Assembly: GCF_013087525.1 (NCBI RefSeq)
Contig: NZ_JABFCS010000001.1
Span: forward strand, 3,782,001 to 3,846,000
Length of the DNA stretch: 64,000 bases
Reading direction: 5' to 3'
Source of the DNA: Ramlibacter montanisoli
GTDB lineage: Bacteria > Pseudomonadota > Gammaproteobacteria > Burkholderiales > Burkholderiaceae_C
Shown piece after piece: positions 1-64,000 of this stretch (its first letter is position 1; every line of letters starts with the position of its first letter). The notes beneath the pieces are model-generated. The model had not been told where the DNA came from. It saw only the letters and a program-made list of their open reading frames with translations, and made no database searches. Made by a program: the position numbers and the translations under genes.

Positions 1-131
1 GAACTGAAACTCACACATGCTATCTCGGCAACCGGACGACATTTCACGAATGGGGCTACGGTTGTGGCGAGTGCCCGGCGTGTGATCTGCGACGCAAGGG
101 CTACGAGGAATACGTCCGAGGTCCTAAGTAA
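1..131 (+). CDS. queC: QueC, 7-cyano-7-deazaguanine (preQ0) synthase, C-terminal end only
   Basis: Only the last 42 codons are in the window (reading from base 3 to the TAA at 129-131). They hold the zinc-binding signature typical of the QueC C-terminus: an early Cys in THTCYLGN, then [12 protein letters not shown], giving four cysteines in the C...CxxCxxC arrangement. QueC converts 7-carboxy-7-deazaguanine to preQ0 using ammonia and ATP. The stop codon overlaps the ATG of the next gene by one base (TAATG), so the two are translationally coupled. The neighbouring queD/queE genes and the dpd genes indicate that this copy feeds preQ0 to DNA modification rather than, or in addition to, tRNA queuosine. 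The call rests on a short tail but the Cys pattern and context agree. Confidence 0.85.
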
Positions 132-1225
132 TGTGCGCCGCACAGCTTTCAGTTGCCACGTCTGGATTCGAGGCCGCCAGGCAGGTGGCGATCCTGCCGG
201 AACGGCACCGCAGCCGTCGACTTCACGGGCACAGCTTCGCCGCCACGGTATTCGCCGAGATGGCAAACGGAGCAGTGAGTTTTCCCGGTGCTGAAGTGGG
301 TACTCTCTCGGAGCGACTCGAGGCGTGCATCGCGCCACTGAATTACGCATTCCTCAACGACCACCTAGAGATGCCCACGGACGAAAACCTGGCCCGGTGG
401 ATCTGGCAGCGTCTCGGTGTTCGTGGCATTGCGCGGGTTGCTCTCCAGAGCACGTCCGGCAGTGGCGTGGACCTCGACCGCGGCCGTGCGGCGCACGTGT
501 GGCGGCGGTACCGGTTTCAGGCGGCCCATCGCCTTCCCAACGTTGCGGCAGATCATAAATGTGGGCGGATGCACGGGCACGGATTCGAAGTGGTCATCCA
601 CGCCAATCAGGATCTCGGCGCCCGCCACATGAGCATCGACTACGACCACCTCGACGAATTATGGGCGCCGCTGCACTTTGAACTTAACTACCACTCCCTC
701 AATGAAATCGAGGGGCTGCAAAATCCCACCAGCGAGGTGATTGCCGCGTGGATCTGGCGGAAGTTGAAGGTGGGCTTGCCCGAGCTCTCCTGGGTAACCG
801 TGTACGAGACCGCGTCTTGTGGTGCGAACTTCGATGGCCGGGAATACCGGATCTGGAAGGAGTTCAGCTTCGACAGTGCGACCGCGCTGCGGCACGCGCC
901 CCAGGGGAACGCGAGGGGCGGGCTTCATGGTCACACATATCAATTGCGACTGCACATGAAGGCGCCACTTGATGAAGCCATGGGCTGGACGATTGACTTC
1001 GGTGACGTCAAGAAGAACTTCGATCCGATCTTTAAGGCGCTAGACCACCAGCCATTAACCGAAATGGACGGCTTGCGCGACGGCGATACCGGCAGTCTCG
1101 CAGCGTGGATCTTCGCGCAGGCGCGTCCCAAGATTCCCGAGCTCTCCCGCGTCGATCTGTACGAAACTCCGGGCTGTGGGACTCTACTTGCGGAGAGTCT
1201 CGCCGGCCCCTGCATGCCCGTCTGA
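131..1225 (+). CDS. Triple-domain QueD-like 6-pyruvoyl-tetrahydropterin synthase (PTPS) fusion
   Basis: A 364-residue protein made of three tandem QueD/PTPS-like domains (about 1-122, 123-242, 243-364), about three times the usual QueD length. Domain 1 keeps only HGH (32-34); its first zinc His is Arg17, the Cys position is Ser28, and the Asp-His pair is Asn71-Tyr72. Domain 2 has the full zinc/Cys site (AAH at 131-133, Cys144, HGH at 148-150, Glu226), but its Asp-His pair is Asn186-Tyr187. Domain 3 has lost the first His (Thr251) and the Cys (Arg262), but keeps HGH (266-268), Asp305-His306 and Glu345. In PTPS enzymes the Cys and the Asp-His pair come from neighbouring subunits, so domains 2 and 3 may together form one active site. 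This is inference. The gene is coupled to queC; QueE follows after 4 bases. Confidence 0.85.
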   Translation: MCAAQLSVATSGFEAARQVAILPERHRSRRLHGHSFAATVFAEMANGAVSFPGAEVGTLSERLEACIAPLNYAFLNDHLEMPTDENLARWIWQRLGVRGIARVALQSTSGSGVDLDRGRAAHVWRRYRFQAAHRLPNVAADHKCGRMHGHGFEVVIHANQDLGARHMSIDYDHLDELWAPLHFELNYHSLNEIEGLQNPTSEVIAAWIWRKLKVGLPELSWVTVYETASCGANFDGREYRIWKEFSFDSATALRHAPQGNARGGLHGHTYQLRLHMKAPLDEAMGWTIDFGDVKKNFDPIFKALDHQPLTEMDGLRDGDTGSLAAWIFAQARPKIPELSRVDLYETPGCGTLLAESLAGPCMPV

Positions 1226-1229
1226 CACT

Positions 1230-1859
1230 ATGTACTCGGTCAAGGAAATCTTCTACACGCTGCAGGGCGAGGGCTTGCGTGCAGGGCGGCCCGCGGTGTT
1301 CTGCAGGTTTGCCGGATGCAATCTGTGGACTGGGCGCGAGGAGGACCGGCAACGGGCGATTTGCCAGTTCTGCGACACCGACTTCGTCGGCACAGACGGC
1401 AGCGGGGGCGGCAAGTTCCGAACGGCCCTCGAGTTGGCTCGCGCCATAGCCGCCTTCTGGCCAGCCGGAGAGGGCCACCGCTACGTGGTGCTCACTGGCG
1501 GCGAGCCACTGCTGCAAGTTGACACGGCACTTGTAAACGCGCTTCACGCTGAAGCTTTCGAAATCGCCGTCGAAACGAATGGAACCTTGCCGGCTCCTGC
1601 CGGCATCGATTGGATTTGCGTCAGCCCGAAGGCGGGCGCCGCATGGGTGCAGCGAACCGGAGCAGAGTTGAAGTTGGTGTACCCCCAGCGGGGCCTAATG
1701 CCGAACGAGGTCGAGTTAGCAGGATTCGATCACTACTTGTTGCAGCCAATGGATGGACCGGCCGCCGCCGATAACACCCGCCGGGCCATAGAGCACTGTC
1801 AGGCGCATCCGGGCTGGCGGCTTTCAGTCCAAACACACAAGATATTGGAGATTCGCTGA
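1230..1859 (+). CDS. queE: QueE, 7-carboxy-7-deazaguanine synthase (radical SAM)
   Basis: A 209-residue radical-SAM enzyme that rearranges 6-carboxy-tetrahydropterin to 7-carboxy-7-deazaguanine in the preQ0 pathway. The N-terminus (SVKEIFYTLQGEG) is typical of QueE. The cluster-binding cysteines are widely spaced, with C-X14-C-X2-C running from GCNLW to ICQFCDTDF, as in Burkholderia QueE, rather than the classical CX3CX2C. The glycine-rich SAM motif LTGGEPLLQ and the VETNGT strand follow. I chose the ATG at 1230, just after the stop of the QueD fusion; an upstream in-frame start would run into that gene. Its TGA overlaps the ATG of the single-domain QueD (TGATG). No frameshift is seen. Confidence 0.93.
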   Translation: MYSVKEIFYTLQGEGLRAGRPAVFCRFAGCNLWTGREEDRQRAICQFCDTDFVGTDGSGGGKFRTALELARAIAAFWPAGEGHRYVVLTGGEPLLQVDTALVNALHAEAFEIAVETNGTLPAPAGIDWICVSPKAGAAWVQRTGAELKLVYPQRGLMPNEVELAGFDHYLLQPMDGPAAADNTRRAIEHCQAHPGWRLSVQTHKILEIR

Positions 1860-2308
1860 TGGACGCATCGTCTCCTGTGGTGAGCACGCTTTCCACGGCC
1901 CGGGTAGATTCGCGAACAGAGGTTTGCGAACTGTCTCAGCGCTTCTTCTTCGAGGCCGCCCACACGCTGCACCGCTCCATCGAAACCGAAGGAAGTTTGC
2001 GTATCCATGGCCATACCTACGAGGCCGAAGTGACGCTGTGCGGCCGACCGGACCCCCAAACGGGCATGCTGATAGATCTGGGCTACCTGCGCTCCGAGAT
2101 TGCTCGGGTACGGGAGTTGCTGGACCACCGCTTCTTGGACGAGGTGGCCGACTTGGGTCCAGCGACGCTGGAGAATCTGTGCGCCTTCCTTCGCAGACAG
2201 TTGCAGGCCAACCTGCCCTTGCTGTGTTCCGTGATGATTGAGCGTCGCGCCAGCGGCGACAAGTGCGTCCTGCGCTGGCCCGTAGCCTCCAACATCTCAA
2301 TGCAATGA
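1859..2308 (+). CDS. queD: Single-domain QueD paralogue with Ser in place of the catalytic Cys
   Basis: A 149-residue PTPS/QueD-family protein. It has the first zinc His in FEAAH (His35), the HGH pair (50-52), the LDH Asp-His pair (89-90) and the pterin-anchoring Glu128 in MIERR. The residue four before HGH, which is the catalytic Cys in QueD, is Ser46. Normal QueD turns dihydroneopterin triphosphate into 6-carboxy-tetrahydropterin; a Cys-to-Ser change would be expected to impair that, so this subunit may work only together with the triple-domain protein, or may do a different PTPS reaction. The first 20 or so residues extend beyond the usual N-terminus; a later start is possible, but the ATG overlapping the queE stop supports this one. 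The ATGA overlap at its 3' end couples the next gene. Confidence 0.8.
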   Translation: MDASSPVVSTLSTARVDSRTEVCELSQRFFFEAAHTLHRSIETEGSLRIHGHTYEAEVTLCGRPDPQTGMLIDLGYLRSEIARVRELLDHRFLDEVADLGPATLENLCAFLRRQLQANLPLLCSVMIERRASGDKCVLRWPVASNISMQ

Positions 2309-2732
2309 CGTCCTCTCTTGCGCTCTCGTCAATCGGCGATGTGCTCGTGGTGGCCGACCAGTTCTTCGGGATTGCCGACATACTGCATCGGCGACTCAAT
2401 AGCGGCCTGAACGGGGTTGGGCAGATCCAGCCGGCAGCGGACTTGTACGGACTTCTGGTGGAGGAGTACGGGTTGCGGGCACGCGCGCCATTCTGCGCAA
2501 CGACGCCGCGGCGCATGTCGTGGACAACACTACGATAGAGCAGACCAACTTGGTAAATGTGCTGACTCAGGCGGGCGAGGCAATCGCGCGGGCAGACGAG
2601 TTGGCGCAGTTGCGCTGGGTGATTGCCGGCGTGAGCACTTTGTGTGTGGGGATCAGTCCGGGCAAGGGGCGGGTGGTGGATTTTCTAGTGAAGAATATGG
2701 CTGCGGACCTGCAGGGTTTCCGCACGGCCTGA
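2305..2732 (+). CDS. Unknown small protein in the preQ0 operon (one apparent frameshift)
   Basis: I do not recognise this protein. It starts at an ATG that overlaps the stop of the preceding queD (ATGA). The first frame runs to about 2487 and the rest continues in the -1 frame to the TGA at 2730-2732, giving about 142 residues if one base is restored in the GC-rich stretch near 2485-2490. The merged sequence is mixed alpha-helical, without membrane segments, signal peptide or Cys/His cluster. Short recognisable stretches are IGDVLVVADQFF near the start and SPGKGRVVDFLVK near the end. Its position as last gene of the preQ0 operon suggests a role tied to that pathway or to modification, but this is only context. 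It could be a family-specific accessory gene of the island. Confidence 0.55.
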
Positions 2733-2792
2733 TTGCTGGCTGAATCGGGCGAGGCCGGCATCGACTAGCAACTACCTGGGCACTGATAATCG

Positions 2793-5054
2793 TCATGAGG
2801 CCTGGGAAGCTCGCTTCGCCATGAACTGAGCGACCGCGTCCACCATACTGCTCGTACCCGCGCCTTGCGCCATCTCCAGTGGTTGGTCGGGCCGGCTTGC
2901 AGCCTTGATGCAGTAGTAGGCTGCGTGCTTGCTGGTCTTCCAAGCGAAGACGAAGATCGCAGACCGTTGCACCAAGGCCTTCAGTTGCGGAGTGCAGACG
3001 GAGTCCGAATTCAAGCGCACGTCAATGGGCCCGTACGTCGACTGGAGGATTTGCACCGCCCGGCGACCTGCAGCCTCGTCGAGGGTATAGATGCCAATGG
3101 TTCCCACCTCTGCACTCTGGCGGCCTGCGGAGGAGCCGGGTGCCGTGACACGCTGCGGAAGAGCCAGGTCGATCCCGGCCTCTTGTGCCAGCATGAGCAG
3201 CATCGCAATTTCAAGCTCGCCTATCCTGCTGGCAAATTCCTGACCGGCGACCGTCGTGGCGGTTAGCAGGCGCAGTCGGGCCGCTGGTTCGGGACAGGCC
3301 TCCATCGCCAGCACGTCGCAGACGTCCAGCGCCCATCGCATGTGATGTGGGGAGCGCACCTGCTCGAAGACGAGGCCGATGTCCTCAAGGGTTTTTGCAT
3401 ACTCAGGTGCGGTCAGGCCCGCCTGCACCAGATGCTTGAGCACATCACGCACCAGCCTCAAGTCCACATCACTGAACGTGCCTGGCAGCCGCAAGGTCTC
3501 CAACAGCGCGGCATACACAGGCTTGCACTGGGGGCGGGGCTCTGCCCTCGCCACAAACACCTCGTGCCAGAGCGGTGCGATGCGACCGAAGACAGCGGGG
3601 TACTCCAGGGCCAGTTGCTCCAGAAGGTTGGCTGCTTCGGTGCCGAAGTCTTGCTCGCGCAACAGTTCATCGACCTCAGCCACCCGCGCCCATTCCTTCC
3701 AGCGGTCGACATAGGCATCGATGCTCTCGCCGAGGTTAGGATGCCAAGCCATGCGCTGCGCCCAAGTCATCTGGTCGGCAGGGGCGAGTCGGGCGAGTTC
3801 CCGAACGCGCGGCCAGGTTTTCGGACAGCGTGCCTCCACATCGGCCTGAACAGGAGGAGGCGCCGCCTCGATGCGCTCCTTGAGCGCCTGAGCCCGCTGC
3901 AAGTTCCTGGATTCGTCGACGCACCGGATCAGCGCGCGCAGGACGTCGACGCTGTCCGGCAGCGGCCACAGCAGGTCTGTGGCCCGGTCGAACTGCTCGT
4001 GCTCGTAGGCCTGCCAAGCGTCACTGGCAGGGTCCACGGGGGTCTGCAGGTGGGTCACTGCCTGTCGCACTTGCGCCTCCAGCGCACCCCAGGCGCCGCC
4101 TGGCAGTTGCTGCAGGAGTAGATTGACGACTTCCGCCTGGGGCGACGGCTGCAGTAGTTCGAAGAGCACGAACGCCTTGAGGACCGCCGGGCGCTGCGAC
4201 TGCCGACGCGTGCGGAACAGGGGGTAGGCCCGTTCAAGGAGGTTGCCCTTGAACTCCTCCAAGACCCTGTCCAGCGGTGCACCCTGCTCGAACGGGAAGA
4301 CATCCGCCATGTACAGGCCCTCGAGGACGTCCCCGTAAGTTTCCTGCGGCAGATTTAGCTTGGTTAGGGTGCTCAGCAGGCGATGGCCGGCGATACGGTC
4401 CCAGTGCTCGAGTCCTGCAAACAACCGGATTTCGAGGTAGAGGCGGTTTTCCGCGGAGATCCCGAACCGGTCCCTCATTGCGGACAGGGCCAAGTGGGCG
4501 GCCCGCTCGTCGCGCGCCAGCAGCGCGCGGTCGAAGTCGGCACGCAGCGCGTCAAAACTCTTTGGAATGCGCGCCACTATGGCGGGCCGCCGCTCCAGTA
4601 GGTCGCGGTACATGCGCCACTTGTGCAGCAGACGGCCGTCCTGTTCCGGGCCCTGTGTCCACATGACGAAGTGACGCAACCCGCCGCGCCTGAGCAGGGG
4701 CTGTGCATGGCGGTCGGCATCAAACCGGCCGTCCTCGGGCAGGCGGAACCAGGCATAGGTGGGACCGATGAAGGCCTTCAGTTCGGCCTCTAAGGCCCGC
4801 AATTGGCACTCGCTGGCCGCGCAGGCATACCAGACGGTGAAGACGTCGCCCTCAAGCCGTACCGGTAGCAGTAGCGGCCTGTCCACCTGACCCTTAGCGT
4901 GGTGCCACAGCTCGCCTTGCAGTGCCGCCATGGTGGGAGCCAATTCCTCGGGGCAGTCCTGCGGCAAGAGCCGGAACAAGTTGGGCGGCCTGAAGAAGCC
5001 GGCTTGCAGTTCCAGTGCCTGAGTGGCTGCCGCGTCTGTTTCAGGGGTGCTCAT
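2793..5054 (-). CDS. dpdD: DpdD-like protein
   Basis: A 753-residue soluble protein, last gene of the leftward dpd operon. No enzyme motif is obvious. The middle is helical and repeat-like (rich in Leu, Ala, Arg), and the C-terminal 100 residues form an alpha/beta segment (TIGIYTLDEAAGRR, then IFVFAWKTSKHAAYYCI, ending with GAGTSSMVDAV). I assign DpdD from size, that C-terminal pattern and its place with seven other dpd genes. The start at 5054 overlaps the dpdK stop by 14 bases; a longer frame reaches 5111, but that extension reads as dpdK antisense-frame noise. In Dpd systems DpdD is not needed for making the modified base and is grouped with the restriction genes. The exact role is unknown. 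It converges with the preQ0 operon across 60 bases with no clear terminator. Confidence 0.65.
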   Translation of the reverse strand: MSTPETDAAATQALELQAGFFRPPNLFRLLPQDCPEELAPTMAALQGELWHHAKGQVDRPLLLPVRLEGDVFTVWYACAASECQLRALEAELKAFIGPTYAWFRLPEDGRFDADRHAQPLLRRGGLRHFVMWTQGPEQDGRLLHKWRMYRDLLERRPAIVARIPKSFDALRADFDRALLARDERAAHLALSAMRDRFGISAENRLYLEIRLFAGLEHWDRIAGHRLLSTLTKLNLPQETYGDVLEGLYMADVFPFEQGAPLDRVLEEFKGNLLERAYPLFRTRRQSQRPAVLKAFVLFELLQPSPQAEVVNLLLQQLPGGAWGALEAQVRQAVTHLQTPVDPASDAWQAYEHEQFDRATDLLWPLPDSVDVLRALIRCVDESRNLQRAQALKERIEAAPPPVQADVEARCPKTWPRVRELARLAPADQMTWAQRMAWHPNLGESIDAYVDRWKEWARVAEVDELLREQDFGTEAANLLEQLALEYPAVFGRIAPLWHEVFVARAEPRPQCKPVYAALLETLRLPGTFSDVDLRLVRDVLKHLVQAGLTAPEYAKTLEDIGLVFEQVRSPHHMRWALDVCDVLAMEACPEPAARLRLLTATTVAGQEFASRIGELEIAMLLMLAQEAGIDLALPQRVTAPGSSAGRQSAEVGTIGIYTLDEAAGRRAVQILQSTYGPIDVRLNSDSVCTPQLKALVQRSAIFVFAWKTSKHAAYYCIKAASRPDQPLEMAQGAGTSSMVDAVAQFMAKRASQAS

Positions 5055-5564
5055 ACGAATCGAAGTGGGCCCGGGCCTCGCCCACGCTCTCCGGCGCGAA
5101 GCTGATGTCAACGGATTCGTCCAGCAGGCGGATGCCGTTGCGGGTGAAGTTCATGGAGCCACTGACCAGGATCTGGTCTGTCAGGATGCCCTTGGTATGA
5201 AGGTGGCGATGCACCTTCCACAGGCATTGTCCCGAGACACCGGCGTCGGCCAAGGCCTCTTTGAGGCTGGACTCGAAATACCGGTTGTGGTCGTCGGTCC
5301 CAACGTGCAGGTGCAACCGTGCGCCGCGGGTGGCGAGCGAGGCCAGAACCTCCACCAAGTGGATGTCGGTTCTGGGCCATTCCGGGTTCAAGGCCATGAA
5401 ACCCCTTGGCGGTTGTCCAGGATGGGTATGTTGCTAATCCACGGGGCGACGATGAACACGTGCTCGCTGGGCAGTAGCAACTCCTGGGTGAAAACGAAGG
5501 CCAGCGCTTCGTGGACCGCGGACTGCGAGGTGGTGGCGTTCTTGAAGATCTTGCGCACGGGCAT
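5041..5564 (-). CDS. dpdK: DpdK, phospholipase D-like protein (one apparent frameshift)
   Basis: About 174 residues once a base is restored in the GGGG run near 5404. The N-terminal half (VFIVAPWISNIPILDN) leads, after the repaired frame, into FMALNPEW and on to the catalytic PLD motif HTKGILTD (H-x-K-x4-D) followed by GSMNFTRNG. One HKD motif per chain means that a dimer would form the active site, as in small PLD-family nucleases. The ATG overlaps the dpdJ stop by one base (TGATG). DpdK belongs to the proposed restriction part of Dpd systems, where a PLD nuclease accompanies the helicases. The substrate is not shown by the sequence. Confidence 0.8.
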
Positions 5565-8500
5565 CACAGCGTCTCCACCAGTTCCAGCCGCAGCACGATG
5601 GATCCGACCGTCCGAGCCACCGACAGCAGGCGCGGGTAGACATTGAGGTATTCCATCTGCACCGGCTGGGTAGTCAGGGCCTGCATCACCTGGGACAGCA
5701 CCTCCCGATCATGGGGCAGCGCCACGCTGGCGCGGCCGCGTTCCCTCAAGCGTGCGTGGACTTGGCCGAGCCAGTTATCCTCGGCCGCGGGCACGGGTTC
5801 GTCCGGCGGAGTCAACCATCGGCTCAACACCAGACGCTCCGTGACTGCCGGCACCAAGTCGTATCGCTGCTGCAGAGGCAGCGCATTGGCACGCAATGCA
5901 TGGCCGCGGGCCCAGATGACCCCCATGAGCATGCTGAACCGCCAAACCTGCCGCTGCGAAGTCGGCGGCGGTTCCAGCCCCGCACCGGCGAACACCGCGT
6001 CGATTCGCTGGTCTTGGCTAAAGATGGCGCAGATCACGCGGGCGTCGACCTCTACCTCCAGCCGCTCCTCCAGTTGCGTCCAGGTCTCCAAGAGTTGCGC
6101 AAGGATGCGGTCCAGTCCGTCCGGTGTGCCGGGCCGCAGGACCCTGTTGGCGATCGCCGCCACGTACCCGTGGAAGACGCTGTGCCCAGTCTGGACCAGC
6201 TGGAACCGTAGTGCCGCGATTGCCTCCTGCGCCTGCTGCGTGTTCTGGCTGTGACGCACGGCCTGCACCCGTCCCAGGAGATCATGGTCCGGCGTTTCTC
6301 CACCGATGCGCCCGATAAAGTTGCGCAATTGCTGGTCGATCACCTCGAACTCCGACATGCCCAAGGCAGCTTCAACCTGCTGGTAGAAGCCGACCGGGTC
6401 GGTCGCAAGCGTCTCGATGACCTGTTCGATCAGGCCGTTGCCACCCGGATTGATTTCGGTGATCCAGATGCGATGGCCCGGTTCAATCTCGCCACTCTCA
6501 TTGGGGCCGGCGTCCACGTCGACCGCCAGGTCGTCGCCGTCCACCTGGGGACAACTGGTCTGGATCGCCTCTACCAACGCGGCCGCCAAGGTGTGCTTCA
6601 TGACCCGGGTCAGCCAGGCGTCCCATGACGCGTCCACCGGTTCCAACAGGTGCTCGCCGATCGCGCGCAAGCTGGCGATGACATCGGTGCGTGCCAGACC
6701 TCTGCGCAGCTTGTCGCGTAGGCGATCGGGATCCTTGGCCTGGCCGTTTGCCCCGCGGCCTTCGTCGTCATCGTCGCCGCCTTCGTCGTCGGATGGTGCC
6801 GGGGCCTGGAACAGGGTCTCCAAGATGGGCTCCAGCGCCAAGTTTTGGGGGCTCGCGGCGACCCAGTCAAGGGCGGTGCGCAGGTCGTCGCCGTCCTGGG
6901 TGCAACGCTGCATGATGGCCGTGAGGAAGATCTCGGCCATCCAGTGGCGAAGGAAGACGTTTGGCTCCAGAGCCTCGAGGCCTTGGCCGTCTCGCGCCTC
7001 GCAGAAATATCGGGCGGTTCGCAAGCCCCTAAGAGTGGGTGCATGGTCGAGGTCTACCGCCAAGTGCGGACTCAACGGCAGGTCCAGTTCGAACCTGAGT
7101 GCATCGACGTCAATCTCAAAGCCAACGCCACAGGGCCGCCCGCGGTAAGTGAACCGGAAATCGATGCGCTGGTCGACGGTGGACTCCCCGTGCCCGCCGC
7201 GGCCGCAAGAGAGCCCCCAAGCGCAGGCTGGCGATAGACCCCACTGCATAACGTCGCACGCAGGTCGGCGACTGGGCGGCATGGGTATGAGCACGCACCC
7301 CGGAAACGAGGGCGGCGATCCCCACCCTACCGTGCGGCGGGGGAAGGGGTGGCCCTCGCGACGGGCAAAAACCTGAGAACTCCACACGAGACGCGCATTA
7401 GAAGTCGCCTTCACCAGCGGGAAGTTAGGATTGCCGTCGTCGGGCGTCGGCTGGAGTTTGAGAACGCGCGGACGGAAGGCGGGAAGTTGCTCGACCTGCC
7501 GGCCATGCTCGACGTGGAAACCTTGGTGGGGCTCCAGGTCGTACCAATCGCTCACTTCGACATCGAGTGTGGGTTCGAGGTCGCTGTCCTGCACTGCCTG
7601 GAGCAACCTGGCCTCATCCACTCCCAACCACAGCGCATGGTCATAGCGCTTGGAGACCTTGCCCGGCGCCATCTCGCCCAAGGCCTGCTGCACTGGCAGG
7701 TAGGACTCCCGTTCGGCCTGCGGCCGGTCGATGCGGACCTCGGGAAGGCTCAGGTCGCTGAACAGGGTGCCCGGCACGAATTCGGGCAGGGGATGGTTCG
7801 TACGGTAGTCCGTTTGGGGCTGGCCGTTGGCCTCCCAATTGCGTTCGAGGCGCCGTAGCGCGGTGGGCGCGGCCTCCAGCAGCAGCGGGCGAGGATGCTC
7901 CCAGAGCAGGGCATCCACGCTCTGTCGCGGGAGGTCCAGAGCGGCCATCAAGTGCTGGGCCAGGCTTTCGGCATCGTCGGGTCGGGTCAGCAAGGAATGG
8001 AGAAGCCGCTCCATGCGCTTGCGGCGCACGTGGAAGGCAACGCCGCGACGCGCGGCGTGTACGGCCAAGCCGTCTTGCAAGGAACTGACGATCCTCCAGG
8101 CATCGGACTCCAGTTTCCCGAATCGCTCTGGGGTGAGCGGAAAGTCGTTAGTGCGGACCAACCCCATCAACGCCTGTTTCATCGCGGGCGTTAACCGGCG
8201 ATGCGTCTCCGGCGGTCCGGACAGGTCCTGCCAGACCGAGCCCCTTGGCAGACCAGCCTGCATCTGCACGCCCAGGTAGTCCAGCAAGGCGTAGACCGCC
8301 TGCATGCGCTGCACGTAGCGATTACCCATGGGCAGGTCACGCGGGGGCAATTCCGGGTCGAAGAACTGCTCGTAGGCTTGGTAGGCTTGGCGGTCGCGGC
8401 CATAGTCGGATAGGACCATGATGGTCCAGGGACGCATGTGACGCGTACGTCCTGCGCGCCCTTTGCGCTGCAGGAACTGCGCCATGTCCCGCGGGGCCTT

Positions 8501-10381
8501 GTGCTGCAGGACCATCCCCACGGCCTCGTCGTCGTACCCCACCTCGAGTGCGGCAGTAGCGACAACGATCTCGGTGTGGTCCGCGACGCCGGAGTCGTAG
8601 GCGGTCGTGCGCCCGACCTGGTGGCGCTTGCGCAGGTCGTGCCCAATCTGCACCGGCAGACGCCAGTCCTGGCCGGCTTCATAGCGGCCGCTGTTGACCA
8701 GGTCCGGTTGGCGCAGGTGTGCCAAGCCACCATCTGGATGGCGCCGCGTGGCTTCCCGGCCTTGGGCGGTCCGGCCCTCGGCATCCAGCAGGTCCGCGTA
8801 CAGGCGGTTCGTGGCGTCCATCTGGTCGGTGAACGCGAAGGCACGCCAACCGGCGAACGGCCGGGAGGCCCGGTCGAACTGGCCACGGGTGTCCAGAAGA
8901 CGGCTGCCGAGCATCAGCGTCTGAATAGACGTTGACAGCAACGCAGCCTGGGACACCGGATCTCCGCGCAGGGCGACCATGTACTCGGCACCTTCGCTGT
9001 CCATGTCATCCGGACTGGGCGTGATCTCGCTCACGGCGGTTTCATTAAGCCCGACGAGCGAAGCGAAGAAGCGCTCTCCTTCAGAGATCGTGGCGGACAG
9101 TCCCACGAAACTGGCCCGTCTCCCACTCAGCCGAGACCAGCGCCGCAGTAGGTGGGCCACCTGGGCGCCGTAGGTGCCCGAGTAGACGTGCACCTCGTCG
9201 AGCAGAACCAGGGAGGGCGTGCGCTCGGCATCCGGTCCCAGCCCGAACAGGTGGCGCATGTCGGAGTCCGCCATCCGCTGGTTCAGCATCTCGACGGAGG
9301 TGAACAGGATGTCGGGTGGCTGCTCCTGCATGGATTGGCGCGTCAGGTGCAGGGTAGTGCGGTCGACTTGGTGGCCGCACTTCACGCAGGTCAGGCGCTG
9401 CAGTTTCCCCTCAAGGTCCTGCGGCACCACCCCCATCGAGGAATTGCAGCCCGGTGCTGGGCACTTGAAAAACGGGCAGGCACCTTGGTGGTCGTTCCAG
9501 GCGTACTTGATGGAAGCGAGCGTGTTCGGCGTATCGCCGTACAGCACGCCCACGCTGATCGGCCGTCCACCGCGGTTGCCCAGCAGGTCGTCGAATTTGC
9601 GCGCTTGGCTGTAGACCTCAGACAACTGATCCTTGAGAAGCTCGTTGCGCGGGTAGATTGCCAGGATCCGCACCCCACCCGAGCGCGGGTGGGTCAGTTT
9701 CTGGGCGGCGAGCCAGCTTAGCGCGGGCAGGTAGAAGGCCAGGGTCTTGCCGCTGCCGGTGCCGGCGGACACCAGGGTGGCGCTGACGTACTGCTGGTCC
9801 AGGGCCCCGAGGATGCGCGAGGCCGCATCCAGTTGAAAGCGGCTGAGTTGCCATCCGGGACTGGCCTTTCCCAGCCAGTGGCGCACGGCGTGAAGGGTCT
9901 CCTCGGACTGCACGCTGGATGCCAGGGACTGCTCTGCGTCCTGTATCCCCAGGTTGCGTTTCGGGTAGCGGCGTGGCCGCCATAGCAGGCGGTAGTCGGC
10001 CACCAAGGTCGGGGCGGCGGCCCAGCCGGTCGGCCCTTTGTGGCGGGGCATCAACTGGCGCAATCGGGCGAGCAGGCGCAAGCCTTCCGCCATGCGGGTG
10101 CGCCAGCGCTGGGGCGCCTCCAGCCCGCGAGCAGGTACCTCGAAGATCAGTCCAAGCAACTTCAGGCGCTCGAGCAGGTCCTCGGCCGTATGCACGGTGC
10201 AATCAGCCCGCCCGCGGACCTCCACGTACTTGTCACCCAGGAAGACGCCGTTGAGAACATCATGGACCTCCTGGTCGCCAAGGGCCGAATCTACCAAGCC
10301 CCAGACCAGGACCCGCACCTCGCGCTGCTCCAGCGCGTTCAGGGCCGCTTCCACCAGGGCTAGGTCAGCACTGAGCGTCAT
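5564..10381 (-). CDS. dpdJ: DpdJ, large DEAD/DEAH-box helicase
   Basis: A 1605-codon reading frame encoding a superfamily 2 helicase. Visible motifs are AGTGSGKT (Walker A, 206-213), an RNELLKDQ region, LLDEVHVYSG (DEAH-like motif II), SATIS (motif III) and RKGRAGRTR (motif VI). Two CxxC-like pairs between motifs I and II suggest a small zinc module. The long C-terminal part resembles DUF1998-type helicase tails only loosely. The frame is open throughout, but between about 7215 and 7350 (residues 1010-1055) the translation looks wrong. Reading the -1 frame there gives a sensible stretch (RVGIAALVSG, CVRRYAVGSIASLR), and three single-base losses in C and G runs would restore the frame. The start ATG overlaps the dpdI stop (ATGA). 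A role in restriction of unmodified DNA is inferred from the family. Confidence 0.85.
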   Translation of the reverse strand: MTLSADLALVEAALNALEQREVRVLVWGLVDSALGDQEVHDVLNGVFLGDKYVEVRGRADCTVHTAEDLLERLKLLGLIFEVPARGLEAPQRWRTRMAEGLRLLARLRQLMPRHKGPTGWAAAPTLVADYRLLWRPRRYPKRNLGIQDAEQSLASSVQSEETLHAVRHWLGKASPGWQLSRFQLDAASRILGALDQQYVSATLVSAGTGSGKTLAFYLPALSWLAAQKLTHPRSGGVRILAIYPRNELLKDQLSEVYSQARKFDDLLGNRGGRPISVGVLYGDTPNTLASIKYAWNDHQGACPFFKCPAPGCNSSMGVVPQDLEGKLQRLTCVKCGHQVDRTTLHLTRQSMQEQPPDILFTSVEMLNQRMADSDMRHLFGLGPDAERTPSLVLLDEVHVYSGTYGAQVAHLLRRWSRLSGRRASFVGLSATISEGERFFASLVGLNETAVSEITPSPDDMDSEGAEYMVALRGDPVSQAALLSTSIQTLMLGSRLLDTRGQFDRASRPFAGWRAFAFTDQMDATNRLYADLLDAEGRTAQGREATRRHPDGGLAHLRQPDLVNSGRYEAGQDWRLPVQIGHDLRKRHQVGRTTAYDSGVADHTEIVVATAALEVGYDDEAVGMVLQHKAPRDMAQFLQRKGRAGRTRHMRPWTIMVLSDYGRDRQAYQAYEQFFDPELPPRDLPMGNRYVQRMQAVYALLDYLGVQMQAGLPRGSVWQDLSGPPETHRRLTPAMKQALMGLVRTNDFPLTPERFGKLESDAWRIVSSLQDGLAVHAARRGVAFHVRRKRMERLLHSLLTRPDDAESLAQHLMAALDLPRQSVDALLWEHPRPLLLEAAPTALRRLERNWEANGQPQTDYRTNHPLPEFVPGTLFSDLSLPEVRIDRPQAERESYLPVQQALGEMAPGKVSKRYDHALWLGVDEARLLQAVQDSDLEPTLDVEVSDWYDLEPHQGFHVEHGRQVEQLPAFRPRVLKLQPTPDDGNPNFPLVKATSNARLVWSSQVFARREGHPFPRRTVGWGSPPSFPGCVLIPMPPSRRPACDVMQWGLSPACAWGLSCGRGGHGESTVDQRIDFRFTYRGRPCGVGFEIDVDALRFELDLPLSPHLAVDLDHAPTLRGLRTARYFCEARDGQGLEALEPNVFLRHWMAEIFLTAIMQRCTQDGDDLRTALDWVAASPQNLALEPILETLFQAPAPSDDEGGDDDDEGRGANGQAKDPDRLRDKLRRGLARTDVIASLRAIGEHLLEPVDASWDAWLTRVMKHTLAAALVEAIQTSCPQVDGDDLAVDVDAGPNESGEIEPGHRIWITEINPGGNGLIEQVIETLATDPVGFYQQVEAALGMSEFEVIDQQLRNFIGRIGGETPDHDLLGRVQAVRHSQNTQQAQEAIAALRFQLVQTGHSVFHGYVAAIANRVLRPGTPDGLDRILAQLLETWTQLEERLEVEVDARVICAIFSQDQRIDAVFAGAGLEPPPTSQRQVWRFSMLMGVIWARGHALRANALPLQQRYDLVPAVTERLVLSRWLTPPDEPVPAAEDNWLGQVHARLRERGRASVALPHDREVLSQVMQALTTQPVQMEYLNVYPRLLSVARTVGSIVLRLELVETL

Positions 10382-11099
10382 CGGACGCAGCTCCTCACGA
10401 TGTACCTTCCCAACTGGTCATTTTTCGACAGCCACGCCAACACGGTGGGCGTGACTAGGGCAAGGGAGGCCCCGCCTGCGTTGAGGGCGCGGAAGAACTC
10501 CTCGACGTCGGTCGGAGCGTCAAACCGCAGCCGACCGGCAATCTCCTTGCAACTGTCGATGGCCTGAGCGAAGGCCTCCGGGTCGCTTGCGGATCTCGGA
10601 TTTTCCATGCTGGCCAGCCGCGAGGCGGCGCGGTACTGCGCCTCGTAATCGGCTAGTAGTGCGTCATTCTGGGGCAGCGGCGAGGCGGTGGCCCGCAGTT
10701 GGTGGGAGGGCGTCAGCTGGCGGAATTCCTCCACCTTGAGCGCCCAGGCGCGCTTGACTTGATCCCACGCGGCGCCGGCAGTCTTCTGCGCCGTCTGCAG
10801 CAGTCGGACCCAGAGATCCCCTTCCGTCAGGGACTCGATGTCCGCGCGCTGCTCGAGACGCTGAGCCGCTTCATGCGCAAGTTGCCGCGTATGAGTGAAC
10901 TGCTCCGGGTAGGACGCCAGCTGTGATAAATCGACATTCAGCCAGTCGGCCCGCTGGCGTGCCGCATTGAGGACGCCCAGTTTTCATTCCATTGCTGCAT
11001 GCGATGTTCGATGGCCTCGCCGTCCTGGGCGCCCCGACGAGCCGTTTCCAACTGCGCGAGCGTCGACTCCAGGCTGCTGCACAATTCCATCAACTTCAT
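10378..11099 (-). CDS. dpdI: DpdI-like protein (one apparent frameshift)
   Basis: About 240 residues when one A is restored in the AAAA run near 10981 (the frame then reads NEKLGVLNAARQRADWL). The protein is helical and charged, with a coiled-coil-like N-terminal half (SLESTLAQLETARR, HEAAQRLEQRAD) and no catalytic motif that I recognise. It is assigned as DpdI from its place between dpdH and dpdJ and its size. It is bracketed by ATGA overlaps with both neighbours, so it is almost certainly translated as part of the operon. It may be a structural partner of the DpdH ATPase or DpdJ helicase; that is inference. Confidence 0.65.
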
Positions 11100-14000
11100 G
11101 GCGCTTCTCCCAGGGAACGCAAGTTCTTGATCAACTGGCCCATCTTCTCGGCGACATCCGCGCCGCCCTCGGCACGCAACTGCGCCGTTGCGTTCCTCTG
11201 CGTGGCCTTGACCAAAGCGGCGACGCTATTGAGCGCATGGTTTGCCGTACCGAGCAGGACCACGTCCACCTTGGCCCATGTGGTCAACTGCGCCTGTAGA
11301 GTGTCGTCAGCGCCCGGCTCGCTGAAGTCACTAAGGGCTCGGAGAAACTCTCTCGCATCGGGCGTTTCCATCCACGCGATTGACCGCTCGATCTCCGCCA
11401 TGTTGGTGCATTGGCTGGCAAGGACGCCGGCCTTCCGCGCGCTAGAAACCACGGCGTTTAGCGCGGCCGGGACGCCGGCATCAAAGGTGGGCCCTGCCAA
11501 CTCGAGCACGCCGGGCCTGAGCGACCTGACGGCGTTGCCAAGGCGCGTTACCACCGACTGCAGGCGCGTCGCCGACAACTCGCCGATCGCGGTGCCCAGG
11601 GACACGTCGTCGAACCGAAGCTGACCCGTCTCCGCTCCTTCCTCCGTGGCCTTCCATGCCTTCGCTGCCCGCACGCTGTCGATGGCATGCGGCGTTGCCC
11701 CGTCGCCCTGGAAGCAACAGACCTTCTCCAAATAGAGCTTGCGCAGCGCCTCGCGCGATTGGATGGCCCTTTCCTGGAGAGCGATGACCTGCCCGACGTG
11801 GGGCACTTCGCGTAGCGCTTCGCTCGCCTGCATCGGCACCGCAACAGCGAGCATCTCGGCAAACCGGGGTTTGGCCGGATCCCCGCGCTTCGCCAGACGC
11901 AACAGGAGTGCCTGCCGATGCAGGATGCGCCCCAGCACGGCCGCCTCCCGCTCGGCCTTTTGCACGAAGTAGGCACGGGCTTGCTGCTCCAGTTGGTCCA
12001 GGAGCGCCTGGGCATAGGCATAGTCGTCCTCGGCAACGGGGTAGTCCCAGTTGCTGCCGTTGACGTCCCACCGGTCCAGTGCAGCCAGCGCGCGCCGAAC
12101 GGTGGCCGGGATGGGCCGTACTTCAGGCGCTACCACGAACTTGGGAGTGGAGGTCGGGTTGCCAACCTGCGCAAACGGCAGCCAGAAGAACTCCTTCCTG
12201 ATCTGACCGTAGGCCATACGCAGCGAGTTCCAGTCCATGCGCTGGCCCAGAGCCGTCGCTAGCACGGTGCGAAGCCGGTTGGCCCGGGTCTGCGTCAAAG
12301 GGCCGGTCGCCCACGCTTCCAGGTCCTGCTCCATGCCTGAGGTGCCCAGTTGCTGTACTGGCGGCGGTGAGGCAGGCGGGGAATGAGTGCCCCCTGCGGT
12401 TGGAGGAGGTGGTGGTGGCAGCGGCGCGGATGCGACGCCGAACGGCCAAGGCAGGCCAAAGGCCTCAAACACGCCCCGTGCCACTGCCGGCGGGTCGCTG
12501 AGGTTGCGCGGATCGCCGGCCCAGAAGGCCAGTAATGGCACCAATCGATCGTGGACGCCCGCATCGCGGCCCTGCGAGCGCAACTCCAGATCCGCGTTGG
12601 TCTTGAGCGTGGCGGCCTTGAAGTTGGGCGGCGGGAATTGGCCGTTTAGCTGCGCGTCCCGCTTGAGCAACACGTCGCGCAGCACCGCGTTTATGAACTT
12701 GCGCGGGTTGAACAGCAATTTCCCGTCGACGGTCATCTCGCGCCGCGCGAGCACACTAACGGCCAGTGGCGACAGGGGAAAAAGAGGATGCCCGCTCTCG
12801 GTGCCGAAGGCCTCCAGTTGCTCCTGCTCCTGGTCCTCCAGTTCCAGCCTGAAGGGTCTGACCCAGGCGTTGAGATCCTGTTCCTGGCTGTCCCGGAACT
12901 GCTCGCGCAAAGCCTCAACGCCCCACCTCGCCGCGTTGAGGTAGCGGCCGGCCATACGGGTGAGGCGCTGGATTACCTCCTCTTCGGAGGCACCCATGTT
13001 CGGGATCACCCATTCGCGCTTGGCCCGTGTCAGGATGGTCTGCCGACTGGGCAGGAAGCCGTCGGTGACGGCGAGCGCGGTGCGCAGCGGCGCTCGTACA
13101 CGATGGCCCCCGTGGTCGCTCTCGGAGATCATGAGGCTCAGGAGAGTTTCCTGGATGCCTGCGAGCGCCGCGAAATCCTCAATCAGCAGAATCAGTTCCT
13201 TCCCGTCCTGCAGGAGGCGGGCGCGGATGTCGTTCACGATCTCCTCGAGCGTGCGCTGGCCCAGTGCCTCCGAGAAGCGGAAGACGCTCCTGAGCGCAGC
13301 ATCCAGTTCGTCTTGCAGCACCCGTGCCGCCACCGACGCGCCGGCGCCGTCGTTACCCTGCAAATGCTGGATGTAGACTTGGGCCTCGCGGGAGACTGTG
13401 GTGACGTCGAAATCCGCGGGCACTGCGAGATCCCCGGGCACGAAGCGCCGCGGATCGCCCGAAGATGATTCGCTGCCTCCATTGAGTGCCTGGCCAACGA
13501 TCCGCAGCAGCACCGGTTGGAGCCAATGATCGAAGGTCTCCCCTGAAACAGGACAGTCTGTAGTCCGCGCGCATGGAGCGCGCGCTCGCGTAGGGACCGA
13601 TCGTTGGCGTTGCCGGCCTTCAACTCGGCGATCCACTGTTTCTCACGTGCCTTCAGTTCTATGGTCAGCGCAGTGGCCAGCATTCGGCTGGCAGTCTCGG
13701 GGTTGAGCGTGTCAGTGGCCCGCCCAAGTTCTTGGCGCAACCGCCCGAACTCCTTTCCTTCCAAGGGAGCCAGCATGAGCTCGACGACCTGGCGCAGACT
13801 GGCTGTCTTGGGCACCAATACGATCACGAGCCGGTCGCGCTGTAGGTGCCGCTGCAGCTGGGCATGGAGCCACCGGATCATGTGGGACTTGCCCACGCCG
13901 GAGTCACCGGTGATCGCGACGACAACCGCGCTGCCGTCATCCGCCGGCGCAAGGAAGGCGTCCAACAACTCGCCCTCAGTCCTTGCCTGCTCCGCGCCGG

Positions 14001-14136
14001 TGCCGACCTCGCGCACCTTCAGCGGCATAGGTTCGTGGACAGCCAGCAGGACGGCATCGTCCGCCGTTTCAGCCTCCGTGCGGATACAGTCATTGATCGC
14101 CTTGAGCGATGGCCAGAAGTCGATCAAGTGGTTCAT
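11096..14136 (-). CDS. dpdH: DpdH, large P-loop ATPase (one apparent frameshift)
   Basis: About 1013 residues after restoring one G in a GGGG run near 13547, which joins LQTVLFQ to GETFDHWLQPVLLRIV. The N-terminal AAA/STAND-like ATPase domain has Walker A GDSGVGKS (77-84) and a Walker B-like LILLIEDFAAL near residue 315. The remainder is a long helical region with a proline-rich linker around 12380-12420 (PPPPPPTAGG). It is assigned as DpdH from size, ATPase type and position between dpdG and dpdI. Both ends overlap their neighbours as ATGA. In Dpd systems it belongs with the genes implicated in excluding foreign DNA; how ATP hydrolysis is used is unknown. Confidence 0.78.
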
Positions 14137-15041
14137 GCCGCGGCCCTCCGGGCGTCCGCGCGACGGATCCAGGTGAATCGCAGGTCGGTGCGAACACCAG
14201 CTTGCCCAGTGAACACAACGCCGGAGCGGGTGTCCGCGCGGTTCTCCAGAAAGATCTCCTCGTTGCGCATCAGGTTCAGCAATGCACGCGACAGTGAGGT
14301 CGACAGTTGCCCCTCGGCAAGTGACGGCAAGGCTTCCTGCCGCAGGTGGGACTGCACCTCGCGCCGCCAGACACCGCCGTCCAGAACTGGTAGCTTCATC
14401 GCAAGCTCATCGATGAAGCTCGCCACGGGCGAGCTCTGCTCCGGTTGGAGGAGGTCTGGCAGCACGTCCCGGATCGCGACCGTCGGATCTACTTCGATCT
14501 CCGGCTTGAGAACGGGCCTAAGGAAGCCGAGGAACTGCCCCCAAACCTTTAACCCGGAACGGCGAGTGTTGTTCTGCATGAGTGGCGGCGTTCCGTCCAC
14601 CAATTGGCTGCGTTCAAGCACTTCCAAGTTTGCATACAGGGGACGGTAGACGTCTTGGGCCAGGACCCACGCAATCGACTTTGTGAAGTCGGCTGCGCGG
14701 GAACTCTCGGTGGCCCAAAGGTCCCCATTGTTGTCCGGGTGCAGGGCGCGGGCGCGGGCGGCGGTCCTGACCTGGGCAACGAGGTCGATGTCCTTGTCCA
14801 GTCGTTGTTGCGGACGCTGCGCCAGTTCGATGCCTTCGCTGCCCTCGATGAAAAGCCCCAGCTCGATCCAGCGCCCTAGCGTCTGACGAGCCTGCTTGCC
14901 GTCCTCATTGGCCACACCCTTAGGGGCAACGGTCTCGACGAGCTCGTCGCGGGCAACCGGTCGCGTGCTACGCGCCAGCGCGTCATACAGAACAACCAGG
15001 ACATTAGGTAATCCGTCTGAGGCGAGGTTGAGTATGCTCAT
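14133..15041 (-). CDS. dpdG: DpdG-like protein
   Basis: A 302-residue protein with no known catalytic motif. The first 60 residues (LPNVLVVLYDALARSTRPVARDELVE, then a helix ending RWIELGLFIE) look like a winged-helix DNA-binding fold; this is inference from the pattern. I start at 15041, where MSILNLAS begins, because the ATG overlaps the dpdF stop (ATGA); the frame is open 44 codons further upstream but that extension lies inside dpdF and is Arg/Pro/His-rich noise. No frameshift is needed. It is assigned as DpdG by its operon place between dpdF and dpdH. Function unknown. Confidence 0.68.
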   Translation of the reverse strand: MSILNLASDGLPNVLVVLYDALARSTRPVARDELVETVAPKGVANEDGKQARQTLGRWIELGLFIEGSEGIELAQRPQQRLDKDIDLVAQVRTAARARALHPDNNGDLWATESSRAADFTKSIAWVLAQDVYRPLYANLEVLERSQLVDGTPPLMQNNTRRSGLKVWGQFLGFLRPVLKPEIEVDPTVAIRDVLPDLLQPEQSSPVASFIDELAMKLPVLDGGVWRREVQSHLRQEALPSLAEGQLSTSLSRALLNLMRNEEIFLENRADTRSGVVFTGQAGVRTDLRFTWIRRADARRAAA

Positions 15042-17595
15042 CTGGAAAGATCGTTCACGACTTCTTCGGCATGGATGTGAGGGGTGGTGTCGATCAAGCG
15101 ACGGCCTGGATGGACGGGGTGCACCAAGTTGTCGGGGATGACCAGTATCTCTAGGGCGGCACGGGACGTCCACAGAGCATCAGGGATCGGCACAGCCGTT
15201 CCAAGTCCCCAGACAGTGAGCCGCACCTCGTTCTCTCCGGTCGCCTGGCCCGTCATGCCGCCAGCGCGGAGGTCCTCGACAAATGGCCAGGTGGCCGGCG
15301 GTTGGCCTGATCCCTTCAGTACAGACTCCTCTAGGCCGGCGGCTACTCCTGGCCCCAAGACCAGGGTGTGGGGATGAAGCACGTGGATCAGCACGCGCAG
15401 GACCGCATGGCATCGGCCCGCATAGTGCGCATTCGAAGGCACCGAGATAAAGAGCAGGTTGTCGGTGGCCAGCGGCCATCGAGAGGTCCAGGGCTTGTGG
15501 CGCTCTCGCAAGCTGAAGTGGTTCAGGCGCGGAACCACGGGCGCGACTGGCCTGCTCTGCCAGCGGGTAGCGCCCCAGTGCGCGGGGCAGCCGCCGCAAT
15601 ACTGCGCCACGGGTGACCAAATGCCGTCGCGCATGATTGAATAGGTCTGCCGGAGGGCTTGGGAGATCTCCATGCGGCCGGTGACCACCGAGAGCAGGGC
15701 CCGAAAACCCGCTTGGCCCGCTTCTCGTATCCGTGTGCGGCCTTCGGCCAGCGCTGCGTGGAAGGCCTCTTCTTGGCGGAGGTTGTCCTGCAGCAGTCGT
15801 ACCGCTGCGAACCGCGCGTCCTCCTCCGAAACTACTTCCTGAGGGCTCTCATCCCCGCGGGCTTTGGTAAGGGCCACCAACTCCAGCATTTCCGCCCGGG
15901 CCATCAGGATCAGCGTCTTGATGTTCCATTCGGCACTTGCATCGGAGTTCTGCACCAAGCGAGCGGGCAGGCGTTCAAGGTTGAGCCAGTACACATCAGT
16001 TTGATGCGGATCGTGCTGCGCCTGCTGGATCATGAGGCGCCATCGTTCGAAGGCGGTTCTTTCGCGGGCCACCTTGCTGATGGCCATGCGCCGGGCCTGC
16101 CCCATGTCCTCGTCTGTGTAGACGAGGATGCTGGCGCTCGCCAAGCCGTCCCGGCCTGAGCGCCCCACCTCTTGGTAGTAGCGGTCCAGCGATTCCGGCA
16201 GGGTGGAATGGATGATGGTGCGCACGTCACCCTTGTCGACGCCCAGCCCGAAGGCGGAGGTCGCCACCATTGCGTCGAGTTCGTTTCCCTTCCACTGGTT
16301 GAGCAATTTCTCGCGTTCCAGCGCACTCGTCTTTCCAGTGAAGGTGGCCAGTCGGGAATAGCCCGCGTTGCGCAACAGGCCTGCCCAGCGTTCGGCCTCG
16401 TCAGGGCGCGTCACATACAGGATGAACGGGCGCGGAGCAAAGCGTACGGTTTCCATGACCTGCTGCTGCCTCGCCGCCTCGGTATCTGCACGAGAAAACG
16501 CGTAGCGCGGCTCGGGCCGCAGGTAGACCCCTGCCACCAAATGGACGCGCTGGCCTGCGGAAAAAGGTGTTTGAGTGCGTCGATGGTCGCCGCAGTCAGG
16601 GTTGCCGAGGCCAGCACAAGACGCAGAGTCGACCCGGGGGCCAGTCGCTGAAGGCTGCGGATCAATGCCGGCAGCAACTGAAAGGCAGGCCGGAAACCGT
16701 TGCCCCAGCCAATCACCAAGTGCGCCTCGTCAACCACCACGTGGGAGACCCGGCCTGCCCGGGCGGCGTCCTCCAGAGGCGCTCGCAGCGTCGAGGTGGC
16801 ATGCTCGGGCGACAGGAACAGGACTCGCTGCCGGCCATCGCGGATGGCTTGCCACACTTCCCGCCGCTGGTCTTCCTTCAGACCGGCGTGGTAGGCCAGA
16901 GGCGGCAGGGAGGCATGCGGGTCGTGGGCCAGCAGAATGGACCGCATACGCTCGGCCTGGTCGATTGCCAGAGCCACGGTCGGAACGATCGCGACGGTGA
17001 TGCAACCGGGGTCGGCGAGCAGGGGCGGCAGTTGCGCCAGGACGCTCTTGCCGCTGCCTGTAGGCAGGTTGGCGATCAGGATTTCGCCCAATGGCAGTTG
17101 GACCAGAGCCCGCACAGCCTCGCGCTGCCCGTGGCCGGTGTAGGTGGGCAGCCCCAGCAACCGCTCGAAGACTGGATCGGCATTGATGCGCGTGTCGCTG
17201 CGGGCATGCACCTGGCCGAAGACTTCGTCCAAGAGGTCGGCCTGCGATCCGAGGAATGTCAGTCGCGGCGGTATGGCCCGGATGACGAGCCAGTCGCCGT
17301 TGTCCTGGGCCTCGAATCCCTCAGCGCGCCACTGGGTGGCGGTTGGCCAACCTCGGGCAGCAGGCACGCGCATGCGTGTACCTGCTTCCCGCGAGGCCGC
17401 ATGACCGAGCGATGCCTGCCGCAATAGGGGCATGAGATCCGACATGCAGGTTGCGTCCGGCCCAGCCCGTAGGCGAGTCAGGACTTGGCGGATGCGATCC
17501 AAGATTGGGTCCACCGCTTTTCGATCAGGAATCGGGACCGCGGGCCAATCGGCCATAGCCTCGAGCAGACTCGCGAGGTCGAAGTCCTGCGTCAT
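15038..17595 (-). CDS. dpdF: DpdF, RecQ-like DNA helicase (one apparent frameshift)
   Basis: About 852 residues after restoring one T in a T5 run near 16562, which joins TIDALKHLF to AGQRVHLVAGVYLRPEP. It is a superfamily 2 helicase of RecQ type: Walker A PTGSGKS (178-184), VVDEAHLVIGWG (DEAH 289-292), SATLT (motif III), then the second RecA domain with TSAFGLGVDKGDVR and motif VI QEVGRSGRDG. Near the C-terminus a CGGC pair (QYCGGCPAHW) may bind zinc. Start and stop overlap dpdE and dpdG as ATGA. DpdF is a standard member of Dpd clusters; a role in unwinding or translocating on DNA lacking the modification is plausible but not shown here. Confidence 0.85.
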
Positions 17596-20500
17596 TCAGT
17601 TTCGAAGGAATGAGGGGACACGAACACTGCACCTACGACGTCTAGGTGGAACCGGGGGCGTGTGACGGCGATCATCAGGCGCTCGTGTCGATCCAGTTCC
17701 GCTATCAGTTCCGCCTCCTCTGCCTGTCGGGCAAAACTGGAAAGGCGTGCGATTCGGTTCTGCAGATAGGCCACCCGCGTCTGCAGTTGCTCGTTGAGCA
17801 GGCGCGTGGCCCTCGCAATCTGGTCCTGTACGGTGCCGAGATCGCGAACATGGGCCAGCGCGTCCTCACTAGCCTGCTGGCACACCCGCTCCCAGTCCTG
17901 CAGCCACGGCACGTCCTCGCGCGTCGACAATTGTTGCCATCGTCCTGAGTTAAGGTTGAAGTCCTGCCCGGTCTCGGTAAACGCCGGTTTGGGCCGGTAG
18001 GCCGTGGTGAGATGGTCGGGCGGTTGCGCTACGGCCCTGCGGTCCACCCCGATCCAGGCGGTGACGAACTGCGGCGCGAAGCACCCATCAACGCGGCGGC
18101 GTAGAGCCCGATCGGATGTGATGCCAGCGGCGCCGCGGGTGGGATCTCCCTCTCCGAGGTCGGCCTCCACGAGGAAGTCAAAGCGGAAGAACAGGTCATT
18201 GCCGCAAGCGTCGACGGCGCAATAATCTGGCCAGTGCCGCCATACGGCGAAAACTCGCCCGCGATCGTCGGTTTGGCAGAACGAAAGCAGCGCCTCCACC
18301 AACGGGTCTCCGAAGCGCAGGGGACGCACGCGTTTGGCTTGACCGTCCTTGGAGAGGGCCGTATTGCGGCGAAGCGAATAGGGGTAGGACAGTAGGTTGC
18401 GGGAACTGGCCCCTGGGGCTTCGGTGTCCAGGGTTCCAACAAAGTCCGTCACGAAAACGGACAAAGGGAACAGCGTGGGTGCGGCGCCACCGTTCGAATA
18501 CCGGGTGCGGAAGACCTCCTCACCCGACGGCAGGGTGCCCTTCCATGGCAGGGTTACCCGCCCGAGCAGCAGCGTCTTCTCGGCCAATTCACGGAAGGCC
18601 CTGCCCCAAGGCCCCCAGTCATGATCCACGGCCTCCAATTCCTCGTAGCTGTCGTCGGACTTGGCACCAAGTGAGTCTAGGGTGTCCTGCTGGTCGATGC
18701 GGCGTCGCTCTCGAGACATCCGCCCGTCCGGACCCGCCAGCGCGTCCTCGAGTTCGACGAACGCCGTGGTGCCAAGTCCCATCCACTGCTGCGGAAGCGA
18801 CTGCATGACCTCGTCCACAAGGTACTGCAAGCTGGCGACTGACTGCGCGAACACCTCGAACCCGCGCTCCAGGCAGTCCACCCAAGCCATCTCGTCCGGG
18901 TCGTCCGAGCAGACGATGGCTACCGATTCGATAGCGTTGCCGCTGCCGAAGCGGTCGAAGCGGCCCATGCGCTGCTCGACTCGATTGGGGGACGCCGGGA
19001 AGTCGAAGTGGATGACGACCTTGCGTCCGCCATGCAGGTTCAGGCCTTCCTCCGCCGTCTGATCGCACACGAGTACGCGGCAGCCTTCGGGTTCGCGCAT
19101 GAAGCGGCGCCAATCGTCCGACTCCAGCCTGCCGCGATCGGGATCGAGGTCGTCGAACTCGTCTCGGTGGCGCACGCGGTGCCGAACCACTTGGTTCCTC
19201 AGGAGAGCCTGAAGGGATTCAAACACCTCGTCCGCGATCTGGGGTCTGTCGCAGAACACGGTCACCTGGACTTGAACTGCCTGCAACTGCGACAGGATCT
19301 CGTTGCTCAGGGCCTTGAGTCGCGTTTCCCGCTCTCGCGATTGCTTCGACAGTGCATCGACGCGTGATGCCTGGACCAAGTGCTCCAGCATGGCGCCAGG
19401 TTGGGACCGCAAGACCTGCTCGAGCGAGTCCTCTCGGGTTGGCTGGATGGCGTGTTGCAGTACGAACCGATCCAGGGAGTCGTTCACTGCCTCGTTGACC
19501 AGCATCAGGCGTAATTCCTCAATGGCCACATGGCGTTGCCTCTGGAGGTCGCAGGCGTACGCGACACGCCGCAACCCTGACCTCTTTGGGGTTGCCCACG
19601 GAAAGGACCGGCGGCGGTTCCGCAGAATGCGGCGGTGCAGCTTGTAGGTTTCTGCAATATGCAGTCGCACTGCCTCGAGTGCGTCAACGAATTCCTCGTC
19701 GTCCTCCTCGGGCAGTTGCTGGACGATCGGCCTCAGGCGTTCCACCCGGGACTGGAGAAGTGCGTCATCCTTGAAAGCGACCACCAATCGGTCCAGGTCA
19801 TCTTCCATCACCAGCGCGTTCTCCGGAATTAGGCGCGCGACCAACTCCGCGATGAGTTGGCGGGACTCGATCCGTCGCCTGAACCCATCGAGATCGTCCA
19901 GGGGAAATGCCACAGGGTCCAATAAATGAAGCATCTTCAGGAAACCCTGGGTATCCGTGAGGGCCGGGGTGGCGGATAACAGAAGCATGGCGGCCACGGA
20001 AGGCGCGTATTGGCTGACTAGGCCGAACAGTGAGACCCCGTTCTCGTCCTTGTCGGTAGACAGGTGGTGGGCCTCATCGATCACAAGCATCCCCGCCTCT
20101 GCGATGCTCTTCTTCAGTTCGCGAAGGTCGTCGGAGGCAAGGACGCGCACTGACTCGTCCATCCATGCGTCCAGATTGAACTTCCGAATAAGCTCGGCAC
20201 GCCACTGGTCCACCAGCGAGGCCGGGGCGACCACCAGCACGCTGGCCGTCCGGGGTTGTCCAAGACGAACTGCCGGATCAGGACGCCAGCCTCAATGGTT
20301 TTCCCAAGTCCGACTTCGTCAGCGAGCAGGTACCGCTGGACGGGGTCCTGCAGGACGCGCTTAATGACCTTGTACTGGTAGTCGGTGAGTTGGATGCTGG
20401 AGGACAGGAGTGCGCTCATGCCCAAGCTGGCTGCCCGCTGGCGCGTGACCTCCTTCATGAATAGGCTGCGCGCATCCGAAAAACGCGGCGTTTCGGTCAC

Positions 20501-20884
20501 CTGCCGCACCAGGAAACTCACCAGATTGCTGATCGGCCGACGCCAACGGATCTCCAGTTCGGAAGCAGGTACGTTCGCAATCTTCTTGTTGGGAAACTGA
20601 ACGAGCAGGTTGCTGCCCTCGCCGTCCAGAACCCGGCCGACCTGCCATCTCGAGGTCGCTTCGTCTAGCCTGTAAATCCGGGCCTGTGGAGGTAAATGAA
20701 CCGATTCAATCTGCGGGAGGGGGATCCGCAGCTGCGTAGGTTCAGCGTCGTACGGGTGGTCAAAGAAGCGGACCACTCCGGTGTCTGCTTCGGTGCTGAC
20801 GAGTTTGCCGATACCAAAGTGAACCCAAGGTGCCTGGCGGACGCGTACGAACTCGCCGACCATTGTCTGCCCCGCCTTTGCCAT
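17592..20884 (-). CDS. dpdE: DpdE, SNF2-family DNA translocase/helicase (one apparent frameshift)
   Basis: About 1097 residues when a C is restored in the CCCC run near 20255, joining FVLDNP to ASVLVVAPASLVDQW. The N-terminal 120 residues hold a barrel-like region with WQVGRVLDGEG, as in RapA-type SNF2 proteins. Motif I is DEVGLGKT (189-196) and motif II DEAH (about 270-273), followed by LLLSATPALTD. In the second RecA domain RVEQRMGRFDRFG is motif VI. It is the first gene of the eight-gene leftward operon; its ATG at 20884 faces the rightward HNH/dpdB genes. A small hairpin (20909-20924) lies in the 5' leader. In Dpd systems DpdE is among the restriction-side genes. Confidence 0.85.
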
Positions 20885-20908
20885 TAATACAGCCCCTCTG
20901 GCTTGCAG

Positions 20909-20924
20909 CCTGCCAAGAAGCAGG
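20909..20924 (-). other. Small hairpin in the presumed 5' leader of the dpdE operon
   Basis: CCTGC and GCAGG (5 bp each) flank a 6-base loop about 25 bases upstream of the dpdE start. The surrounding 20885-21014 gap must hold the promoter for the leftward dpd operon. A TATAAG-like hexamer sits near 20938 on the - strand, but no convincing -35 partner is seen. Without experimental data this is only a candidate leader structure. Confidence 0.25.
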
Positions 20925-21014
20925 TTGTCGGGCTATCTTATAGCGGCTCAGGAAAGCTCTTGCTAGGGTGAATGGCAGGTCCAGGCACAGACGCGGGCGT
21001 ACACACGGCTGAAT

Positions 21015-21576
21015 GTGCTCACTGCTTTGTGGAGTCTAGACGTGGAGGAAGCGCGGCGAATCCCTCGCGGGCCCATGCCCGTCGTAACGATGAACTTCCG
21101 TCGTCCAGATCGGCGGTACCTAACGACCTCCGACTATCGGCGGGATGCGATGCGACTCGCCAAGAGCCGCGACTGCGGGCAGAGTGACGGTCTTCGCCTA
21201 CTTTGGCGCGCACGCCTGGCCCAGAACGCTCGAGTGCGACGACTTCTCCGAGTACGATGCCCTGCTTGCCCAAAGTATTACCCGGGCCCGGGCGCCTGAT
21301 CCACGCCCGCGAGAGTTGCATGAGCAGTGGATCAATCCTGACCGCGCGCCGGGGTCGTCCGAAAAGCCTATAGGGCCGCTGGGTGCTGACTCTCCATTGG
21401 CGGAACGCGTGCTCGTTATCTCGGCAACCAACTGGAGTACTGCAGGCGGAGATAAGATAGCTCGCGGCTGGGTAGGCGCGGCCAACAAGAACAATGCTCG
21501 CAAGGAGAACCCAAGATGCTGTGGAAGCCGGCAACGTACGGTGAGCATGCCTTCCTGCGGATGTACACGGTCGTAG
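21015..21576 (+). other. Possible frameshifted ORF upstream of the HNH gene (doubtful)
   Basis: Two partial frames overlap here. The first reads about 55 sensible codons from 21015 (MPVVTMNFRRPDRRYLTTSDYR and on) and the second continues from about 21180 (VTVFAYFGAHAWPRTLECDD, LLAQSITRARAPDPRP) past 21515 into the HNH gene. Joining them needs either one extra base removed or two restored near the GGG at 21178, unlike the single-base losses elsewhere, so the reading is weak. No family is recognised. Apart from this, 20885-21515 holds only the divergent promoter region. It may equally be non-coding. Confidence 0.3.
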
Positions 21577-22295
21577 CAGAGGACATCGAGGTAGGGCGGC
21601 GAGGCGGACTGGATTACCTTGTGTCCGAAGAGCGGTTTAGAGTGTTCACCAAACTCGCCGCAACTCTGGAAGTGTTCTACCGATCCATGCGAGTCGCTAA
21701 ACAACTCGCCCAGGACGCCCGCCACCTGGAATCTGCAGCACTGGGCAAGCGCTTGAGGTCGGAAGTGGACCTTCCTGCTGAGCTCTGCCAAGACCGGGCT
21801 TTCCTTGAGTCGGCTCTACTTGCAGGAAGGATCATTGAAGACGCGAAGGGAATCCCAGTGGGTTTGGCCAACGGGATATATTCCGAGGAAGCGTCCCGCT
21901 GCTACATTTGCGCAATTCCGCTGCAGAAACTGCATCCTAATCAACGCGACCACCGTTCGCTCGACCATCTCTGGCCACTGTCACTTGGCGGTGAAAGCGC
22001 TGAGGGTAATCTGATGCCAGCGTGCAAAGATTGCAATGAGAAGAAGAGGCACATGGCAACTTGGGCGCTCGCGCCCATTGCAGCGTATCACGTGGCCGAC
22101 AAGGGAGTGACGTTACCGGAGACTTGGCGTATCCCCTTGGCATGGGCTACGCTGATGAAGGCCGCGATGAACGATGGAAGACTGCGTACCCTGAAGAGCG
22201 CCGCAAAAACCGCGCAACCGGTTGCGCCAAACGTGCCTTTAGAGCATCGGCGTGGCTATGTCTTCATGGAGACGATGCAAATGGCGGGCGCATGA
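21516..22295 (+). CDS. HNH-domain protein encoded next to dpdB
   Basis: A 259-residue protein with a helical N-terminal domain of about 120 residues, then an HNH-nuclease module: CYIC (first Cys pair), RDHRSLDHLWPLSLGG (DH plus strand), and GNLMPACKDCNEKK (Asn and second Cys pair). The arrangement fits a zinc-stabilised HNH/McrA-like fold with His and Asn in the expected places. A good ribosome-binding site (AAGGAG) lies 8 bases before the ATG at 21516. Its stop overlaps the dpdB start (ATGA), so the two are co-translated. HNH enzymes often act as restriction nucleases, so this could be the cutting subunit of the island or a partner of DpdB. It is not a standard Dpd gene that I can name. Confidence 0.75.
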   Translation: MLWKPATYGEHAFLRMYTVVAEDIEVGRRGGLDYLVSEERFRVFTKLAATLEVFYRSMRVAKQLAQDARHLESAALGKRLRSEVDLPAELCQDRAFLESALLAGRIIEDAKGIPVGLANGIYSEEASRCYICAIPLQKLHPNQRDHRSLDHLWPLSLGGESAEGNLMPACKDCNEKKRHMATWALAPIAAYHVADKGVTLPETWRIPLAWATLMKAAMNDGRLRTLKSAAKTAQPVAPNVPLEHRRGYVFMETMQMAGA

Positions 22296-23552
22296 TGAGT
22301 ACAGCAAAGCGAGCAAAAATCACCTTCAGCTATCCAGCCCTCCTGCATCGACAGCGTGGGAAGAATTCCAATCCCTTCGTGCTCTTCCATGCGCCGGCGC
22401 GCGATGTGCTCAGGTGGGCAGAAGTTGATCGACTTTCAGATACGAACACAACTGGAGCACAACGACCCCTACGTGAATTGAAGGTGCGCAAAGTTGATAG
22501 GTTTTTGGGCGCCGATCCGCACAATAGCATTCCAACCTCAGTCATTGTCGCACTCGACGAGGACGCAATAACGTTCCGGGGTAAGGAAGATCCGGAAGGT
22601 GGGGGGAGCACGGCAGTCTTACCATCACGGTCAGGCCGACAGCCGCTAAACCGGGTCTAATAATCGATGGTCAGCACCGTGTGTACGGCGTCGAAGAGTT
22701 CAACCCTCAGTTGCACATCAACATAGTGGGGATCATAGGGGGGATGATCTGGAGCGCGCGTTTCAGTTCGTCGTCATCAATAACAGTGCCACGAAAGTTC
22801 CAAGGGATCATATTCAGGCCCTCAATCTTCATTTCGACAAGGACAAACTCAATGCGCGATTGCTGGAAAGCGCTGGAGTCACTCTCGGTATGAAAGAGGG
22901 TAAATACGACGACCTACTTACGGTCAATAGCACTGCGCCGTTTGAGCGTCTCCTTGTTCTTCCAACGAACCCGCACGGAATTGTGCAGACAAGGGCGATA
23001 GAGGGTGCTGTGGCCGAAGTACGGGATCGTGGTGCGTTGCTAGGTATAGAGGATCTAGAGCGCGACGTCTTCCTGGCCATCTGGCAGAAGATCAAGGAGG
23101 TGTACCCCGCGAAGGTGTGGAGCAAATATCCAGATAGCCGTTTGCTCATGAACGTTTCAATCGTATCCCTCACCGCGTTCATCCTCGAGACAATGGTCGC
23201 CAAGCAACGCATGGAGGACGAGCCCGTTGATTACAGCTCCATCGCTGTGCTCGGAAAGGTGGTGGAACGAGTTGTCTCGCGCATTCCATCAGAATTCTGG
23301 CAAACAGAGTGGAAGCTAAAGGAGCTTGACACGTCCTCCGGCAGACAAAGCGTGCAAGAAGCCCTGGGGGTAATTGACTCTAATGTGCGCTACGGCCGCC
23401 CCTGGTACGAGCGGGTCTCACTCGTCGACCCGGCGGCCGTGGAAGAGAGTGCCCCGGAGGCCAAGCGTTTGCATAGGACTTCAGCAAAGAAATCCGCTGC
23501 GAAGAAGGTTGCTGCGGCCAAGAAGATCGTCCGCCGTTCGACGAACTCCTGA
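22292..23552 (+). CDS. dpdB: DpdB, DGQHR-domain protein (two apparent frameshifts)
   Basis: About 420 residues when one G is restored in each of two G6 runs (near 22603-22608 and 22738-22743). The merged protein contains the signature [11 protein letters not shown], then [14 protein letters not shown], the pattern shared by DndB-like DGQHR proteins and DpdB. In Dpd systems DpdB works with the TGT-like DpdA to insert preQ0 into DNA. The C-terminus ends in a Lys/Ala-rich tail ([14 protein letters not shown]), like histone H1-type DNA-binding tails. The ATG at 22292 overlaps the HNH stop. The usual partner dpdA is not in this window. Codon usage is less G+C-rich than in the housekeeping genes to the right. 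Confidence 0.8.
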
Positions 23553-23771
23553 CCGGTATTCGAACCGATGATTTTTGAACAGCAGATTCGCCCCTCAGTC
23601 GACGTTCCGAGAAGCTCGTGATGAACAGGTTCATCCGCCATCCTCGGCCGGAGAAGCGCCGGCCGCAACTGTCCCCGCATCTACTAGGTCGACGGCACGT
23701 TGCTTCGCGACAGCTCTACGTCGCCGGGAACCTTGAGGATGATGAGTAGCTCCTAACGGCAGATGCGCAAT

Positions 23772-23800
23772 GAAGAAGGGCGCCTTCGGCGCCCTTCTTC
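23772..23800. terminator. Bidirectional terminator between dpdB and gyrB
   Basis: GAAGAAGGGCGCC and its complement flank a TTCG-type tetraloop, making a near-perfect 12-13 bp stem between two convergent genes. T-rich ends on both strands make it usable in both directions. It lies 22 bases past the gyrB stop and also marks the right edge of the island. The 23553-23771 stretch before it shows no gene. Confidence 0.85.
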
Positions 23801-23821
23801 CTGCCCGCGAGAACGAGAAGG

Positions 23822-26457
<2,636 letters not shown>

Positions 26458-26469
26458 CTAAACACGGAA

Positions 26470-26487
26470 CCCGCCGTCGGCGGCGGG
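26470..26487 (-). terminator. GC-rich hairpin between dnaN and gyrB
   Basis: CCCGCCG and CGGCGGG pair perfectly around a 4-base loop, followed on the - strand by TTCCGTGTTT. This could be an attenuator or weak terminator between dnaN and gyrB, next to the palindromic repeat at 26499-26576. Confidence 0.45.
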
Positions 26488-26498
26488 CTCCTGGTCTT

Positions 26499-26576
26499 CG
26501 TAGGCTGGCGGTGAGCTTCGCGAACCCCAGCGCTTTCGCGCATCGCTGGGGTTCCTGCGTCACCCCAGCCTACGAG
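26499..26576. repeat. Palindromic intergenic repeat, copy 1 (dnaN-gyrB gap)
   Basis: Two arms in inverted orientation: CGTAGGCTGG...GAACCCCAGC and GCTGGGGTT...CCAGCCTACG. The same pair occurs at 33117, 35047, 40717 and 51396. It resembles BIME/REP-type elements: short, intergenic and able to fold into a long hairpin. No coding capacity. Confidence 0.85.
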
Positions 26577-26589
26577 CGGCGGCGCGCCG

Positions 26590-27696
26590 CTAGATGCGCA
26601 TCGGCATCACCACGTACTTGAAGCTCGCGTTCTCCGGGATCGTCAGCAGCGCGGAGCTGTTGGCGTCCGCCAGTTCGATCTTCACCATGTCCTGGTCCAT
26701 GTTGGCCAGGGCGTCGATCAGGTAGGTGACGTTGAAGCCGATCTCGATGGCGTCGCCGCCGTAGTCGATGTCGAGTTCGTCCACGGCCTCTTCCTGCTCG
26801 GCGTTGTTGCTCGCCACGCGCAGCGTGCCGGGCTCCAGGTTCAGGCGCACGCCCTTGAACTTCTCGCTGGTCAGGATGGCGGTGCGCTGCAGGCTGGCCA
26901 GCAGCGGCGCGCGGCCCAGGGTCACCGAGTTCTTGTGGTTCTTGGGGATGACGCGGTTGTAGTCGGGGAACTTGCCCTCGACCAGCTTGGTCACGAACTC
27001 CATGCCGCCGAAGGCGAACTTGGCCTGGTTGTTGGCGAACTGCATCTCGATCGCGCCTTCGGCGTCGGACAGCAGGCGCTGCAGCTCCAGCACCGTCTTG
27101 CGCGGCAGGATCACTTCCTGGCGCGGCACTTCGACGTCGAGCATCGCGCTGGCGAAGGCCAGGCGGTGGCCGTCGGTGGCCACCAGCGACAGCTGCTTGC
27201 CCTCGGCCACGAACAGGATGCCATTGAGGTAGTAGCGGATGTCGTGCACCGCCATCGCGAAGGAGACCTGGTTCAGCAGGTCCTTGAGCGCTTTCTGCGG
27301 CACGTTGAACTTGGGGCCGAAGCTGGGGGCTTCCTGCACCAGCGGGAAGTCCTCGGCCGGCAGCGTCTGCAGCGTGAAGCGCGACTTGCCGCCCTTCATG
27401 ATCAGCTTGTTCTGGCTGGACTCCAGGCTCACCGTCTGGTCGCCCGGCATGGTGCGCAGGATGTCGATCAGCTTGCGCGCGCCCACCGTGGTGGTGAAGT
27501 TGCCGGTGTCGCCGTCCATGTCGGCCGTGGTGCGGATCTGGATTTCCAGGTCGCTGGTGGTGAACTGCACGTTGTTGCCGGTCTTGCGCACCAGCACATT
27601 CGCCAGGATCGGCAACGTATGACGCTTCTCCACGATGCCTGCCACCGACTGCAGGACCGAAAGCAGTTTTTCTTGCGTTGCCTTCAGGACAATCAT
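26590..27696 (-). CDS. dnaN: DnaN, DNA polymerase III beta sliding clamp
   Basis: The processivity clamp of DNA polymerase III, 368 residues, the usual length. The sequence shows the three-domain clamp pattern: MIVLKATQEKLLSVLQSVAGIVEKR at the start, HDIRYYLNGILF and ATDGHRLAFA in the middle, and the ending KYVVMPMRI, which forms the partner-binding groove. It lies 103 bases downstream of dnaA and upstream of gyrB, all leftward, as around most bacterial origins. No frameshift. A palindromic repeat follows its stop. Confidence 0.97.
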   Translation of the reverse strand: MIVLKATQEKLLSVLQSVAGIVEKRHTLPILANVLVRKTGNNVQFTTSDLEIQIRTTADMDGDTGNFTTTVGARKLIDILRTMPGDQTVSLESSQNKLIMKGGKSRFTLQTLPAEDFPLVQEAPSFGPKFNVPQKALKDLLNQVSFAMAVHDIRYYLNGILFVAEGKQLSLVATDGHRLAFASAMLDVEVPRQEVILPRKTVLELQRLLSDAEGAIEMQFANNQAKFAFGGMEFVTKLVEGKFPDYNRVIPKNHKNSVTLGRAPLLASLQRTAILTSEKFKGVRLNLEPGTLRVASNNAEQEEAVDELDIDYGGDAIEIGFNVTYLIDALANMDQDMVKIELADANSSALLTIPENASFKYVVMPMRI

Positions 27697-27799
27697 GTCT
27701 TCCTCTTTGTGATTTCCGGTTCGTTATGAGCGGTTGCGCCCCACCCGCCATTTTCGCTTATTTCACAAGCACTTACCCCGTGTAGACGGGGCGGGTCCC

Positions 27800-29212
27800 T
27801 CAACCCTTCAGCGTCTGTTCCAGCACGTGCAGCTGCTGGTTCAACTCCGTCAGCTGCTGCCTCTCGGCGCCGATCTTTCGGACCGCGTGCAGCACCGTGG
27901 TGTGGTCGCGGCCGCCGAACAGCTCGCCGATCTCGGGCAGGCTTTTCTGGGTCAGTTCCTTGGCCAGGTACATGGCGATCTGGCGCGGGCGGGCGATCGA
28001 GGCCGGGCGCTTCTTGCTGTACATGTCGGCGACCTTGATCTTGTAGTAGTCGGCCACCGTCTTCTGGATGTTCTCCACCGAGATCTGCCGGTTCTGGATC
28101 GACAGCAGGTCGCGCAGGGCCTCCCGGGCCAGCTGGATGGAGATTTCCTTCTGGTTGAAGCGGGAGTACGCCAGGATCTTGCGCAGCGCCCCTTCCAGCT
28201 CGCGCACGTTGGAGCGCACGTTCTTGGCCACGAAGAAGGCCACTTCCTCGGGCATCTCGGTGCCTTCGGCCCGCGCCTTGTTGATCAGGATGGCGACCCG
28301 CATCTCCAGCTCGGGCGGCTCGATGGCCACGGTCAGGCCGGAATCGAAGCGCGAAACCAGGCGTTCGTGGATGTCCGCCAGGCCCTTCGGATAGGTGTCC
28401 GAGGTCATCACGATGTGGCTCTTCTTGGCCAGCAGGGCCTCGAAGGCATTGAAGAATTCCTCCTGGGTGCGGTCCTTGTTCGCGAAGAACTGCACGTCAT
28501 CTATCAACAGGAGGTCCAGGGAATGATATTTGTCCTTGAATTCGTCAAAAGTCTTGCGTTGGTAGGCCTTGACGACATCGCTGACGAACTGTTCCGCATG
28601 GATGTAAAGCACCTTGGAATGGGGCTTGTCGGCCAGCAGCCGGTTGCCCACGGCGTGCACCAGGTGGGTCTTGCCCAGTCCCACGCCGCCGTAGATGAAC
28701 AGCGGGTTGTAGAGCTGGCCGGGCGTCCCGGCCACGTGCATGGCGGCCGCGCGGGCCATGCGGTTGGCCGTTCCCTCGACCAAAGTGTCGAAGGTCAGGG
28801 CCGTGTTCAGGCGGGTCTTGAAGCCGCCGGCGGCCGCTTCTTCCTGGATCTCGACCGGCTCGGCGGTCGGAGCATTGGCCGCCATCGAGGGCGCCGGATA
28901 GGTCTTGACGCTGTTTTCCCGGGGAGTGATCGCTAACTCAAGCTGGACCGGCTGGCCGTACAGCTTTTCCAGCACCGCGGAGATGCGGCCGGCGTACTGG
29001 GCCCGCACCCAGTCGAGCTTGAAGCGGTTCGCCACGAACAGCGTGACGCGTGAAAGGTCTTCGGAGACCTGGGCCAGCAGGGGCTTGATCCAGGTGTTGA
29101 ACTGCTGCTCCGGCAGGTCCTGGGCCAGCTGGTCCACGCAAGCCTGCCACAGGCTGTCGCCCGCTTCCAGGCTCGGTGCGGCCGCCAGCCTCCCATGGTT
29201 CCCCTCGCTCAT
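27800..29212 (-). CDS. dnaA: DnaA, chromosomal replication initiator
   Basis: A 470-residue AAA+ initiator that binds DnaA boxes and opens oriC. Domain I is at the N-terminus ([25 protein letters not shown]), followed by a variable linker. The AAA+ domain has Walker [10 protein letters not shown] and Walker [11 protein letters not shown]. The C-terminal DNA-binding domain carries the signature [15 protein letters not shown]. It is intact, with normal length for the order. The gap to the divergent rpmH (29213-29394) holds DnaA-box sequences. A CCCCGT/ACGGGG hairpin (27775-27792) follows its stop. Confidence 0.98.
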
Positions 29213-29227
29213 GTGCCCCGTCGCTCC

Positions 29228-29286
29228 TGTGGATTAGTTTTGTCGCGCGAAACGGCGCATTCTAGGTGCTAAACACCTTATCCACA
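29228..29286. promoter_or_regulatory. DnaA-box region, candidate part of oriC or dnaA autoregulation
   Basis: A perfect DnaA box TTATCCACA is at 29278-29286 on the + strand. A one-mismatch box TGTGGATTA is at 29228-29236 in the opposite orientation. They lie in the dnaA-rpmH intergenic gap, where transcription of the two gene blocks diverges. Two boxes are few for a full origin; no clear AT-rich unwinding element is seen in the 180-base gap. Confidence 0.6.
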
Positions 29287-29342
29287 CAAGCGGCCGAGCC
29301 GGGCAGCATGGTTATCGCACTGTCCCTTGACAAGCCCCGTGA

Positions 29343-29371
29343 TTGCCGGGGCCCGCCTTTTTGGGGATAAT
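29343..29371 (+). promoter_or_regulatory. Sigma-70-type promoter for rpmH
   Basis: A -35-like TTGCCG (29343-29348) and a -10 GATAAT (29366-29371) are separated by exactly 17 bases and lie 23 bases before the rpmH start. A TTGACA at about 29331 is too far from this -10 to pair with it. Confidence 0.6.
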
Positions 29372-29394
29372 GCCGGGTTTTCCCGAGAAGCAAC

Positions 29395-29529
29395 ATGAAA
29401 CGCACCTACCAACCCTCCAAAGTGCGCCGCGCGCGTACCCACGGCTTCCTGGTCCGCATGAAGACCCGTGGCGGCCGTGCCGTGATCAACGCCCGCCGCG
29501 CCAAGGGCCGCAAGCGCCTCGGCGTCTAA
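29395..29529 (+). CDS. rpmH: Ribosomal protein bL34
   Basis: The 44-residue large-subunit protein L34, starting [18 protein letters not shown] and ending [11 protein letters not shown], fully typical. It is strongly basic. The gene opens the rightward block rpmH-rnpA-yidD-yidC and has its own promoter directly upstream. The sequence from the -10 box to the ATG includes GAGAAG as ribosome-binding site. Confidence 0.98.
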
Positions 29530-29568
29530 GCGCGCGTTGACGCAAGCGCCACCTCGCGCCTGCCGACC

Positions 29569-30026
29569 GTGCAGCGGCTGAAGAACCGGGCACAGTACGA
29601 GGCAGCGATGGCAGGCGGCACTGTCTCCCGGACGCCGCATTTCGTGCTGCATCGCGCAGCCCTGGATGCGACTTCCAAACCCGCAGGGCCTGGGTCCGAT
29701 GGACCGCAGGCCCTGTTTGCTGTCCAGGATGAACCGTGGATGGGGGCGGTGGTGCCCAAGCGCTGGGCGAAACGGGCGGTCACCCGCAACGGGATCAAGC
29801 GCCAGATCTACAACGTGAGCGCCTCCTTCGAGTCGCGCCTGCCGGCGGCCGCCCACGTGGTGCGGCTGCGGATGGACTTCGCGCGCGCCCAGTTCACCAG
29901 CGCCTGGTCCGAGACGCTGAAGGCCAGCGTGCGCGGCGAGCTGCTGCAGCTGTTCGAGAAGGCTTGCCTCGTCGTCCCCGCTGGCCCGTCATCCCCGCGC
30001 AGGCGGGGACCCAAGGCGTCCAATGA
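29569..30026 (+). CDS. rnpA: RnpA, ribonuclease P protein component (one apparent frameshift; repeat-encoded C-terminus)
   Basis: The protein subunit of RNase P, which trims tRNA 5' ends. It starts at GTG 29569 (QRLKNRAQYEAAMAGG). The conserved basic motif is KRAVTRNGIKRQI, slightly altered from the usual RNxxKR. Read straight through, the frame runs on inside yidD. With one base restored near 29968, the frame becomes EKALPRRPRWPVIPAQAGTQGVQ and stops at 30026, overlapping the yidD ATG as ATGA; that makes 152 residues. The last dozen residues (VIPAQAGTQ) are the translation of a dispersed repeat at 29987-30013, so the C-terminus has been extended by a repeat insertion. Confidence 0.85.
29987..30013 (+). 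repeat. Small dispersed repeat inside the rnpA 3' end
   Basis: A short hairpin-forming sequence with CCCCGC-CAGG-CGGGG arms, of the type whose translation gives VIPAxAGxQ. It is common in intergenic DNA of many beta- and gammaproteobacteria. Here it lies within the coding end of rnpA. Confidence 0.7.
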
Positions 30027-30295
30027 TCCGCGCCCTGCTCGTCGGCCTGATCAAGGGCTACCGCCTGTTCCTGTCCCCCTGGCTGGGATCCTCCTGCCGC
30101 TTCACGCCCACCTGTTCCGCCTACGGCCTGCAAGCCCTGGAACGGCACGGCGCGGCGGCCGGCGCCTATCTCGCGGCCGTACGTATTGCCCGCTGCCATC
30201 CCTGGTGCGATGGCGGCCATGATCCGGTGCCCGACACCCCGCCCCGCCTGTTCACGCGCCGGGGCGTGCTCCAACAACAGAAGAAACTTCCATGA
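30023..30295 (+). CDS. yidD: YidD, membrane protein insertion efficiency factor
   Basis: A 90-residue amphipathic protein at the inner membrane that helps YidC insert proteins. Conserved features are LIKGYRLFLSP, SCRFTPTCSAYGLQALERHG and ARCHPWCDGGHDPVP, which include the invariant cysteines. It is coupled to rnpA and yidC by ATGA overlaps on both sides, a typical arrangement. Confidence 0.95.
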   Translation: MIRALLVGLIKGYRLFLSPWLGSSCRFTPTCSAYGLQALERHGAAAGAYLAAVRIARCHPWCDGGHDPVPDTPPRLFTRRGVLQQQKKLP

Positions 30296-32001
30296 CCGAC
30301 ATCCGCCGCACCATCCTCTGGGTGATCTTCGGCTTTTCACTGGTGATGCTGTGGGACCAATGGCAGGTCTACAACGGCAGGCAGGCGACCTTCTTCCCCT
30401 CCGGCAAGCCGGCGGCCACCGCCGTCGCGCCGGGCACCCCGGCCAGCGCCCCGGTGGGCGTGCCGGGCGCGGCCAGCGTGCCGACCACCAGCACCATCGC
30501 CGCGGCCACCCCGCCCGGCGGCGCGCCGGCGGCCACGCCCGGCACGCAGGCGATCGCGCGGGAACGCACCACCGTCAGCACCGACGTGCTGCGCGTGACC
30601 TTCGACAGCGAAGGCGCGTCCATCGTGCACACCGAGTTCCCCAAGCTGGCCGGCGAGAAGCCGGGCGTGCCCTACGTGCTGCTGGACCTGAGTGCCAACC
30701 GCGTGTACGTCGCGCAGTCGGGCCTGATCGGCGGCGACTTCCCCACCCACAAGACGCCGATGGCGGCGGTGCCCGGCGAGCGCACGCTCAAGGACGGCGC
30801 CAACGAGCTGTCCGTGCGCTTCGAGTCCGCGGTGCAGGGCGGCGTGAAGCTGGTGAAGACCTACACCTTCCGGCGCGGCGCCTACGACGTGGCCGTGAAG
30901 CACGAGGTGGTGAACGCCGGCGGCGCGCCGGTGTCGCCGCAGCTTTACCTGCAGCTGGTGCGCGACGGCAACCCGCTGCCGGGCGAGTCCTCCTTCTATT
31001 CCACCTTCACCGGTCCCGCGGTCTTCACCACCGAGCAGAAGTTCCAGAAGGTCGAATTCAGCGACATCGAAAAGAACAAGGCCACCTTCGAGAAGGCCTC
31101 CAGCAGTGGCTACGTGGCGATGGTGCAGCACTACTTCGCCAGCGCCTGGCTGCTGGCCGACGGCGTCAAGCGCGAGCTGTTCATGCGCAAGGTGGACAAC
31201 AACCTGTACGCCGCCGGCCTGATCACGGGGCTGCCGGCGATCCCGCCCGGCATGTCGCAGACGGTGGAGTCGCGCTTCTTCGCCGGCCCGCAGGAAGAAA
31301 AGACGCTGGAGCAGATCTACCCGGGCCTGGACCTGGTGAAGGACTACGGCTGGCTCACCATCCTGGCCAAGCCGCTGTACTGGCTGCTGGACAAGCTGCA
31401 CGGCTTCATCGGCAACTGGGGCTGGTCGATCATGGCGCTGGTGCTGATCATCAAGATCGCCTTCTACTGGCTGCAGGCCAAGGGCTACGAGAGCATGGCC
31501 AAGATGAAGGCCATCAACCCCAAGGTGATGCAGCTGCGCGAGCGCTTCAAGGACAACCCGCAGCAGATGCAGCAGGAGATGATGCGCATCTACCGCGAGG
31601 AGAAGGTCAACCCGCTGGGCGGCTGCCTGCCGATCCTGGTGCAGATCCCGGTGTTCATCGCGCTGTACTGGGTGCTGCTGTCCTCGGTGGAGATGCGCAA
31701 CGCGCCCTGGATCGGCTGGATCCGCGACCTGTCCACGCCCGACCCCTACTTCATCCTGCCGGTGGTGATGACGCTGACCACGATGCTGCAGACGGCGCTG
31801 AACCCGGTGCCGCCGGACCCGATGCAGGCCAAGATGATGTGGTTCATGCCGCTGATCTTCTCGGTGATGTTCTTCTTCTTCCCGGCCGGCCTGGTGCTGT
31901 ACTGGATCACGAACAACATCCTGTCGATCGCGCAGCAATGGCTGATCAACGTGCGCATGGGCGTGCCGCCGGAGTTCAACCTGCCGAAGTTCAAGACCTG
32001 A
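30292..32001 (+). CDS. yidC: YidC, inner-membrane protein insertase
   Basis: A 569-residue Oxa1/YidC-family insertase, which places membrane proteins alone or with SecYEG. There is one N-terminal membrane segment (TILWVIFGFSLVMLW), a large periplasmic domain with a Pro/Ala/Thr-rich linker, and then five membrane helices. The insertase core shows GWSIMALVLIIKIAFYWLQ, the cytoplasmic hairpin (ERFKDNPQQMQQEMMRIYRE) with the following GGCLPILVQIPVFIALYW. A terminator (32020-32045) follows directly. Confidence 0.97.
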   Translation: MTDIRRTILWVIFGFSLVMLWDQWQVYNGRQATFFPSGKPAATAVAPGTPASAPVGVPGAASVPTTSTIAAATPPGGAPAATPGTQAIARERTTVSTDVLRVTFDSEGASIVHTEFPKLAGEKPGVPYVLLDLSANRVYVAQSGLIGGDFPTHKTPMAAVPGERTLKDGANELSVRFESAVQGGVKLVKTYTFRRGAYDVAVKHEVVNAGGAPVSPQLYLQLVRDGNPLPGESSFYSTFTGPAVFTTEQKFQKVEFSDIEKNKATFEKASSSGYVAMVQHYFASAWLLADGVKRELFMRKVDNNLYAAGLITGLPAIPPGMSQTVESRFFAGPQEEKTLEQIYPGLDLVKDYGWLTILAKPLYWLLDKLHGFIGNWGWSIMALVLIIKIAFYWLQAKGYESMAKMKAINPKVMQLRERFKDNPQQMQQEMMRIYREEKVNPLGGCLPILVQIPVFIALYWVLLSSVEMRNAPWIGWIRDLSTPDPYFILPVVMTLTTMLQTALNPVPPDPMQAKMMWFMPLIFSVMFFFFPAGLVLYWITNNILSIAQQWLINVRMGVPPEFNLPKFKT

Positions 32002-32019
32002 ACGCGCGGGTGTGAGGGC

Positions 32020-32045
32020 AAAGGGCCGCTCGCGCGGCCCTTTTT
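32020..32045 (+). terminator. Rho-independent terminator after yidC
   Basis: AAGGGCCGC and GCGGCCCTT pair around TCGC and run into TTTTT. It closes the rpmH-rnpA-yidD-yidC operon, 30 bases before the mnmE start. Confidence 0.9.
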
Positions 32046-32075
32046 CGTTGGCAGCCACCCCCGGCACAATCCCCC

Positions 32076-33515
32076 ATGCTCGCCCGCCTCGACCAGCCCA
32101 TCGCCGCCATCGCCACCGCCCCCGGGCGCGGCGCGGTGGGGATCGTGCGCGTGTCGGCGAAGGACGCGCGTGCCCTCATCGCCGCGGTCTGCGGCCGCGA
32201 ATTGAAGCCGCGCGAAGCCACCTACCTGCCCTTCCGCGCGGCCGACGGCAGCGCGATCGACCAGGGCCTGGCGATCCACTTCCCGGCGCCGCATTCCTAC
32301 ACCGGCGAGGACGTGCTGGAACTGCAGGCGCACGGCGGCCCGGTCGTGCTGCAGCTTCTGCTGGCGCGCTGCCTCGAGGCCGGCGCGTCCATCCACCTGC
32401 GCGTCGCCGAGCCCGGCGAGTTCACGCAGCGCGCCTTCCTCAATGGCAAGCTCGACCTCGCGCAGGCCGAGGCGATCGCCGACCTGATCGACGCCAGCAC
32501 CGAGGCGGCGGCGCGCAGCGCCACCCGCTCGCTGGCCGGCGAGTTCTCGCGCGAGATCCACGCGCTGCGCGACGCGCTGATCCACCTGCGCATGCTGGTG
32601 GAGGCGACGCTGGACTTCCCCGAGGAAGAAATCGACTTCCTGCAGAAGGCGGACGCGCAGGGCCAGCTGGATCGCCTGCAGCAGAACCTCGCGCGCGTGA
32701 TGCAGCGCGCGCACCAGGGCGCGCTGCTGCGCGAAGGCCTGCACGTGGTGATCGCGGGCCAGCCCAACGCGGGCAAGAGTTCGCTGCTCAATGCACTGGC
32801 CGGCGCCGAACTCGCCATCGTCACGCCGATCGCCGGCACCACGCGCGACATCGTGCGCCAGACCATCCAGATCGAAGGCGTGCCGCTGCACGTGGTGGAC
32901 ACCGCGGGCCTGCGCGAAGGCGCGGAGGAAGTGGAGCAGATCGGCATCGAGCGCGCTTGGGGGCAGATCGAAAAGGCGGACGCGGTGCTGTTCCTGCACG
33001 ACCTGACGCGCTCGGATGCAGCGGAGTACCGCGCGGCCGATGCAGCGATCGCGGCACGCTTGCCGCAGGACGTGCCGGTGGTGGATGTTTGGAACAAGGC
33101 GGATGCAGTGGATGCCGGGGTTCGCGCTGCTCACCGCCAGCCTACGAACGGCGACGCGACGCCTGTAGGCTGGGGTGACGCCAGGAACCCCAGCGCTGCG
33201 CGCAGCGCCCTCACCCTCTCCGCCAAGACCGGCGCCGGCCTCGAAGCCCTGCGCCGCACGCTCCTCGACATCGCCGGCTGGCAGGCTGCGCCCGAAGGGG
33301 TGTTCATCGCCCGCGAGCGCCACCTGCAGGCGCTCAAGCGCGTCGACGCGCACCTGATGGAAGCGGCTGCGCTGCTCGTTCGCCAGGCGCAGGCACTCGA
33401 CCTGCTCGCCGAGGAATTGCGACTGGCGCAGAACGGCCTGTCGGAAATCACCGGCGAGTTCAGCGCCGACGACCTGCTCGGCGTGATCTTCAGCCGCTTC
33501 TGCATCGGAAAATAG
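32076..33515 (+). CDS. mnmE: MnmE (TrmE), tRNA modification GTPase with a repeat-derived insertion
   Basis: A 479-residue GTPase that with MnmG makes the 5-carboxymethylaminomethyl modification of wobble uridine in tRNA. The N-terminal folate-binding domain begins [19 protein letters not shown]. The G domain has G1 GQPNAGKS, G2 GTTRDIV, G3 DTAGLRE and G4 NKAD, and the C-terminus ends FCIGK, with the catalytic-type Cys. Between G4 and the SAK motif (G5) there are about 25 extra residues encoded by the palindromic repeat at 33117-33193 (roughly residues 348-373). The frame is kept on both sides. The usual length is about 450-470, so the protein is slightly long. Confidence 0.96.
33117..33193. 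repeat. Palindromic repeat, copy 2, inside the mnmE coding sequence
   Basis: Both arms of the intergenic element (GGGGTTCG...CCAGCCTACGAAC and GTAGGCTGG...GAACCCCAGC) are present inside the G domain coding region of mnmE, and the reading frame is preserved. All other copies are intergenic. Confidence 0.9.
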
Positions 33516-33688
33516 GACGCGGCTGCGGCGTCGAGGAAGTCACGACCCGCGCCGTTCGGCCGCAGCATCGCGCCGCCCGTCCGTGCCGGGGAAGAAACGC
33601 GCGTAACACGCAAGGAGCCCTTCGTATCTCGTGTAATCGAACGCTAGATCGCTTGTAAAGACGGTGGGGCGGCACGTACTGTTGAGCC

Positions 33689-34180
33689 ATGAACGCCCCG
33701 CTGCCCACCCCGCTCCACTTCGACGTGCAAGGCTTGGTCCATGCCGTCGCCCACAACCAGTCGCTGGACGCGTTCCACCCCAACCTCACGACCAAGCAGT
33801 GGGAATTGTTCGGCACCTACCTGCAGCCCTTCGCGGTGCGGCAGGGCCAGGTGGTGATCGAGCAGAACGCGAGCGATCGCACCGTTTACTTCGTGGAGAG
33901 CGGCACGCTCACCGTGCACTACGAGGACGACAAGAAGCGGCTGCGCCTGGCGTCGGTGGACTCGGGCTCGGCGGTGGGCGAAGGGGCCTTCTTCACGCGC
34001 CTGCCGCGCAATGCCACCGTGCAGGCCGCGAGCGCGTGCAAGCTGTGGTCGCTCAGCCCGATCCGCTTCACCGAGCTCACCAACCGGCAGCCGGCGCTGG
34101 CGGTCGAGGTGGCGATGGCGCTGGGCTCGCTGGTCTCGCGCCGCCTAGGCAATCGTCCTAAGCGCGTTGCGGTCACCTGA
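33689..34180 (+). CDS. Cyclic-nucleotide-binding-domain (cNMP) protein
   Basis: A 163-residue protein consisting mainly of one cNMP-binding beta-roll (about 30-140): WELFGTYLQPFAVRQGQVVIEQ at the start, then VYFVESGTLTVHY, AVGEGAFFTRLPRNATVQA with the phosphate-binding cassette GEGAFFTR...RNATV, and LWSLSPIRFTEL. There is no HTH after the roll, so it is not a full CRP-type regulator; it may act through another partner. No neighbouring gene points to a function. The gap 33516-33688 holds no recognisable element besides a weak hairpin. Confidence 0.75.
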   Translation: MNAPLPTPLHFDVQGLVHAVAHNQSLDAFHPNLTTKQWELFGTYLQPFAVRQGQVVIEQNASDRTVYFVESGTLTVHYEDDKKRLRLASVDSGSAVGEGAFFTRLPRNATVQAASACKLWSLSPIRFTELTNRQPALAVEVAMALGSLVSRRLGNRPKRVAVT

Positions 34181-34292
34181 TACGCGCCGAGCCGCTCGTC
34201 ACGCGCCTCGTGACGCCTGTCCGTCGGCAAGGGGGCTTACAGCGTGGTAACAAATGCGGTCCACACTGGCAGGACCGAAGTGAAAGAACACC

Positions 34293-35044
34293 ATGTCCCT
34301 GCTTAGCTGGTTCTCCTCCAAGAAGAGCGGCGACGCGCCGTTGAGCGCGCTGCCCAGCTCCGGCATGTCGCGCATGGAGTCCACCAAGCCGCACCACCAG
34401 GCCAGGCACGGCCTGGGCGGCAACGCGCAGCCGGGCAACCGCAAGCAGGAACGCATGGAGCGGCGCGAGCTGCTCTACGCGCGGTGGTGCGCGAGGCGAT
34501 GGTGCGCGCCGGCGTGCTGTCCTCCAGCTACAAGTTCAAGGTGCTGTCGCTCGACCCGCGCGGCGGCCAGTTCATGGTGATGGTGGACCTGGCGCAGGGC
34601 GCCGCCAGCGACACCACGCGCCTGGCCGAGATCGAGGCGATGGTCGCGCAGTCGGCCAAGGCCCGCTACGACATCGTGGTGAGCGCCGTGTACTGGCGCG
34701 CCAACGAACACGTCGCGATCGGCGACCCCACGCACTTCAGCTCGCAGAAGCCGCTGATCTCGCAGCCGGCGCCGCTGCTGCCCGAACACATCTCGCGCCC
34801 GGCGGAACTGCGCGAGGCACCGCCGCTGCCGGGCCGCCGGTTCGAGCCGCTGCAGGACGACGAAGTGGCGGCCTTCCGCAAGGCACTCGACGCCGGCGTG
34901 CGCGGCGAACAGGCGCTCGCGTCGGCCAACCACGGCAAGGCGGCGCAGAGCTACACGCTGCTGACCGGCTTCGAGGACACCGAGATGATGGCGGAGGGGG
35001 AAGAGGGGCAGTTGAGCAAGACGCAGTACGGGGCCTTGCGTTGA
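34293..35044 (+). CDS. Conserved-type hypothetical protein (one apparent frameshift)
   Basis: About 250 residues after restoring a base near 34485 (frame then reads ELLYARVVREAMVRAGVL). It starts MSLLSWFSSKKSGDAP and has a central alpha/beta part (SSYKFKVLSLDPRGGQFMVMVDL, RYDIVVSAVYWRANEHVAIG) and a Pro-rich linker before a helical C-terminus. No signal peptide or membrane segment. I do not recognise a family. A palindromic repeat follows its stop at once. It stands alone between the cNMP gene and apt. Confidence 0.6.
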
Positions 35045-35046
35045 AC

Positions 35047-35126
35047 GCTGGGGTTCCTTCGTCACCCCAGCCTACGAGCGAGCAGGCCCCGTAGCCTGGT
35101 GGTGAGGCGCAGCCGAACCCCAGCGG
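35047..35126. repeat. Palindromic repeat, copy 3
   Basis: Inverted arms GCTGGGGTT...CCAGCCTACG and CGTAGCCTGG...GAACCCCAGC fill the space between the hypothetical gene and apt, abutting the apt stop codon at 35127. Confidence 0.85.
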
Positions 35127-35685
35127 CTAGTGCCCCTCGAAATGCACGAAGGTGAACACCTCCAGCCCACCTTCCCGCAACTTCACCGCCCCCGAGCTCC
35201 GGCAGGTCGACGATCGCGCAGCCCTCGATCACCTTCGCCCCCAGCTTCTCCAGCAGCTTCTTGCCCGCCATCATGGTCCCGCCGGTGGCGATCAGGTCGT
35301 CGACCAGCAGCACGCGCTGGCCCGGCTTCACGGCGTCGGTGTGCAGTTCCACCGTCGCACTGCCGTACTCCAGCTCGTAGGTTTCCTCCACGGTGGTGAA
35401 GGGCAGCTTGCCCTTCTTGCGGATCGGCACGAAGCCCACGCCCAGCTCGTAGGCCACCACGGCACCGAGGATGAAGCCGCGCGCGTCCAGCCCCGCCACC
35501 ACGTCGGGCCGGCGGTCCATGTAGCGGTGCACGAAGGCGTCGATCAGCACGCGGAAGGTCTTGGGGTCCTGCAGCAGAGGGGTGATGTCGCGGAACTGCA
35601 CGCCCGGCGCCGGCCAGTCGGGCACGGTGCGGATGTGGCGTTTCAGGTAGTCGCTGACGTCCAGCGCGTCGTCTTGCATGTTCAT
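35127..35685 (-). CDS. apt: Apt, adenine phosphoribosyltransferase (one apparent frameshift)
   Basis: A purine-salvage enzyme joining adenine with PRPP to give AMP; about 186 residues. Key motifs are [23 protein letters not shown] and the PRPP loop [14 protein letters not shown]. In the long open frame the C-terminus after LPELGGG is atypical. Restoring two G in the G5 run near 35190 gives [20 protein letters not shown] and a stop at 35127, the normal ending. The ATG overlaps the stop of the antiporter gene (ATGA), so the two form an operon. A repeat follows. Confidence 0.92.
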
Positions 35686-37665
35686 CCTTTGAGCAGGATC
35701 TCTTCGGCATTGGCCAGGGTCTCGGGCCGGCCCAGGAGTACCAGGGTGTCGCCGTCCTCCAGCGCGGGATCGGTCGCGGGGTCGATGGTGCGGCCGTTGC
35801 TGCGACGCAGGCTGACCACGCGCACGCCCTGCAGCCCCAGGCGCAGCTGGCTGAGCACGCGGCCCAGGGCGCTCGCGCCCAGCGGCAGCGTGACCGTGGC
35901 CAGGCGCTCCTGGTCCAGGTCCAGGCCGCTCGGGTCGTCGGCGCCGTGGAAGTAGCCGCGCAGCATCTTGTAGCGCGCCTCGCGCTGCTCCTGCACGATG
36001 CGGATCACGCGCCGCATGGGCACGCCCACCAGCGCCAGCGCGTGGCCGGCCAGCATCAGCGAGCCTTCCAGCGTTTCGGGCACGACTTCGGTGGCGCCGG
36101 CGTCGCGCAGCTTGTCCAGGTCCAGGTCGTCCTGCGTGCGCACGATCACGGGCACGGCGGGGAGTGCGCGCGGGCGGTGGCCAGCACCTTCACCGCGCCC
36201 GGCACGTCCAGGTAGGTGATGACCACCGCGCTGGCGCGGCCCAGGCCGGCGGCCACCAGCGCCTGCAGCCGCGAGGCGTCGCCGAACACCACCGAGTCGC
36301 CCGCCGCGGCGGCCTGGCGCACGCGGTCCGGGTCGAGGTCGAGCGCGATGTACTGGATGGACTCCTGCTCCAGCATGCGCGCCAGGTTCTGGCCGCAGCG
36401 GCCGTAGCCGCAGATGATCACGTGCTTGCTGGTGTTGATGGACTTGCGCGCGATGTTGGTCATCTGCAGCGACTGCACCATCCACTCGCTGGCCACCAGC
36501 TTCATCACGATGCGGTTGCTCCACTGGATGATGAAGGGCGTGGCCAGCATGGAGATCACCATGCTGGCGAGGATCGCGTTGAGCAGCAGCGAGGGCACCA
36601 GCTGGTGCTCGCGCGCCAGCGACAGCAGCACGAAGCCGAACTCGCCGGCCTGCGCCAGGTACAGGCCGGTGCGCAGCGCCACGCCCATGGTGGCGCCGTA
36701 CAGCTTGGCCAGCACCGTCACCAGCAGCAGCTTGAACAGCACCGGCAGGGTCACCAGCACCAGCACCAGCCCCCAGTGCTCCAAGATCGGCCGCCAGTCC
36801 AGCATCATTCCGACGGTGATGAAGAACAGGCCCAGCAGCACGTCGTGGAAAGGCCGGATGTCCGCCTCCACCTGGTGCTTGTATTCGGTCTCGGAGATCA
36901 GGATGCCGGCGATGAAGGCGCCCAGCGCCAGCGACAGGCCGGCCAGCTCGGTCAGCCAGGCCAGGCCCAGCGTCACCAGCAGCAGGTTCAGCACGAACAG
37001 CTCGTCGCTCTTGCGGCGCGCCACCAGGGTCAGCCACCAGCGCATCAGGCGCTGGCCGCCGGCCAGCAGCAGCACGATCAGGCCGGCGGCCTTCACGGCG
37101 GCGAGGCCGAGTTCGCGCAGCAGCACCTCCGGCGGGCTGCCCAGCGCGGGGATCATCACCAGCAGCGGCACCACGGCCAGGTCCTGGAACAGCAGCACGC
37201 CCATCACCCGCTTGCCATGCTCGCTCTCCAGCTCCAGCCGGTCCGACATCAGCTTGACCACGATGGCGGTGGAGCTCATGGCCAGCGCGCCCGACAGCGC
37301 CAGCCCGGTCTGCCAGCTCATGGGCCAGACCTGCGGCAGCAGCCAGGACAGCGCCAGCGAGCCCATGGTCGCCGGCACGATGGTGAACATCACCTGCGAC
37401 ATGCCCAGACCGAACACGTGGCCGCGCATGGCGCGCAGCTTGGACAGGTTGAACTCCAGGCCGATCACGAACATCAGGAACACCACGCCGAACTCGGCCA
37501 GGTGGCGCACCGTGTCCGAGTCCTCCGCCATGCCCAGCGCATTGGGGCCGATCACCACGCCCACCGCCAGGTACCCCAGCATGGGGGCAGCTTCAGGAAG
37601 CGGCACGCGACCACTCCCAGCACGGCGGCCAGGAGGTAGAGAACGGTCAGCGCCAGCGAGGTCAT
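35682..37665 (-). CDS. Kef-type (CPA2) monovalent cation:proton antiporter with RCK domain (two apparent frameshifts)
   Basis: About 661 residues: an N-terminal membrane domain of 12 or so helices (starting [20 protein letters not shown], with [27 protein letters not shown] and [15 protein letters not shown]), then a Rossmann RCK_N domain ([19 protein letters not shown]) and a TrkA-C domain ([19 protein letters not shown]). Two single-C losses break it, near 37590 (LKLP|PMLGYL) and 36157 ([11 protein letters not shown]). CPA2 proteins of this type exchange K+ or Na+ for protons and are controlled by nucleotide or glutathione binding to the RCK domain. It is coupled to apt downstream and diverges from kdsD. 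Confidence 0.85.
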
Positions 37666-37712
37666 CCCCGATGCTATCGTCACCGAAACTGACGCCCCGA
37701 TAAAATCCCGAA

Positions 37713-38689
37713 ATGAGCTTCGACCGTACGCGCGCCCTGCGCCTGGCCCAGGAAACCTTCGACATCGAGGCCGCGGCGGTGCAGGGGCTCAAGGCGCGCA
37801 CCGGCGCCGCCTTCGCCGAGGCCGTGGCGGCCATGCTGGACCTGCGCGGCCGGGTGGTCGTGATGGGCATGGGCAAGAGCGGCCACGTGGGCCGCAAGAT
37901 CGCCGCCACCCTCGCCTCCACCGGCACGCCCGCCCTGTTCGTGCACCCGGCCGAGGCCAGCCACGGCGACCTGGGCATGATCAAGTCCGTGGACCTCGTG
38001 CTGGCCATCTCCAACGGCGGCGAAAGCGACGAGATCACCGTGATCCTGCCGGTCCTCAAACGCCTGGGCGTGCCCATGGTCGCCATGACCGGCAACCTCG
38101 ATTCCACCCTGGGCCGCCATGCCGACATCGTGCTGGACAGCGGCGTGGAGAAGGAAGCCTGCCCGCTGAACCTGGCGCCCACCGCCAGCACGACGGCGCA
38201 GCTCGCGCTGGGCGACGCGCTGGCCGTGGCGCTGCTCGATGCGCGCGGCTTCAAGTCCGAGGACTTCGCCCGCTCGCACCCCGGCGGCGCGCTGGGGCGC
38301 AAGCTGCTGACGCACCTGAGCGACGTGATGCGCAAGGGCGACGCGGTGCCGAAGGTCGGTCCCGACACCCTGTTCGCCGACCTGATGCGCGAGATGAGCG
38401 CCAAGGGCCTGGGCGCCTCCGCGGTGGTGGACGCTGGCGGCGGCGTGCTGGGCATCTTCACCGACGGCGACCTGCGCCGGCTGATCGAAAGGGCGTGGAC
38501 CTGCGGTCCATGCGCGCGCGCGAGGTCATGCACCCCGGCCCGCGCACCATCCGCGACGACGCGCTGGCCGCCGAGGCCGCGCAGCTGATGGAGCAGTACC
38601 GCATCACCAGCGTCCTGGTGGTCGACACCGAGGGCAAGCTGGTGGGCGCCGTCAACAGCAACGACCTGATGCGCGCGAAGGTCATCTGA
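37713..38689 (+). CDS. kdsD: KdsD/KpsF-type arabinose-5-phosphate isomerase (one apparent frameshift)
   Basis: About 325 residues. It converts ribulose 5-phosphate to arabinose 5-phosphate, the first step of Kdo synthesis for LPS. An N-terminal SIS domain (VVVMGMGKSGHVGRKIAATL, HPAEASHGDLGMI, ISNGGESDEI) is followed by two CBS domains (DVMRKGDAVP, and MRAREVMHPGPRTI). One base is missing near 38490, where LIE is followed by GVDLRSM in the next frame. The TGA overlaps the kdsC ATG by one base (TGATG). It heads the kdsD-kdsC-lptC group. Confidence 0.93.
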
Positions 38690-39230
38690 TGAACCCCGCA
38701 CTGAGCTTCCCTCCCGAGCTGCTGCTCGCGGCGCAGGGCATCCGCGTCGCCTTCTTCGACGTCGACGGCGTGATGACCGACGGCGGCGTGCTGTTCTCCG
38801 ACGAGGGCGAGACGCTCAAGCGCTTCCACATCCTGGACGGCCTGGGCCTGAAGCTGCTGCAGCGCGGCGGCATCACGCCGGTGGTGATCACCGGGCGCGA
38901 CTCAAGCCGCTGCGCAAGCGCCTGGATGCGCTGGGCCTCACGCACGTGCACTACGGCACCGAGGACAAGCGGCCGGCCGCGGAGAAGACGCTGGCGGCGC
39001 TCGGCTTCGACTGGTCGCAGGCCGCGGCCATGGGCGACGACTGGCCCGACCTGCCGGTGCTGCGCCGGGTCGCCTTCGCCGCCGCGCCACCGCACGCGCA
39101 CATCGAGGTGCGCGCCTGCGCCCGCTACGTCACGCAGGCGGCCGCCGGCCAGGGCGCGGCGCGCGAGTTCTGCGACTTCCTGCTGGTCGCTTCCGGGCAG
39201 TACGCGAAGCTGCTGGAGGCGTACCAGTGA
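38689..39230 (+). CDS. kdsC: KdsC, Kdo-8-phosphate phosphatase (one apparent frameshift)
   Basis: About 180 residues, HAD superfamily. It removes phosphate from Kdo-8-phosphate in LPS core synthesis. Motif I is FFDVDGVMTDG with the nucleophile Asp and partner Asp; motif II is VITGRDS; the conserved GDDWPDLPVL holds the Mg-binding acidic residues. The frame breaks just after VITGRDS, where a C is missing near 38901 and the remaining PLRKRLDALGLTHVHYG lies one frame over. It is coupled to kdsD. Confidence 0.93.
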
Positions 39231-39321
39231 GCGCCGCACGGCCGCCCGAAGGCGCTCAGCCCCCTCCGCTTGCGGAGGGGAGGAGCAGCCCGCGCAGCGG
39301 GCAATCCTGGGGAGGTTTGCC

Positions 39322-39938
39322 TTGACCGCAGCGCGCGGCTTCGGCCGTGCCTGGGACCGGATCAGCATCTACCTGCCCATCATCCTGATGGGGCTGCTGG
39401 CGCTGGGCACCTACTGGCTGGCGCGCAACACGCCGGGGCTGGCGCAGACCTTCGGCGTGCGGCCGCCGGTCCACGAGCCGGACTACTTCCTGCGCGGCTT
39501 CTCGGTGAAGTCCTTCGATCCCACGGGCCGCCTGAAGAACGAGATCCACGGCACCGAGGCGCGCCACTACCCCGACACCGACACCATGGAGATCGACCAG
39601 CCGCGCATCCGCTCCTACGACGAGAAGGGCGCGCTCACCATCGCGACGGCCAGGCGCGCCATCAGCAATGCCGACGCCTCGCAGGTGCAGCTGATCGGCG
39701 ACGCGGTGGTCACGCGCGAGGCGCCCAAGGTCAACGGCGTCGCACCGCCGCGGCTGGAGATCCGCGGCGAGTTCCTGCATGCCTTCATGGACCAGGAGCG
39801 GGTGAAGTCGGACAAGCCGGTGGTCCTCAAGCGCGGCGACGACGTGTTCCACGCGGACAGCATGGAGTACGACAACCTCGAGCGCGTGCTGAGCTGCGCG
39901 GGCGCGTGCAGGGCGTGCTGCAACCGCGCGTGCGCTGA
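39322..39938 (+). CDS. lptC: LptC, LPS export ABC-system protein (one apparent frameshift)
   Basis: About 205 residues. LptC is a bitopic inner-membrane protein that bridges the LptB2FG transporter to LptA. It has one N-terminal membrane segment (IYLPIILMGLLALGTYWLA), then the LptC/OstA beta-jellyroll (YFLRGFSVKSFDPTG, IHGTEARHYPDTDTMEID). A TTG start at 39322 is preceded by GGGAGG. One G is missing near 39889; the repaired ending is VLELRGRVQGVLQPRVR with TGA at 39936. lptA and lptB are not directly next to it, unlike in many relatives; a short-chain dehydrogenase follows instead. Confidence 0.88.
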
Positions 39939-39942
39939 ACAC

Positions 39943-40719
39943 ATGGCACCGCTGGCCTTCATCACCGGCGCATCGAGCGGCATCGGCCAGGCGCTGGCCG
40001 CGCGCTACGCGCAGGCCGGCTGGCGGCTCGCGCTGGTGGCGCGCCGCACCGGCGAGATCCAGCAATGGGCGCGGGCGCAGGGCCTGGCCGAAGACCGCTG
40101 GCGCGTGTACGGCGCCGACGTGTCGCAGGTCGAGAGCATCGTCGCCGCAGCCCAGGCCTGCATCGCGCAGCAGGGACTGCCCGAGGTGGTGATCGCCAAT
40201 GCCGGCATCAGCATCGGCATGGACACGGAGATCCGCGCGGACCTCGAAGTCATGGCGCGCACCTTCGCCACCAACAACATCGGCCTGGCCGCGACCTTCC
40301 ATCCCTTCATCGCCCCCATGCGCGCGCGCGGCGGCGGCGCGCTGGTGGGCATCGCCAGCGTCGCCGGCATCCGCGGCCTGCCCGGGCACGGCGCCTACTG
40401 TTCCAGCAAGGCGGCGGTGATCAGCTACTGCGAGACGCTGCGCGGCGAGCTGCGCACCAGCGGCGTGAAGGTGGTGACCATCGTCCCGGGCTACGTGGAC
40501 ACGCCGCTGACCCGCCAGAACCGCTACGGCATGCCCTTCCTGATGAAGGCGGAGGATTTCGCCGATGCGGCCTTCCGCGCGATCGGTGCCGGGCGCAGCT
40601 ACCGGGTGATCCCGTGGCAGATGGGCGTGGTGGCGAAGCTGCTGCGGCTGCTGCCGGATGCGGTGTTCGACCGGGCGCTGGCGGGGCGGCCGCGCAAGCA
40701 CCGGCAGGGCGAGGGTTAG
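39943..40719 (+). CDS. Short-chain dehydrogenase/reductase
   Basis: A 258-residue SDR-family oxidoreductase. The nucleotide-binding motif TGASSGIG is at about 8-15, NAG at about 86-88 (IANAGIS), and the catalytic Ser...Tyr-x3-Lys triad (IASVAGI, then YCSSK). After GYVDTPLTRQN the C-terminus is basic (RPRKHRQGEG). The substrate cannot be told from the sequence. It starts four bases after lptC, so it is probably in the same transcript. Its stop codon lies at the start of a palindromic repeat. Confidence 0.9.
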   Translation: MAPLAFITGASSGIGQALAARYAQAGWRLALVARRTGEIQQWARAQGLAEDRWRVYGADVSQVESIVAAAQACIAQQGLPEVVIANAGISIGMDTEIRADLEVMARTFATNNIGLAATFHPFIAPMRARGGGALVGIASVAGIRGLPGHGAYCSSKAAVISYCETLRGELRTSGVKVVTIVPGYVDTPLTRQNRYGMPFLMKAEDFADAAFRAIGAGRSYRVIPWQMGVVAKLLRLLPDAVFDRALAGRPRKHRQGEG

Positions 40720-40811
40720 CTGGGGTTCGCTGCGCTCACCACCAGCCTACCGACTGTCATGGCGGATTCGACCGTCTTCGTAGGCTGGCGGTGAGCGCAG
40801 CGAACCCCAGC
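40717..40811. repeat. Palindromic repeat, copy 4
   Basis: Inverted arms AGCTGGGGTTCGC...CCAGCCTACCG and CGTAGGCTGG...GAACCCCAGC lie between the SDR stop and the terminator of the first RRM gene; the SDR stop TAG is part of the left arm. Confidence 0.88.
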
Positions 40812-40813
40812 AA

Positions 40814-40835
40814 AAAGGCTCCCGAAGGAGCCTTT
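40814..40835 (-). terminator. Terminator of the first RRM gene
   Basis: AAAGGCTCC and GGAGCCTTT pair around CGAA, with a T run following on the - strand. It lies 19 bases past the RRM gene stop. Confidence 0.85.
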
Positions 40836-40853
40836 GTTCACGGGCGCGAACGC

Positions 40854-41351
40854 TCAGTAGTTCCCACCACCGCCGCCGCCATACCCGCCGCCACCGCCGC
40901 CGGAGCGGCCGCCGCCCCGGGGGCCTGCGCCGTACGGGCTGCGGAAGCCGCCGTCCTGGCCGCCACCACCGCCGCCGCTGCGGCCACCACCACCGCCGCC
41001 GCCGTAGCCGCCGCCACCGCCGCCTTCACGACGGCCACCGCCGCCGCCACCGCCATAGCCGCCGCCACCACCGCCGCCGAAGCCGCCGGTGCGCGGACGG
41101 TTTTCCATCGGCCGGGCCTCGTTGACGACCACGCTGCGGCCGCCCATGGACTGGCCGTTCATGCCGCTGATGGCTGCCTGCGCTTCGGCGTCACTGCCCA
41201 TTTCGACGAAACCGAAGCCCTTGGACCGGCCGGTCTCGCGTTCCATCATCACCTTGGCGCTCGTGACCTGCCCGAACTGGCCGAAAGCCTCCTCGAGATC
41301 GCTGTCGCGCACTTGGTAGGGCAGATTGCCTACGTACAGTTTGTTGCCCAT
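40854..41351 (-). CDS. Glycine-rich RNA-recognition-motif (RRM) protein, first paralogue
   Basis: A 165-residue RNA-binding protein. The RRM occupies about 1-80, with RNP2 KLYVGNLPYQV and RNP1 KGFGFVEM. The remainder is a low-complexity tail of Gly with Arg and Tyr (GGYGGGGGG, RSGGGGG). Such proteins resemble plant and cyanobacterial cold-induced glycine-rich RNA-binding proteins and act as RNA chaperones. A close paralogue lies just upstream (41623-42036). The leader has a hairpin that hides the ribosome-binding site (41357-41401), suggesting conditional translation. The tail is long tandem-repeat DNA, prone to length change. Confidence 0.92.
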   Translation of the reverse strand: MGNKLYVGNLPYQVRDSDLEEAFGQFGQVTSAKVMMERETGRSKGFGFVEMGSDAEAQAAISGMNGQSMGGRSVVVNEARPMENRPRTGGFGGGGGGGYGGGGGGGRREGGGGGGYGGGGGGGRSGGGGGGQDGGFRSPYGAGPRGGGRSGGGGGGYGGGGGGNY

Positions 41352-41356
41352 CTACA

Positions 41357-41401
41357 GGGACTCCTGACAAGAACAAATGAAATACGGAGAGATGGAGTCC
41401 C
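41357..41401 (-). promoter_or_regulatory. Leader hairpin that sequesters the ribosome-binding site of the first RRM gene
   Basis: On the - strand GGGACTCC (from 41401) pairs with GGAGTCCC (ending 41357), 8 bp with a 29-base loop. The second arm contains the Shine-Dalgarno GGAG, 9 bases before the ATG. The paralogous gene has the same arrangement (42042-42081), while the loops differ. Confidence 0.6.
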
Positions 41402-41575
41402 AGAAACGCATTCAACGAAAGCGACGCGAAAGGCACCCGTTCACCCGCAACCTGCGTGTCGGGACTGACCACGCAAAGTCATTATGGAGCAGATCATTCC
41501 CGGGGTGGCAAGGGGTCCGCACCCCATGGAAAGTGAAAAAGTGAACGTCGGCGCGGCTTTGCGGACGCCATGCAA

Positions 41576-41595
41576 AAAGGGCCCGTAGGCCCTTT
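41576..41595 (-). terminator. Terminator of the second RRM gene
   Basis: AAAGGGCC and GGCCCTTT pair around CGTA, followed on the - strand by a T run (TTTTTGC). It lies 27 bases after the stop at 41623. Confidence 0.88.
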
Positions 41596-41622
41596 GGAGT
41601 AGTCCGCGCGAGGCGAAGCTGC

Positions 41623-42036
41623 TTAGTAACGGTCGCGGCCACCGCCGCCGCCGCCGTAGCCGCCACCACCACCGCCGCCTTCGCGACGGCCGCCGCCGAA
41701 GCCGCCACCACCGCCGCCGCCGCCGAAGCCGCGGCCACCACCGCCGCCGCCGCCACCAAAGCCGCCGCCGCCGCCACCGGAACGGGGCTCCATCGGACGG
41801 GCTTCATTGACCACCAGGGCACGGCCGCCGTGCTGCTGGCCGTTCATGCCGGCGATCGCGGCTTGCGCTTCGGCCGGGCTGCCCATTTCGACGAAACCGA
41901 AGCCCTTGGAGCGGCCGGTGTCGCGCTCCATCATGACCTTGGCGGAGGTGACAGTGCCGAACTGGCTGAAGGCCTGTTCCATGTCGCTGTCGCGGAAAGA
42001 GTAGGGAAGGTTCCCCACGTAGAGTTTGTTGCCCAT
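41623..42036 (-). CDS. Glycine-rich RNA-recognition-motif (RRM) protein, second paralogue
   Basis: A 137-residue paralogue of the protein at 40854-41351, with the same start (MGNKLYVGNLPY) and RNP1 KGFGFVEM, and a shorter Gly-rich tail (GGGGGGFGGG, GYGGGGGGRDRY). Being on the same strand, with its own leader hairpin and its own terminator, it forms a separate transcription unit. The two look like a tandem duplication followed by drift, mainly in the tails. A role as cold or stress RNA chaperone is family-based inference. Confidence 0.92.
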   Translation of the reverse strand: MGNKLYVGNLPYSFRDSDMEQAFSQFGTVTSAKVMMERDTGRSKGFGFVEMGSPAEAQAAIAGMNGQQHGGRALVVNEARPMEPRSGGGGGGFGGGGGGGGRGFGGGGGGGGFGGGRREGGGGGGGYGGGGGGRDRY

Positions 42037-42041
42037 TGAAT

Positions 42042-42081
42042 GGACTCCTGGAAAAAAGCGCTAAACAAAGCGATGGAGTCC
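42042..42081 (-). promoter_or_regulatory. Leader hairpin that sequesters the ribosome-binding site of the second RRM gene
   Basis: On the - strand GGACTCC (from 42081) pairs with GGAGTCC (ending 42042), 7 bp with a 26-base loop that itself holds a CGCTTTG/TAGCG mini-stem. GGAG of the second arm is the Shine-Dalgarno, 8 bases before the ATG. Confidence 0.6.
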
Positions 42082-42255
42082 GCAAGACGCAATCAAAAAC
42101 CGCGAGACCGACTAAACACCGCAAACCTGCGGCTCCTCATGGAACCACGGGACGCATTATGCGCGCGGTTTGGATTCGTGGCGCATCCGGGTGTCCCCCA
42201 AGGGCCACGGCCGCGCCAGATGGTGGCTCGGCGCCACACATCCGGCGCACATCGG

Positions 42256-43457
42256 CTACCAGTTGGGTTCCCGTTCCGGGGTCGAGCCGATCCGGTGGAT
42301 GGCCAGGTCGGCCCCCTCGAATTCCTGTTCGGCCGACAGCCGCAGGCCCATCACCACCCGCAGCAGCCCGTAGACGGCGAAGCCCGCCACCAGTGCCCAG
42401 GCCACGCCGATCAGGCTGCCGATCAACTGCGCGCCCAGGCTCACTCCGCCCAGCCCGCCGAAGGTCTTGCTGCCGAAGATGCCGGCGGCGATGCCGCCCC
42501 ACAGGCCGCACAGGCCGTGCAGCGGCCACACGCCCAGCACGTCGTCGATCTTCCAGCGGTTCTGGGTGAGCGTGAACATGATGACGAAGATGGCGCCGGC
42601 GCCGCCGCCCACGGCCAGCGCGCCCAGCGGGTGCATCAGGTCGCTGCCGGCGCACACGGCCACCAGCCCGGCCAGCGGCCCGTTGTGCACGAAGCCGGGG
42701 TCGTTCCGCCCGAGGAGCGTCGCGGCCAGCGTTCCGCCCACCATGGCCAGCAGCGAGTTGACCGCCACCAGGCCGGACACCTTGTCGATGGTCTGGGCGC
42801 TCATCACGTTGAAGCCGAACCAGCCGACGGTGAGCACCCACGCACCCAGCGCGAGGAAGGGGATGTTGGACGGCGGGTGGGCCGAGATCGCCCCGTCCTT
42901 GCGGTAGCGGTTGCTGCGCGCGCCCAGCAGCAGGACGGCCGGCAGCGCCAGCCAGCCGCCGACCGCGTGCACGACGATGGAGCCGGCGAAGTCATGGAAC
43001 TCCTCGCCGGTCAGCCCCTTGATCCAGGCCTGGACGCCGAAGCGCTGGTTCCAGGCGATGCCCTCGAACAGCGGATAGACCAGGCCGACGATGACGGCCG
43101 TCGCCACCAGTTGCGGGCCGAAGCGCGCGCGTTCGGCGATGCCGCCCGAAATGATGGCCGGAATGGCCGCGGCGAAGGTGAGGAGGAAGAAGAACTTCAC
43201 CAGCTCGTAGCCGTTGCGGGTCACCGCTGGTCGGCGCTGACCAGGAAGCCGGTGCCGTAGGCCACGGCGAAGCCGACCAGGAAGTAGGCGACCGTGGAGA
43301 CGGCGAAGTCCACCATGATCTTGACCAGCGCATTGACCTGGTTCTTCTTGCGCACGGTACCGAGCTCCAGGAAGGCGAAACCGGCGTGCATCGCCAGGAC
43401 CATGATGGCGCCCAGCAGGATGAACAGGACGTCCGAGCCCTGTTTTAGTGCTTCCAT
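42256..43457 (-). CDS. amtB: Amt-family ammonium transporter (one apparent frameshift)
   Basis: About 400 residues with about 11 membrane helices. Typical stretches are VLAMHAGFAFLELGTVRKKN near the N-terminus, DFAGSIVVHAVGGW with the conserved His pore region, GWFGFNVMSA, and LHGLCGLWGGIAAG. One base is missing near 43224, joining YGTGFLVSADQR to NGYELVKFFFLLTF. There is no glnK (PII) gene next to it, unlike the usual glnK-amtB pair. It transports ammonium at low external concentration. Confidence 0.9.
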
Positions 43458-43584
43458 TGCTACCCCTTGGGATGAAATGCGTTGTTGTGGTGCGTTCCGG
43501 CCGCTTTCACGGCCTTCGCACCAAGATCAAGCAAAAAGTGCGCCGTCAGGGTGCGTCAGGGGCGACGTCTACAATCGCGCCCCC

Positions 43585-44142
43585 TTGGAAGCCTTTCTCG
43601 TCTCCACCGGCCTCGTCGCGCTCGCCGAAATGGGCGACAAGACGCAGCTCCTCTCCCTGGTCCTCGCCGCCCGCTTCCGCAAGCCCTGGCCGATCGCCTG
43701 GGGCATCCTGGTCGCGACCCTGTTCAACCATGCGCTGGCCGGCGCGCTCGGCAGCTGGGTGACCACCGCGCTCGGCCCGGACGTGCTGCGCTGGGTGCTG
43801 GGCGCGTCCTTCATCGCCATGGCGATCTGGATGCTCATCCCCGACAAGCTCGACGAAGGCGACGGCGACGCCGCGCCGCGGGCCGGCGTGTTCATCACCA
43901 CGCTGGTCGCCTTCTTCCTGGCGGAGATGGGCGACAAGACCCAGGTCGCCACCGTGATGCTGGCCGCGCAGTTCAACGCCTGGGCCGCGGTGGTGGCCGG
44001 CACCACGCTCGGGATGATGCTCGCCAACGTGCCGGTGGTCTGGTTCGGCGACCGGATCACGCGCAAGGTGCCGATCCGGGCGGTGCACGTGGTGGGGGCG
44101 CTGATCTTCCTGGTGTTGGGGCTGGTCGCGATCCTCGCGTGA
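43585..44142 (+). CDS. EMGDKT-motif (UPF0016/GDT1) manganese exporter
   Basis: A 185-residue membrane protein of the UPF0016/GDT1 family, with the two defining EMGDKT motifs (LAEMGDKTQLLSL near residue 15 and FLAEMGDKTQVAT near 115) in two homologous halves of three helices. Bacterial members (MntX/MneA) export Mn2+. I chose TTG at 43585, directly before the first helix. A TACAAT -10-like box lies only 10 bases before it, so the transcript may be nearly leaderless. I found no yybP-ykoY manganese riboswitch upstream. Confidence 0.88.
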   Translation: MEAFLVSTGLVALAEMGDKTQLLSLVLAARFRKPWPIAWGILVATLFNHALAGALGSWVTTALGPDVLRWVLGASFIAMAIWMLIPDKLDEGDGDAAPRAGVFITTLVAFFLAEMGDKTQVATVMLAAQFNAWAAVVAGTTLGMMLANVPVVWFGDRITRKVPIRAVHVVGALIFLVLGLVAILA

Positions 44143-44153
44143 CGGCGCTTGGC

Positions 44154-44159
44154 TATACT
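44154..44159 (+). promoter_or_regulatory. -10-like element ahead of the metX leader
   Basis: TATACT sits about 100 bases before metX and just upstream of the predicted riboswitch, so transcription would start near 44166. No good -35 hexamer is seen at the right spacing. Confidence 0.4.
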
Positions 44160-44164
44160 TGCCG

Positions 44165-44217
44165 CCAGCGCCGATTTGCCTTCGCTTGCGGGCGCTCAAT
44201 AAATGCCGCTAAAGACC
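44165..44217 (+). ncRNA. SAM-II-like riboswitch upstream of metX
   Basis: P1 is AGCGCC (44167-44172) pairing with GGCGCT (44191-44196). The loop begins GATTT, and after P1 comes ATAAATG then GCTAAAGACC, matching the conserved SAM-II core (GAUUU ... AUAAAUG.NGCUAAA). SAM-II elements fold as an H-type pseudoknot, sense S-adenosylmethionine, and control metA/metX genes in proteobacteria. Here a strong terminator lies immediately 3'. The call is by eye from motif order; a covariance search would settle it. Confidence 0.75.
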
Positions 44218-44223
44218 GAGCCG

Positions 44224-44254
44224 ACCCGGCCCGCTCCAGCGGTGCCGGGTTTTT
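44224..44254 (+). terminator. Rho-independent terminator between the SAM-II-like element and metX
   Basis: ACCCGGC-CCGCT and AGCGG-T-GCCGGGT form a long GC stem with one bulge, followed by TTTT and directly by the metX ATG at 44261. It would stop transcription before metX unless prevented, and so can serve as the expression platform of the riboswitch. No Shine-Dalgarno is visible for metX. Confidence 0.85.
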
Positions 44255-44260
44255 CGCTTC

Positions 44261-45448
44261 ATGACGACGTCCTTCATCGCCACGCCCCGTTCGATGCAGT
44301 TCGATGCGCCGCTTGCGCTGCAAAGCGGCGCCTCCATCCGCGGCTATTCGCTGGCCTACGAGACCTACGGCACGCTCAACGCCGACCGCAGCAACGCGGT
44401 GCTGATCTGCCATGCGCTGAACGCCTCGCACCACGTCGCCGGCGTGTACCCGGGCCAGGAGAAATCCGAGGGCTGGTGGGACACCATGATCGGTCCCGGC
44501 AAGCCGGTGGACACCGACCGCTTCTTCGTCATCGGCGTCAACAACCTCGGCTCCTGCTTCGGCTCCACCGGCCCGATGCACGAGAACCCCGACACCGGCC
44601 GCGTCTACGGCGCCGACTTCCCGGTGGTGACGGTGGAGGACTGGGTGGACGCGCAGGCGCGCCTGCTCGACGGCCTGGGCATCGCGCAGCTGGCGGCCGT
44701 CATGGGCGGCAGCCTGGGCGGCATGCAGGCGCTGTCGTGGACCTTGCAGTACCCGCAGCGCGTGCGGCACGCGGTGGTGGTGGCCAGCGCGCCCAACCTG
44801 AACGCCGAGAACATCGCCTTCAACGAAGTGGCGCGGCGCGCGATCGTCACCGACCCCGACTTCCACGGCGGCCATTTCTACCAGCACGGCGTGGTGCCCA
44901 AGCGCGGGCTGCGCATCGCCCGCATGATCGGCCACATCACGTACCTCTCCGACGACGTGATGAACGAGAAGTTCGGGCGGCAGCTGCGCAATGGCCTGGA
45001 CCTGCAGTACACCACGCAGGACATCGAGTTCCAGATCGAGAGCTACCTGCGCTACCAGGGCGACAAGTTCAGCGAGTACTTCGACGCCAACACCTACCTG
45101 CTGATCACCCGCGCGCTCGACTACTTCGATCCCGCGCGCCGGCACAACGGCAACCTGGCCAAGGCGCTGGCGGTGGCCACGGCGAAGTTCCTGCTGGTGA
45201 GCTTCAGCACCGACTGGCGCTTCTCGCCGGCGCGCAGCCGCGAGATCGTCAAGGCGCTGCTGGACAACCGGCGCGACGTCAGCTACGCCGAGATCGACGC
45301 GCCGCACGGCCACGACGCCTTCCTGCTGGAGGATCCGCGCTACATGGCGGTCGTGCGTTCCTACTTCGACCGCATCGCCGCCGAGAGCGTCGCCGCCGTG
45401 CCGGTGCGCGAGACCGTGCGCGAACTGACCGCGGGAGCCGTGCTGTGA
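44261..45448 (+). CDS. metX: MetX, homoserine O-acyltransferase
   Basis: A 395-residue alpha/beta-hydrolase-fold enzyme that activates homoserine with an acyl group (acetyl or succinyl) at the start of methionine synthesis. The nucleophile elbow is GGSLGGMQ, the substrate loop [11 protein letters not shown], and the catalytic His is in DAPHGHDAF near the C-terminus. Which acyl group is used cannot be read with certainty; some MetX-family enzymes of this type use succinyl-CoA. It is likely controlled by the SAM-II-like element and terminator just upstream, and its stop overlaps the metW GTG (GTGA). Confidence 0.95.
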
Positions 45449-46029
45449 CCGATCGCGCCACCATGAAGAGCATTGCGCGGCTGGTGCCGCAGGGCGCGCG
45501 GGTGCTGGACCTCGGCTGCGGCGACGGCGCGCTGCTGGACCTGCTGCAGCGCGAGCGCGGCTGCAGCGGCTACGGCATCGAGCTGGCCGACGAGAACGTA
45601 CTGGCCTGCGTCAAGCGCGGGGTCAACGTGATCCAGCTGAACCTGGACCAGGGCCTGACCATCTTCGACGATGACAGCTTCGACGTGGTGCTGCAGATCG
45701 ACACGCTGCAGCACCTGCGCAATGCCGAAGTGATGCTGCGCGAGACGGCGCGCGTGGGCAAGCTGGGCATCGTCGCCTTCCCCAACTTCGCGCACTGGCC
45801 CAACCGGCTGTCGATCGCGCGCGGCCGCATGCCGGTGACCAAGCGCCTGCCCTACCAGTGGTACGACACGCCCAACATTCGCGTCGGCACCTTCAAGGAC
45901 TTCGAGGTGCTGGCCACCAAGAACAACCTGGCGATCCTGGATGCCTTCGGCCTGCAGGACGGGGAGGAGCGGCGCGTGCTGCCCAATCTCACCGCCGGCA
46001 CCGCGGTCTTCAAGTTCCAGCGCGGATAG
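45445..46029 (+). CDS. metW: MetW, methionine biosynthesis methyltransferase-like protein
   Basis: A 194-residue SAM-methyltransferase-fold protein paired with MetX in many proteobacteria and needed for full homoserine acyltransferase activity. The SAM-binding motif is [15 protein letters not shown], and later [17 protein letters not shown] and RRVLPNL are typical. The GTG at 45445 overlaps the metX stop; an ATG six codons later (45463) is an alternative start. It belongs to the same SAM-II-controlled transcript. Confidence 0.95.
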
Positions 46030-46112
46030 GTTAGGATTTGCCGCATCGGGATCGACAGCCTCCCGGTCCATCTGGATAGACGGTGTCCCGTCCAAGCGCT
46101 GGCAACTCTGTC

Positions 46113-47000
46113 ATGGAGACGACCGTGGACACCGCCCTGCCTTCCCTTTCTCCTTCCGATTTCCGCACCCTCATCGGCCGCGCCGACGCGCCGCTGCTGC
46201 TCGACGTGCGCCGCCGCGAGAAGTTCGCCGCCAGCGATCGCCTGCTGCCCGGCGCGCTGTACTGCGCGCCCGAGGAGGTCGCGGACTTCGCGCGCAGCGA
46301 AGCGCCCCGCGACGCGATCGTCTATTGCGCCTACGGCCACCACCTCAGCCAGGACGCCGTGCGCACGCTGCGCGCGGCCGGCTGGGACGCGCGCTTCCTC
46401 GAAGGCGGCATCGCCGGCGGCGAGGACGGTGTCGACCGGCTGCAGGACATCGCCCGCTGGCGCGAGGTCGCGTTGCCCACCCTCCGCAAGCGGCCCGACT
46501 TCGGCGTGACCGGCGAGCGGCCCTCGCGCTGGATCACGCGCGCGCGGCCCAAGATCGACCGCATCGCCTGCCCCTGGCTGATCCGCCGCTTCATCGACCC
46601 GCGGGCGCAGTTCTTCTACGTGCCGGAGGCGGAAGTGTTCGCGCAGGCGCGCCGGCTCGAGGCCGTGCCCTACGACCTGCCGGACGCACCCATCACCCAC
46701 GTGTGGGAGCGCTGCAGCTTCGATGCCCTGCTGGAAGCCTTCGATCTGCGCGAGCCCGCGCTGGACACGCTGGCCACCATCGTGCGCGGCGCCGACACCT
46801 CGCGGCTGAACCTGGCGCCGCAAAGCGCGGGGCTGCTGGCGCTGTCGCTCGGCCTGTCGCGCCTGCACGCCGACGACCACGCGATGCTGCAGCAGGCGCT
46901 GCCGCTGTACGACGCCTTGCATGCGTGGTGCCGCGACGCGCAGGGCGACACCCACAGCTGGCGGGCGCACGATGCGGCCGCGGCCCAGGCGGTGGCATGA
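46113..47000 (+). CDS. chrB: Rhodanese-ChrB domain fusion, chromate-resistance regulator or sensor
   Basis: About 295 residues. An N-terminal rhodanese domain ([11 protein letters not shown], catalytic Cys in [11 protein letters not shown]) is joined to a ChrB C-terminal domain ([23 protein letters not shown], then [14 protein letters not shown]). ChrB-type proteins regulate chromate efflux. The frame is open from a GTG at 46083; I prefer the ATG at 46113. Its stop overlaps chrA by ATGA, so both are expressed together, presumably in response to chromate. Confidence 0.88.
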
Positions 47001-48373
47001 GCGTGGTGCCCGCGCAGGTCGAGGCCGTGGCGCCGCCGCAGGGCGTGTCCTTCGGCGAGGCGCTGAAGTTCTGGCTGAAGCTGGGCTTCATCAGCTTCGG
47101 CGGGCCGGCCGGGCAGATCGCGATCATGCACAGGGAGCTGGTGGAGCAGAAGCGCTGGATCTCGGAGCGCCGCTTCCTGCACGCGCTGAACTACTGCATG
47201 GTTCTGCCCGGGCCCGAGGCGCAGCAGCTGGCCACCTACATCGGCTGGCTGATGCACCGCACCTGGGGCGGCATCGCCGCCGGCGCGCTGTTCGTGCTGC
47301 CTTCGCTGGCGATCCTGATCGCCCTGAGCTGGGTCTACCTCGCCTTCGGCAACGTGGAGTGGGTGGCGGGCCTGTTCTATGGCATCAAGCCGGCCGTGGC
47401 GGCGATCGTGCTGCACGCGGTCTGGCGCATCGGCAGCCGCACGCTGCGCCATCCGGCCAAGGTGCCGCTGCTCTGGCTGATCGCCATCGCCAGCTTCGTG
47501 GCGATCGCGATCCTGAAGATTCCCTTCCCCTGGGTCGTGGCAGCGGCGGCACTGGCCGGCGTGATCGGCGGGCGCTACGTCCCCGAACAGTTCGCCGTCG
47601 GCGGCGGCCACGGCGCGGCCGGCAAGTCCTATGGCGCCGCGCTGCTGGACGACCACACGCCGACACCCGCGCACGCGCAGTTCCGCCAGTCGCGGCTGGC
47701 GATGGTGGTGGCGGTGGGCGCCCTGCTGTGGCTGGCGCCCATGGCGCTGCTGGTGGCCGCGCAGGGCTGGGACGGCACGCTGGCGCAGATGGGGTGGTTC
47801 TTCACCAAGGCGGCGCTGCTCACCTTCGGCGGCGCCTATGCCGTGCTGCCCTACGTGTACCAGGGTGCGGTGGAGAACCACCAGTGGCTCACCGGCGCGC
47901 AGATGATCGACGGGCTGGCGCTGGGCGAGACCACGCCCGGCCCGCTGATCATGGTGGTGGCCTTCGTCGGCTTCGTCGGCGGCTGGGCACGCCAGGTGCT
48001 GGGGCCCGACGCGCTGTTCCTCGGCGGCGCGCTGGCCGCGACGGTGGTGACCTGGTTCACCTTCCTGCCCTCCTTCCTGTTCATCCTGGCCGGCGGGCCG
48101 CTGGTGGAATCCACCCACGGCAAGCTGGGCTTCACCGCTCCGCTGACCGCCATCACGGCCGCCGTGGTCGGCGTGATCGCCAGCCTGGCGCTGTTCTTCC
48201 TGGCGCACATCGCGCGCGACCGTCCCACGCTCGGCCTGCCCTTCGATGCGGTGGCGCTGCTGATCGCGGCAGCGGCCGCGGTGGCGCTGTTCCGCTTCAA
48301 GGCCGGCGTGATCCCGGTGATCGCCGGCTGCGCGCTGGCAGGCATGGTGCTGCGGCTGGCGGGCGTGGCCTGA
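46997..48373 (+). CDS. chrA: ChrA, chromate efflux transporter
   Basis: A 458-residue membrane transporter of the CHR family (long form with two homologous halves). The first half contains [20 protein letters not shown] and [19 protein letters not shown]; the second repeats the pattern with [19 protein letters not shown] and [20 protein letters not shown]. It exports chromate from the cytoplasm. It is coupled to the upstream ChrB-type gene. Confidence 0.96.
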
Positions 48374-48417
48374 AACGCGGAAAGCGCGATACTCCGGGCG
48401 ACCTGTAGGACCTTGCC

Positions 48418-49428
48418 ATGAACATCCTGATCACCGGCGGCGCCGGATTCCTCGGTGCCCGCCTTGCCCGTGCCTTGCTGAAGGCCGGCTCGTTTCCCCT
48501 GCGCGGCGCGCCCGCGCGCCCCATCCGCCAGATCGTGCTGGCCGACCGCGGCGCCCCGCCGCCGGACCTGCTGGCCGACGCCCGCGTGCGCTCGGTGCAG
48601 GGCGACCTGCTGGAGCTGCTGCAGCGGCGCGAGCTTCCGGCCACCGGCACCGACGCCGTGTTCCACCTGGCCGCCGCCGTCAGCGCGGAATGCGAGGCCG
48701 ACTTCGACCTGGGCATGCGCAGCAACCTGGACACCACGCGGGCGCTGCTCGATGGCTGCCGGGCGCTGGGCACCTGCCCGGTGTTCGTGTTCGCCAGTTC
48801 GCTGGCCGTGTTCGGCCAGCAGCCCGGCCAGCCGCCGCTGGGCCTGATGCAGGACGACACGCTGCCCACGCCGCAGGGCAGCTACGGCATCCAGAAGTAC
48901 ATCGGCGAGCAGCTGGTGGCCGACTACACCCGCAAGGGCTTCATCGCCGGGCGCAGCGTGCGGCCGGTGACGGTGAGCGTGCGGCCCGGCCGCCCGAACG
49001 GCGCGGCCTCCGGATTCCTCAGCGGCATGATCCGCGAGCCGCTGGCCGGCGTGCGCGCGCAAGTGCCGGTGGGCCCGGACGTGCCGGTGGCGCTGGCCTC
49101 GCCCACCCGCACCATCGAAGGCATCGTCCGCGCCGCCGAGGTGAGCGACGCGCAATGGGGCCAGCGCACCGCGATCAACCTGCCTTCGCTGCGCACCACG
49201 GTCGGCGAGATGGCGGCGGCCCTGGAGAAGGTGGCCGGCCGGGAGGCCAGCGCGCTGCTGGTCTGGCAGCCGGATCCCGCCATCGAGAAGCTGGTGCGCA
49301 GCTGGCCGGGCGAGGTCGGCTGGGAGCGCGCGCGCGGCCTGGGACTGCGCAACGACGAGGGCTTCGAGGCGATCGTGCGCGAGTACATCGCCGAGAACGC
49401 GCAGGCCGTGCACGTCGCCGTGCGCTGA
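48418..49428 (+). CDS. denD: DenD, D-erythronate dehydrogenase (NAD-dependent epimerase/dehydratase family)
   Basis: A 336-residue extended-SDR enzyme. It starts with the Rossmann motif [18 protein letters not shown], with [22 protein letters not shown] and the YxxxK pair in YGIQKYIGE. Substrate identification rests on its pairing with otnI: DenD oxidises D-erythronate to 2-oxo-tetronate, which OtnI isomerises. The other pathway genes (kinase and aldolase) are not nearby. Confidence 0.85.
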
Positions 49429-49438
49429 GGAGGAAGGG

Positions 49439-50256
49439 ATGCCGCGCTTTGCCGCCAACCTGTCGATGCTCTATCCGGAGCACGCCTTCCTGGACCGCTT
49501 CGCCGCCGCCGCGCGCGACGGCTTCCAGGGCGTCGAATACCTGTTCCCCTACGAGCACGAGGCCAGGGAACTGGCCGCGCGCCTGCGCGAGCACGGCCTG
49601 CAGCAGGTGCTGTTCAACGCGCCGCCCGGCAACTGGGACGCGGGCGAGCGGGGCACGGCCTGCCTGCCCGGGCGCGAGCAGGAGTTCCGCGAGGGCATCC
49701 AGCGCGCGCTGCAGTACGCCGAGGTGCTGGCCTGCCCGCGCATCCACGTCATGGCGGGCCTGGTGCCCAGGAGCAGGAGCGCGAGGCGCTGCGTCCCACC
49801 TACGTCAACAACCTGCGCTGGGCGGCCCGCGAAGCCGCGAAGCAGGGCGTCGAGCTGCTGCTGGAGCCGATCAACACGCGCGACATCCCCAGCTTCTTCC
49901 TGAACCGGCAGGACGACGCGCACGCACTGGTGGGCGAGATCGGCGGCGTCAACGTCAAGGTGCAGATGGACCTGTACCACTGCCAGGTGGTGGAGGGCGA
50001 CGTGGCCATGAAGATCCGCCAGTACCTGCCCACCGGCCGCGTCGGCCATTTCCAGATCGCGGGCGTGCCGCAGCGGCACGAGCCCGATGTCGGCGAGCTG
50101 AACTACCCCTACCTGTTCTCGGTGATCGACGAGGTCTCGGCCGCTTGCGGCTGGACCGGCTGGGTCGGCTGCGAGTACCGGCCGGCGCGCGGCGCGCAGG
50201 CGGGCGGCACCTCGCAGGGCCTGGGCTGGCTGCGGGCGCTCAGCCCTTCTTCATGA
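49439..50256 (+). CDS. otnI: OtnI, 2-oxo-tetronate isomerase (hydroxypyruvate-isomerase family; one apparent frameshift)
   Basis: About 272 residues, TIM-barrel isomerase of the xylose-isomerase-like group. Motifs include [49 protein letters not shown] with the metal Glu, and [18 protein letters not shown] is missing in a CCC run near 49769, where AGLVP is followed by [15 protein letters not shown] in the next frame. It lies 10 bases after denD; its 3' end overlaps the convergent DUF421 gene by 17 bases. Confidence 0.88.
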
Positions 50257-50701
50257 CGTTGATGTTGCCGTCGGCCTCGAGGATGGCCATGCGCATGTCC
50301 TCGAGCGCGCAGTCGGCGCCGCGCAGCGCCTTCTCGACGTCGGAGCGCGGCACCCGCTGGCGCTTGAGCACGTCGTCGTAGATCACGCCGTCGCGCCCGA
50401 TCAGCACCGGGTTGCCCTGCAGCACCGCGTCCATCTTCTTGCTGCGCGAAGTGAGCAGCGCGATCACCACGTCGAGCACGACCAGCGTGGCGGCGACGAT
50501 CAGGCCCCCTTGCAGCGATTCGTCCTGGCCGCTGAGCGAGCCGCTGACCGCCTCGGACAGCAGCATGACCACGATCAGGTCGAAGGGCGTGAACTGTCCC
50601 ACCGTGCGCTTGCCCGACAGCCGCACCATGCCGAGCAGCACCAGGTAGACCACGGTGGCGCGGACCACGAACTCCCACCACGGGGCCTGCAGGTCGAACA
50701 T
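50240..50701 (-). CDS. DUF421 (YetF-type) membrane protein
   Basis: A 153-residue protein with three N-terminal membrane helices ([47 protein letters not shown]) and a C-terminal cytoplasmic domain ([38 protein letters not shown]). This matches the DUF421/YetF family, common and of unknown function. Three-helix topology and family length fit. Confidence 0.85.
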
Positions 50702-50815
50702 GTCGTTCTCCGGTCGTTGTGGGCGCAGTGGAGCGCAGCCGCTGCCTCAGCCGTGTCGGACGCAGGCGGAAACGCATGTCGGTGGGCCTGCGGGGCGGTG
50801 CGCTAGGCTCCTGCC

Positions 50816-51400
50816 ATGGCGTTGACCCTGGCCCGACCCGTCCACAGCGAACTGCTGATCAAGAAGAGCCGCTTCCTCGGCTGCGTGCAGCCGGTGGCCG
50901 GGCGCGCGGAAGCGCTGGCGGTGGTCGATGGCCTGCGGGCCGAACACCCGGGCGCCGCGCACGTCTGCTGGGCCCTGCTGGCCGGCGGCCAGTCGGCGGC
51001 CAACGACGACGGCGAACCCGGTGGCACCGCCGGCCGGCCGATGCTGGAAGTGCTGCGCCACCAGCAGCTCGAAGGCGTGCTGGCGACGGTCGTGCGCTAT
51101 TTCGGCGGCGTGAAGCTGGGGGCCGGCGGCCTGGTGCGCGCGTACACCGACGCCGTGGCGCAGGCGCTGCTGCAGGCGCAGAAGCTGCCGCTGCAGCGCA
51201 CCCTGCAGTTCGCCTGCCGCGTGCCGTATGCGCTGGAGGGCATGGTGCGGCGGGAGTTGCAGGAAGCCGGCGCGGTCCTGGGCGAGGTGACGCACGGCGA
51301 GGCGGTGGAGATCGCGTTCGGGGTGGGGGAGGATGTCGCGCCGGCCTTGCGGGCGCGCTTGAACGAGGCGGGGCAGGGTCAGCTGCACTGGATTTCGTAG
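50816..51400 (+). CDS. yigZ: YigZ/IMPACT-family protein
   Basis: A 194-residue protein of the IMPACT/UPF0029 family. The N-terminal domain begins SELLIKKSRFLGCVQPV and carries the family block NDDGEPGGTAGRPMLEVL and VRYFGGVKLGAGGLVRAYTD; a smaller C-terminal domain follows. Possible roles in translation control are known for the eukaryotic IMPACT branch; the bacterial function is not clear. Its stop TAG is supplied by a palindromic repeat. Confidence 0.92.
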   Translation: MALTLARPVHSELLIKKSRFLGCVQPVAGRAEALAVVDGLRAEHPGAAHVCWALLAGGQSAANDDGEPGGTAGRPMLEVLRHQQLEGVLATVVRYFGGVKLGAGGLVRAYTDAVAQALLQAQKLPLQRTLQFACRVPYALEGMVRRELQEAGAVLGEVTHGEAVEIAFGVGEDVAPALRARLNEAGQGQLHWIS

Positions 51401-51475
51401 GCTGGTGGTGAGCGCAGCGAACCCCAGCGCTGGGGTGCCGCTCCGCTCGCACCGCCAGCCTACGAAGACCGCAGC
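51396..51475. repeat. Palindromic repeat, copy 5
   Basis: Arms TCGTAGGCTGG...GAACCCCAGC and GCTGGGGTG...CCAGCCTACG lie between yigZ and the DUF72 gene. A degenerate half-copy (CGTAGGTCGTGGTGAG...) follows at about 51477-51507. Confidence 0.88.
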
Positions 51476-51515
51476 CCGTAGGTCGTGGTGAGCCCGCAGG
51501 CGAACCGCGACACCC

Positions 51516-52268
51516 TCAAGCCCGCAGCTGCTTCAGATACTCCATCGCCGCCGCCGGCGCCCGCTCCTTCGCCCCATTGATGAAGAACACGAAGGCCTCC
51601 CTGCCTTCGCCCATGCCCACCCATTCCTTCGCCCCCTGCACCCACGGCGCCAGCGCCTGCGGCCGGTACCCCGTCGGCACCTCCGCCTCGCTGCGCATCA
51701 GCCGCAGGTACGCGAGCTCGCTGCGCGCATGCGGGATCGAGGGAAACTTCTCCGAGTCCGTGTACACCGTGGTGCAGCCGTGGCGCGCCAGCAGTTCCAG
51801 GTATGCCTCGGTGGCGAAGCTCGGATGCCGCACGTCCAGCACGTGCCGCAGCGGCCGGCCCTGCACCTCGCGCGGCAGCAGGCGCAGGAAGGCGTCCAGG
51901 TCTTCGGCGTGGAAGGCCGTGGTCGGCATCAGCTGCCACAGCAGCGGCCCGAGCTTGTCGCCCAGTTCGGCGAGGCCGCTGCCGACGAAGCGTTGCACGC
52001 CTTCCGCCGCGCTTGCCAGCACGCGCCGGTGCGTGGTGAAGCGGTGCGCCTTGAGCGAGAACACGAAGCCCTCGGGCGTCTCGTCGCGCCACCTGGCGAA
52101 GGTGGCCGGCTTGAAGGTGCTGTAGAAGGTGCCGTTGACCTCGATGGCGGTGAGCTGCCGGCTCGCGTACTGCAGCTCCTTCGCGTGCGCCAGGCCCTGG
52201 GGATAGAAGTTGTCGCGCCAGGGCTCGAAGGTCCAGCCACCGACGCCCACATGGATGCGCGGGGTCAT
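51516..52268 (-). CDS. DUF72 protein
   Basis: A 250-residue TIM-barrel-like protein of the DUF72 family, recognised by VGVGGWTFEPWRDNFYP at the start, then YASRQLTAIEVNGTFYSTF, FVFSLKAHRFTTHRR and VYTDSEKFPS. I chose the ATG at 52268 (MTPRIHVG); the frame is open much further upstream, but that part is antisense to the M20 peptidase gene. Family function unknown. Confidence 0.9.
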   Translation of the reverse strand: MTPRIHVGVGGWTFEPWRDNFYPQGLAHAKELQYASRQLTAIEVNGTFYSTFKPATFARWRDETPEGFVFSLKAHRFTTHRRVLASAAEGVQRFVGSGLAELGDKLGPLLWQLMPTTAFHAEDLDAFLRLLPREVQGRPLRHVLDVRHPSFATEAYLELLARHGCTTVYTDSEKFPSIPHARSELAYLRLMRSEAEVPTGYRPQALAPWVQGAKEWVGMGEGREAFVFFINGAKERAPAAAMEYLKQLRA

Positions 52269-52337
52269 GCGGCGCATCCTAGCCCAGCGTCGCGGCTGCT
52301 TGTACAGTGGCGGGAACAGCCATTTCCCCAAGCCGCC

Positions 52338-53810
52338 ATGAACGCACCCCTGCACCGCGAACTGCCCGCCACCCTGCTCGACAGCGCCCGCGCGCTCGAC
52401 CAGGTCACGCGCCAGTGGGACGGCGACATCGTCCGCCAGCTCACCGACTACATCGCCATTCCCGCCAAGTCGCCGGGCTTCGATCCGCAGTGGCAGCAGC
52501 ACGGCCACATCGAGACCGTGCTGCGCAACGCCGCGCAATGGGTCGAGGCGCAGAAGGTCCCGGGCCTCAAGCTCGAGATCGTGCGCCTGGAAGGCCGCAC
52601 GCCCGTGCTGTTCTTCGAGGTGGACTCCACCAAGGCCGGAAGCACGCAGACCATCCTGATGTACGGCCACCTGGACAAGCAGCCGGAATTCACCGGCTGG
52701 CGCAGCGACCTGGGGCCCTGGACGCCCAAGTACGAGGACGGCAAGCTCTATGGCCGCGGCGGCGCCGACGACGGCTACGCGGTGTACGCCAGCATCGCGG
52801 CCCTGCAGGCGCTCAAGGCGCAGGGCAAGCCGCATCCGCGCATCGTCGGCCTGATCGAGACCTGCGAGGAGTCGGGCTCCTACGACCTGCTGCCCTACGT
52901 CGATGCCCTGCGCACCCGCCTGGGCGACGTCGGCCTGGTGATCTGCCTGGACTCCGGCGCCGGCAACTACGACCAGCTGTGGCTCACCACCTCGCTGCGC
53001 GGGCTGGCGGGCGGCACGCTCAAGGTGCAGGTGCTGACCGAGGGCATCCACTCCGGCGATGCTTCCGGCCTGGTGCCTTCGAGCTTCCGCATCATGCGGC
53101 AGGTGCTGGACCGGCTGGAAGACAGCAGGAGCGGCCGCCTGCTGCCGCAAAGCTTCCACTGCGAGATCCCGGCGGACCGCGTCGAGCAGGTCAAGGCCAC
53201 CGCCGCCATCCTGGGCGAGGAGGTCTACAAGCGCTTCCCCTGGGCGCACGCCGATTGCGGCGGCTCCACGTCATTCGCGCTGCCCACCACCACCGACCCG
53301 GTGCAGGCGCTGATCAACCGCACCTGGCTGCCGACGCTGTCGGTGACCGGTGCCGAAGGCTTCCCGGCGCTGCAGGACGCCGGCAACGTGCTGCGGCCCT
53401 ACACCGCGTTCAAGCTCTCGCTGCGCCTGCCGCCGCTGGTGGATGCCGGCCAGGCGGTGCAGGAGCTCAAGACGCTGCTGGAGGACAACGCGCCCTACCA
53501 GGCGGTGGTGACCTTCGAGTCCAGCGGCGCCGCCTCCGGCTGGAACGCGCCGCCCACCACGCCCTGGTTCGAGCGGGCCCTCGATGCCGCCTCGCTGGCG
53601 CACTTCGGCGCGCCGGTCGGCTACATCGGCCAGGGCGGCACCATCCCGCTGATGAACATGCTGAGTGAGGGCTTCCCCCGCGCGCAGATGATGGTCTGCG
53701 GGGTGCTCGGGCCGCGCAGCAACGCGCACGGGCCGAACGAATTCCTGCACGTGCCCTACGCCAAAAGATTGACTGCCGCCGTGGCGGAAGTCATGGCGCA
53801 GATGCCTTGA
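52338..53810 (+). CDS. M20-family metallopeptidase (dipeptidase)
   Basis: A 490-residue zinc peptidase of the M20 family. Metal ligands are visible in MYGHLDKQPE (His), GRGGADDGYA (bridging Asp), ETCEESG (Glu pair) and LDSGAGNY (Asp). HSGDASG lies at the dimerisation lid, and GGTIPLM at the C-terminal end. The family cleaves dipeptides or N-acyl amino acids; the exact substrate is not shown. It stands alone on the + strand. Confidence 0.92.
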   Translation: MNAPLHRELPATLLDSARALDQVTRQWDGDIVRQLTDYIAIPAKSPGFDPQWQQHGHIETVLRNAAQWVEAQKVPGLKLEIVRLEGRTPVLFFEVDSTKAGSTQTILMYGHLDKQPEFTGWRSDLGPWTPKYEDGKLYGRGGADDGYAVYASIAALQALKAQGKPHPRIVGLIETCEESGSYDLLPYVDALRTRLGDVGLVICLDSGAGNYDQLWLTTSLRGLAGGTLKVQVLTEGIHSGDASGLVPSSFRIMRQVLDRLEDSRSGRLLPQSFHCEIPADRVEQVKATAAILGEEVYKRFPWAHADCGGSTSFALPTTTDPVQALINRTWLPTLSVTGAEGFPALQDAGNVLRPYTAFKLSLRLPPLVDAGQAVQELKTLLEDNAPYQAVVTFESSGAASGWNAPPTTPWFERALDAASLAHFGAPVGYIGQGGTIPLMNMLSEGFPRAQMMVCGVLGPRSNAHGPNEFLHVPYAKRLTAAVAEVMAQMP

Positions 53811-53836
53811 CGCCCGACGGCGTCGCATAAACGTCG

Positions 53837-53885
53837 CCAGCGGGCATTTTCCCCCGCTTGGGGCATTGACACCGGCGCCCGCTGG
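53837..53885. other. Inverted repeat in the M20 peptidase-lipase gap
   Basis: CCAGCGGGC (53837-53845) and GCCCGCTGG (53877-53885) are perfect 9-bp complements separated by 31 bases, ending 17 bases before the lipase start. A TTGACA hexamer (about 53866) lies in the loop. Terminator for the upstream gene or control element for the next; undecided. Confidence 0.4.
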
Positions 53886-53902
53886 TCGATCATTGCTCAC
53901 CG

Positions 53903-54750
53903 ATGAGCCATGCCGGCACCGAGTCCACGCTTTCCACCTTTACTGCCAGCGATGGTGAAAACCTCGCGGTGCAGGACTGGTATTTCCCGAGGGCCTCAGC
54001 CCGCGCGGCACGGTCCTGATCGTCCACGGCCTGGGCGAGCACGCCGGCCGCTACGACGCGCTGGCGCGGGTGCTCAATGGCTGGGGCTTCGGCGTGCGCA
54101 GCTACGACCAGTACGGCCACGGCGAATCCGACGGCCAGCGCGGCGCCCTGCCGCATCCCAACCGCCTGCTCGACGACCTGGCCGACCTGGTGGAAAGCGC
54201 GCGCGTGCGCAACCCCGGCCTGCCGCTGGTGCTGCTCGGGCACAGCCTGGGCGGCCTGGTGGCCGCCAGCTTCGTCGCCCGCACGATGATGGCCGTCGAT
54301 GCCCTGGTGCTGTCCTCGCCCGCCCTGGCCACGCGCCTGTCGCCGCTGCAGAAGGCGATGATGGCGGTGGTGCCGCGGATCGCGCCCAACCTCACCGTGG
54401 GCAACGGCCTGGATCCGCAGTACCTCTCGCACGACCCGCGGGTCGTGCAGGCCTACATGAACGACCCACGCGTGCACGACCGCATCTCCGGCCGGCTGGC
54501 ACGCTTCATCGCCGAGGAAGGCGAACTGGTGCGCTCGCGCGCCCGGTCCTGGCGGGTGCCGACGCTGCTGATGTACGCGGGGGACGACCGGCTGGTCGAT
54601 CCCGTGGGCAGCCAGCTGTTCGCGGCGGCGGCGCCGCGGCAGCACGTCAGCACGCGCTGCTTCGACGGCCTGTACCACGAGATCTTCAACGAGCGCGAGT
54701 CGCAGCCCGTCTACGACTGCCTCAGGCAGTGGCTGGACGCGCGCTTGTGA
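53903..54750 (+). CDS. Alpha/beta-hydrolase, monoacylglycerol lipase/lysophospholipase type (one apparent frameshift)
   Basis: About 282 residues. It begins MSHAGTESTLSTFTASDGE; a C is missing near 53990, where DWYFP continues as EGLSPRGTVLIVHGLGEHAGRY. The nucleophile elbow is GHSLGG, the oxyanion region VHGLGEHAGRY, and the acid/His are in YAGDDRLVDP and LYHEIFNE. This pattern fits serine aquaporin-type monoacylglycerol lipases (Hydrolase_4). No signal peptide, so cytoplasmic. Its end overlaps the convergent MFS gene by 29 bases. Confidence 0.87.
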
Positions 54751-55890
54751 GCGCCAGCCACAGCAGGCCCCCGCGACCAGCGCCACCGGCAGCAGCGAAC
54801 CGAGGTTCAGCCAGGTCCAGCCCTGCGTGGTCACCAGCACGCCGGAGGCGAACGAGGTGATAGCCAGCGTGAAGAAGATGAAGAAGTTCAGCGCCGCCTG
54901 CGCGCGGTCCTTCTCCTCGGGCGCATAGGTGGTGAGCGACAGCGTGGTGGCGCCGGTGAACAGGAAGTTCCAGCCCCACCCCAGCAGGAACAGCGCGATC
55001 CCGAACTGGTGCAGCGCCACGCCCGACAGCGCCACCGCGATGCACGCCAGGTTCAGCGCGACTCCCACGCCCATCACCGGCAGCGCGCCGAAGCGCTTGA
55101 TCAGGTGGCCGGTGAAGAAGCCGGGCGCGAACATGCCGATCACGTGCCACTGCAGCACGAAGGCGGCGTCCGCGAAAGGCAGGCCGCACTGCTGCATCGC
55201 CAGCGGCGTGGCCGCCATCAGCAGGTTCATCACGCCGTAGCCCAGCGCCCCCGCCATGGCGGCCACCAGGAAGGCGGGTTGCCGCAGCAGCTGCGCGACC
55301 GAGCGGCCGCTGCGGTGCTTGGGCGGCGGCGGCGCGACGGGAAACCGCATGAAGGCCAGCAGCAGCATCGCGAGCAGCGCCACGCCCGCCAGCGCCACGT
55401 AGGCGCCGGCGAAGGGAGCAGCCATCCAGTTGCGCGTGCCGGCCGCGAGATTGGGGCCGACCACGGCGCCGATCAGGCCGCCGGCCATCACCAGCGACAC
55501 CGCCTTCTCGCGCATCGCCGGCTGCGCCAGTTCGGCGGAGGCGAAGCGGTAGAGCGCGCCGTTGGCGCTGTAGTAGCCGGCCAGCACCGTGCCCGCGCAC
55601 AGCAGCCAGAACTGGCGGGTGCTGGCCGCGTAGGCGCACAGCAGCGCGGAACCGAGCGCCACGGCCAGCCCGAGCTGGAAGGCGCGCTGGCGCCCGAAGC
55701 GTGCCTGCGAGCGGGCGACCACCCCGGTGAACAGCGCGCTGCCCACCACGTAGCCCATGACGGGCAGGGTGGCCATCCAGCCGTAGGGCGCGAGCGCCAG
55801 GCCCACCAGGCCGTTGATGGCGATGAAGGTGACGTTGTTGGTGAGGAACAGGCCTTGCAGGGCCGCCAGCAGCCAGAGGTTGCGGTTCAA
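54722..55890 (-). CDS. MFS transporter (one apparent frameshift at the C-terminus)
   Basis: About 389 residues with 12 predicted membrane helices, starting LNRNLWLLAALQGLFLTNNVTFIAINGLVGLAL. The loop motif RFGRQRAFQLG between helices 2 and 3 marks the major facilitator superfamily. The TTG start at 55890 overlaps the rsmE stop (TTGA), which supports it. One G is missing from a G5 run near 54775; the repaired end is GLLWLALTSARPATA. Substrate unknown. Confidence 0.85.
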
Positions 55891-56603
55891 GCCATGGCTC
55901 CGGCGAGGGTGAGGATGGCCAGTGCCGCCAGCGGCGCGGTCTCGGCGCGCAGCACGCGCGGGCCGAGGTTCACCGGCTGCCAGCCGCGCGCGAAGGCGGC
56001 GTCTTCCTCCGCCGGGGAGAGCCCGCCTTCGGGGCCGCTGAGCAAGGTCACTTCGGCCGTGCGCGGCACGGCCGCGAGCGCGCGACTGCCTTCGCGCAGC
56101 GACAGCACCAGCCCGGCCTGCTGCTGCGAAGCGAGCCAGCCCGCGAGCGGCTGCACCGCATGCACCACCGGCACGCGGTTGCGGCCGCACTGCTCGCAGG
56201 CGGCGATGGCCACCGCCTGCCAGTGCGCCTGCTTCTTCTGGGCGCGCTCGCCGGCCAGGCGCAGCACGCTGCGCTCGGCCACCAGCGGCTGGATGGAGGC
56301 GGCGCCGAGCTCGGTGGCCTTCTCCACCAGCCAGTCCATGCGTTCGTTGGCGGGCATGGCCAGCGCGAGGTGCACCGCCACCGGAGCCTCGCATTCGACG
56401 GCGTGGTGCGCGCCGACCGCCACCCGCACCTCGCTGCGGCCCATGTGCTCGATCACCGCGTCGTACGCGCCGCCGCGGCCGTCGAACAGGGTGAGCGCCT
56501 CGCCCGGCTGCATGCGCAGCACCTGCACGTGGCGCGCCGTGCCGGCCGGCAGCGCGAGGCGCGCGCCGCTCGCGAGGGGCTCCGCGCAGTGCAGGCGGGG
56601 CAC
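55887..56603 (-). CDS. rsmE: RsmE, 16S rRNA (uracil-1498-N3) methyltransferase
   Basis: A 238-residue SPOUT-fold methyltransferase acting on U1498 of 16S rRNA. It has an N-terminal PUA-like domain (LPAGTARHVQVLRMQPGEALTLFDG) and the SPOUT knot region with KATELGAASIQPLVAERS, CEQCGRN and the SAM-binding LLSGPEGGLSPAEE. A GTG start at 56603 overlaps the amgK stop (TAGTG) and fits the family N-terminus. The frame upstream of it is antisense or off-frame noise. Confidence 0.93.
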   Translation of the reverse strand: MPRLHCAEPLASGARLALPAGTARHVQVLRMQPGEALTLFDGRGGAYDAVIEHMGRSEVRVAVGAHHAVECEAPVAVHLALAMPANERMDWLVEKATELGAASIQPLVAERSVLRLAGERAQKKQAHWQAVAIAACEQCGRNRVPVVHAVQPLAGWLASQQQAGLVLSLREGSRALAAVPRTAEVTLLSGPEGGLSPAEEDAAFARGWQPVNLGPRVLRAETAPLAALAILTLAGAMA

Positions 56604-57700
56604 TAGAGGCGCCCGAAGGCGAAGCCGCTGACCGCGTCGCTGCCCTCGACCTCGTCCACCAGGCGCGCCAGCGGCGCCAGTTCGCGGTAGCGGCCGGCGG
56701 TGGCGCGGATGTAGCCGATGAAGCGGGGCGCGTCGGCCAGGTACTTGGGCTTGCCGTCGCGCAGCGTGAGGCGCGCGAAGATGCCGGCCACCTTCAGGTG
56801 CCGCTGCAATCCCATCCACTCGACGCCGCGGTAGAACTCGCCGAAGTCCGCGTCCACGGGCAGGCCGGCCTTGCGCGCCTTTTCCCAGTAGCGCACGGTG
56901 ATGTCGATGACGAAATCCTCGTCCCAGCTGAGGAAGGCGTCGCGCATCAGGCAGGCGATGTCGTAGGTGGTGGGGCCGTACACAGCGTCCTGGAAATCGA
57001 GCACGCCCAGGCGTGCTTCGGCCGGGTCGCGCGGCATCATCAGGTTGCGCGGCATGAAGTCGCGGTGCACGTACACGCTGGCGGCCGCCAGGTTGCGCTG
57101 CATGATCAGGCGGAACTGGCTGTCCAGCGTCTCGCGCATTTTGGGCGCGATCTCCAGGCCGCGGTGCTTGTGCAGGTACCAGTCGGGAAACAGCGCCAGC
57201 TCGCGCGCCAGCAGCGCCTCGTCGTAGGGCGGCAGCACGCCGGGCCGCGAAGCCAGCTGCCAGGCGATCAAGGCGTCGACCGCGCGCAGGTAAAGCTGCT
57301 GGGTCGCGCGCATCTGTTGCGCGTCGACCACTTCGATCATGGTCTGCGTCCCCAGGTCGTCCAGCAGCATGAAGCCCTGCGGCTGGTCCCAGGCCAGCAC
57401 GCGCGGCACCAGCAGGCCGGCGTCGGCCATCAGGCCCGCGACCTTCACGAAGGGGGCGCAGTCCTCCTTCTCGGGCGGCGCGTCCATGACGATGAAGCTG
57501 CCCTGGCCGCCATCGACCCGCAGGTAGCGGCGGAAGCTCGCGTCGGCCGATGCCGGCCGCACCGTTTCCGGGCGCAGCTCATGCGCGGGAGAGACCTGGC
57601 CCAGCCAGTCGTGGAAGGCGGCTTCGCGCCGCGGGTCGCTCCAGGCGACCCCCGGGTGCGCAGGGGCCGTGGGATTCAGGGGTTGCGGGGAATCGCTCAT
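56603..57700 (-). CDS. amgK: AmgK-type sugar kinase (aminoglycoside-phosphotransferase fold)
   Basis: A 365-residue APH-fold kinase. The catalytic loop is VHRDFMPRNLM and the metal Asp is in LGVLDFQDAVYGPTTYDIACL. AmgK phosphorylates N-acetylmuramate/N-acetylglucosamine at the anomeric position in the cell-wall recycling route, and is often next to lptD, as here (divergent, 63 bases apart). The usual partner murU is not next to it; rsmE and an MFS transporter follow in the same operon. Confidence 0.82.
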   Translation of the reverse strand: MSDSPQPLNPTAPAHPGVAWSDPRREAAFHDWLGQVSPAHELRPETVRPASADASFRRYLRVDGGQGSFIVMDAPPEKEDCAPFVKVAGLMADAGLLVPRVLAWDQPQGFMLLDDLGTQTMIEVVDAQQMRATQQLYLRAVDALIAWQLASRPGVLPPYDEALLARELALFPDWYLHKHRGLEIAPKMRETLDSQFRLIMQRNLAAASVYVHRDFMPRNLMMPRDPAEARLGVLDFQDAVYGPTTYDIACLMRDAFLSWDEDFVIDITVRYWEKARKAGLPVDADFGEFYRGVEWMGLQRHLKVAGIFARLTLRDGKPKYLADAPRFIGYIRATAGRYRELAPLARLVDEVEGSDAVSGFAFGRL

Positions 57701-57763
57701 GGATAATCGATTCTACAAATCCAACGTGGCGCGCCCGCCGGCGGCCCGGGTTCCCCAACCCCG

Positions 57764-60169
57764 ATGCATCACCCAAGAAACAAGGCGTCCATCGCCCGCT
57801 TTGCCCTGAGTCCGGTGGCGATGGTCGCGGCGGCCCTGCTGCAGCCCCTGGCCGCGCAGGGCCAGGACGCCGCCGAACCCTCGCCCCGCCTGCGGGGCAG
57901 CCCGGTGCTGCGGGAGGACGTCGCGCCCGACGCGCGCTCGCAGCTGCCCACCTTCGTGGAGGGCGACCGCATCCAGGGCCGCACCGACATCGAGACCTCG
58001 ATCGAGGGCAACGCGATGCTGCGCCGGGGCGACACCGTGATCCGCGCGCGCCGGCTGGAATACAACCAGCCCAAGGACCTGGCGCGCGCGATCGGCGACG
58101 TGCGCATCAACAAGGCCGGCAACGTGTTCGAGGGGCCGCTGCTGGAACTGGAAGTCGATGCCTTCCAGGGCTTCTTCAACGAGCCGCGCTACCGCTTCCT
58201 GCGCAACGACGCCTACGGCCAGGCCGACCGCATCGACTTCATCGACGACCAGCGCGCGGTCATCCGCAACGCGACCTACACCACCTGCCAGCGGCGGCCT
58301 GGCCCCAGCTGGATGCCGGACTGGATCCTGCGCGCCGCCTCGATCTCGCTCGACCAGGAAGAGGAAACGGGCAGCGCCGAGGGCGCCGTCCTCAGCTTCA
58401 TGGGCGTGCCCATCCTGCCGGTGCCGGCCCTGAGCTTCCCGCTGGGGGACAAGCGCAAGTCGGGCCTGCTGCCGCCCACCATCGGCCTGGACAGCAAGAG
58501 CGGGCTGGAACTGACGCTGCCCTATTACTGGAACATCGCGCCCAACCGGGACGCGACCCTCTATCCCACGCTGATGACGCGCCGCGGCGTCGACCTGGGT
58601 GCGGAGTTCCGCTACCTGGAGCGCAACTACGACGGCGTGCTGCGCGGCAACTACCTGCCGGGCGACCGGCTGCGCAACGGCCAGGACCGCTGGGGCTTCT
58701 CCGCCAACCATGCGCAGCCGCTGCTGCAGCTGCCGGCATTCGGGGCCTCCAGCCTGTTCCTGAACCTGAACCGCGTCAGCGACGACAACTACTGGCGCGA
58801 CTTCTCGCGCAGCTCCAGCTCGCTCACCCAGCGCCTGCTGGCGAACGACGCTTCGCTGAACTGGAGCTGGTTCGGCGTCAGCCTGTCCGGCCGCATCCAG
58901 CGCTGGCAGACGCTGCAGGACGTGGACAGCCCGATCGTGCCGCCCTACGACCGGGCCCCGCAGCTGACCGCCCGCCACGCGCGCAACAACCTCTGGCGCG
59001 GCTTCGACACCCTGGTGGAGGCCGACTACACGCACTTCACGCACTCGGTGCCCCAGGTGGCCGCCGACCGCTTCCCGACCGCGCCCGAGGTCACGCAGCC
59101 CAACGCCCATCGCACCTACACGCTGGCGCAGGTGAGCCGGCCCTTCCAGTCCCCCGGCTGGTTCGTGGTGCCCAAGGCGCAGCTGCACACGCGCCACTAC
59201 GAGTTCGAGTCGGCGCTGGCCACCGGCGAGAAGACCGCCGACGTGACGGTGCCCACCTTCAGCCTGGACAGCGGGCTGGTGTTCGAGCGCCCGGCCCGCT
59301 TCTTCGGCCGTGCCTTCCAGCAGACGCTGGAGCCGCGCGCCTTCTACGTGTACACGCCGTTCCGCGACCAGAACCGCCTGCCCAACTACGACTCGGGCCT
59401 GAACGACTTCAACTTCGCGACCATCTACACCGAGAACGCCTACGGCGGCCACGACCGCATCGCCGACAACAACCTGCTGACGCTGGGCGCCACCTCGCGC
59501 CTGCTCGATCCCGACACCGGCGCCGAGGCGGCCAAGATCGCGATCGCCCAGCGCGTGCGCTTCAAGGACCAGCGCGTGACGCTGCCCGGCCAGGAGACGG
59601 TGAGCGAGCGCCTGTCGGACCTGCTGTTCGGCGCCTCGGTGAGCTTCTTCCCGCAATGGAGCGCCGAGGGCACGGTGCAGTACAACCCGAAGACGCAGCA
59701 GTCGATCCGCTCGACCGTCGGCGTGCGCTACAACCCGGGCAACTACCGCGTGATCTCGGCGGCCTACCGGCGCCAGCAGGGCTTCAGCGAGCAGCTGGAC
59801 ATCGGCTGGCAGTGGCCGCTCAACGACCTGTGGGGCGACAAGGGGCAGGACCTCGGCCCCGGCATGGGCGAGGGCGAAGGCCGCTGGTACAGCGTGGGCC
59901 GACTGAACTACAGCCTGCGCGACCGCCAGCTGGTCGACGGCATCCTCGGCCTGGAATACGACGCCGGCTGCTGGCTCGGCCGCATCGTGGTCGAACGGCT
60001 GCAGGCGGGCACCAACACTTCCAACAAGCGGATATTGTTCCAGCTCGAGTTCGTCGGCTTCAGCCGGCTGGGGTCCGGCGCTTTACAGACGCTCAAGCAG
60101 AATATCCCCCGCTACCAGTACCTGCGCGAGCGCACCACCACGCCCAGCCGGTTCAGCAATTACGACTAG
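57764..60169 (+). CDS. lptD: LptD, outer-membrane LPS-assembly protein
   Basis: An 801-residue outer-membrane protein. The N-terminus has a basic/hydrophobic signal sequence (SIARFALSPVAMVAAALLQPLAAQG). The OstA-like jellyroll follows (VEGDRIQGRTDIETSIEGNAML, IRARRLEYNQPKDLARAIGDV) and the rest is a large beta-barrel (for example SGLLPPTIGLDSKSGLELTLPYYWNIAPNRD, cut short here). With LptE it inserts LPS into the outer leaflet. It is followed 12 bases on by surA, whose product helps fold it, and then rsmA, a classical order. Confidence 0.96.
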   Translation: MHHPRNKASIARFALSPVAMVAAALLQPLAAQGQDAAEPSPRLRGSPVLREDVAPDARSQLPTFVEGDRIQGRTDIETSIEGNAMLRRGDTVIRARRLEYNQPKDLARAIGDVRINKAGNVFEGPLLELEVDAFQGFFNEPRYRFLRNDAYGQADRIDFIDDQRAVIRNATYTTCQRRPGPSWMPDWILRAASISLDQEEETGSAEGAVLSFMGVPILPVPALSFPLGDKRKSGLLPPTIGLDSKSGLELTLPYYWNIAPNRDATLYPTLMTRRGVDLGAEFRYLERNYDGVLRGNYLPGDRLRNGQDRWGFSANHAQPLLQLPAFGASSLFLNLNRVSDDNYWRDFSRSSSSLTQRLLANDASLNWSWFGVSLSGRIQRWQTLQDVDSPIVPPYDRAPQLTARHARNNLWRGFDTLVEADYTHFTHSVPQVAADRFPTAPEVTQPNAHRTYTLAQVSRPFQSPGWFVVPKAQLHTRHYEFESALATGEKTADVTVPTFSLDSGLVFERPARFFGRAFQQTLEPRAFYVYTPFRDQNRLPNYDSGLNDFNFATIYTENAYGGHDRIADNNLLTLGATSRLLDPDTGAEAAKIAIAQRVRFKDQRVTLPGQETVSERLSDLLFGASVSFFPQWSAEGTVQYNPKTQQSIRSTVGVRYNPGNYRVISAAYRRQQGFSEQLDIGWQWPLNDLWGDKGQDLGPGMGEGEGRWYSVGRLNYSLRDRQLVDGILGLEYDAGCWLGRIVVERLQAGTNTSNKRILFQLEFVGFSRLGSGALQTLKQNIPRYQYLRERTTTPSRFSNYD

Positions 60170-60181
60170 AGTGCAGACACG

Positions 60182-61563
60182 ATGAATCCTCGTTCCCTGG
60201 CCATGCGGCTGTCCCTGGCCGGCCTGCTCGCCGCCTCCGTGCTTCCGGCGGCGGGGCAAGGCCTGCGCGTGGCGCCCCAGCTCGGCGTGCGGCCTGCCGC
60301 GCCCGCGGCCCCGGCGGCGGCCCGCGCGCGGCCGACTTCATCGTCGCGGTGGTCAACTCCGAGCCGATCACCAATACCGAGGTGCGCGCGCGCATGCTGC
60401 GCTTCGAACAGCAGCTGGTGCAGCAGGGCGCGGCCCTGCCGCCGCGCCAGCAGCTGGCGCGCGAGGTGGTGGAGCGGCTGATCACCGAGAAGGCGCAGCT
60501 GCAGCTGGCGCGCGACAGCGGCATCCGCGTGGACGACGCGGTGGTGGACCAGGCCGAGCGCGGCATCGCCCGCCAGAACGGCGTGGAGATCGCCGAGCTG
60601 CGCCGGCGCATGACGGCCGACGGCATCAACGTCACCCAGTTCCGCGAGGACCTGCGCAACCAGATCCTGCTGCAGCGCCTGCGCGACCGCGAGCTCGAAT
60701 CGCGCGTGCGCGTGAGCGAGCTGGACATCGACCAGTACCTGCGCGAACAGCAGCAGGGCGGCGGCGACCCGGCGCTCACCGAACTCAACCTCGCCCACAT
60801 CCTGGTGGCGGTTCCCGAAACCGCCACCGAGGCGCAGCTGGCGCAGGCGCGGGCGAAGGCCGAACAGCTGGTGCGCCGCATCCGCGCCGGCGAGGACTTC
60901 GGCAAGCTGGCGCGCGAGAACTCCGACGCCACCGGTGCCGCGCAGAACAGCGGCGCGGTGGGCGTGCGCACGGCCGACCGACTGCCGCCGCTGTTCCTGG
61001 AGGCGATCCGCGAGGTGAAGGACGGCGGCGTGTCGGAGCCGGTGCGCTCCGAGGCGGGCTTCCACATCGTCAAGGTGATCGAGAAGCGGCAGGTGGGCGC
61101 CGCCGGCATGGCGGTCACGCAAAGCCATGCCCGCCACATCCTGCTGCGCCCCGCCGGCAACCTCACCGAGGCCCAGGCACGCCAGCGCCTGGCCGACATG
61201 AAGCGCCGCGTGCAGGCCGGGCAGGCCGACTTCGCGCAGCTCGCGCGCGAGAACTCGCAGGATGCCAGCGCCCGCAACGGCGGCGACCTGGGCTGGGCCA
61301 GCCCGGGCATGTTCGTGCCCGAGTTCGAGGAAGTGCTGGCCAGCCTGCAGCCCGGCCAGATCGCCGACCCGCTGGTCAGCCGCTTCGGCGTGCACCTGAT
61401 CCAGCTGCTGGAGCGCCGCCAGGCCACCATGAGCGACCGCGAGCAGCGCGAGGTGGTGCGCAACCTGGTGCGCGAGAAGAAGCTGGACGAGGCCTACGTG
61501 CAGTGGTCGCGCGAAGTCCGCGGCCGCGCCTACGTGGAACTGCGCGAACCGCCGCAGTTGTGA
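60182..61563 (+). CDS. surA: SurA, periplasmic peptidyl-prolyl isomerase and chaperone (one apparent frameshift)
   Basis: About 460 residues. It has a signal-like N-terminus ([21 protein letters not shown]) and a Pro/Ala-rich linker; a base is missing near 60329, after which the frame reads [18 protein letters not shown]. The chaperone core (SurA_N) is followed by two parvulin domains ([14 protein letters not shown] and [15 protein letters not shown]), each ending with [13 protein letters not shown]- and [14 protein letters not shown]-type blocks. It helps outer-membrane proteins including LptD to fold. Its stop overlaps the rsmA GTG. Confidence 0.94.
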
Positions 61564-62339
61564 AGCATGTCGCGCGCAAGCGCTTCGGCCAGCACTTCCT
61601 GGCCGACGTGGCCATCATCGATGCGATCGTGCGCGAGATCGCGCCCCGGCCCGGCCAGGCCATGGTGGAGATCGGCCCCGGCCTGGCGGCCCTGACGCAG
61701 CCCCTGGTGGAGCGGGTCGGCCAGCTCACGGTGGTGGAACTCGATCGCGACCTCGCCGTGCGCCTGCGCCAGCACGCGCAGCTGAAGGTGGTCGAGTCCG
61801 ACGTGCTCAAGGTGGACTTTGCCGCGCTGGCCGACGAACTCGGTGCCCCGAAGCTGCGCGTGGTGGGCAACCTGCCCTACAACATCTCCAGCCCCATCCT
61901 GTTCCACCTGCTGCAGTACGTGCACCGGGTGGAGGACCAGCACTTCATGCTGCAGAAGGAAGTGGTGGACCGGATGGTGGCCTCGCCCTCGACCGCCGAC
62001 TACGGGCGCCTGTCGGTGATGCTGCAGTGGCGCTATGCGATGGAAAGCGTGCTGTTCGTGCCGCCGGAGTCCTTCGACCCGCCGCCCCGGGTGGACAGCG
62101 CCGTGGTGCGCATGGTGCCGCTGGCGCAGCACGCCGCGGTGGACGAGGGGCTGCTGTCGGAGATGGTGCAGGTGGCTTTCTCGCAGCGGCGCAAGCTGCT
62201 GCGCCACAGCCTGGGCCGGTGGCTGGAGCAGAAAGGCTTCGGCGGCACCTTCGACCTGCAGCGCCGGGCCGAGGAGGTGCCGGTGGCGGAGTACCTGTGG
62301 CTGTGCGAGGCGCTGACGCAGGACACCGCCGGCTATTGA
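61560..62339 (+). CDS. rsmA: RsmA (KsgA), 16S rRNA dimethyladenosine transferase
   Basis: A 259-residue methyltransferase that dimethylates A1518 and A1519 of 16S rRNA. It begins with [18 protein letters not shown]; the SAM site is [16 protein letters not shown] and the catalytic NLPYNIS is present. The GTG at 61560 overlaps the surA stop (GTGA). A terminator follows (62364-62386). Confidence 0.97.
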
Positions 62340-62363
62340 AGAAGCGAAGAAGCCGCCATGAAA

Positions 62364-62386
62364 AAAGCCGGGCAGTGCCCGGCTTT
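62364..62386. terminator. Bidirectional terminator after rsmA
   Basis: AAAGCCGGGC and GCCCGGCTTT pair around a 3-base loop, with an A run before and TTTCTTG after. It lies between convergent rsmA and the barstar gene or its extension and can serve both. Confidence 0.88.
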
Positions 62387-62406
62387 CTTGTCCTTCAGGA
62401 CGGGTC

Positions 62407-63056
62407 TCAGGCTGCTGCCAGCCAGTAACCCGCGTTGAAGGGGCTGCTCATGCGCAGCGCGAGAGGGGAAACGTCCAGGATCTTGTCCGTGGGCATCTTC
62501 TCTCCGTCCGTGGCGACCGGCTGTTGCACGGTTTCGCCCTGGGCCTCGTTCGCCCGTTCCGCTTGGCCTTGTTGCGCGGAACGGGCTACCGAAAAGAATA
62601 GAAACAGCGGAATGGTACTTTCCGGTCTGCCCAGTAGTCCGCCGTGTCGCGGAAGATGTCCAGCAGCTGCTCGCGCGCTTCCTTGTCGAACTTGCCGTTG
62701 GCCGGGATGTGCTCCAGCACCACGATGAAGCCCGGCTGCGGGCCCGACTTGTGCAGCGGGTCGGTCATGCAGTCGTACAGCGCGTCGAAGTTCTTGCCGA
62801 AGTGCTGCGGGAAGGTGAACTGCTGGGCGATCATGTCCAGCACGTCCTGCTTGCTCTGGGCCGTGGCCAGGTTGGCGTACAGGAAATGCTGGCCCATCGC
62901 GGTGGCAGTCTCCTGCAGGTCCTGCACGCGGTAGGCGCGGATGGACTGCACGATGTTGCTGCGCACCCCTTTCAAGGGCGTCTCGGAAATATCAGGACGA
63001 AGTGGCTTGTCCATCTCCGTTGCTTTCTCGTTGGTCAAAAACAGGTCCCGCTTCAT
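62407..63056 (-). CDS. Barstar-family ribonuclease inhibitor (with a possible out-of-frame C-terminal extension)
   Basis: The clear part is 62586-63056, 156 residues. After a charged N-terminal stretch (MKRDLFLTNEKATEMDKPLRP) comes the barstar fold: QHFLYANLATAQSKQDVLD, then FPQHFGKNFDALYDCMTD with the Asp/Tyr surface typical of barstar, GFIVVLEHIPAN and VPFRCFYSFR. It follows the barnase-like gene by 7 bases and presumably neutralises it. If one T is restored in the TTTT run near 62590, the frame goes on as SVARSAQQGQ... to ...NAGYWLAAA with a stop at 62407, just before a terminator. Whether this is a real C-terminal tail or an independent small ORF (start 62496) is open. Confidence 0.75.
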
Positions 63057-63063
63057 TTCGGGG

Positions 63064-63468
63064 TCACTCCACAATCTTGAGGAAACTGGCGTAGTGGTCA
63101 GCGGTGTAATAACAGGCATGCGGTGTCTTCTGCGGTCCCCCGCATACGATGCGCCGGGCTCCCCGGTCGCGTGATCCTGGCGTCTTCACGGTGTACTCGC
63201 GGTAGTAGCCGCGCGTCTTGATCGGGAGCAAGCGTTCCCGGTTGCCAAACACCGCTCCGTCCTTTTCATACGGGAAAGGTCCGCCCCGGCGGATCAGTTC
63301 GTAGGTCTCCTGGCCCTGGCGGGGCAGCTGGGTGACGAGCACCGTGGCCGCTCCGCCCACAGCGGGTCCGTCCTGGAAGCCCCGTGCCTGGGCAAGGGGA
63401 ACACCGGCAACTGCGACGGCAAGGAGGGCGCTGGTGAGCGCTGACTTGATTGCCGCGAACCGGGCCAT
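63064..63468 (-). CDS. Secreted barnase-type (guanyl-specific) ribonuclease
   Basis: A 134-residue protein: a signal peptide (AAIKSALTSALLAVAVAGVPLAQA) followed by a microbial RNase of the N1/barnase family. The catalytic residues are visible: Glu in YREYTVKTPG, Arg in GARRIVCGG, and His in YYTADHYASF. I start at 63468 (MARFAAIK), preceded by GAAGGT; an earlier in-frame start exists but spoils the signal peptide. The stop is 7 bases before the barstar gene, forming an enzyme-inhibitor operon. The substrate is RNA; self-protection comes from barstar and export. Confidence 0.88.
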   Translation of the reverse strand: MARFAAIKSALTSALLAVAVAGVPLAQARGFQDGPAVGGAATVLVTQLPRQGQETYELIRRGGPFPYEKDGAVFGNRERLLPIKTRGYYREYTVKTPGSRDRGARRIVCGGPQKTPHACYYTADHYASFLKIVE

Positions 63469-63525
63469 GAACGGACCTTCTAGGGAGATCTTCAAGGGAC
63501 GCCTGCCGGCACCTGCCGGCATTTC

Positions 63526-63539
63526 TTTACCCGGGTAAA
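63526..63539. promoter_or_regulatory. Perfect palindrome upstream of the RNase gene
   Basis: TTTACCCGGGTAAA is a perfect 14-bp palindrome 58 bases before the RNase start; an operator-like site is plausible but no regulator is recognised. Confidence 0.4.
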
Positions 63540-63576
63540 CCCGGAAAACTCAAGCGCGGTAGTGTGACGCATGTCT

Positions 63577-63631
63577 TCCCGAAAGGCAAGCCGATGCCCA
63601 AAATTTGGGCACGGGGCAAGGCCTTTCGGGA
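63577..63631. other. Nested double palindrome between maeB and the RNase gene
   Basis: The outer arms TCCCGAAAGGC (63577-63587) and GCCTTTCGGGA (63621-63631) enclose an inner perfect palindrome, TGCCCAAA-A-TTTGGGCA (63595-63611). The whole folds into a two-part stem on either strand. It may end the leftward maeB transcript, or act as a binding or RNA element for the RNase gene. Confidence 0.5.
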
Positions 63632-63676
63632 CCCGGACCGCTGTCGCTAAGTTAGCGCCAGCTGTCGAGAAGGGGC

Positions 63677-64000
63677 TTATCGAGCCGCGTTGGCGTCGGC
63701 CACGGTCAGCGCGGCCATGTTGACGATGCGGCGCACCGTGGTGCTCGCCGTCAGGATGTGCACCGGCTTGGCCGCCCCCAGCAGGACCGGGCCGATGGCG
63801 ATGTTGCCGCCCGCCGCCGTCTTGAGCAGGTTGTAAGAAATATTGGCTGCATCGATGTTCGGCAGCACCAGCAGGTTGGCGTCGCCGGCCAGGGTGCTGT
63901 GCGGCATCAGCTGCAGCCGCGCCGGCGCGTCGAGCGCGATGTCGCCGTGCATCTCGCCATCGACTTCCAGCCAGGGCGCCTGTTCGTGCAGCATTTCCAG
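63677..64000 (-). CDS. maeB: NADP-dependent malic enzyme, C-terminal phosphotransacetylase-like part (partial)
   Basis: Only the last 107 or so residues are in the window; the gene begins beyond base 64000. The sequence (LLVLPNIDAANISYNLLKTAAGG, IGPVLLGAAKPVHILTAS, RRIVNMAALTVADANA) is the end of the phosphate-acetyltransferase-like domain that MaeB malic enzymes carry after their catalytic domain. A free-standing phosphate acetyltransferase (Pta) is the alternative; the TVRRIVNM ending favours MaeB. MaeB decarboxylates malate to pyruvate with NADP. Confidence 0.8.
   Translation of the reverse strand: MEMLHEQAPWLEVDGEMHGDIALDAPARLQLMPHSTLAGDANLLVLPNIDAANISYNLLKTAAGGNIAIGPVLLGAAKPVHILTASTTVRRIVNMAALTVADANAAR

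Follow-up and report, generated by a model that had tools for sequence, protein, structure and literature searches.

The window examined here (a stretch of 64,000 nucleotides from Ramlibacter montanisoli) opens with the 3' end of queC (1..131, + strand), which is followed on the same strand by an open reading frame running from an ATG to a TGA (131..1225, +) and encoding a QueD of 364 aa made of three PTPS domains, hereafter called the triple. Next come, also on the + strand, a QueE of the Cx14CxxC type (1230..1859; TIGR04508, 351 bits, cut-off 240) and another PTPS, of one domain only, that has Ser where the Cys would be (1859..2308). The minus strand carries DpdD (2793..5111; NF041061), DpdK (5041..5397; NF041068, profile positions 55-165 of 167), DpdJ (5564..10381; NF041067), DpdH (11096..13636; NF041065, with the ORF matching from profile position 194 on), and DpdG (14133..15173; NF041064), all of them over the cut-offs of their respective profiles. 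DpdF and DpdE are present in pieces, and both DpdF pieces, as well as the shorter DpdE piece, individually score under the cut-off. Upstream of the triple lie genes for DpdB, DpdA (NF041059, 537.8 bits, on locus L005), a second DpdB homologue, and queC. With DpdA accompanied by other dpd genes, this region is a Dpd 7-deazaguanine DNA-modification cluster, and it resembles known clusters of this kind in having DpdA, B, D, G, H, J, and K over cut-off, DpdE and DpdF being split, together with queC, queE, and queD. DpdA is flanked by two different DpdB homologues (DGQHR; L005 11935-15422), both over the NF041060 cut-off.

Three genes of the cluster are each found as two pieces in different frames: queC, most of which precedes the window (at L005 15422-16131), dpdF (window 15038-17595), and dpdE (window 17592-20884). 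Either assembly frameshifts or decay of the cluster may account for these splits; with queC occupying two frames in this assembly, decay or misassembly may affect this particular cluster. The nearest relative, G025, belongs to the same genus as the window, its locus is identical to that of Ramlibacter alkalitolerans, and its queC occupies one open frame.

The Pfam PTPS profile (PF01242) matches the 131-1225 ORF along three stretches (205.5 bits), and the NCBIfam QueD profile TIGR03367 scores 154.4 bits, above its curated cut-off of 89.25, so that routine annotation is blind to the incompleteness of every single domain. Alignment to single-domain QueD confirmed the original prediction that the protein consists of three PTPS domains, each with a different loss of catalytic residues. 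Domain 1 (D1, residues about 5-119; 143..487, +) has R17 at the position of the first His, S28 at that of the Cys, and N71-Y72 at that of the Asp-His, and also lacks the Glu; the HGH pair (H32 and H34) is all that it retains of the catalytic set. Domain 2 (D2, residues about 120-237; 488..841, +) does possess, as had been proposed, Cys144 (codon 560..562, +) in a CxxxHGH motif and the three zinc histidines (H133, H148, and H150), as well as E226, with N186-Y187 instead of the Asp-His; it therefore has the PTPS-I, or QueD, motif. Domain 3 (D3, residues about 238-357; 842..1201, +) provides the only Asp-His of the protein (D305-H306; codons 1043..1048, +), and the claimed absence of the first His and the Cys is borne out by T251 and R262 at these positions. 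The 131-1225 protein has the PTPS fold, and none of its domains holds all the catalytic residues that a canonical PTPS domain combines.

Distribution and probable function of the triple

Searched with a profile, 399 genomes of the order yielded 76 with a match at E <= 1e-30, among which 62, belonging to 15 families, carry a triple and the other 14 do not. In a sample of 398 genomes of the phylum, 14, including the window's genome and G051, had a full-length match at E <= 1e-45; 12 further triples come from this sample, and 8 of them were aligned. Full three-domain proteins were also found in 4 of 60 related genomes (78, 61, 58, and 48% identity) and on named contigs (78, 58, 39, and 37% identity), where the remaining 8 of 12 loci are single-domain matches. 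None of 76 pattern matches in viral contigs was confirmed as a relative of the triple, none of 105 matches in plasmid records extended over 80% of the query, and the 8 sequences returned by a PDB sequence search (115 to 200 residues long) aligned with no more than one domain each.

We examined the accompanying genes in 63 triple-bearing genomes (the 62 of the order plus G025). DpdA is over cut-off in 4 of them, and the idea that the triple is a speciality of Dpd clusters was rejected, given the 59 genomes without a DpdA over cut-off. QueC exceeds its cut-off in 58 of the 63 genomes and QueA in 60. When the positions of PTPS matches were compared by eye with those of the triple, every PTPS match among those listed (E <= 3.9e-7) fell inside the triple in 61 of the 63 genomes, which holds for G355 and G417 too, where the triple is in pieces. 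Among the matches listed, the exceptions with a PTPS match outside the triple are G051 and the window's genome, whose matches correspond to the three domains of the triple and the Ser-type single protein; a strong TGT match is located elsewhere in this genome, which has QueA as well. In G025, the triple is the only PTPS match. Within flanks of about 1-1.5 kb per side of the triple, a queE match is present at 59 of 61 order loci and 1 of 8 phylum-sample loci, and a queC match at 34 of 61 and 7 of 8, respectively. In the window, both genes adjoin the triple, which is the gene context of a QueD.

As the only listed PTPS in 61 of 63 genomes, kept together with QueC, QueE, and QueA, the triple is most plausibly an active QueD serving queuosine synthesis, and these genomic associations make it very probably a working enzyme. 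Its role in most carriers is probably that of a housekeeping QueD; in the window, it would supply the Dpd DNA-modification cluster, and presumably tRNA queuosine as well, with the preQ0 precursor. It is very improbable that the triple is instead a regulatory or decaying pseudoenzyme, with the adjoining single PTPS (1859-2308) acting as the functional QueD. The proximity of the two genes in the window speaks for such a division of labour, as do three relatives from the same genus (G003, G017, and G033) that encode proteins similar to this single PTPS with a QueE match alongside, but there is no second PTPS match to take over the function in G025, nor, among the matches listed, in the 61 genomes mentioned above, even though QueC and QueA are so widely retained. 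Selection on the gene also argues against a pseudoenzyme: codon positions 1, 2, and 3 differ from those of the closest relative (L011) at 0.187, 0.116, and 0.554, respectively (raw differences), and the highest value at position 3 indicates that the reading frame 131-1225 is under purifying selection.

A different chemistry, for example that of a folate-type or biopterin-type PTPS, is scarcely credible. COG0720 does cover several functions according to PMC5041015, but the same paper gives CxxxHGH, the motif present in D2, as that of QueD (PTPS-I). The TIGR03367 score over cut-off and the queE match that adjoins the triple in nearly all order loci likewise disfavour another reaction.

One genome, G138, possesses two triples (L060 and L102), one close to genes for DpdA and DpdB, the other beside queE, which suggests that they are separate copies for the DNA and tRNA pathways.

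Conservation of the two half-sites

Our aligned set comprised 71 distinct three-domain proteins, the window's included, with no two rows identical. It consisted of 63 rows (the 62 order genomes minus G355 and G417, plus the second G138 copy and the loci L011 and L012, with five exact duplicates removed) and the 8 triples from the phylum sample. Although the other 70 sequences share only 38 to 78% identity with the window's protein, the split of the catalytic residues recurs in all 71, so that the domain pattern first noticed in a single protein proved to be that of every distinct triple aligned, and the design is widespread (62 of the 399 order genomes). The His133/Cys144/His148/His150/Glu226 set of D2 is complete in 71/71 triples, and so is the Asp-His of D3. 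By contrast, the first His is found in neither D1 nor D3 of any of the 71, and the Asp-His is missing from D1 in all of them. A Cys occurs in D1 in 2 of 63 triples (it is lost in 69 of the 71) and in D3 in none of 63, and the Glu is present in D3 in 42 of 63. The Asp-His of D2 is absent in 59 of the 71 and kept in 12 (12/63 and 0/8).

The original prediction had it that D1 keeps almost nothing, which understates its conservation: the HGH pair (H32 and H34; window 224-232) is invariant in 63/63 and in the 8/8 further rows, that is, in 71/71, despite the loss of the first His and the Asp-His and, in 69 of 71, of the Cys.

To compare the domains beyond these few positions, the columns conserved across 12 single-domain QueDs were scored as two halves; 15 single-domain loci had been tried as reference, and the 12 used are those that passed a motif filter that itself requires the Cys and the HGH. 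The half containing the zinc ligands, Cys, NPTSE stretch, and Glu (20 columns) is kept at 0.956 in D2 versus 0.405 in D1 and 0.329 in D3, whereas the half containing helix 1 and the Asp-His, which has only 7 columns, is kept at 0.719 in D3 versus 0.485 in D2 and 0.268 in D1. These scores indicate that two complementary half-sites are maintained by selection, the zinc and Cys one in D2 and the Asp-His one in D3. Given one kept Cys half and one kept Asp-His half among three domains, chance alone would produce a given adjacent arrangement with a frequency of 1/3, so the case leans on the 71/71 conservation and on this half-site test. A putative composite site, with the Cys, zinc, and Glu supplied by D2 and the Asp-His by D3, is strongly supported by these sequence comparisons.

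It could be argued that D2 alone is catalytic, working with other copies of D2, and that D1 and D3 are scaffolds. D2 does show the highest conservation of the three (25 invariant columns, versus 10 in D3 and 3 in D1), and 12 of the 71 members keep an Asp-His in it. Nevertheless, the residue pair that such a D2 would need is absent from it in the other 59, while it is never absent from D3, and what D3 conserves is the Asp-His half and not the zinc half, all of which leaves this explanation with little probability. The idea of one complete site built from two domains of a single chain, as advanced at the outset, agrees with the 71/71 conservation of each half and with its relaxation or loss elsewhere; the part that did not hold in general is the loss of the Asp-His from D2, which those 12 triples have not undergone. 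This retention makes the sequence of site losses traceable across homologues. To account for which members have the D2 Asp-His and which lack it, five changes are needed on the family tree; well-supported branches force two of these, and long branches make the tree unsure in places. In a tree of individual domains (25 of the 63 triples cut into domains, plus 9 single PTPS), one branch sets apart all copies of D1 (support 100/99), another those of D2 (93/69, the weakest), and a third those of D3 (99/99), a topology that would be expected from one old triplication.

A putative composite site within one chain

In canonical PTPS, the Cys comes from one subunit and the Asp-His from the next, and the catalytic triad of these enzymes is reportedly intersubunit. 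If this applies to the triple, the sole constant Cys, in D2, and the sole constant Asp-His, in D3, must meet, and the lack of Asp-His in D1 in 71/71 members points to D2 and D3 as the pair, most simply inside one chain. The direction of this pairing, D2 with the next domain and not with the previous one, would be set by the absolute conservation of D3 alone. An AlphaFold2 model of the triple is compact (pTM 0.86, the value obtained in two members), with the last strand of one domain lying about four residues from the first strand of the next (116-121 and 234-239), and a Foldseek search with it gave single E. coli QueD chains at the top ranks. The confident packing predicted for three domains in a single chain fits a composite site.

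The best explanation of the triple, and probably the right one, is in our view a covalent pseudo-trimer in which a single composite site survives. Three tunnelling-fold units, which are separate subunits in canonical QueD, would have been fused head to tail in a chain that closes into a pseudo-trimer, and two of the three sites would have decayed, leaving one. To this site, D2 would contribute Cys144 and the three histidines that bind zinc, together with the NPTSE stretch and Glu226 as an anchor, and D3, the next domain in the chain, would contribute Asp305-His306, with D1 acting as a scaffold that completes the ring. Enzymatic activity, the intrachain geometry, and the number of one site per chain are all three what we infer from the data above. 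Several observations weigh against this explanation: the HGH of D1 is invariant, D3 retains a Glu in 42 of 63 triples, D2 retains its Asp-His in 12 of 71, some genomes have a PTPS devoid of the Cys as their only PTPS match, the score for the Asp-His half is drawn from 7 columns, queE matches are rare beside the phylum-sample triples (1 of 8) and queC matches accompany just 34 of 61 order loci, and the queC of the window is in two frames.

Alternatively, the composite site may be formed between chains, Cys144 and Asp305-His306 belonging to different chains of a dimer of pseudo-trimers or of a domain-swapped assembly. According to PMC7546909, PTPS is a hexamer (a dimer of trimers) with each site lying where three adjacent monomers meet, so that another chain could contribute, and the conservation data are equally compatible with either case. 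Against this, the single chain already packs confidently in the models of both members, and the linkers of about four residues between the strands of successive domains favour neighbours within the chain. We consequently regard a site between chains as unlikely.

The pseudo-trimer proposed here has partial parallels in other enzymes. Uricase, GTP cyclohydrolase IB, and QueF have, like the triple, more than one T-fold unit per chain, and domain pairs of our models superpose on them; their chains contain two units and their chemistry differs from that of QueD. Herpesvirus dUTPases, unrelated to QueD in fold and reaction, are a case in which a trimeric enzyme became one chain with one composite site through duplication and fusion. 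E. coli QueD itself (PDB 4NTK/4NTM/4NTN and 3QN0; PTPS-I) is made of single-domain subunits with identical sites, whereas the triple is one chain of three unlike domains with one conserved composite set. Animal PTPS (1GTQ; Burgisser 1995) has a triad common to its units, as we propose for the triple, but it is a homo-oligomer with all sites alike and a biopterin product.

Our search of the open-licence literature found no description of a three-domain QueD, in agreement with what the original prediction had stated, and the accessible parts of PMC5041015, PMC2229834, PMC6884629, PMC11888242, PMC7546909, PMC9508795, PMC10563805, and PMC13329287 describe none. The reaction, the fold, and the family are known; it is the covalent, asymmetric, one-site version that is without description in this literature.

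If the pseudo-trimer reading is correct, the invariant HGH of D1, which would no longer form part of a site, may serve another role. One may tentatively imagine, as a possibility short of an even chance, that a broad set of bacteria make queuosine with a permanently asymmetric QueD, a pseudo-trimer the last site of which is split between two domains and the D1 of which has been freed for a different function (for instance to bind a second metal, to offer a regulatory surface, or to dock QueE). Such a protein would be a natural experiment in the conversion of a symmetric multi-subunit enzyme into an asymmetric single chain, and it would allow copies to be mutated singly in order to probe the intersubunit triad of PTPS, an option that a homotrimer does not offer.

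Other divergent PTPS proteins

In two of the relatives from the same genus, G003 and G033, the Ser-type single protein is the only PTPS match of the genome. A further single PTPS is encoded beside QueE in G039 (L031 1390-1788); it has a shortened loop and lacks the Cys, retains the HGH and the Asp-His, and is likewise the only PTPS match of its genome. That proteins of these two types stand alone in G003, G033, and G039 implies that the Cys may be dispensable in some PTPS.

A plasmid of Amycolatopsis sp. AA4 (L112 2480-3274) encodes a two-domain PTPS adjoining annotated genes for QueE and 7-cyano-7-deazaguanine synthase. Inspected by eye, its domain 1 has Ala in place of Cys and is devoid of the Glu, whereas its domain 2 is apparently complete, so that this protein looks like a separate fusion with partial decay.
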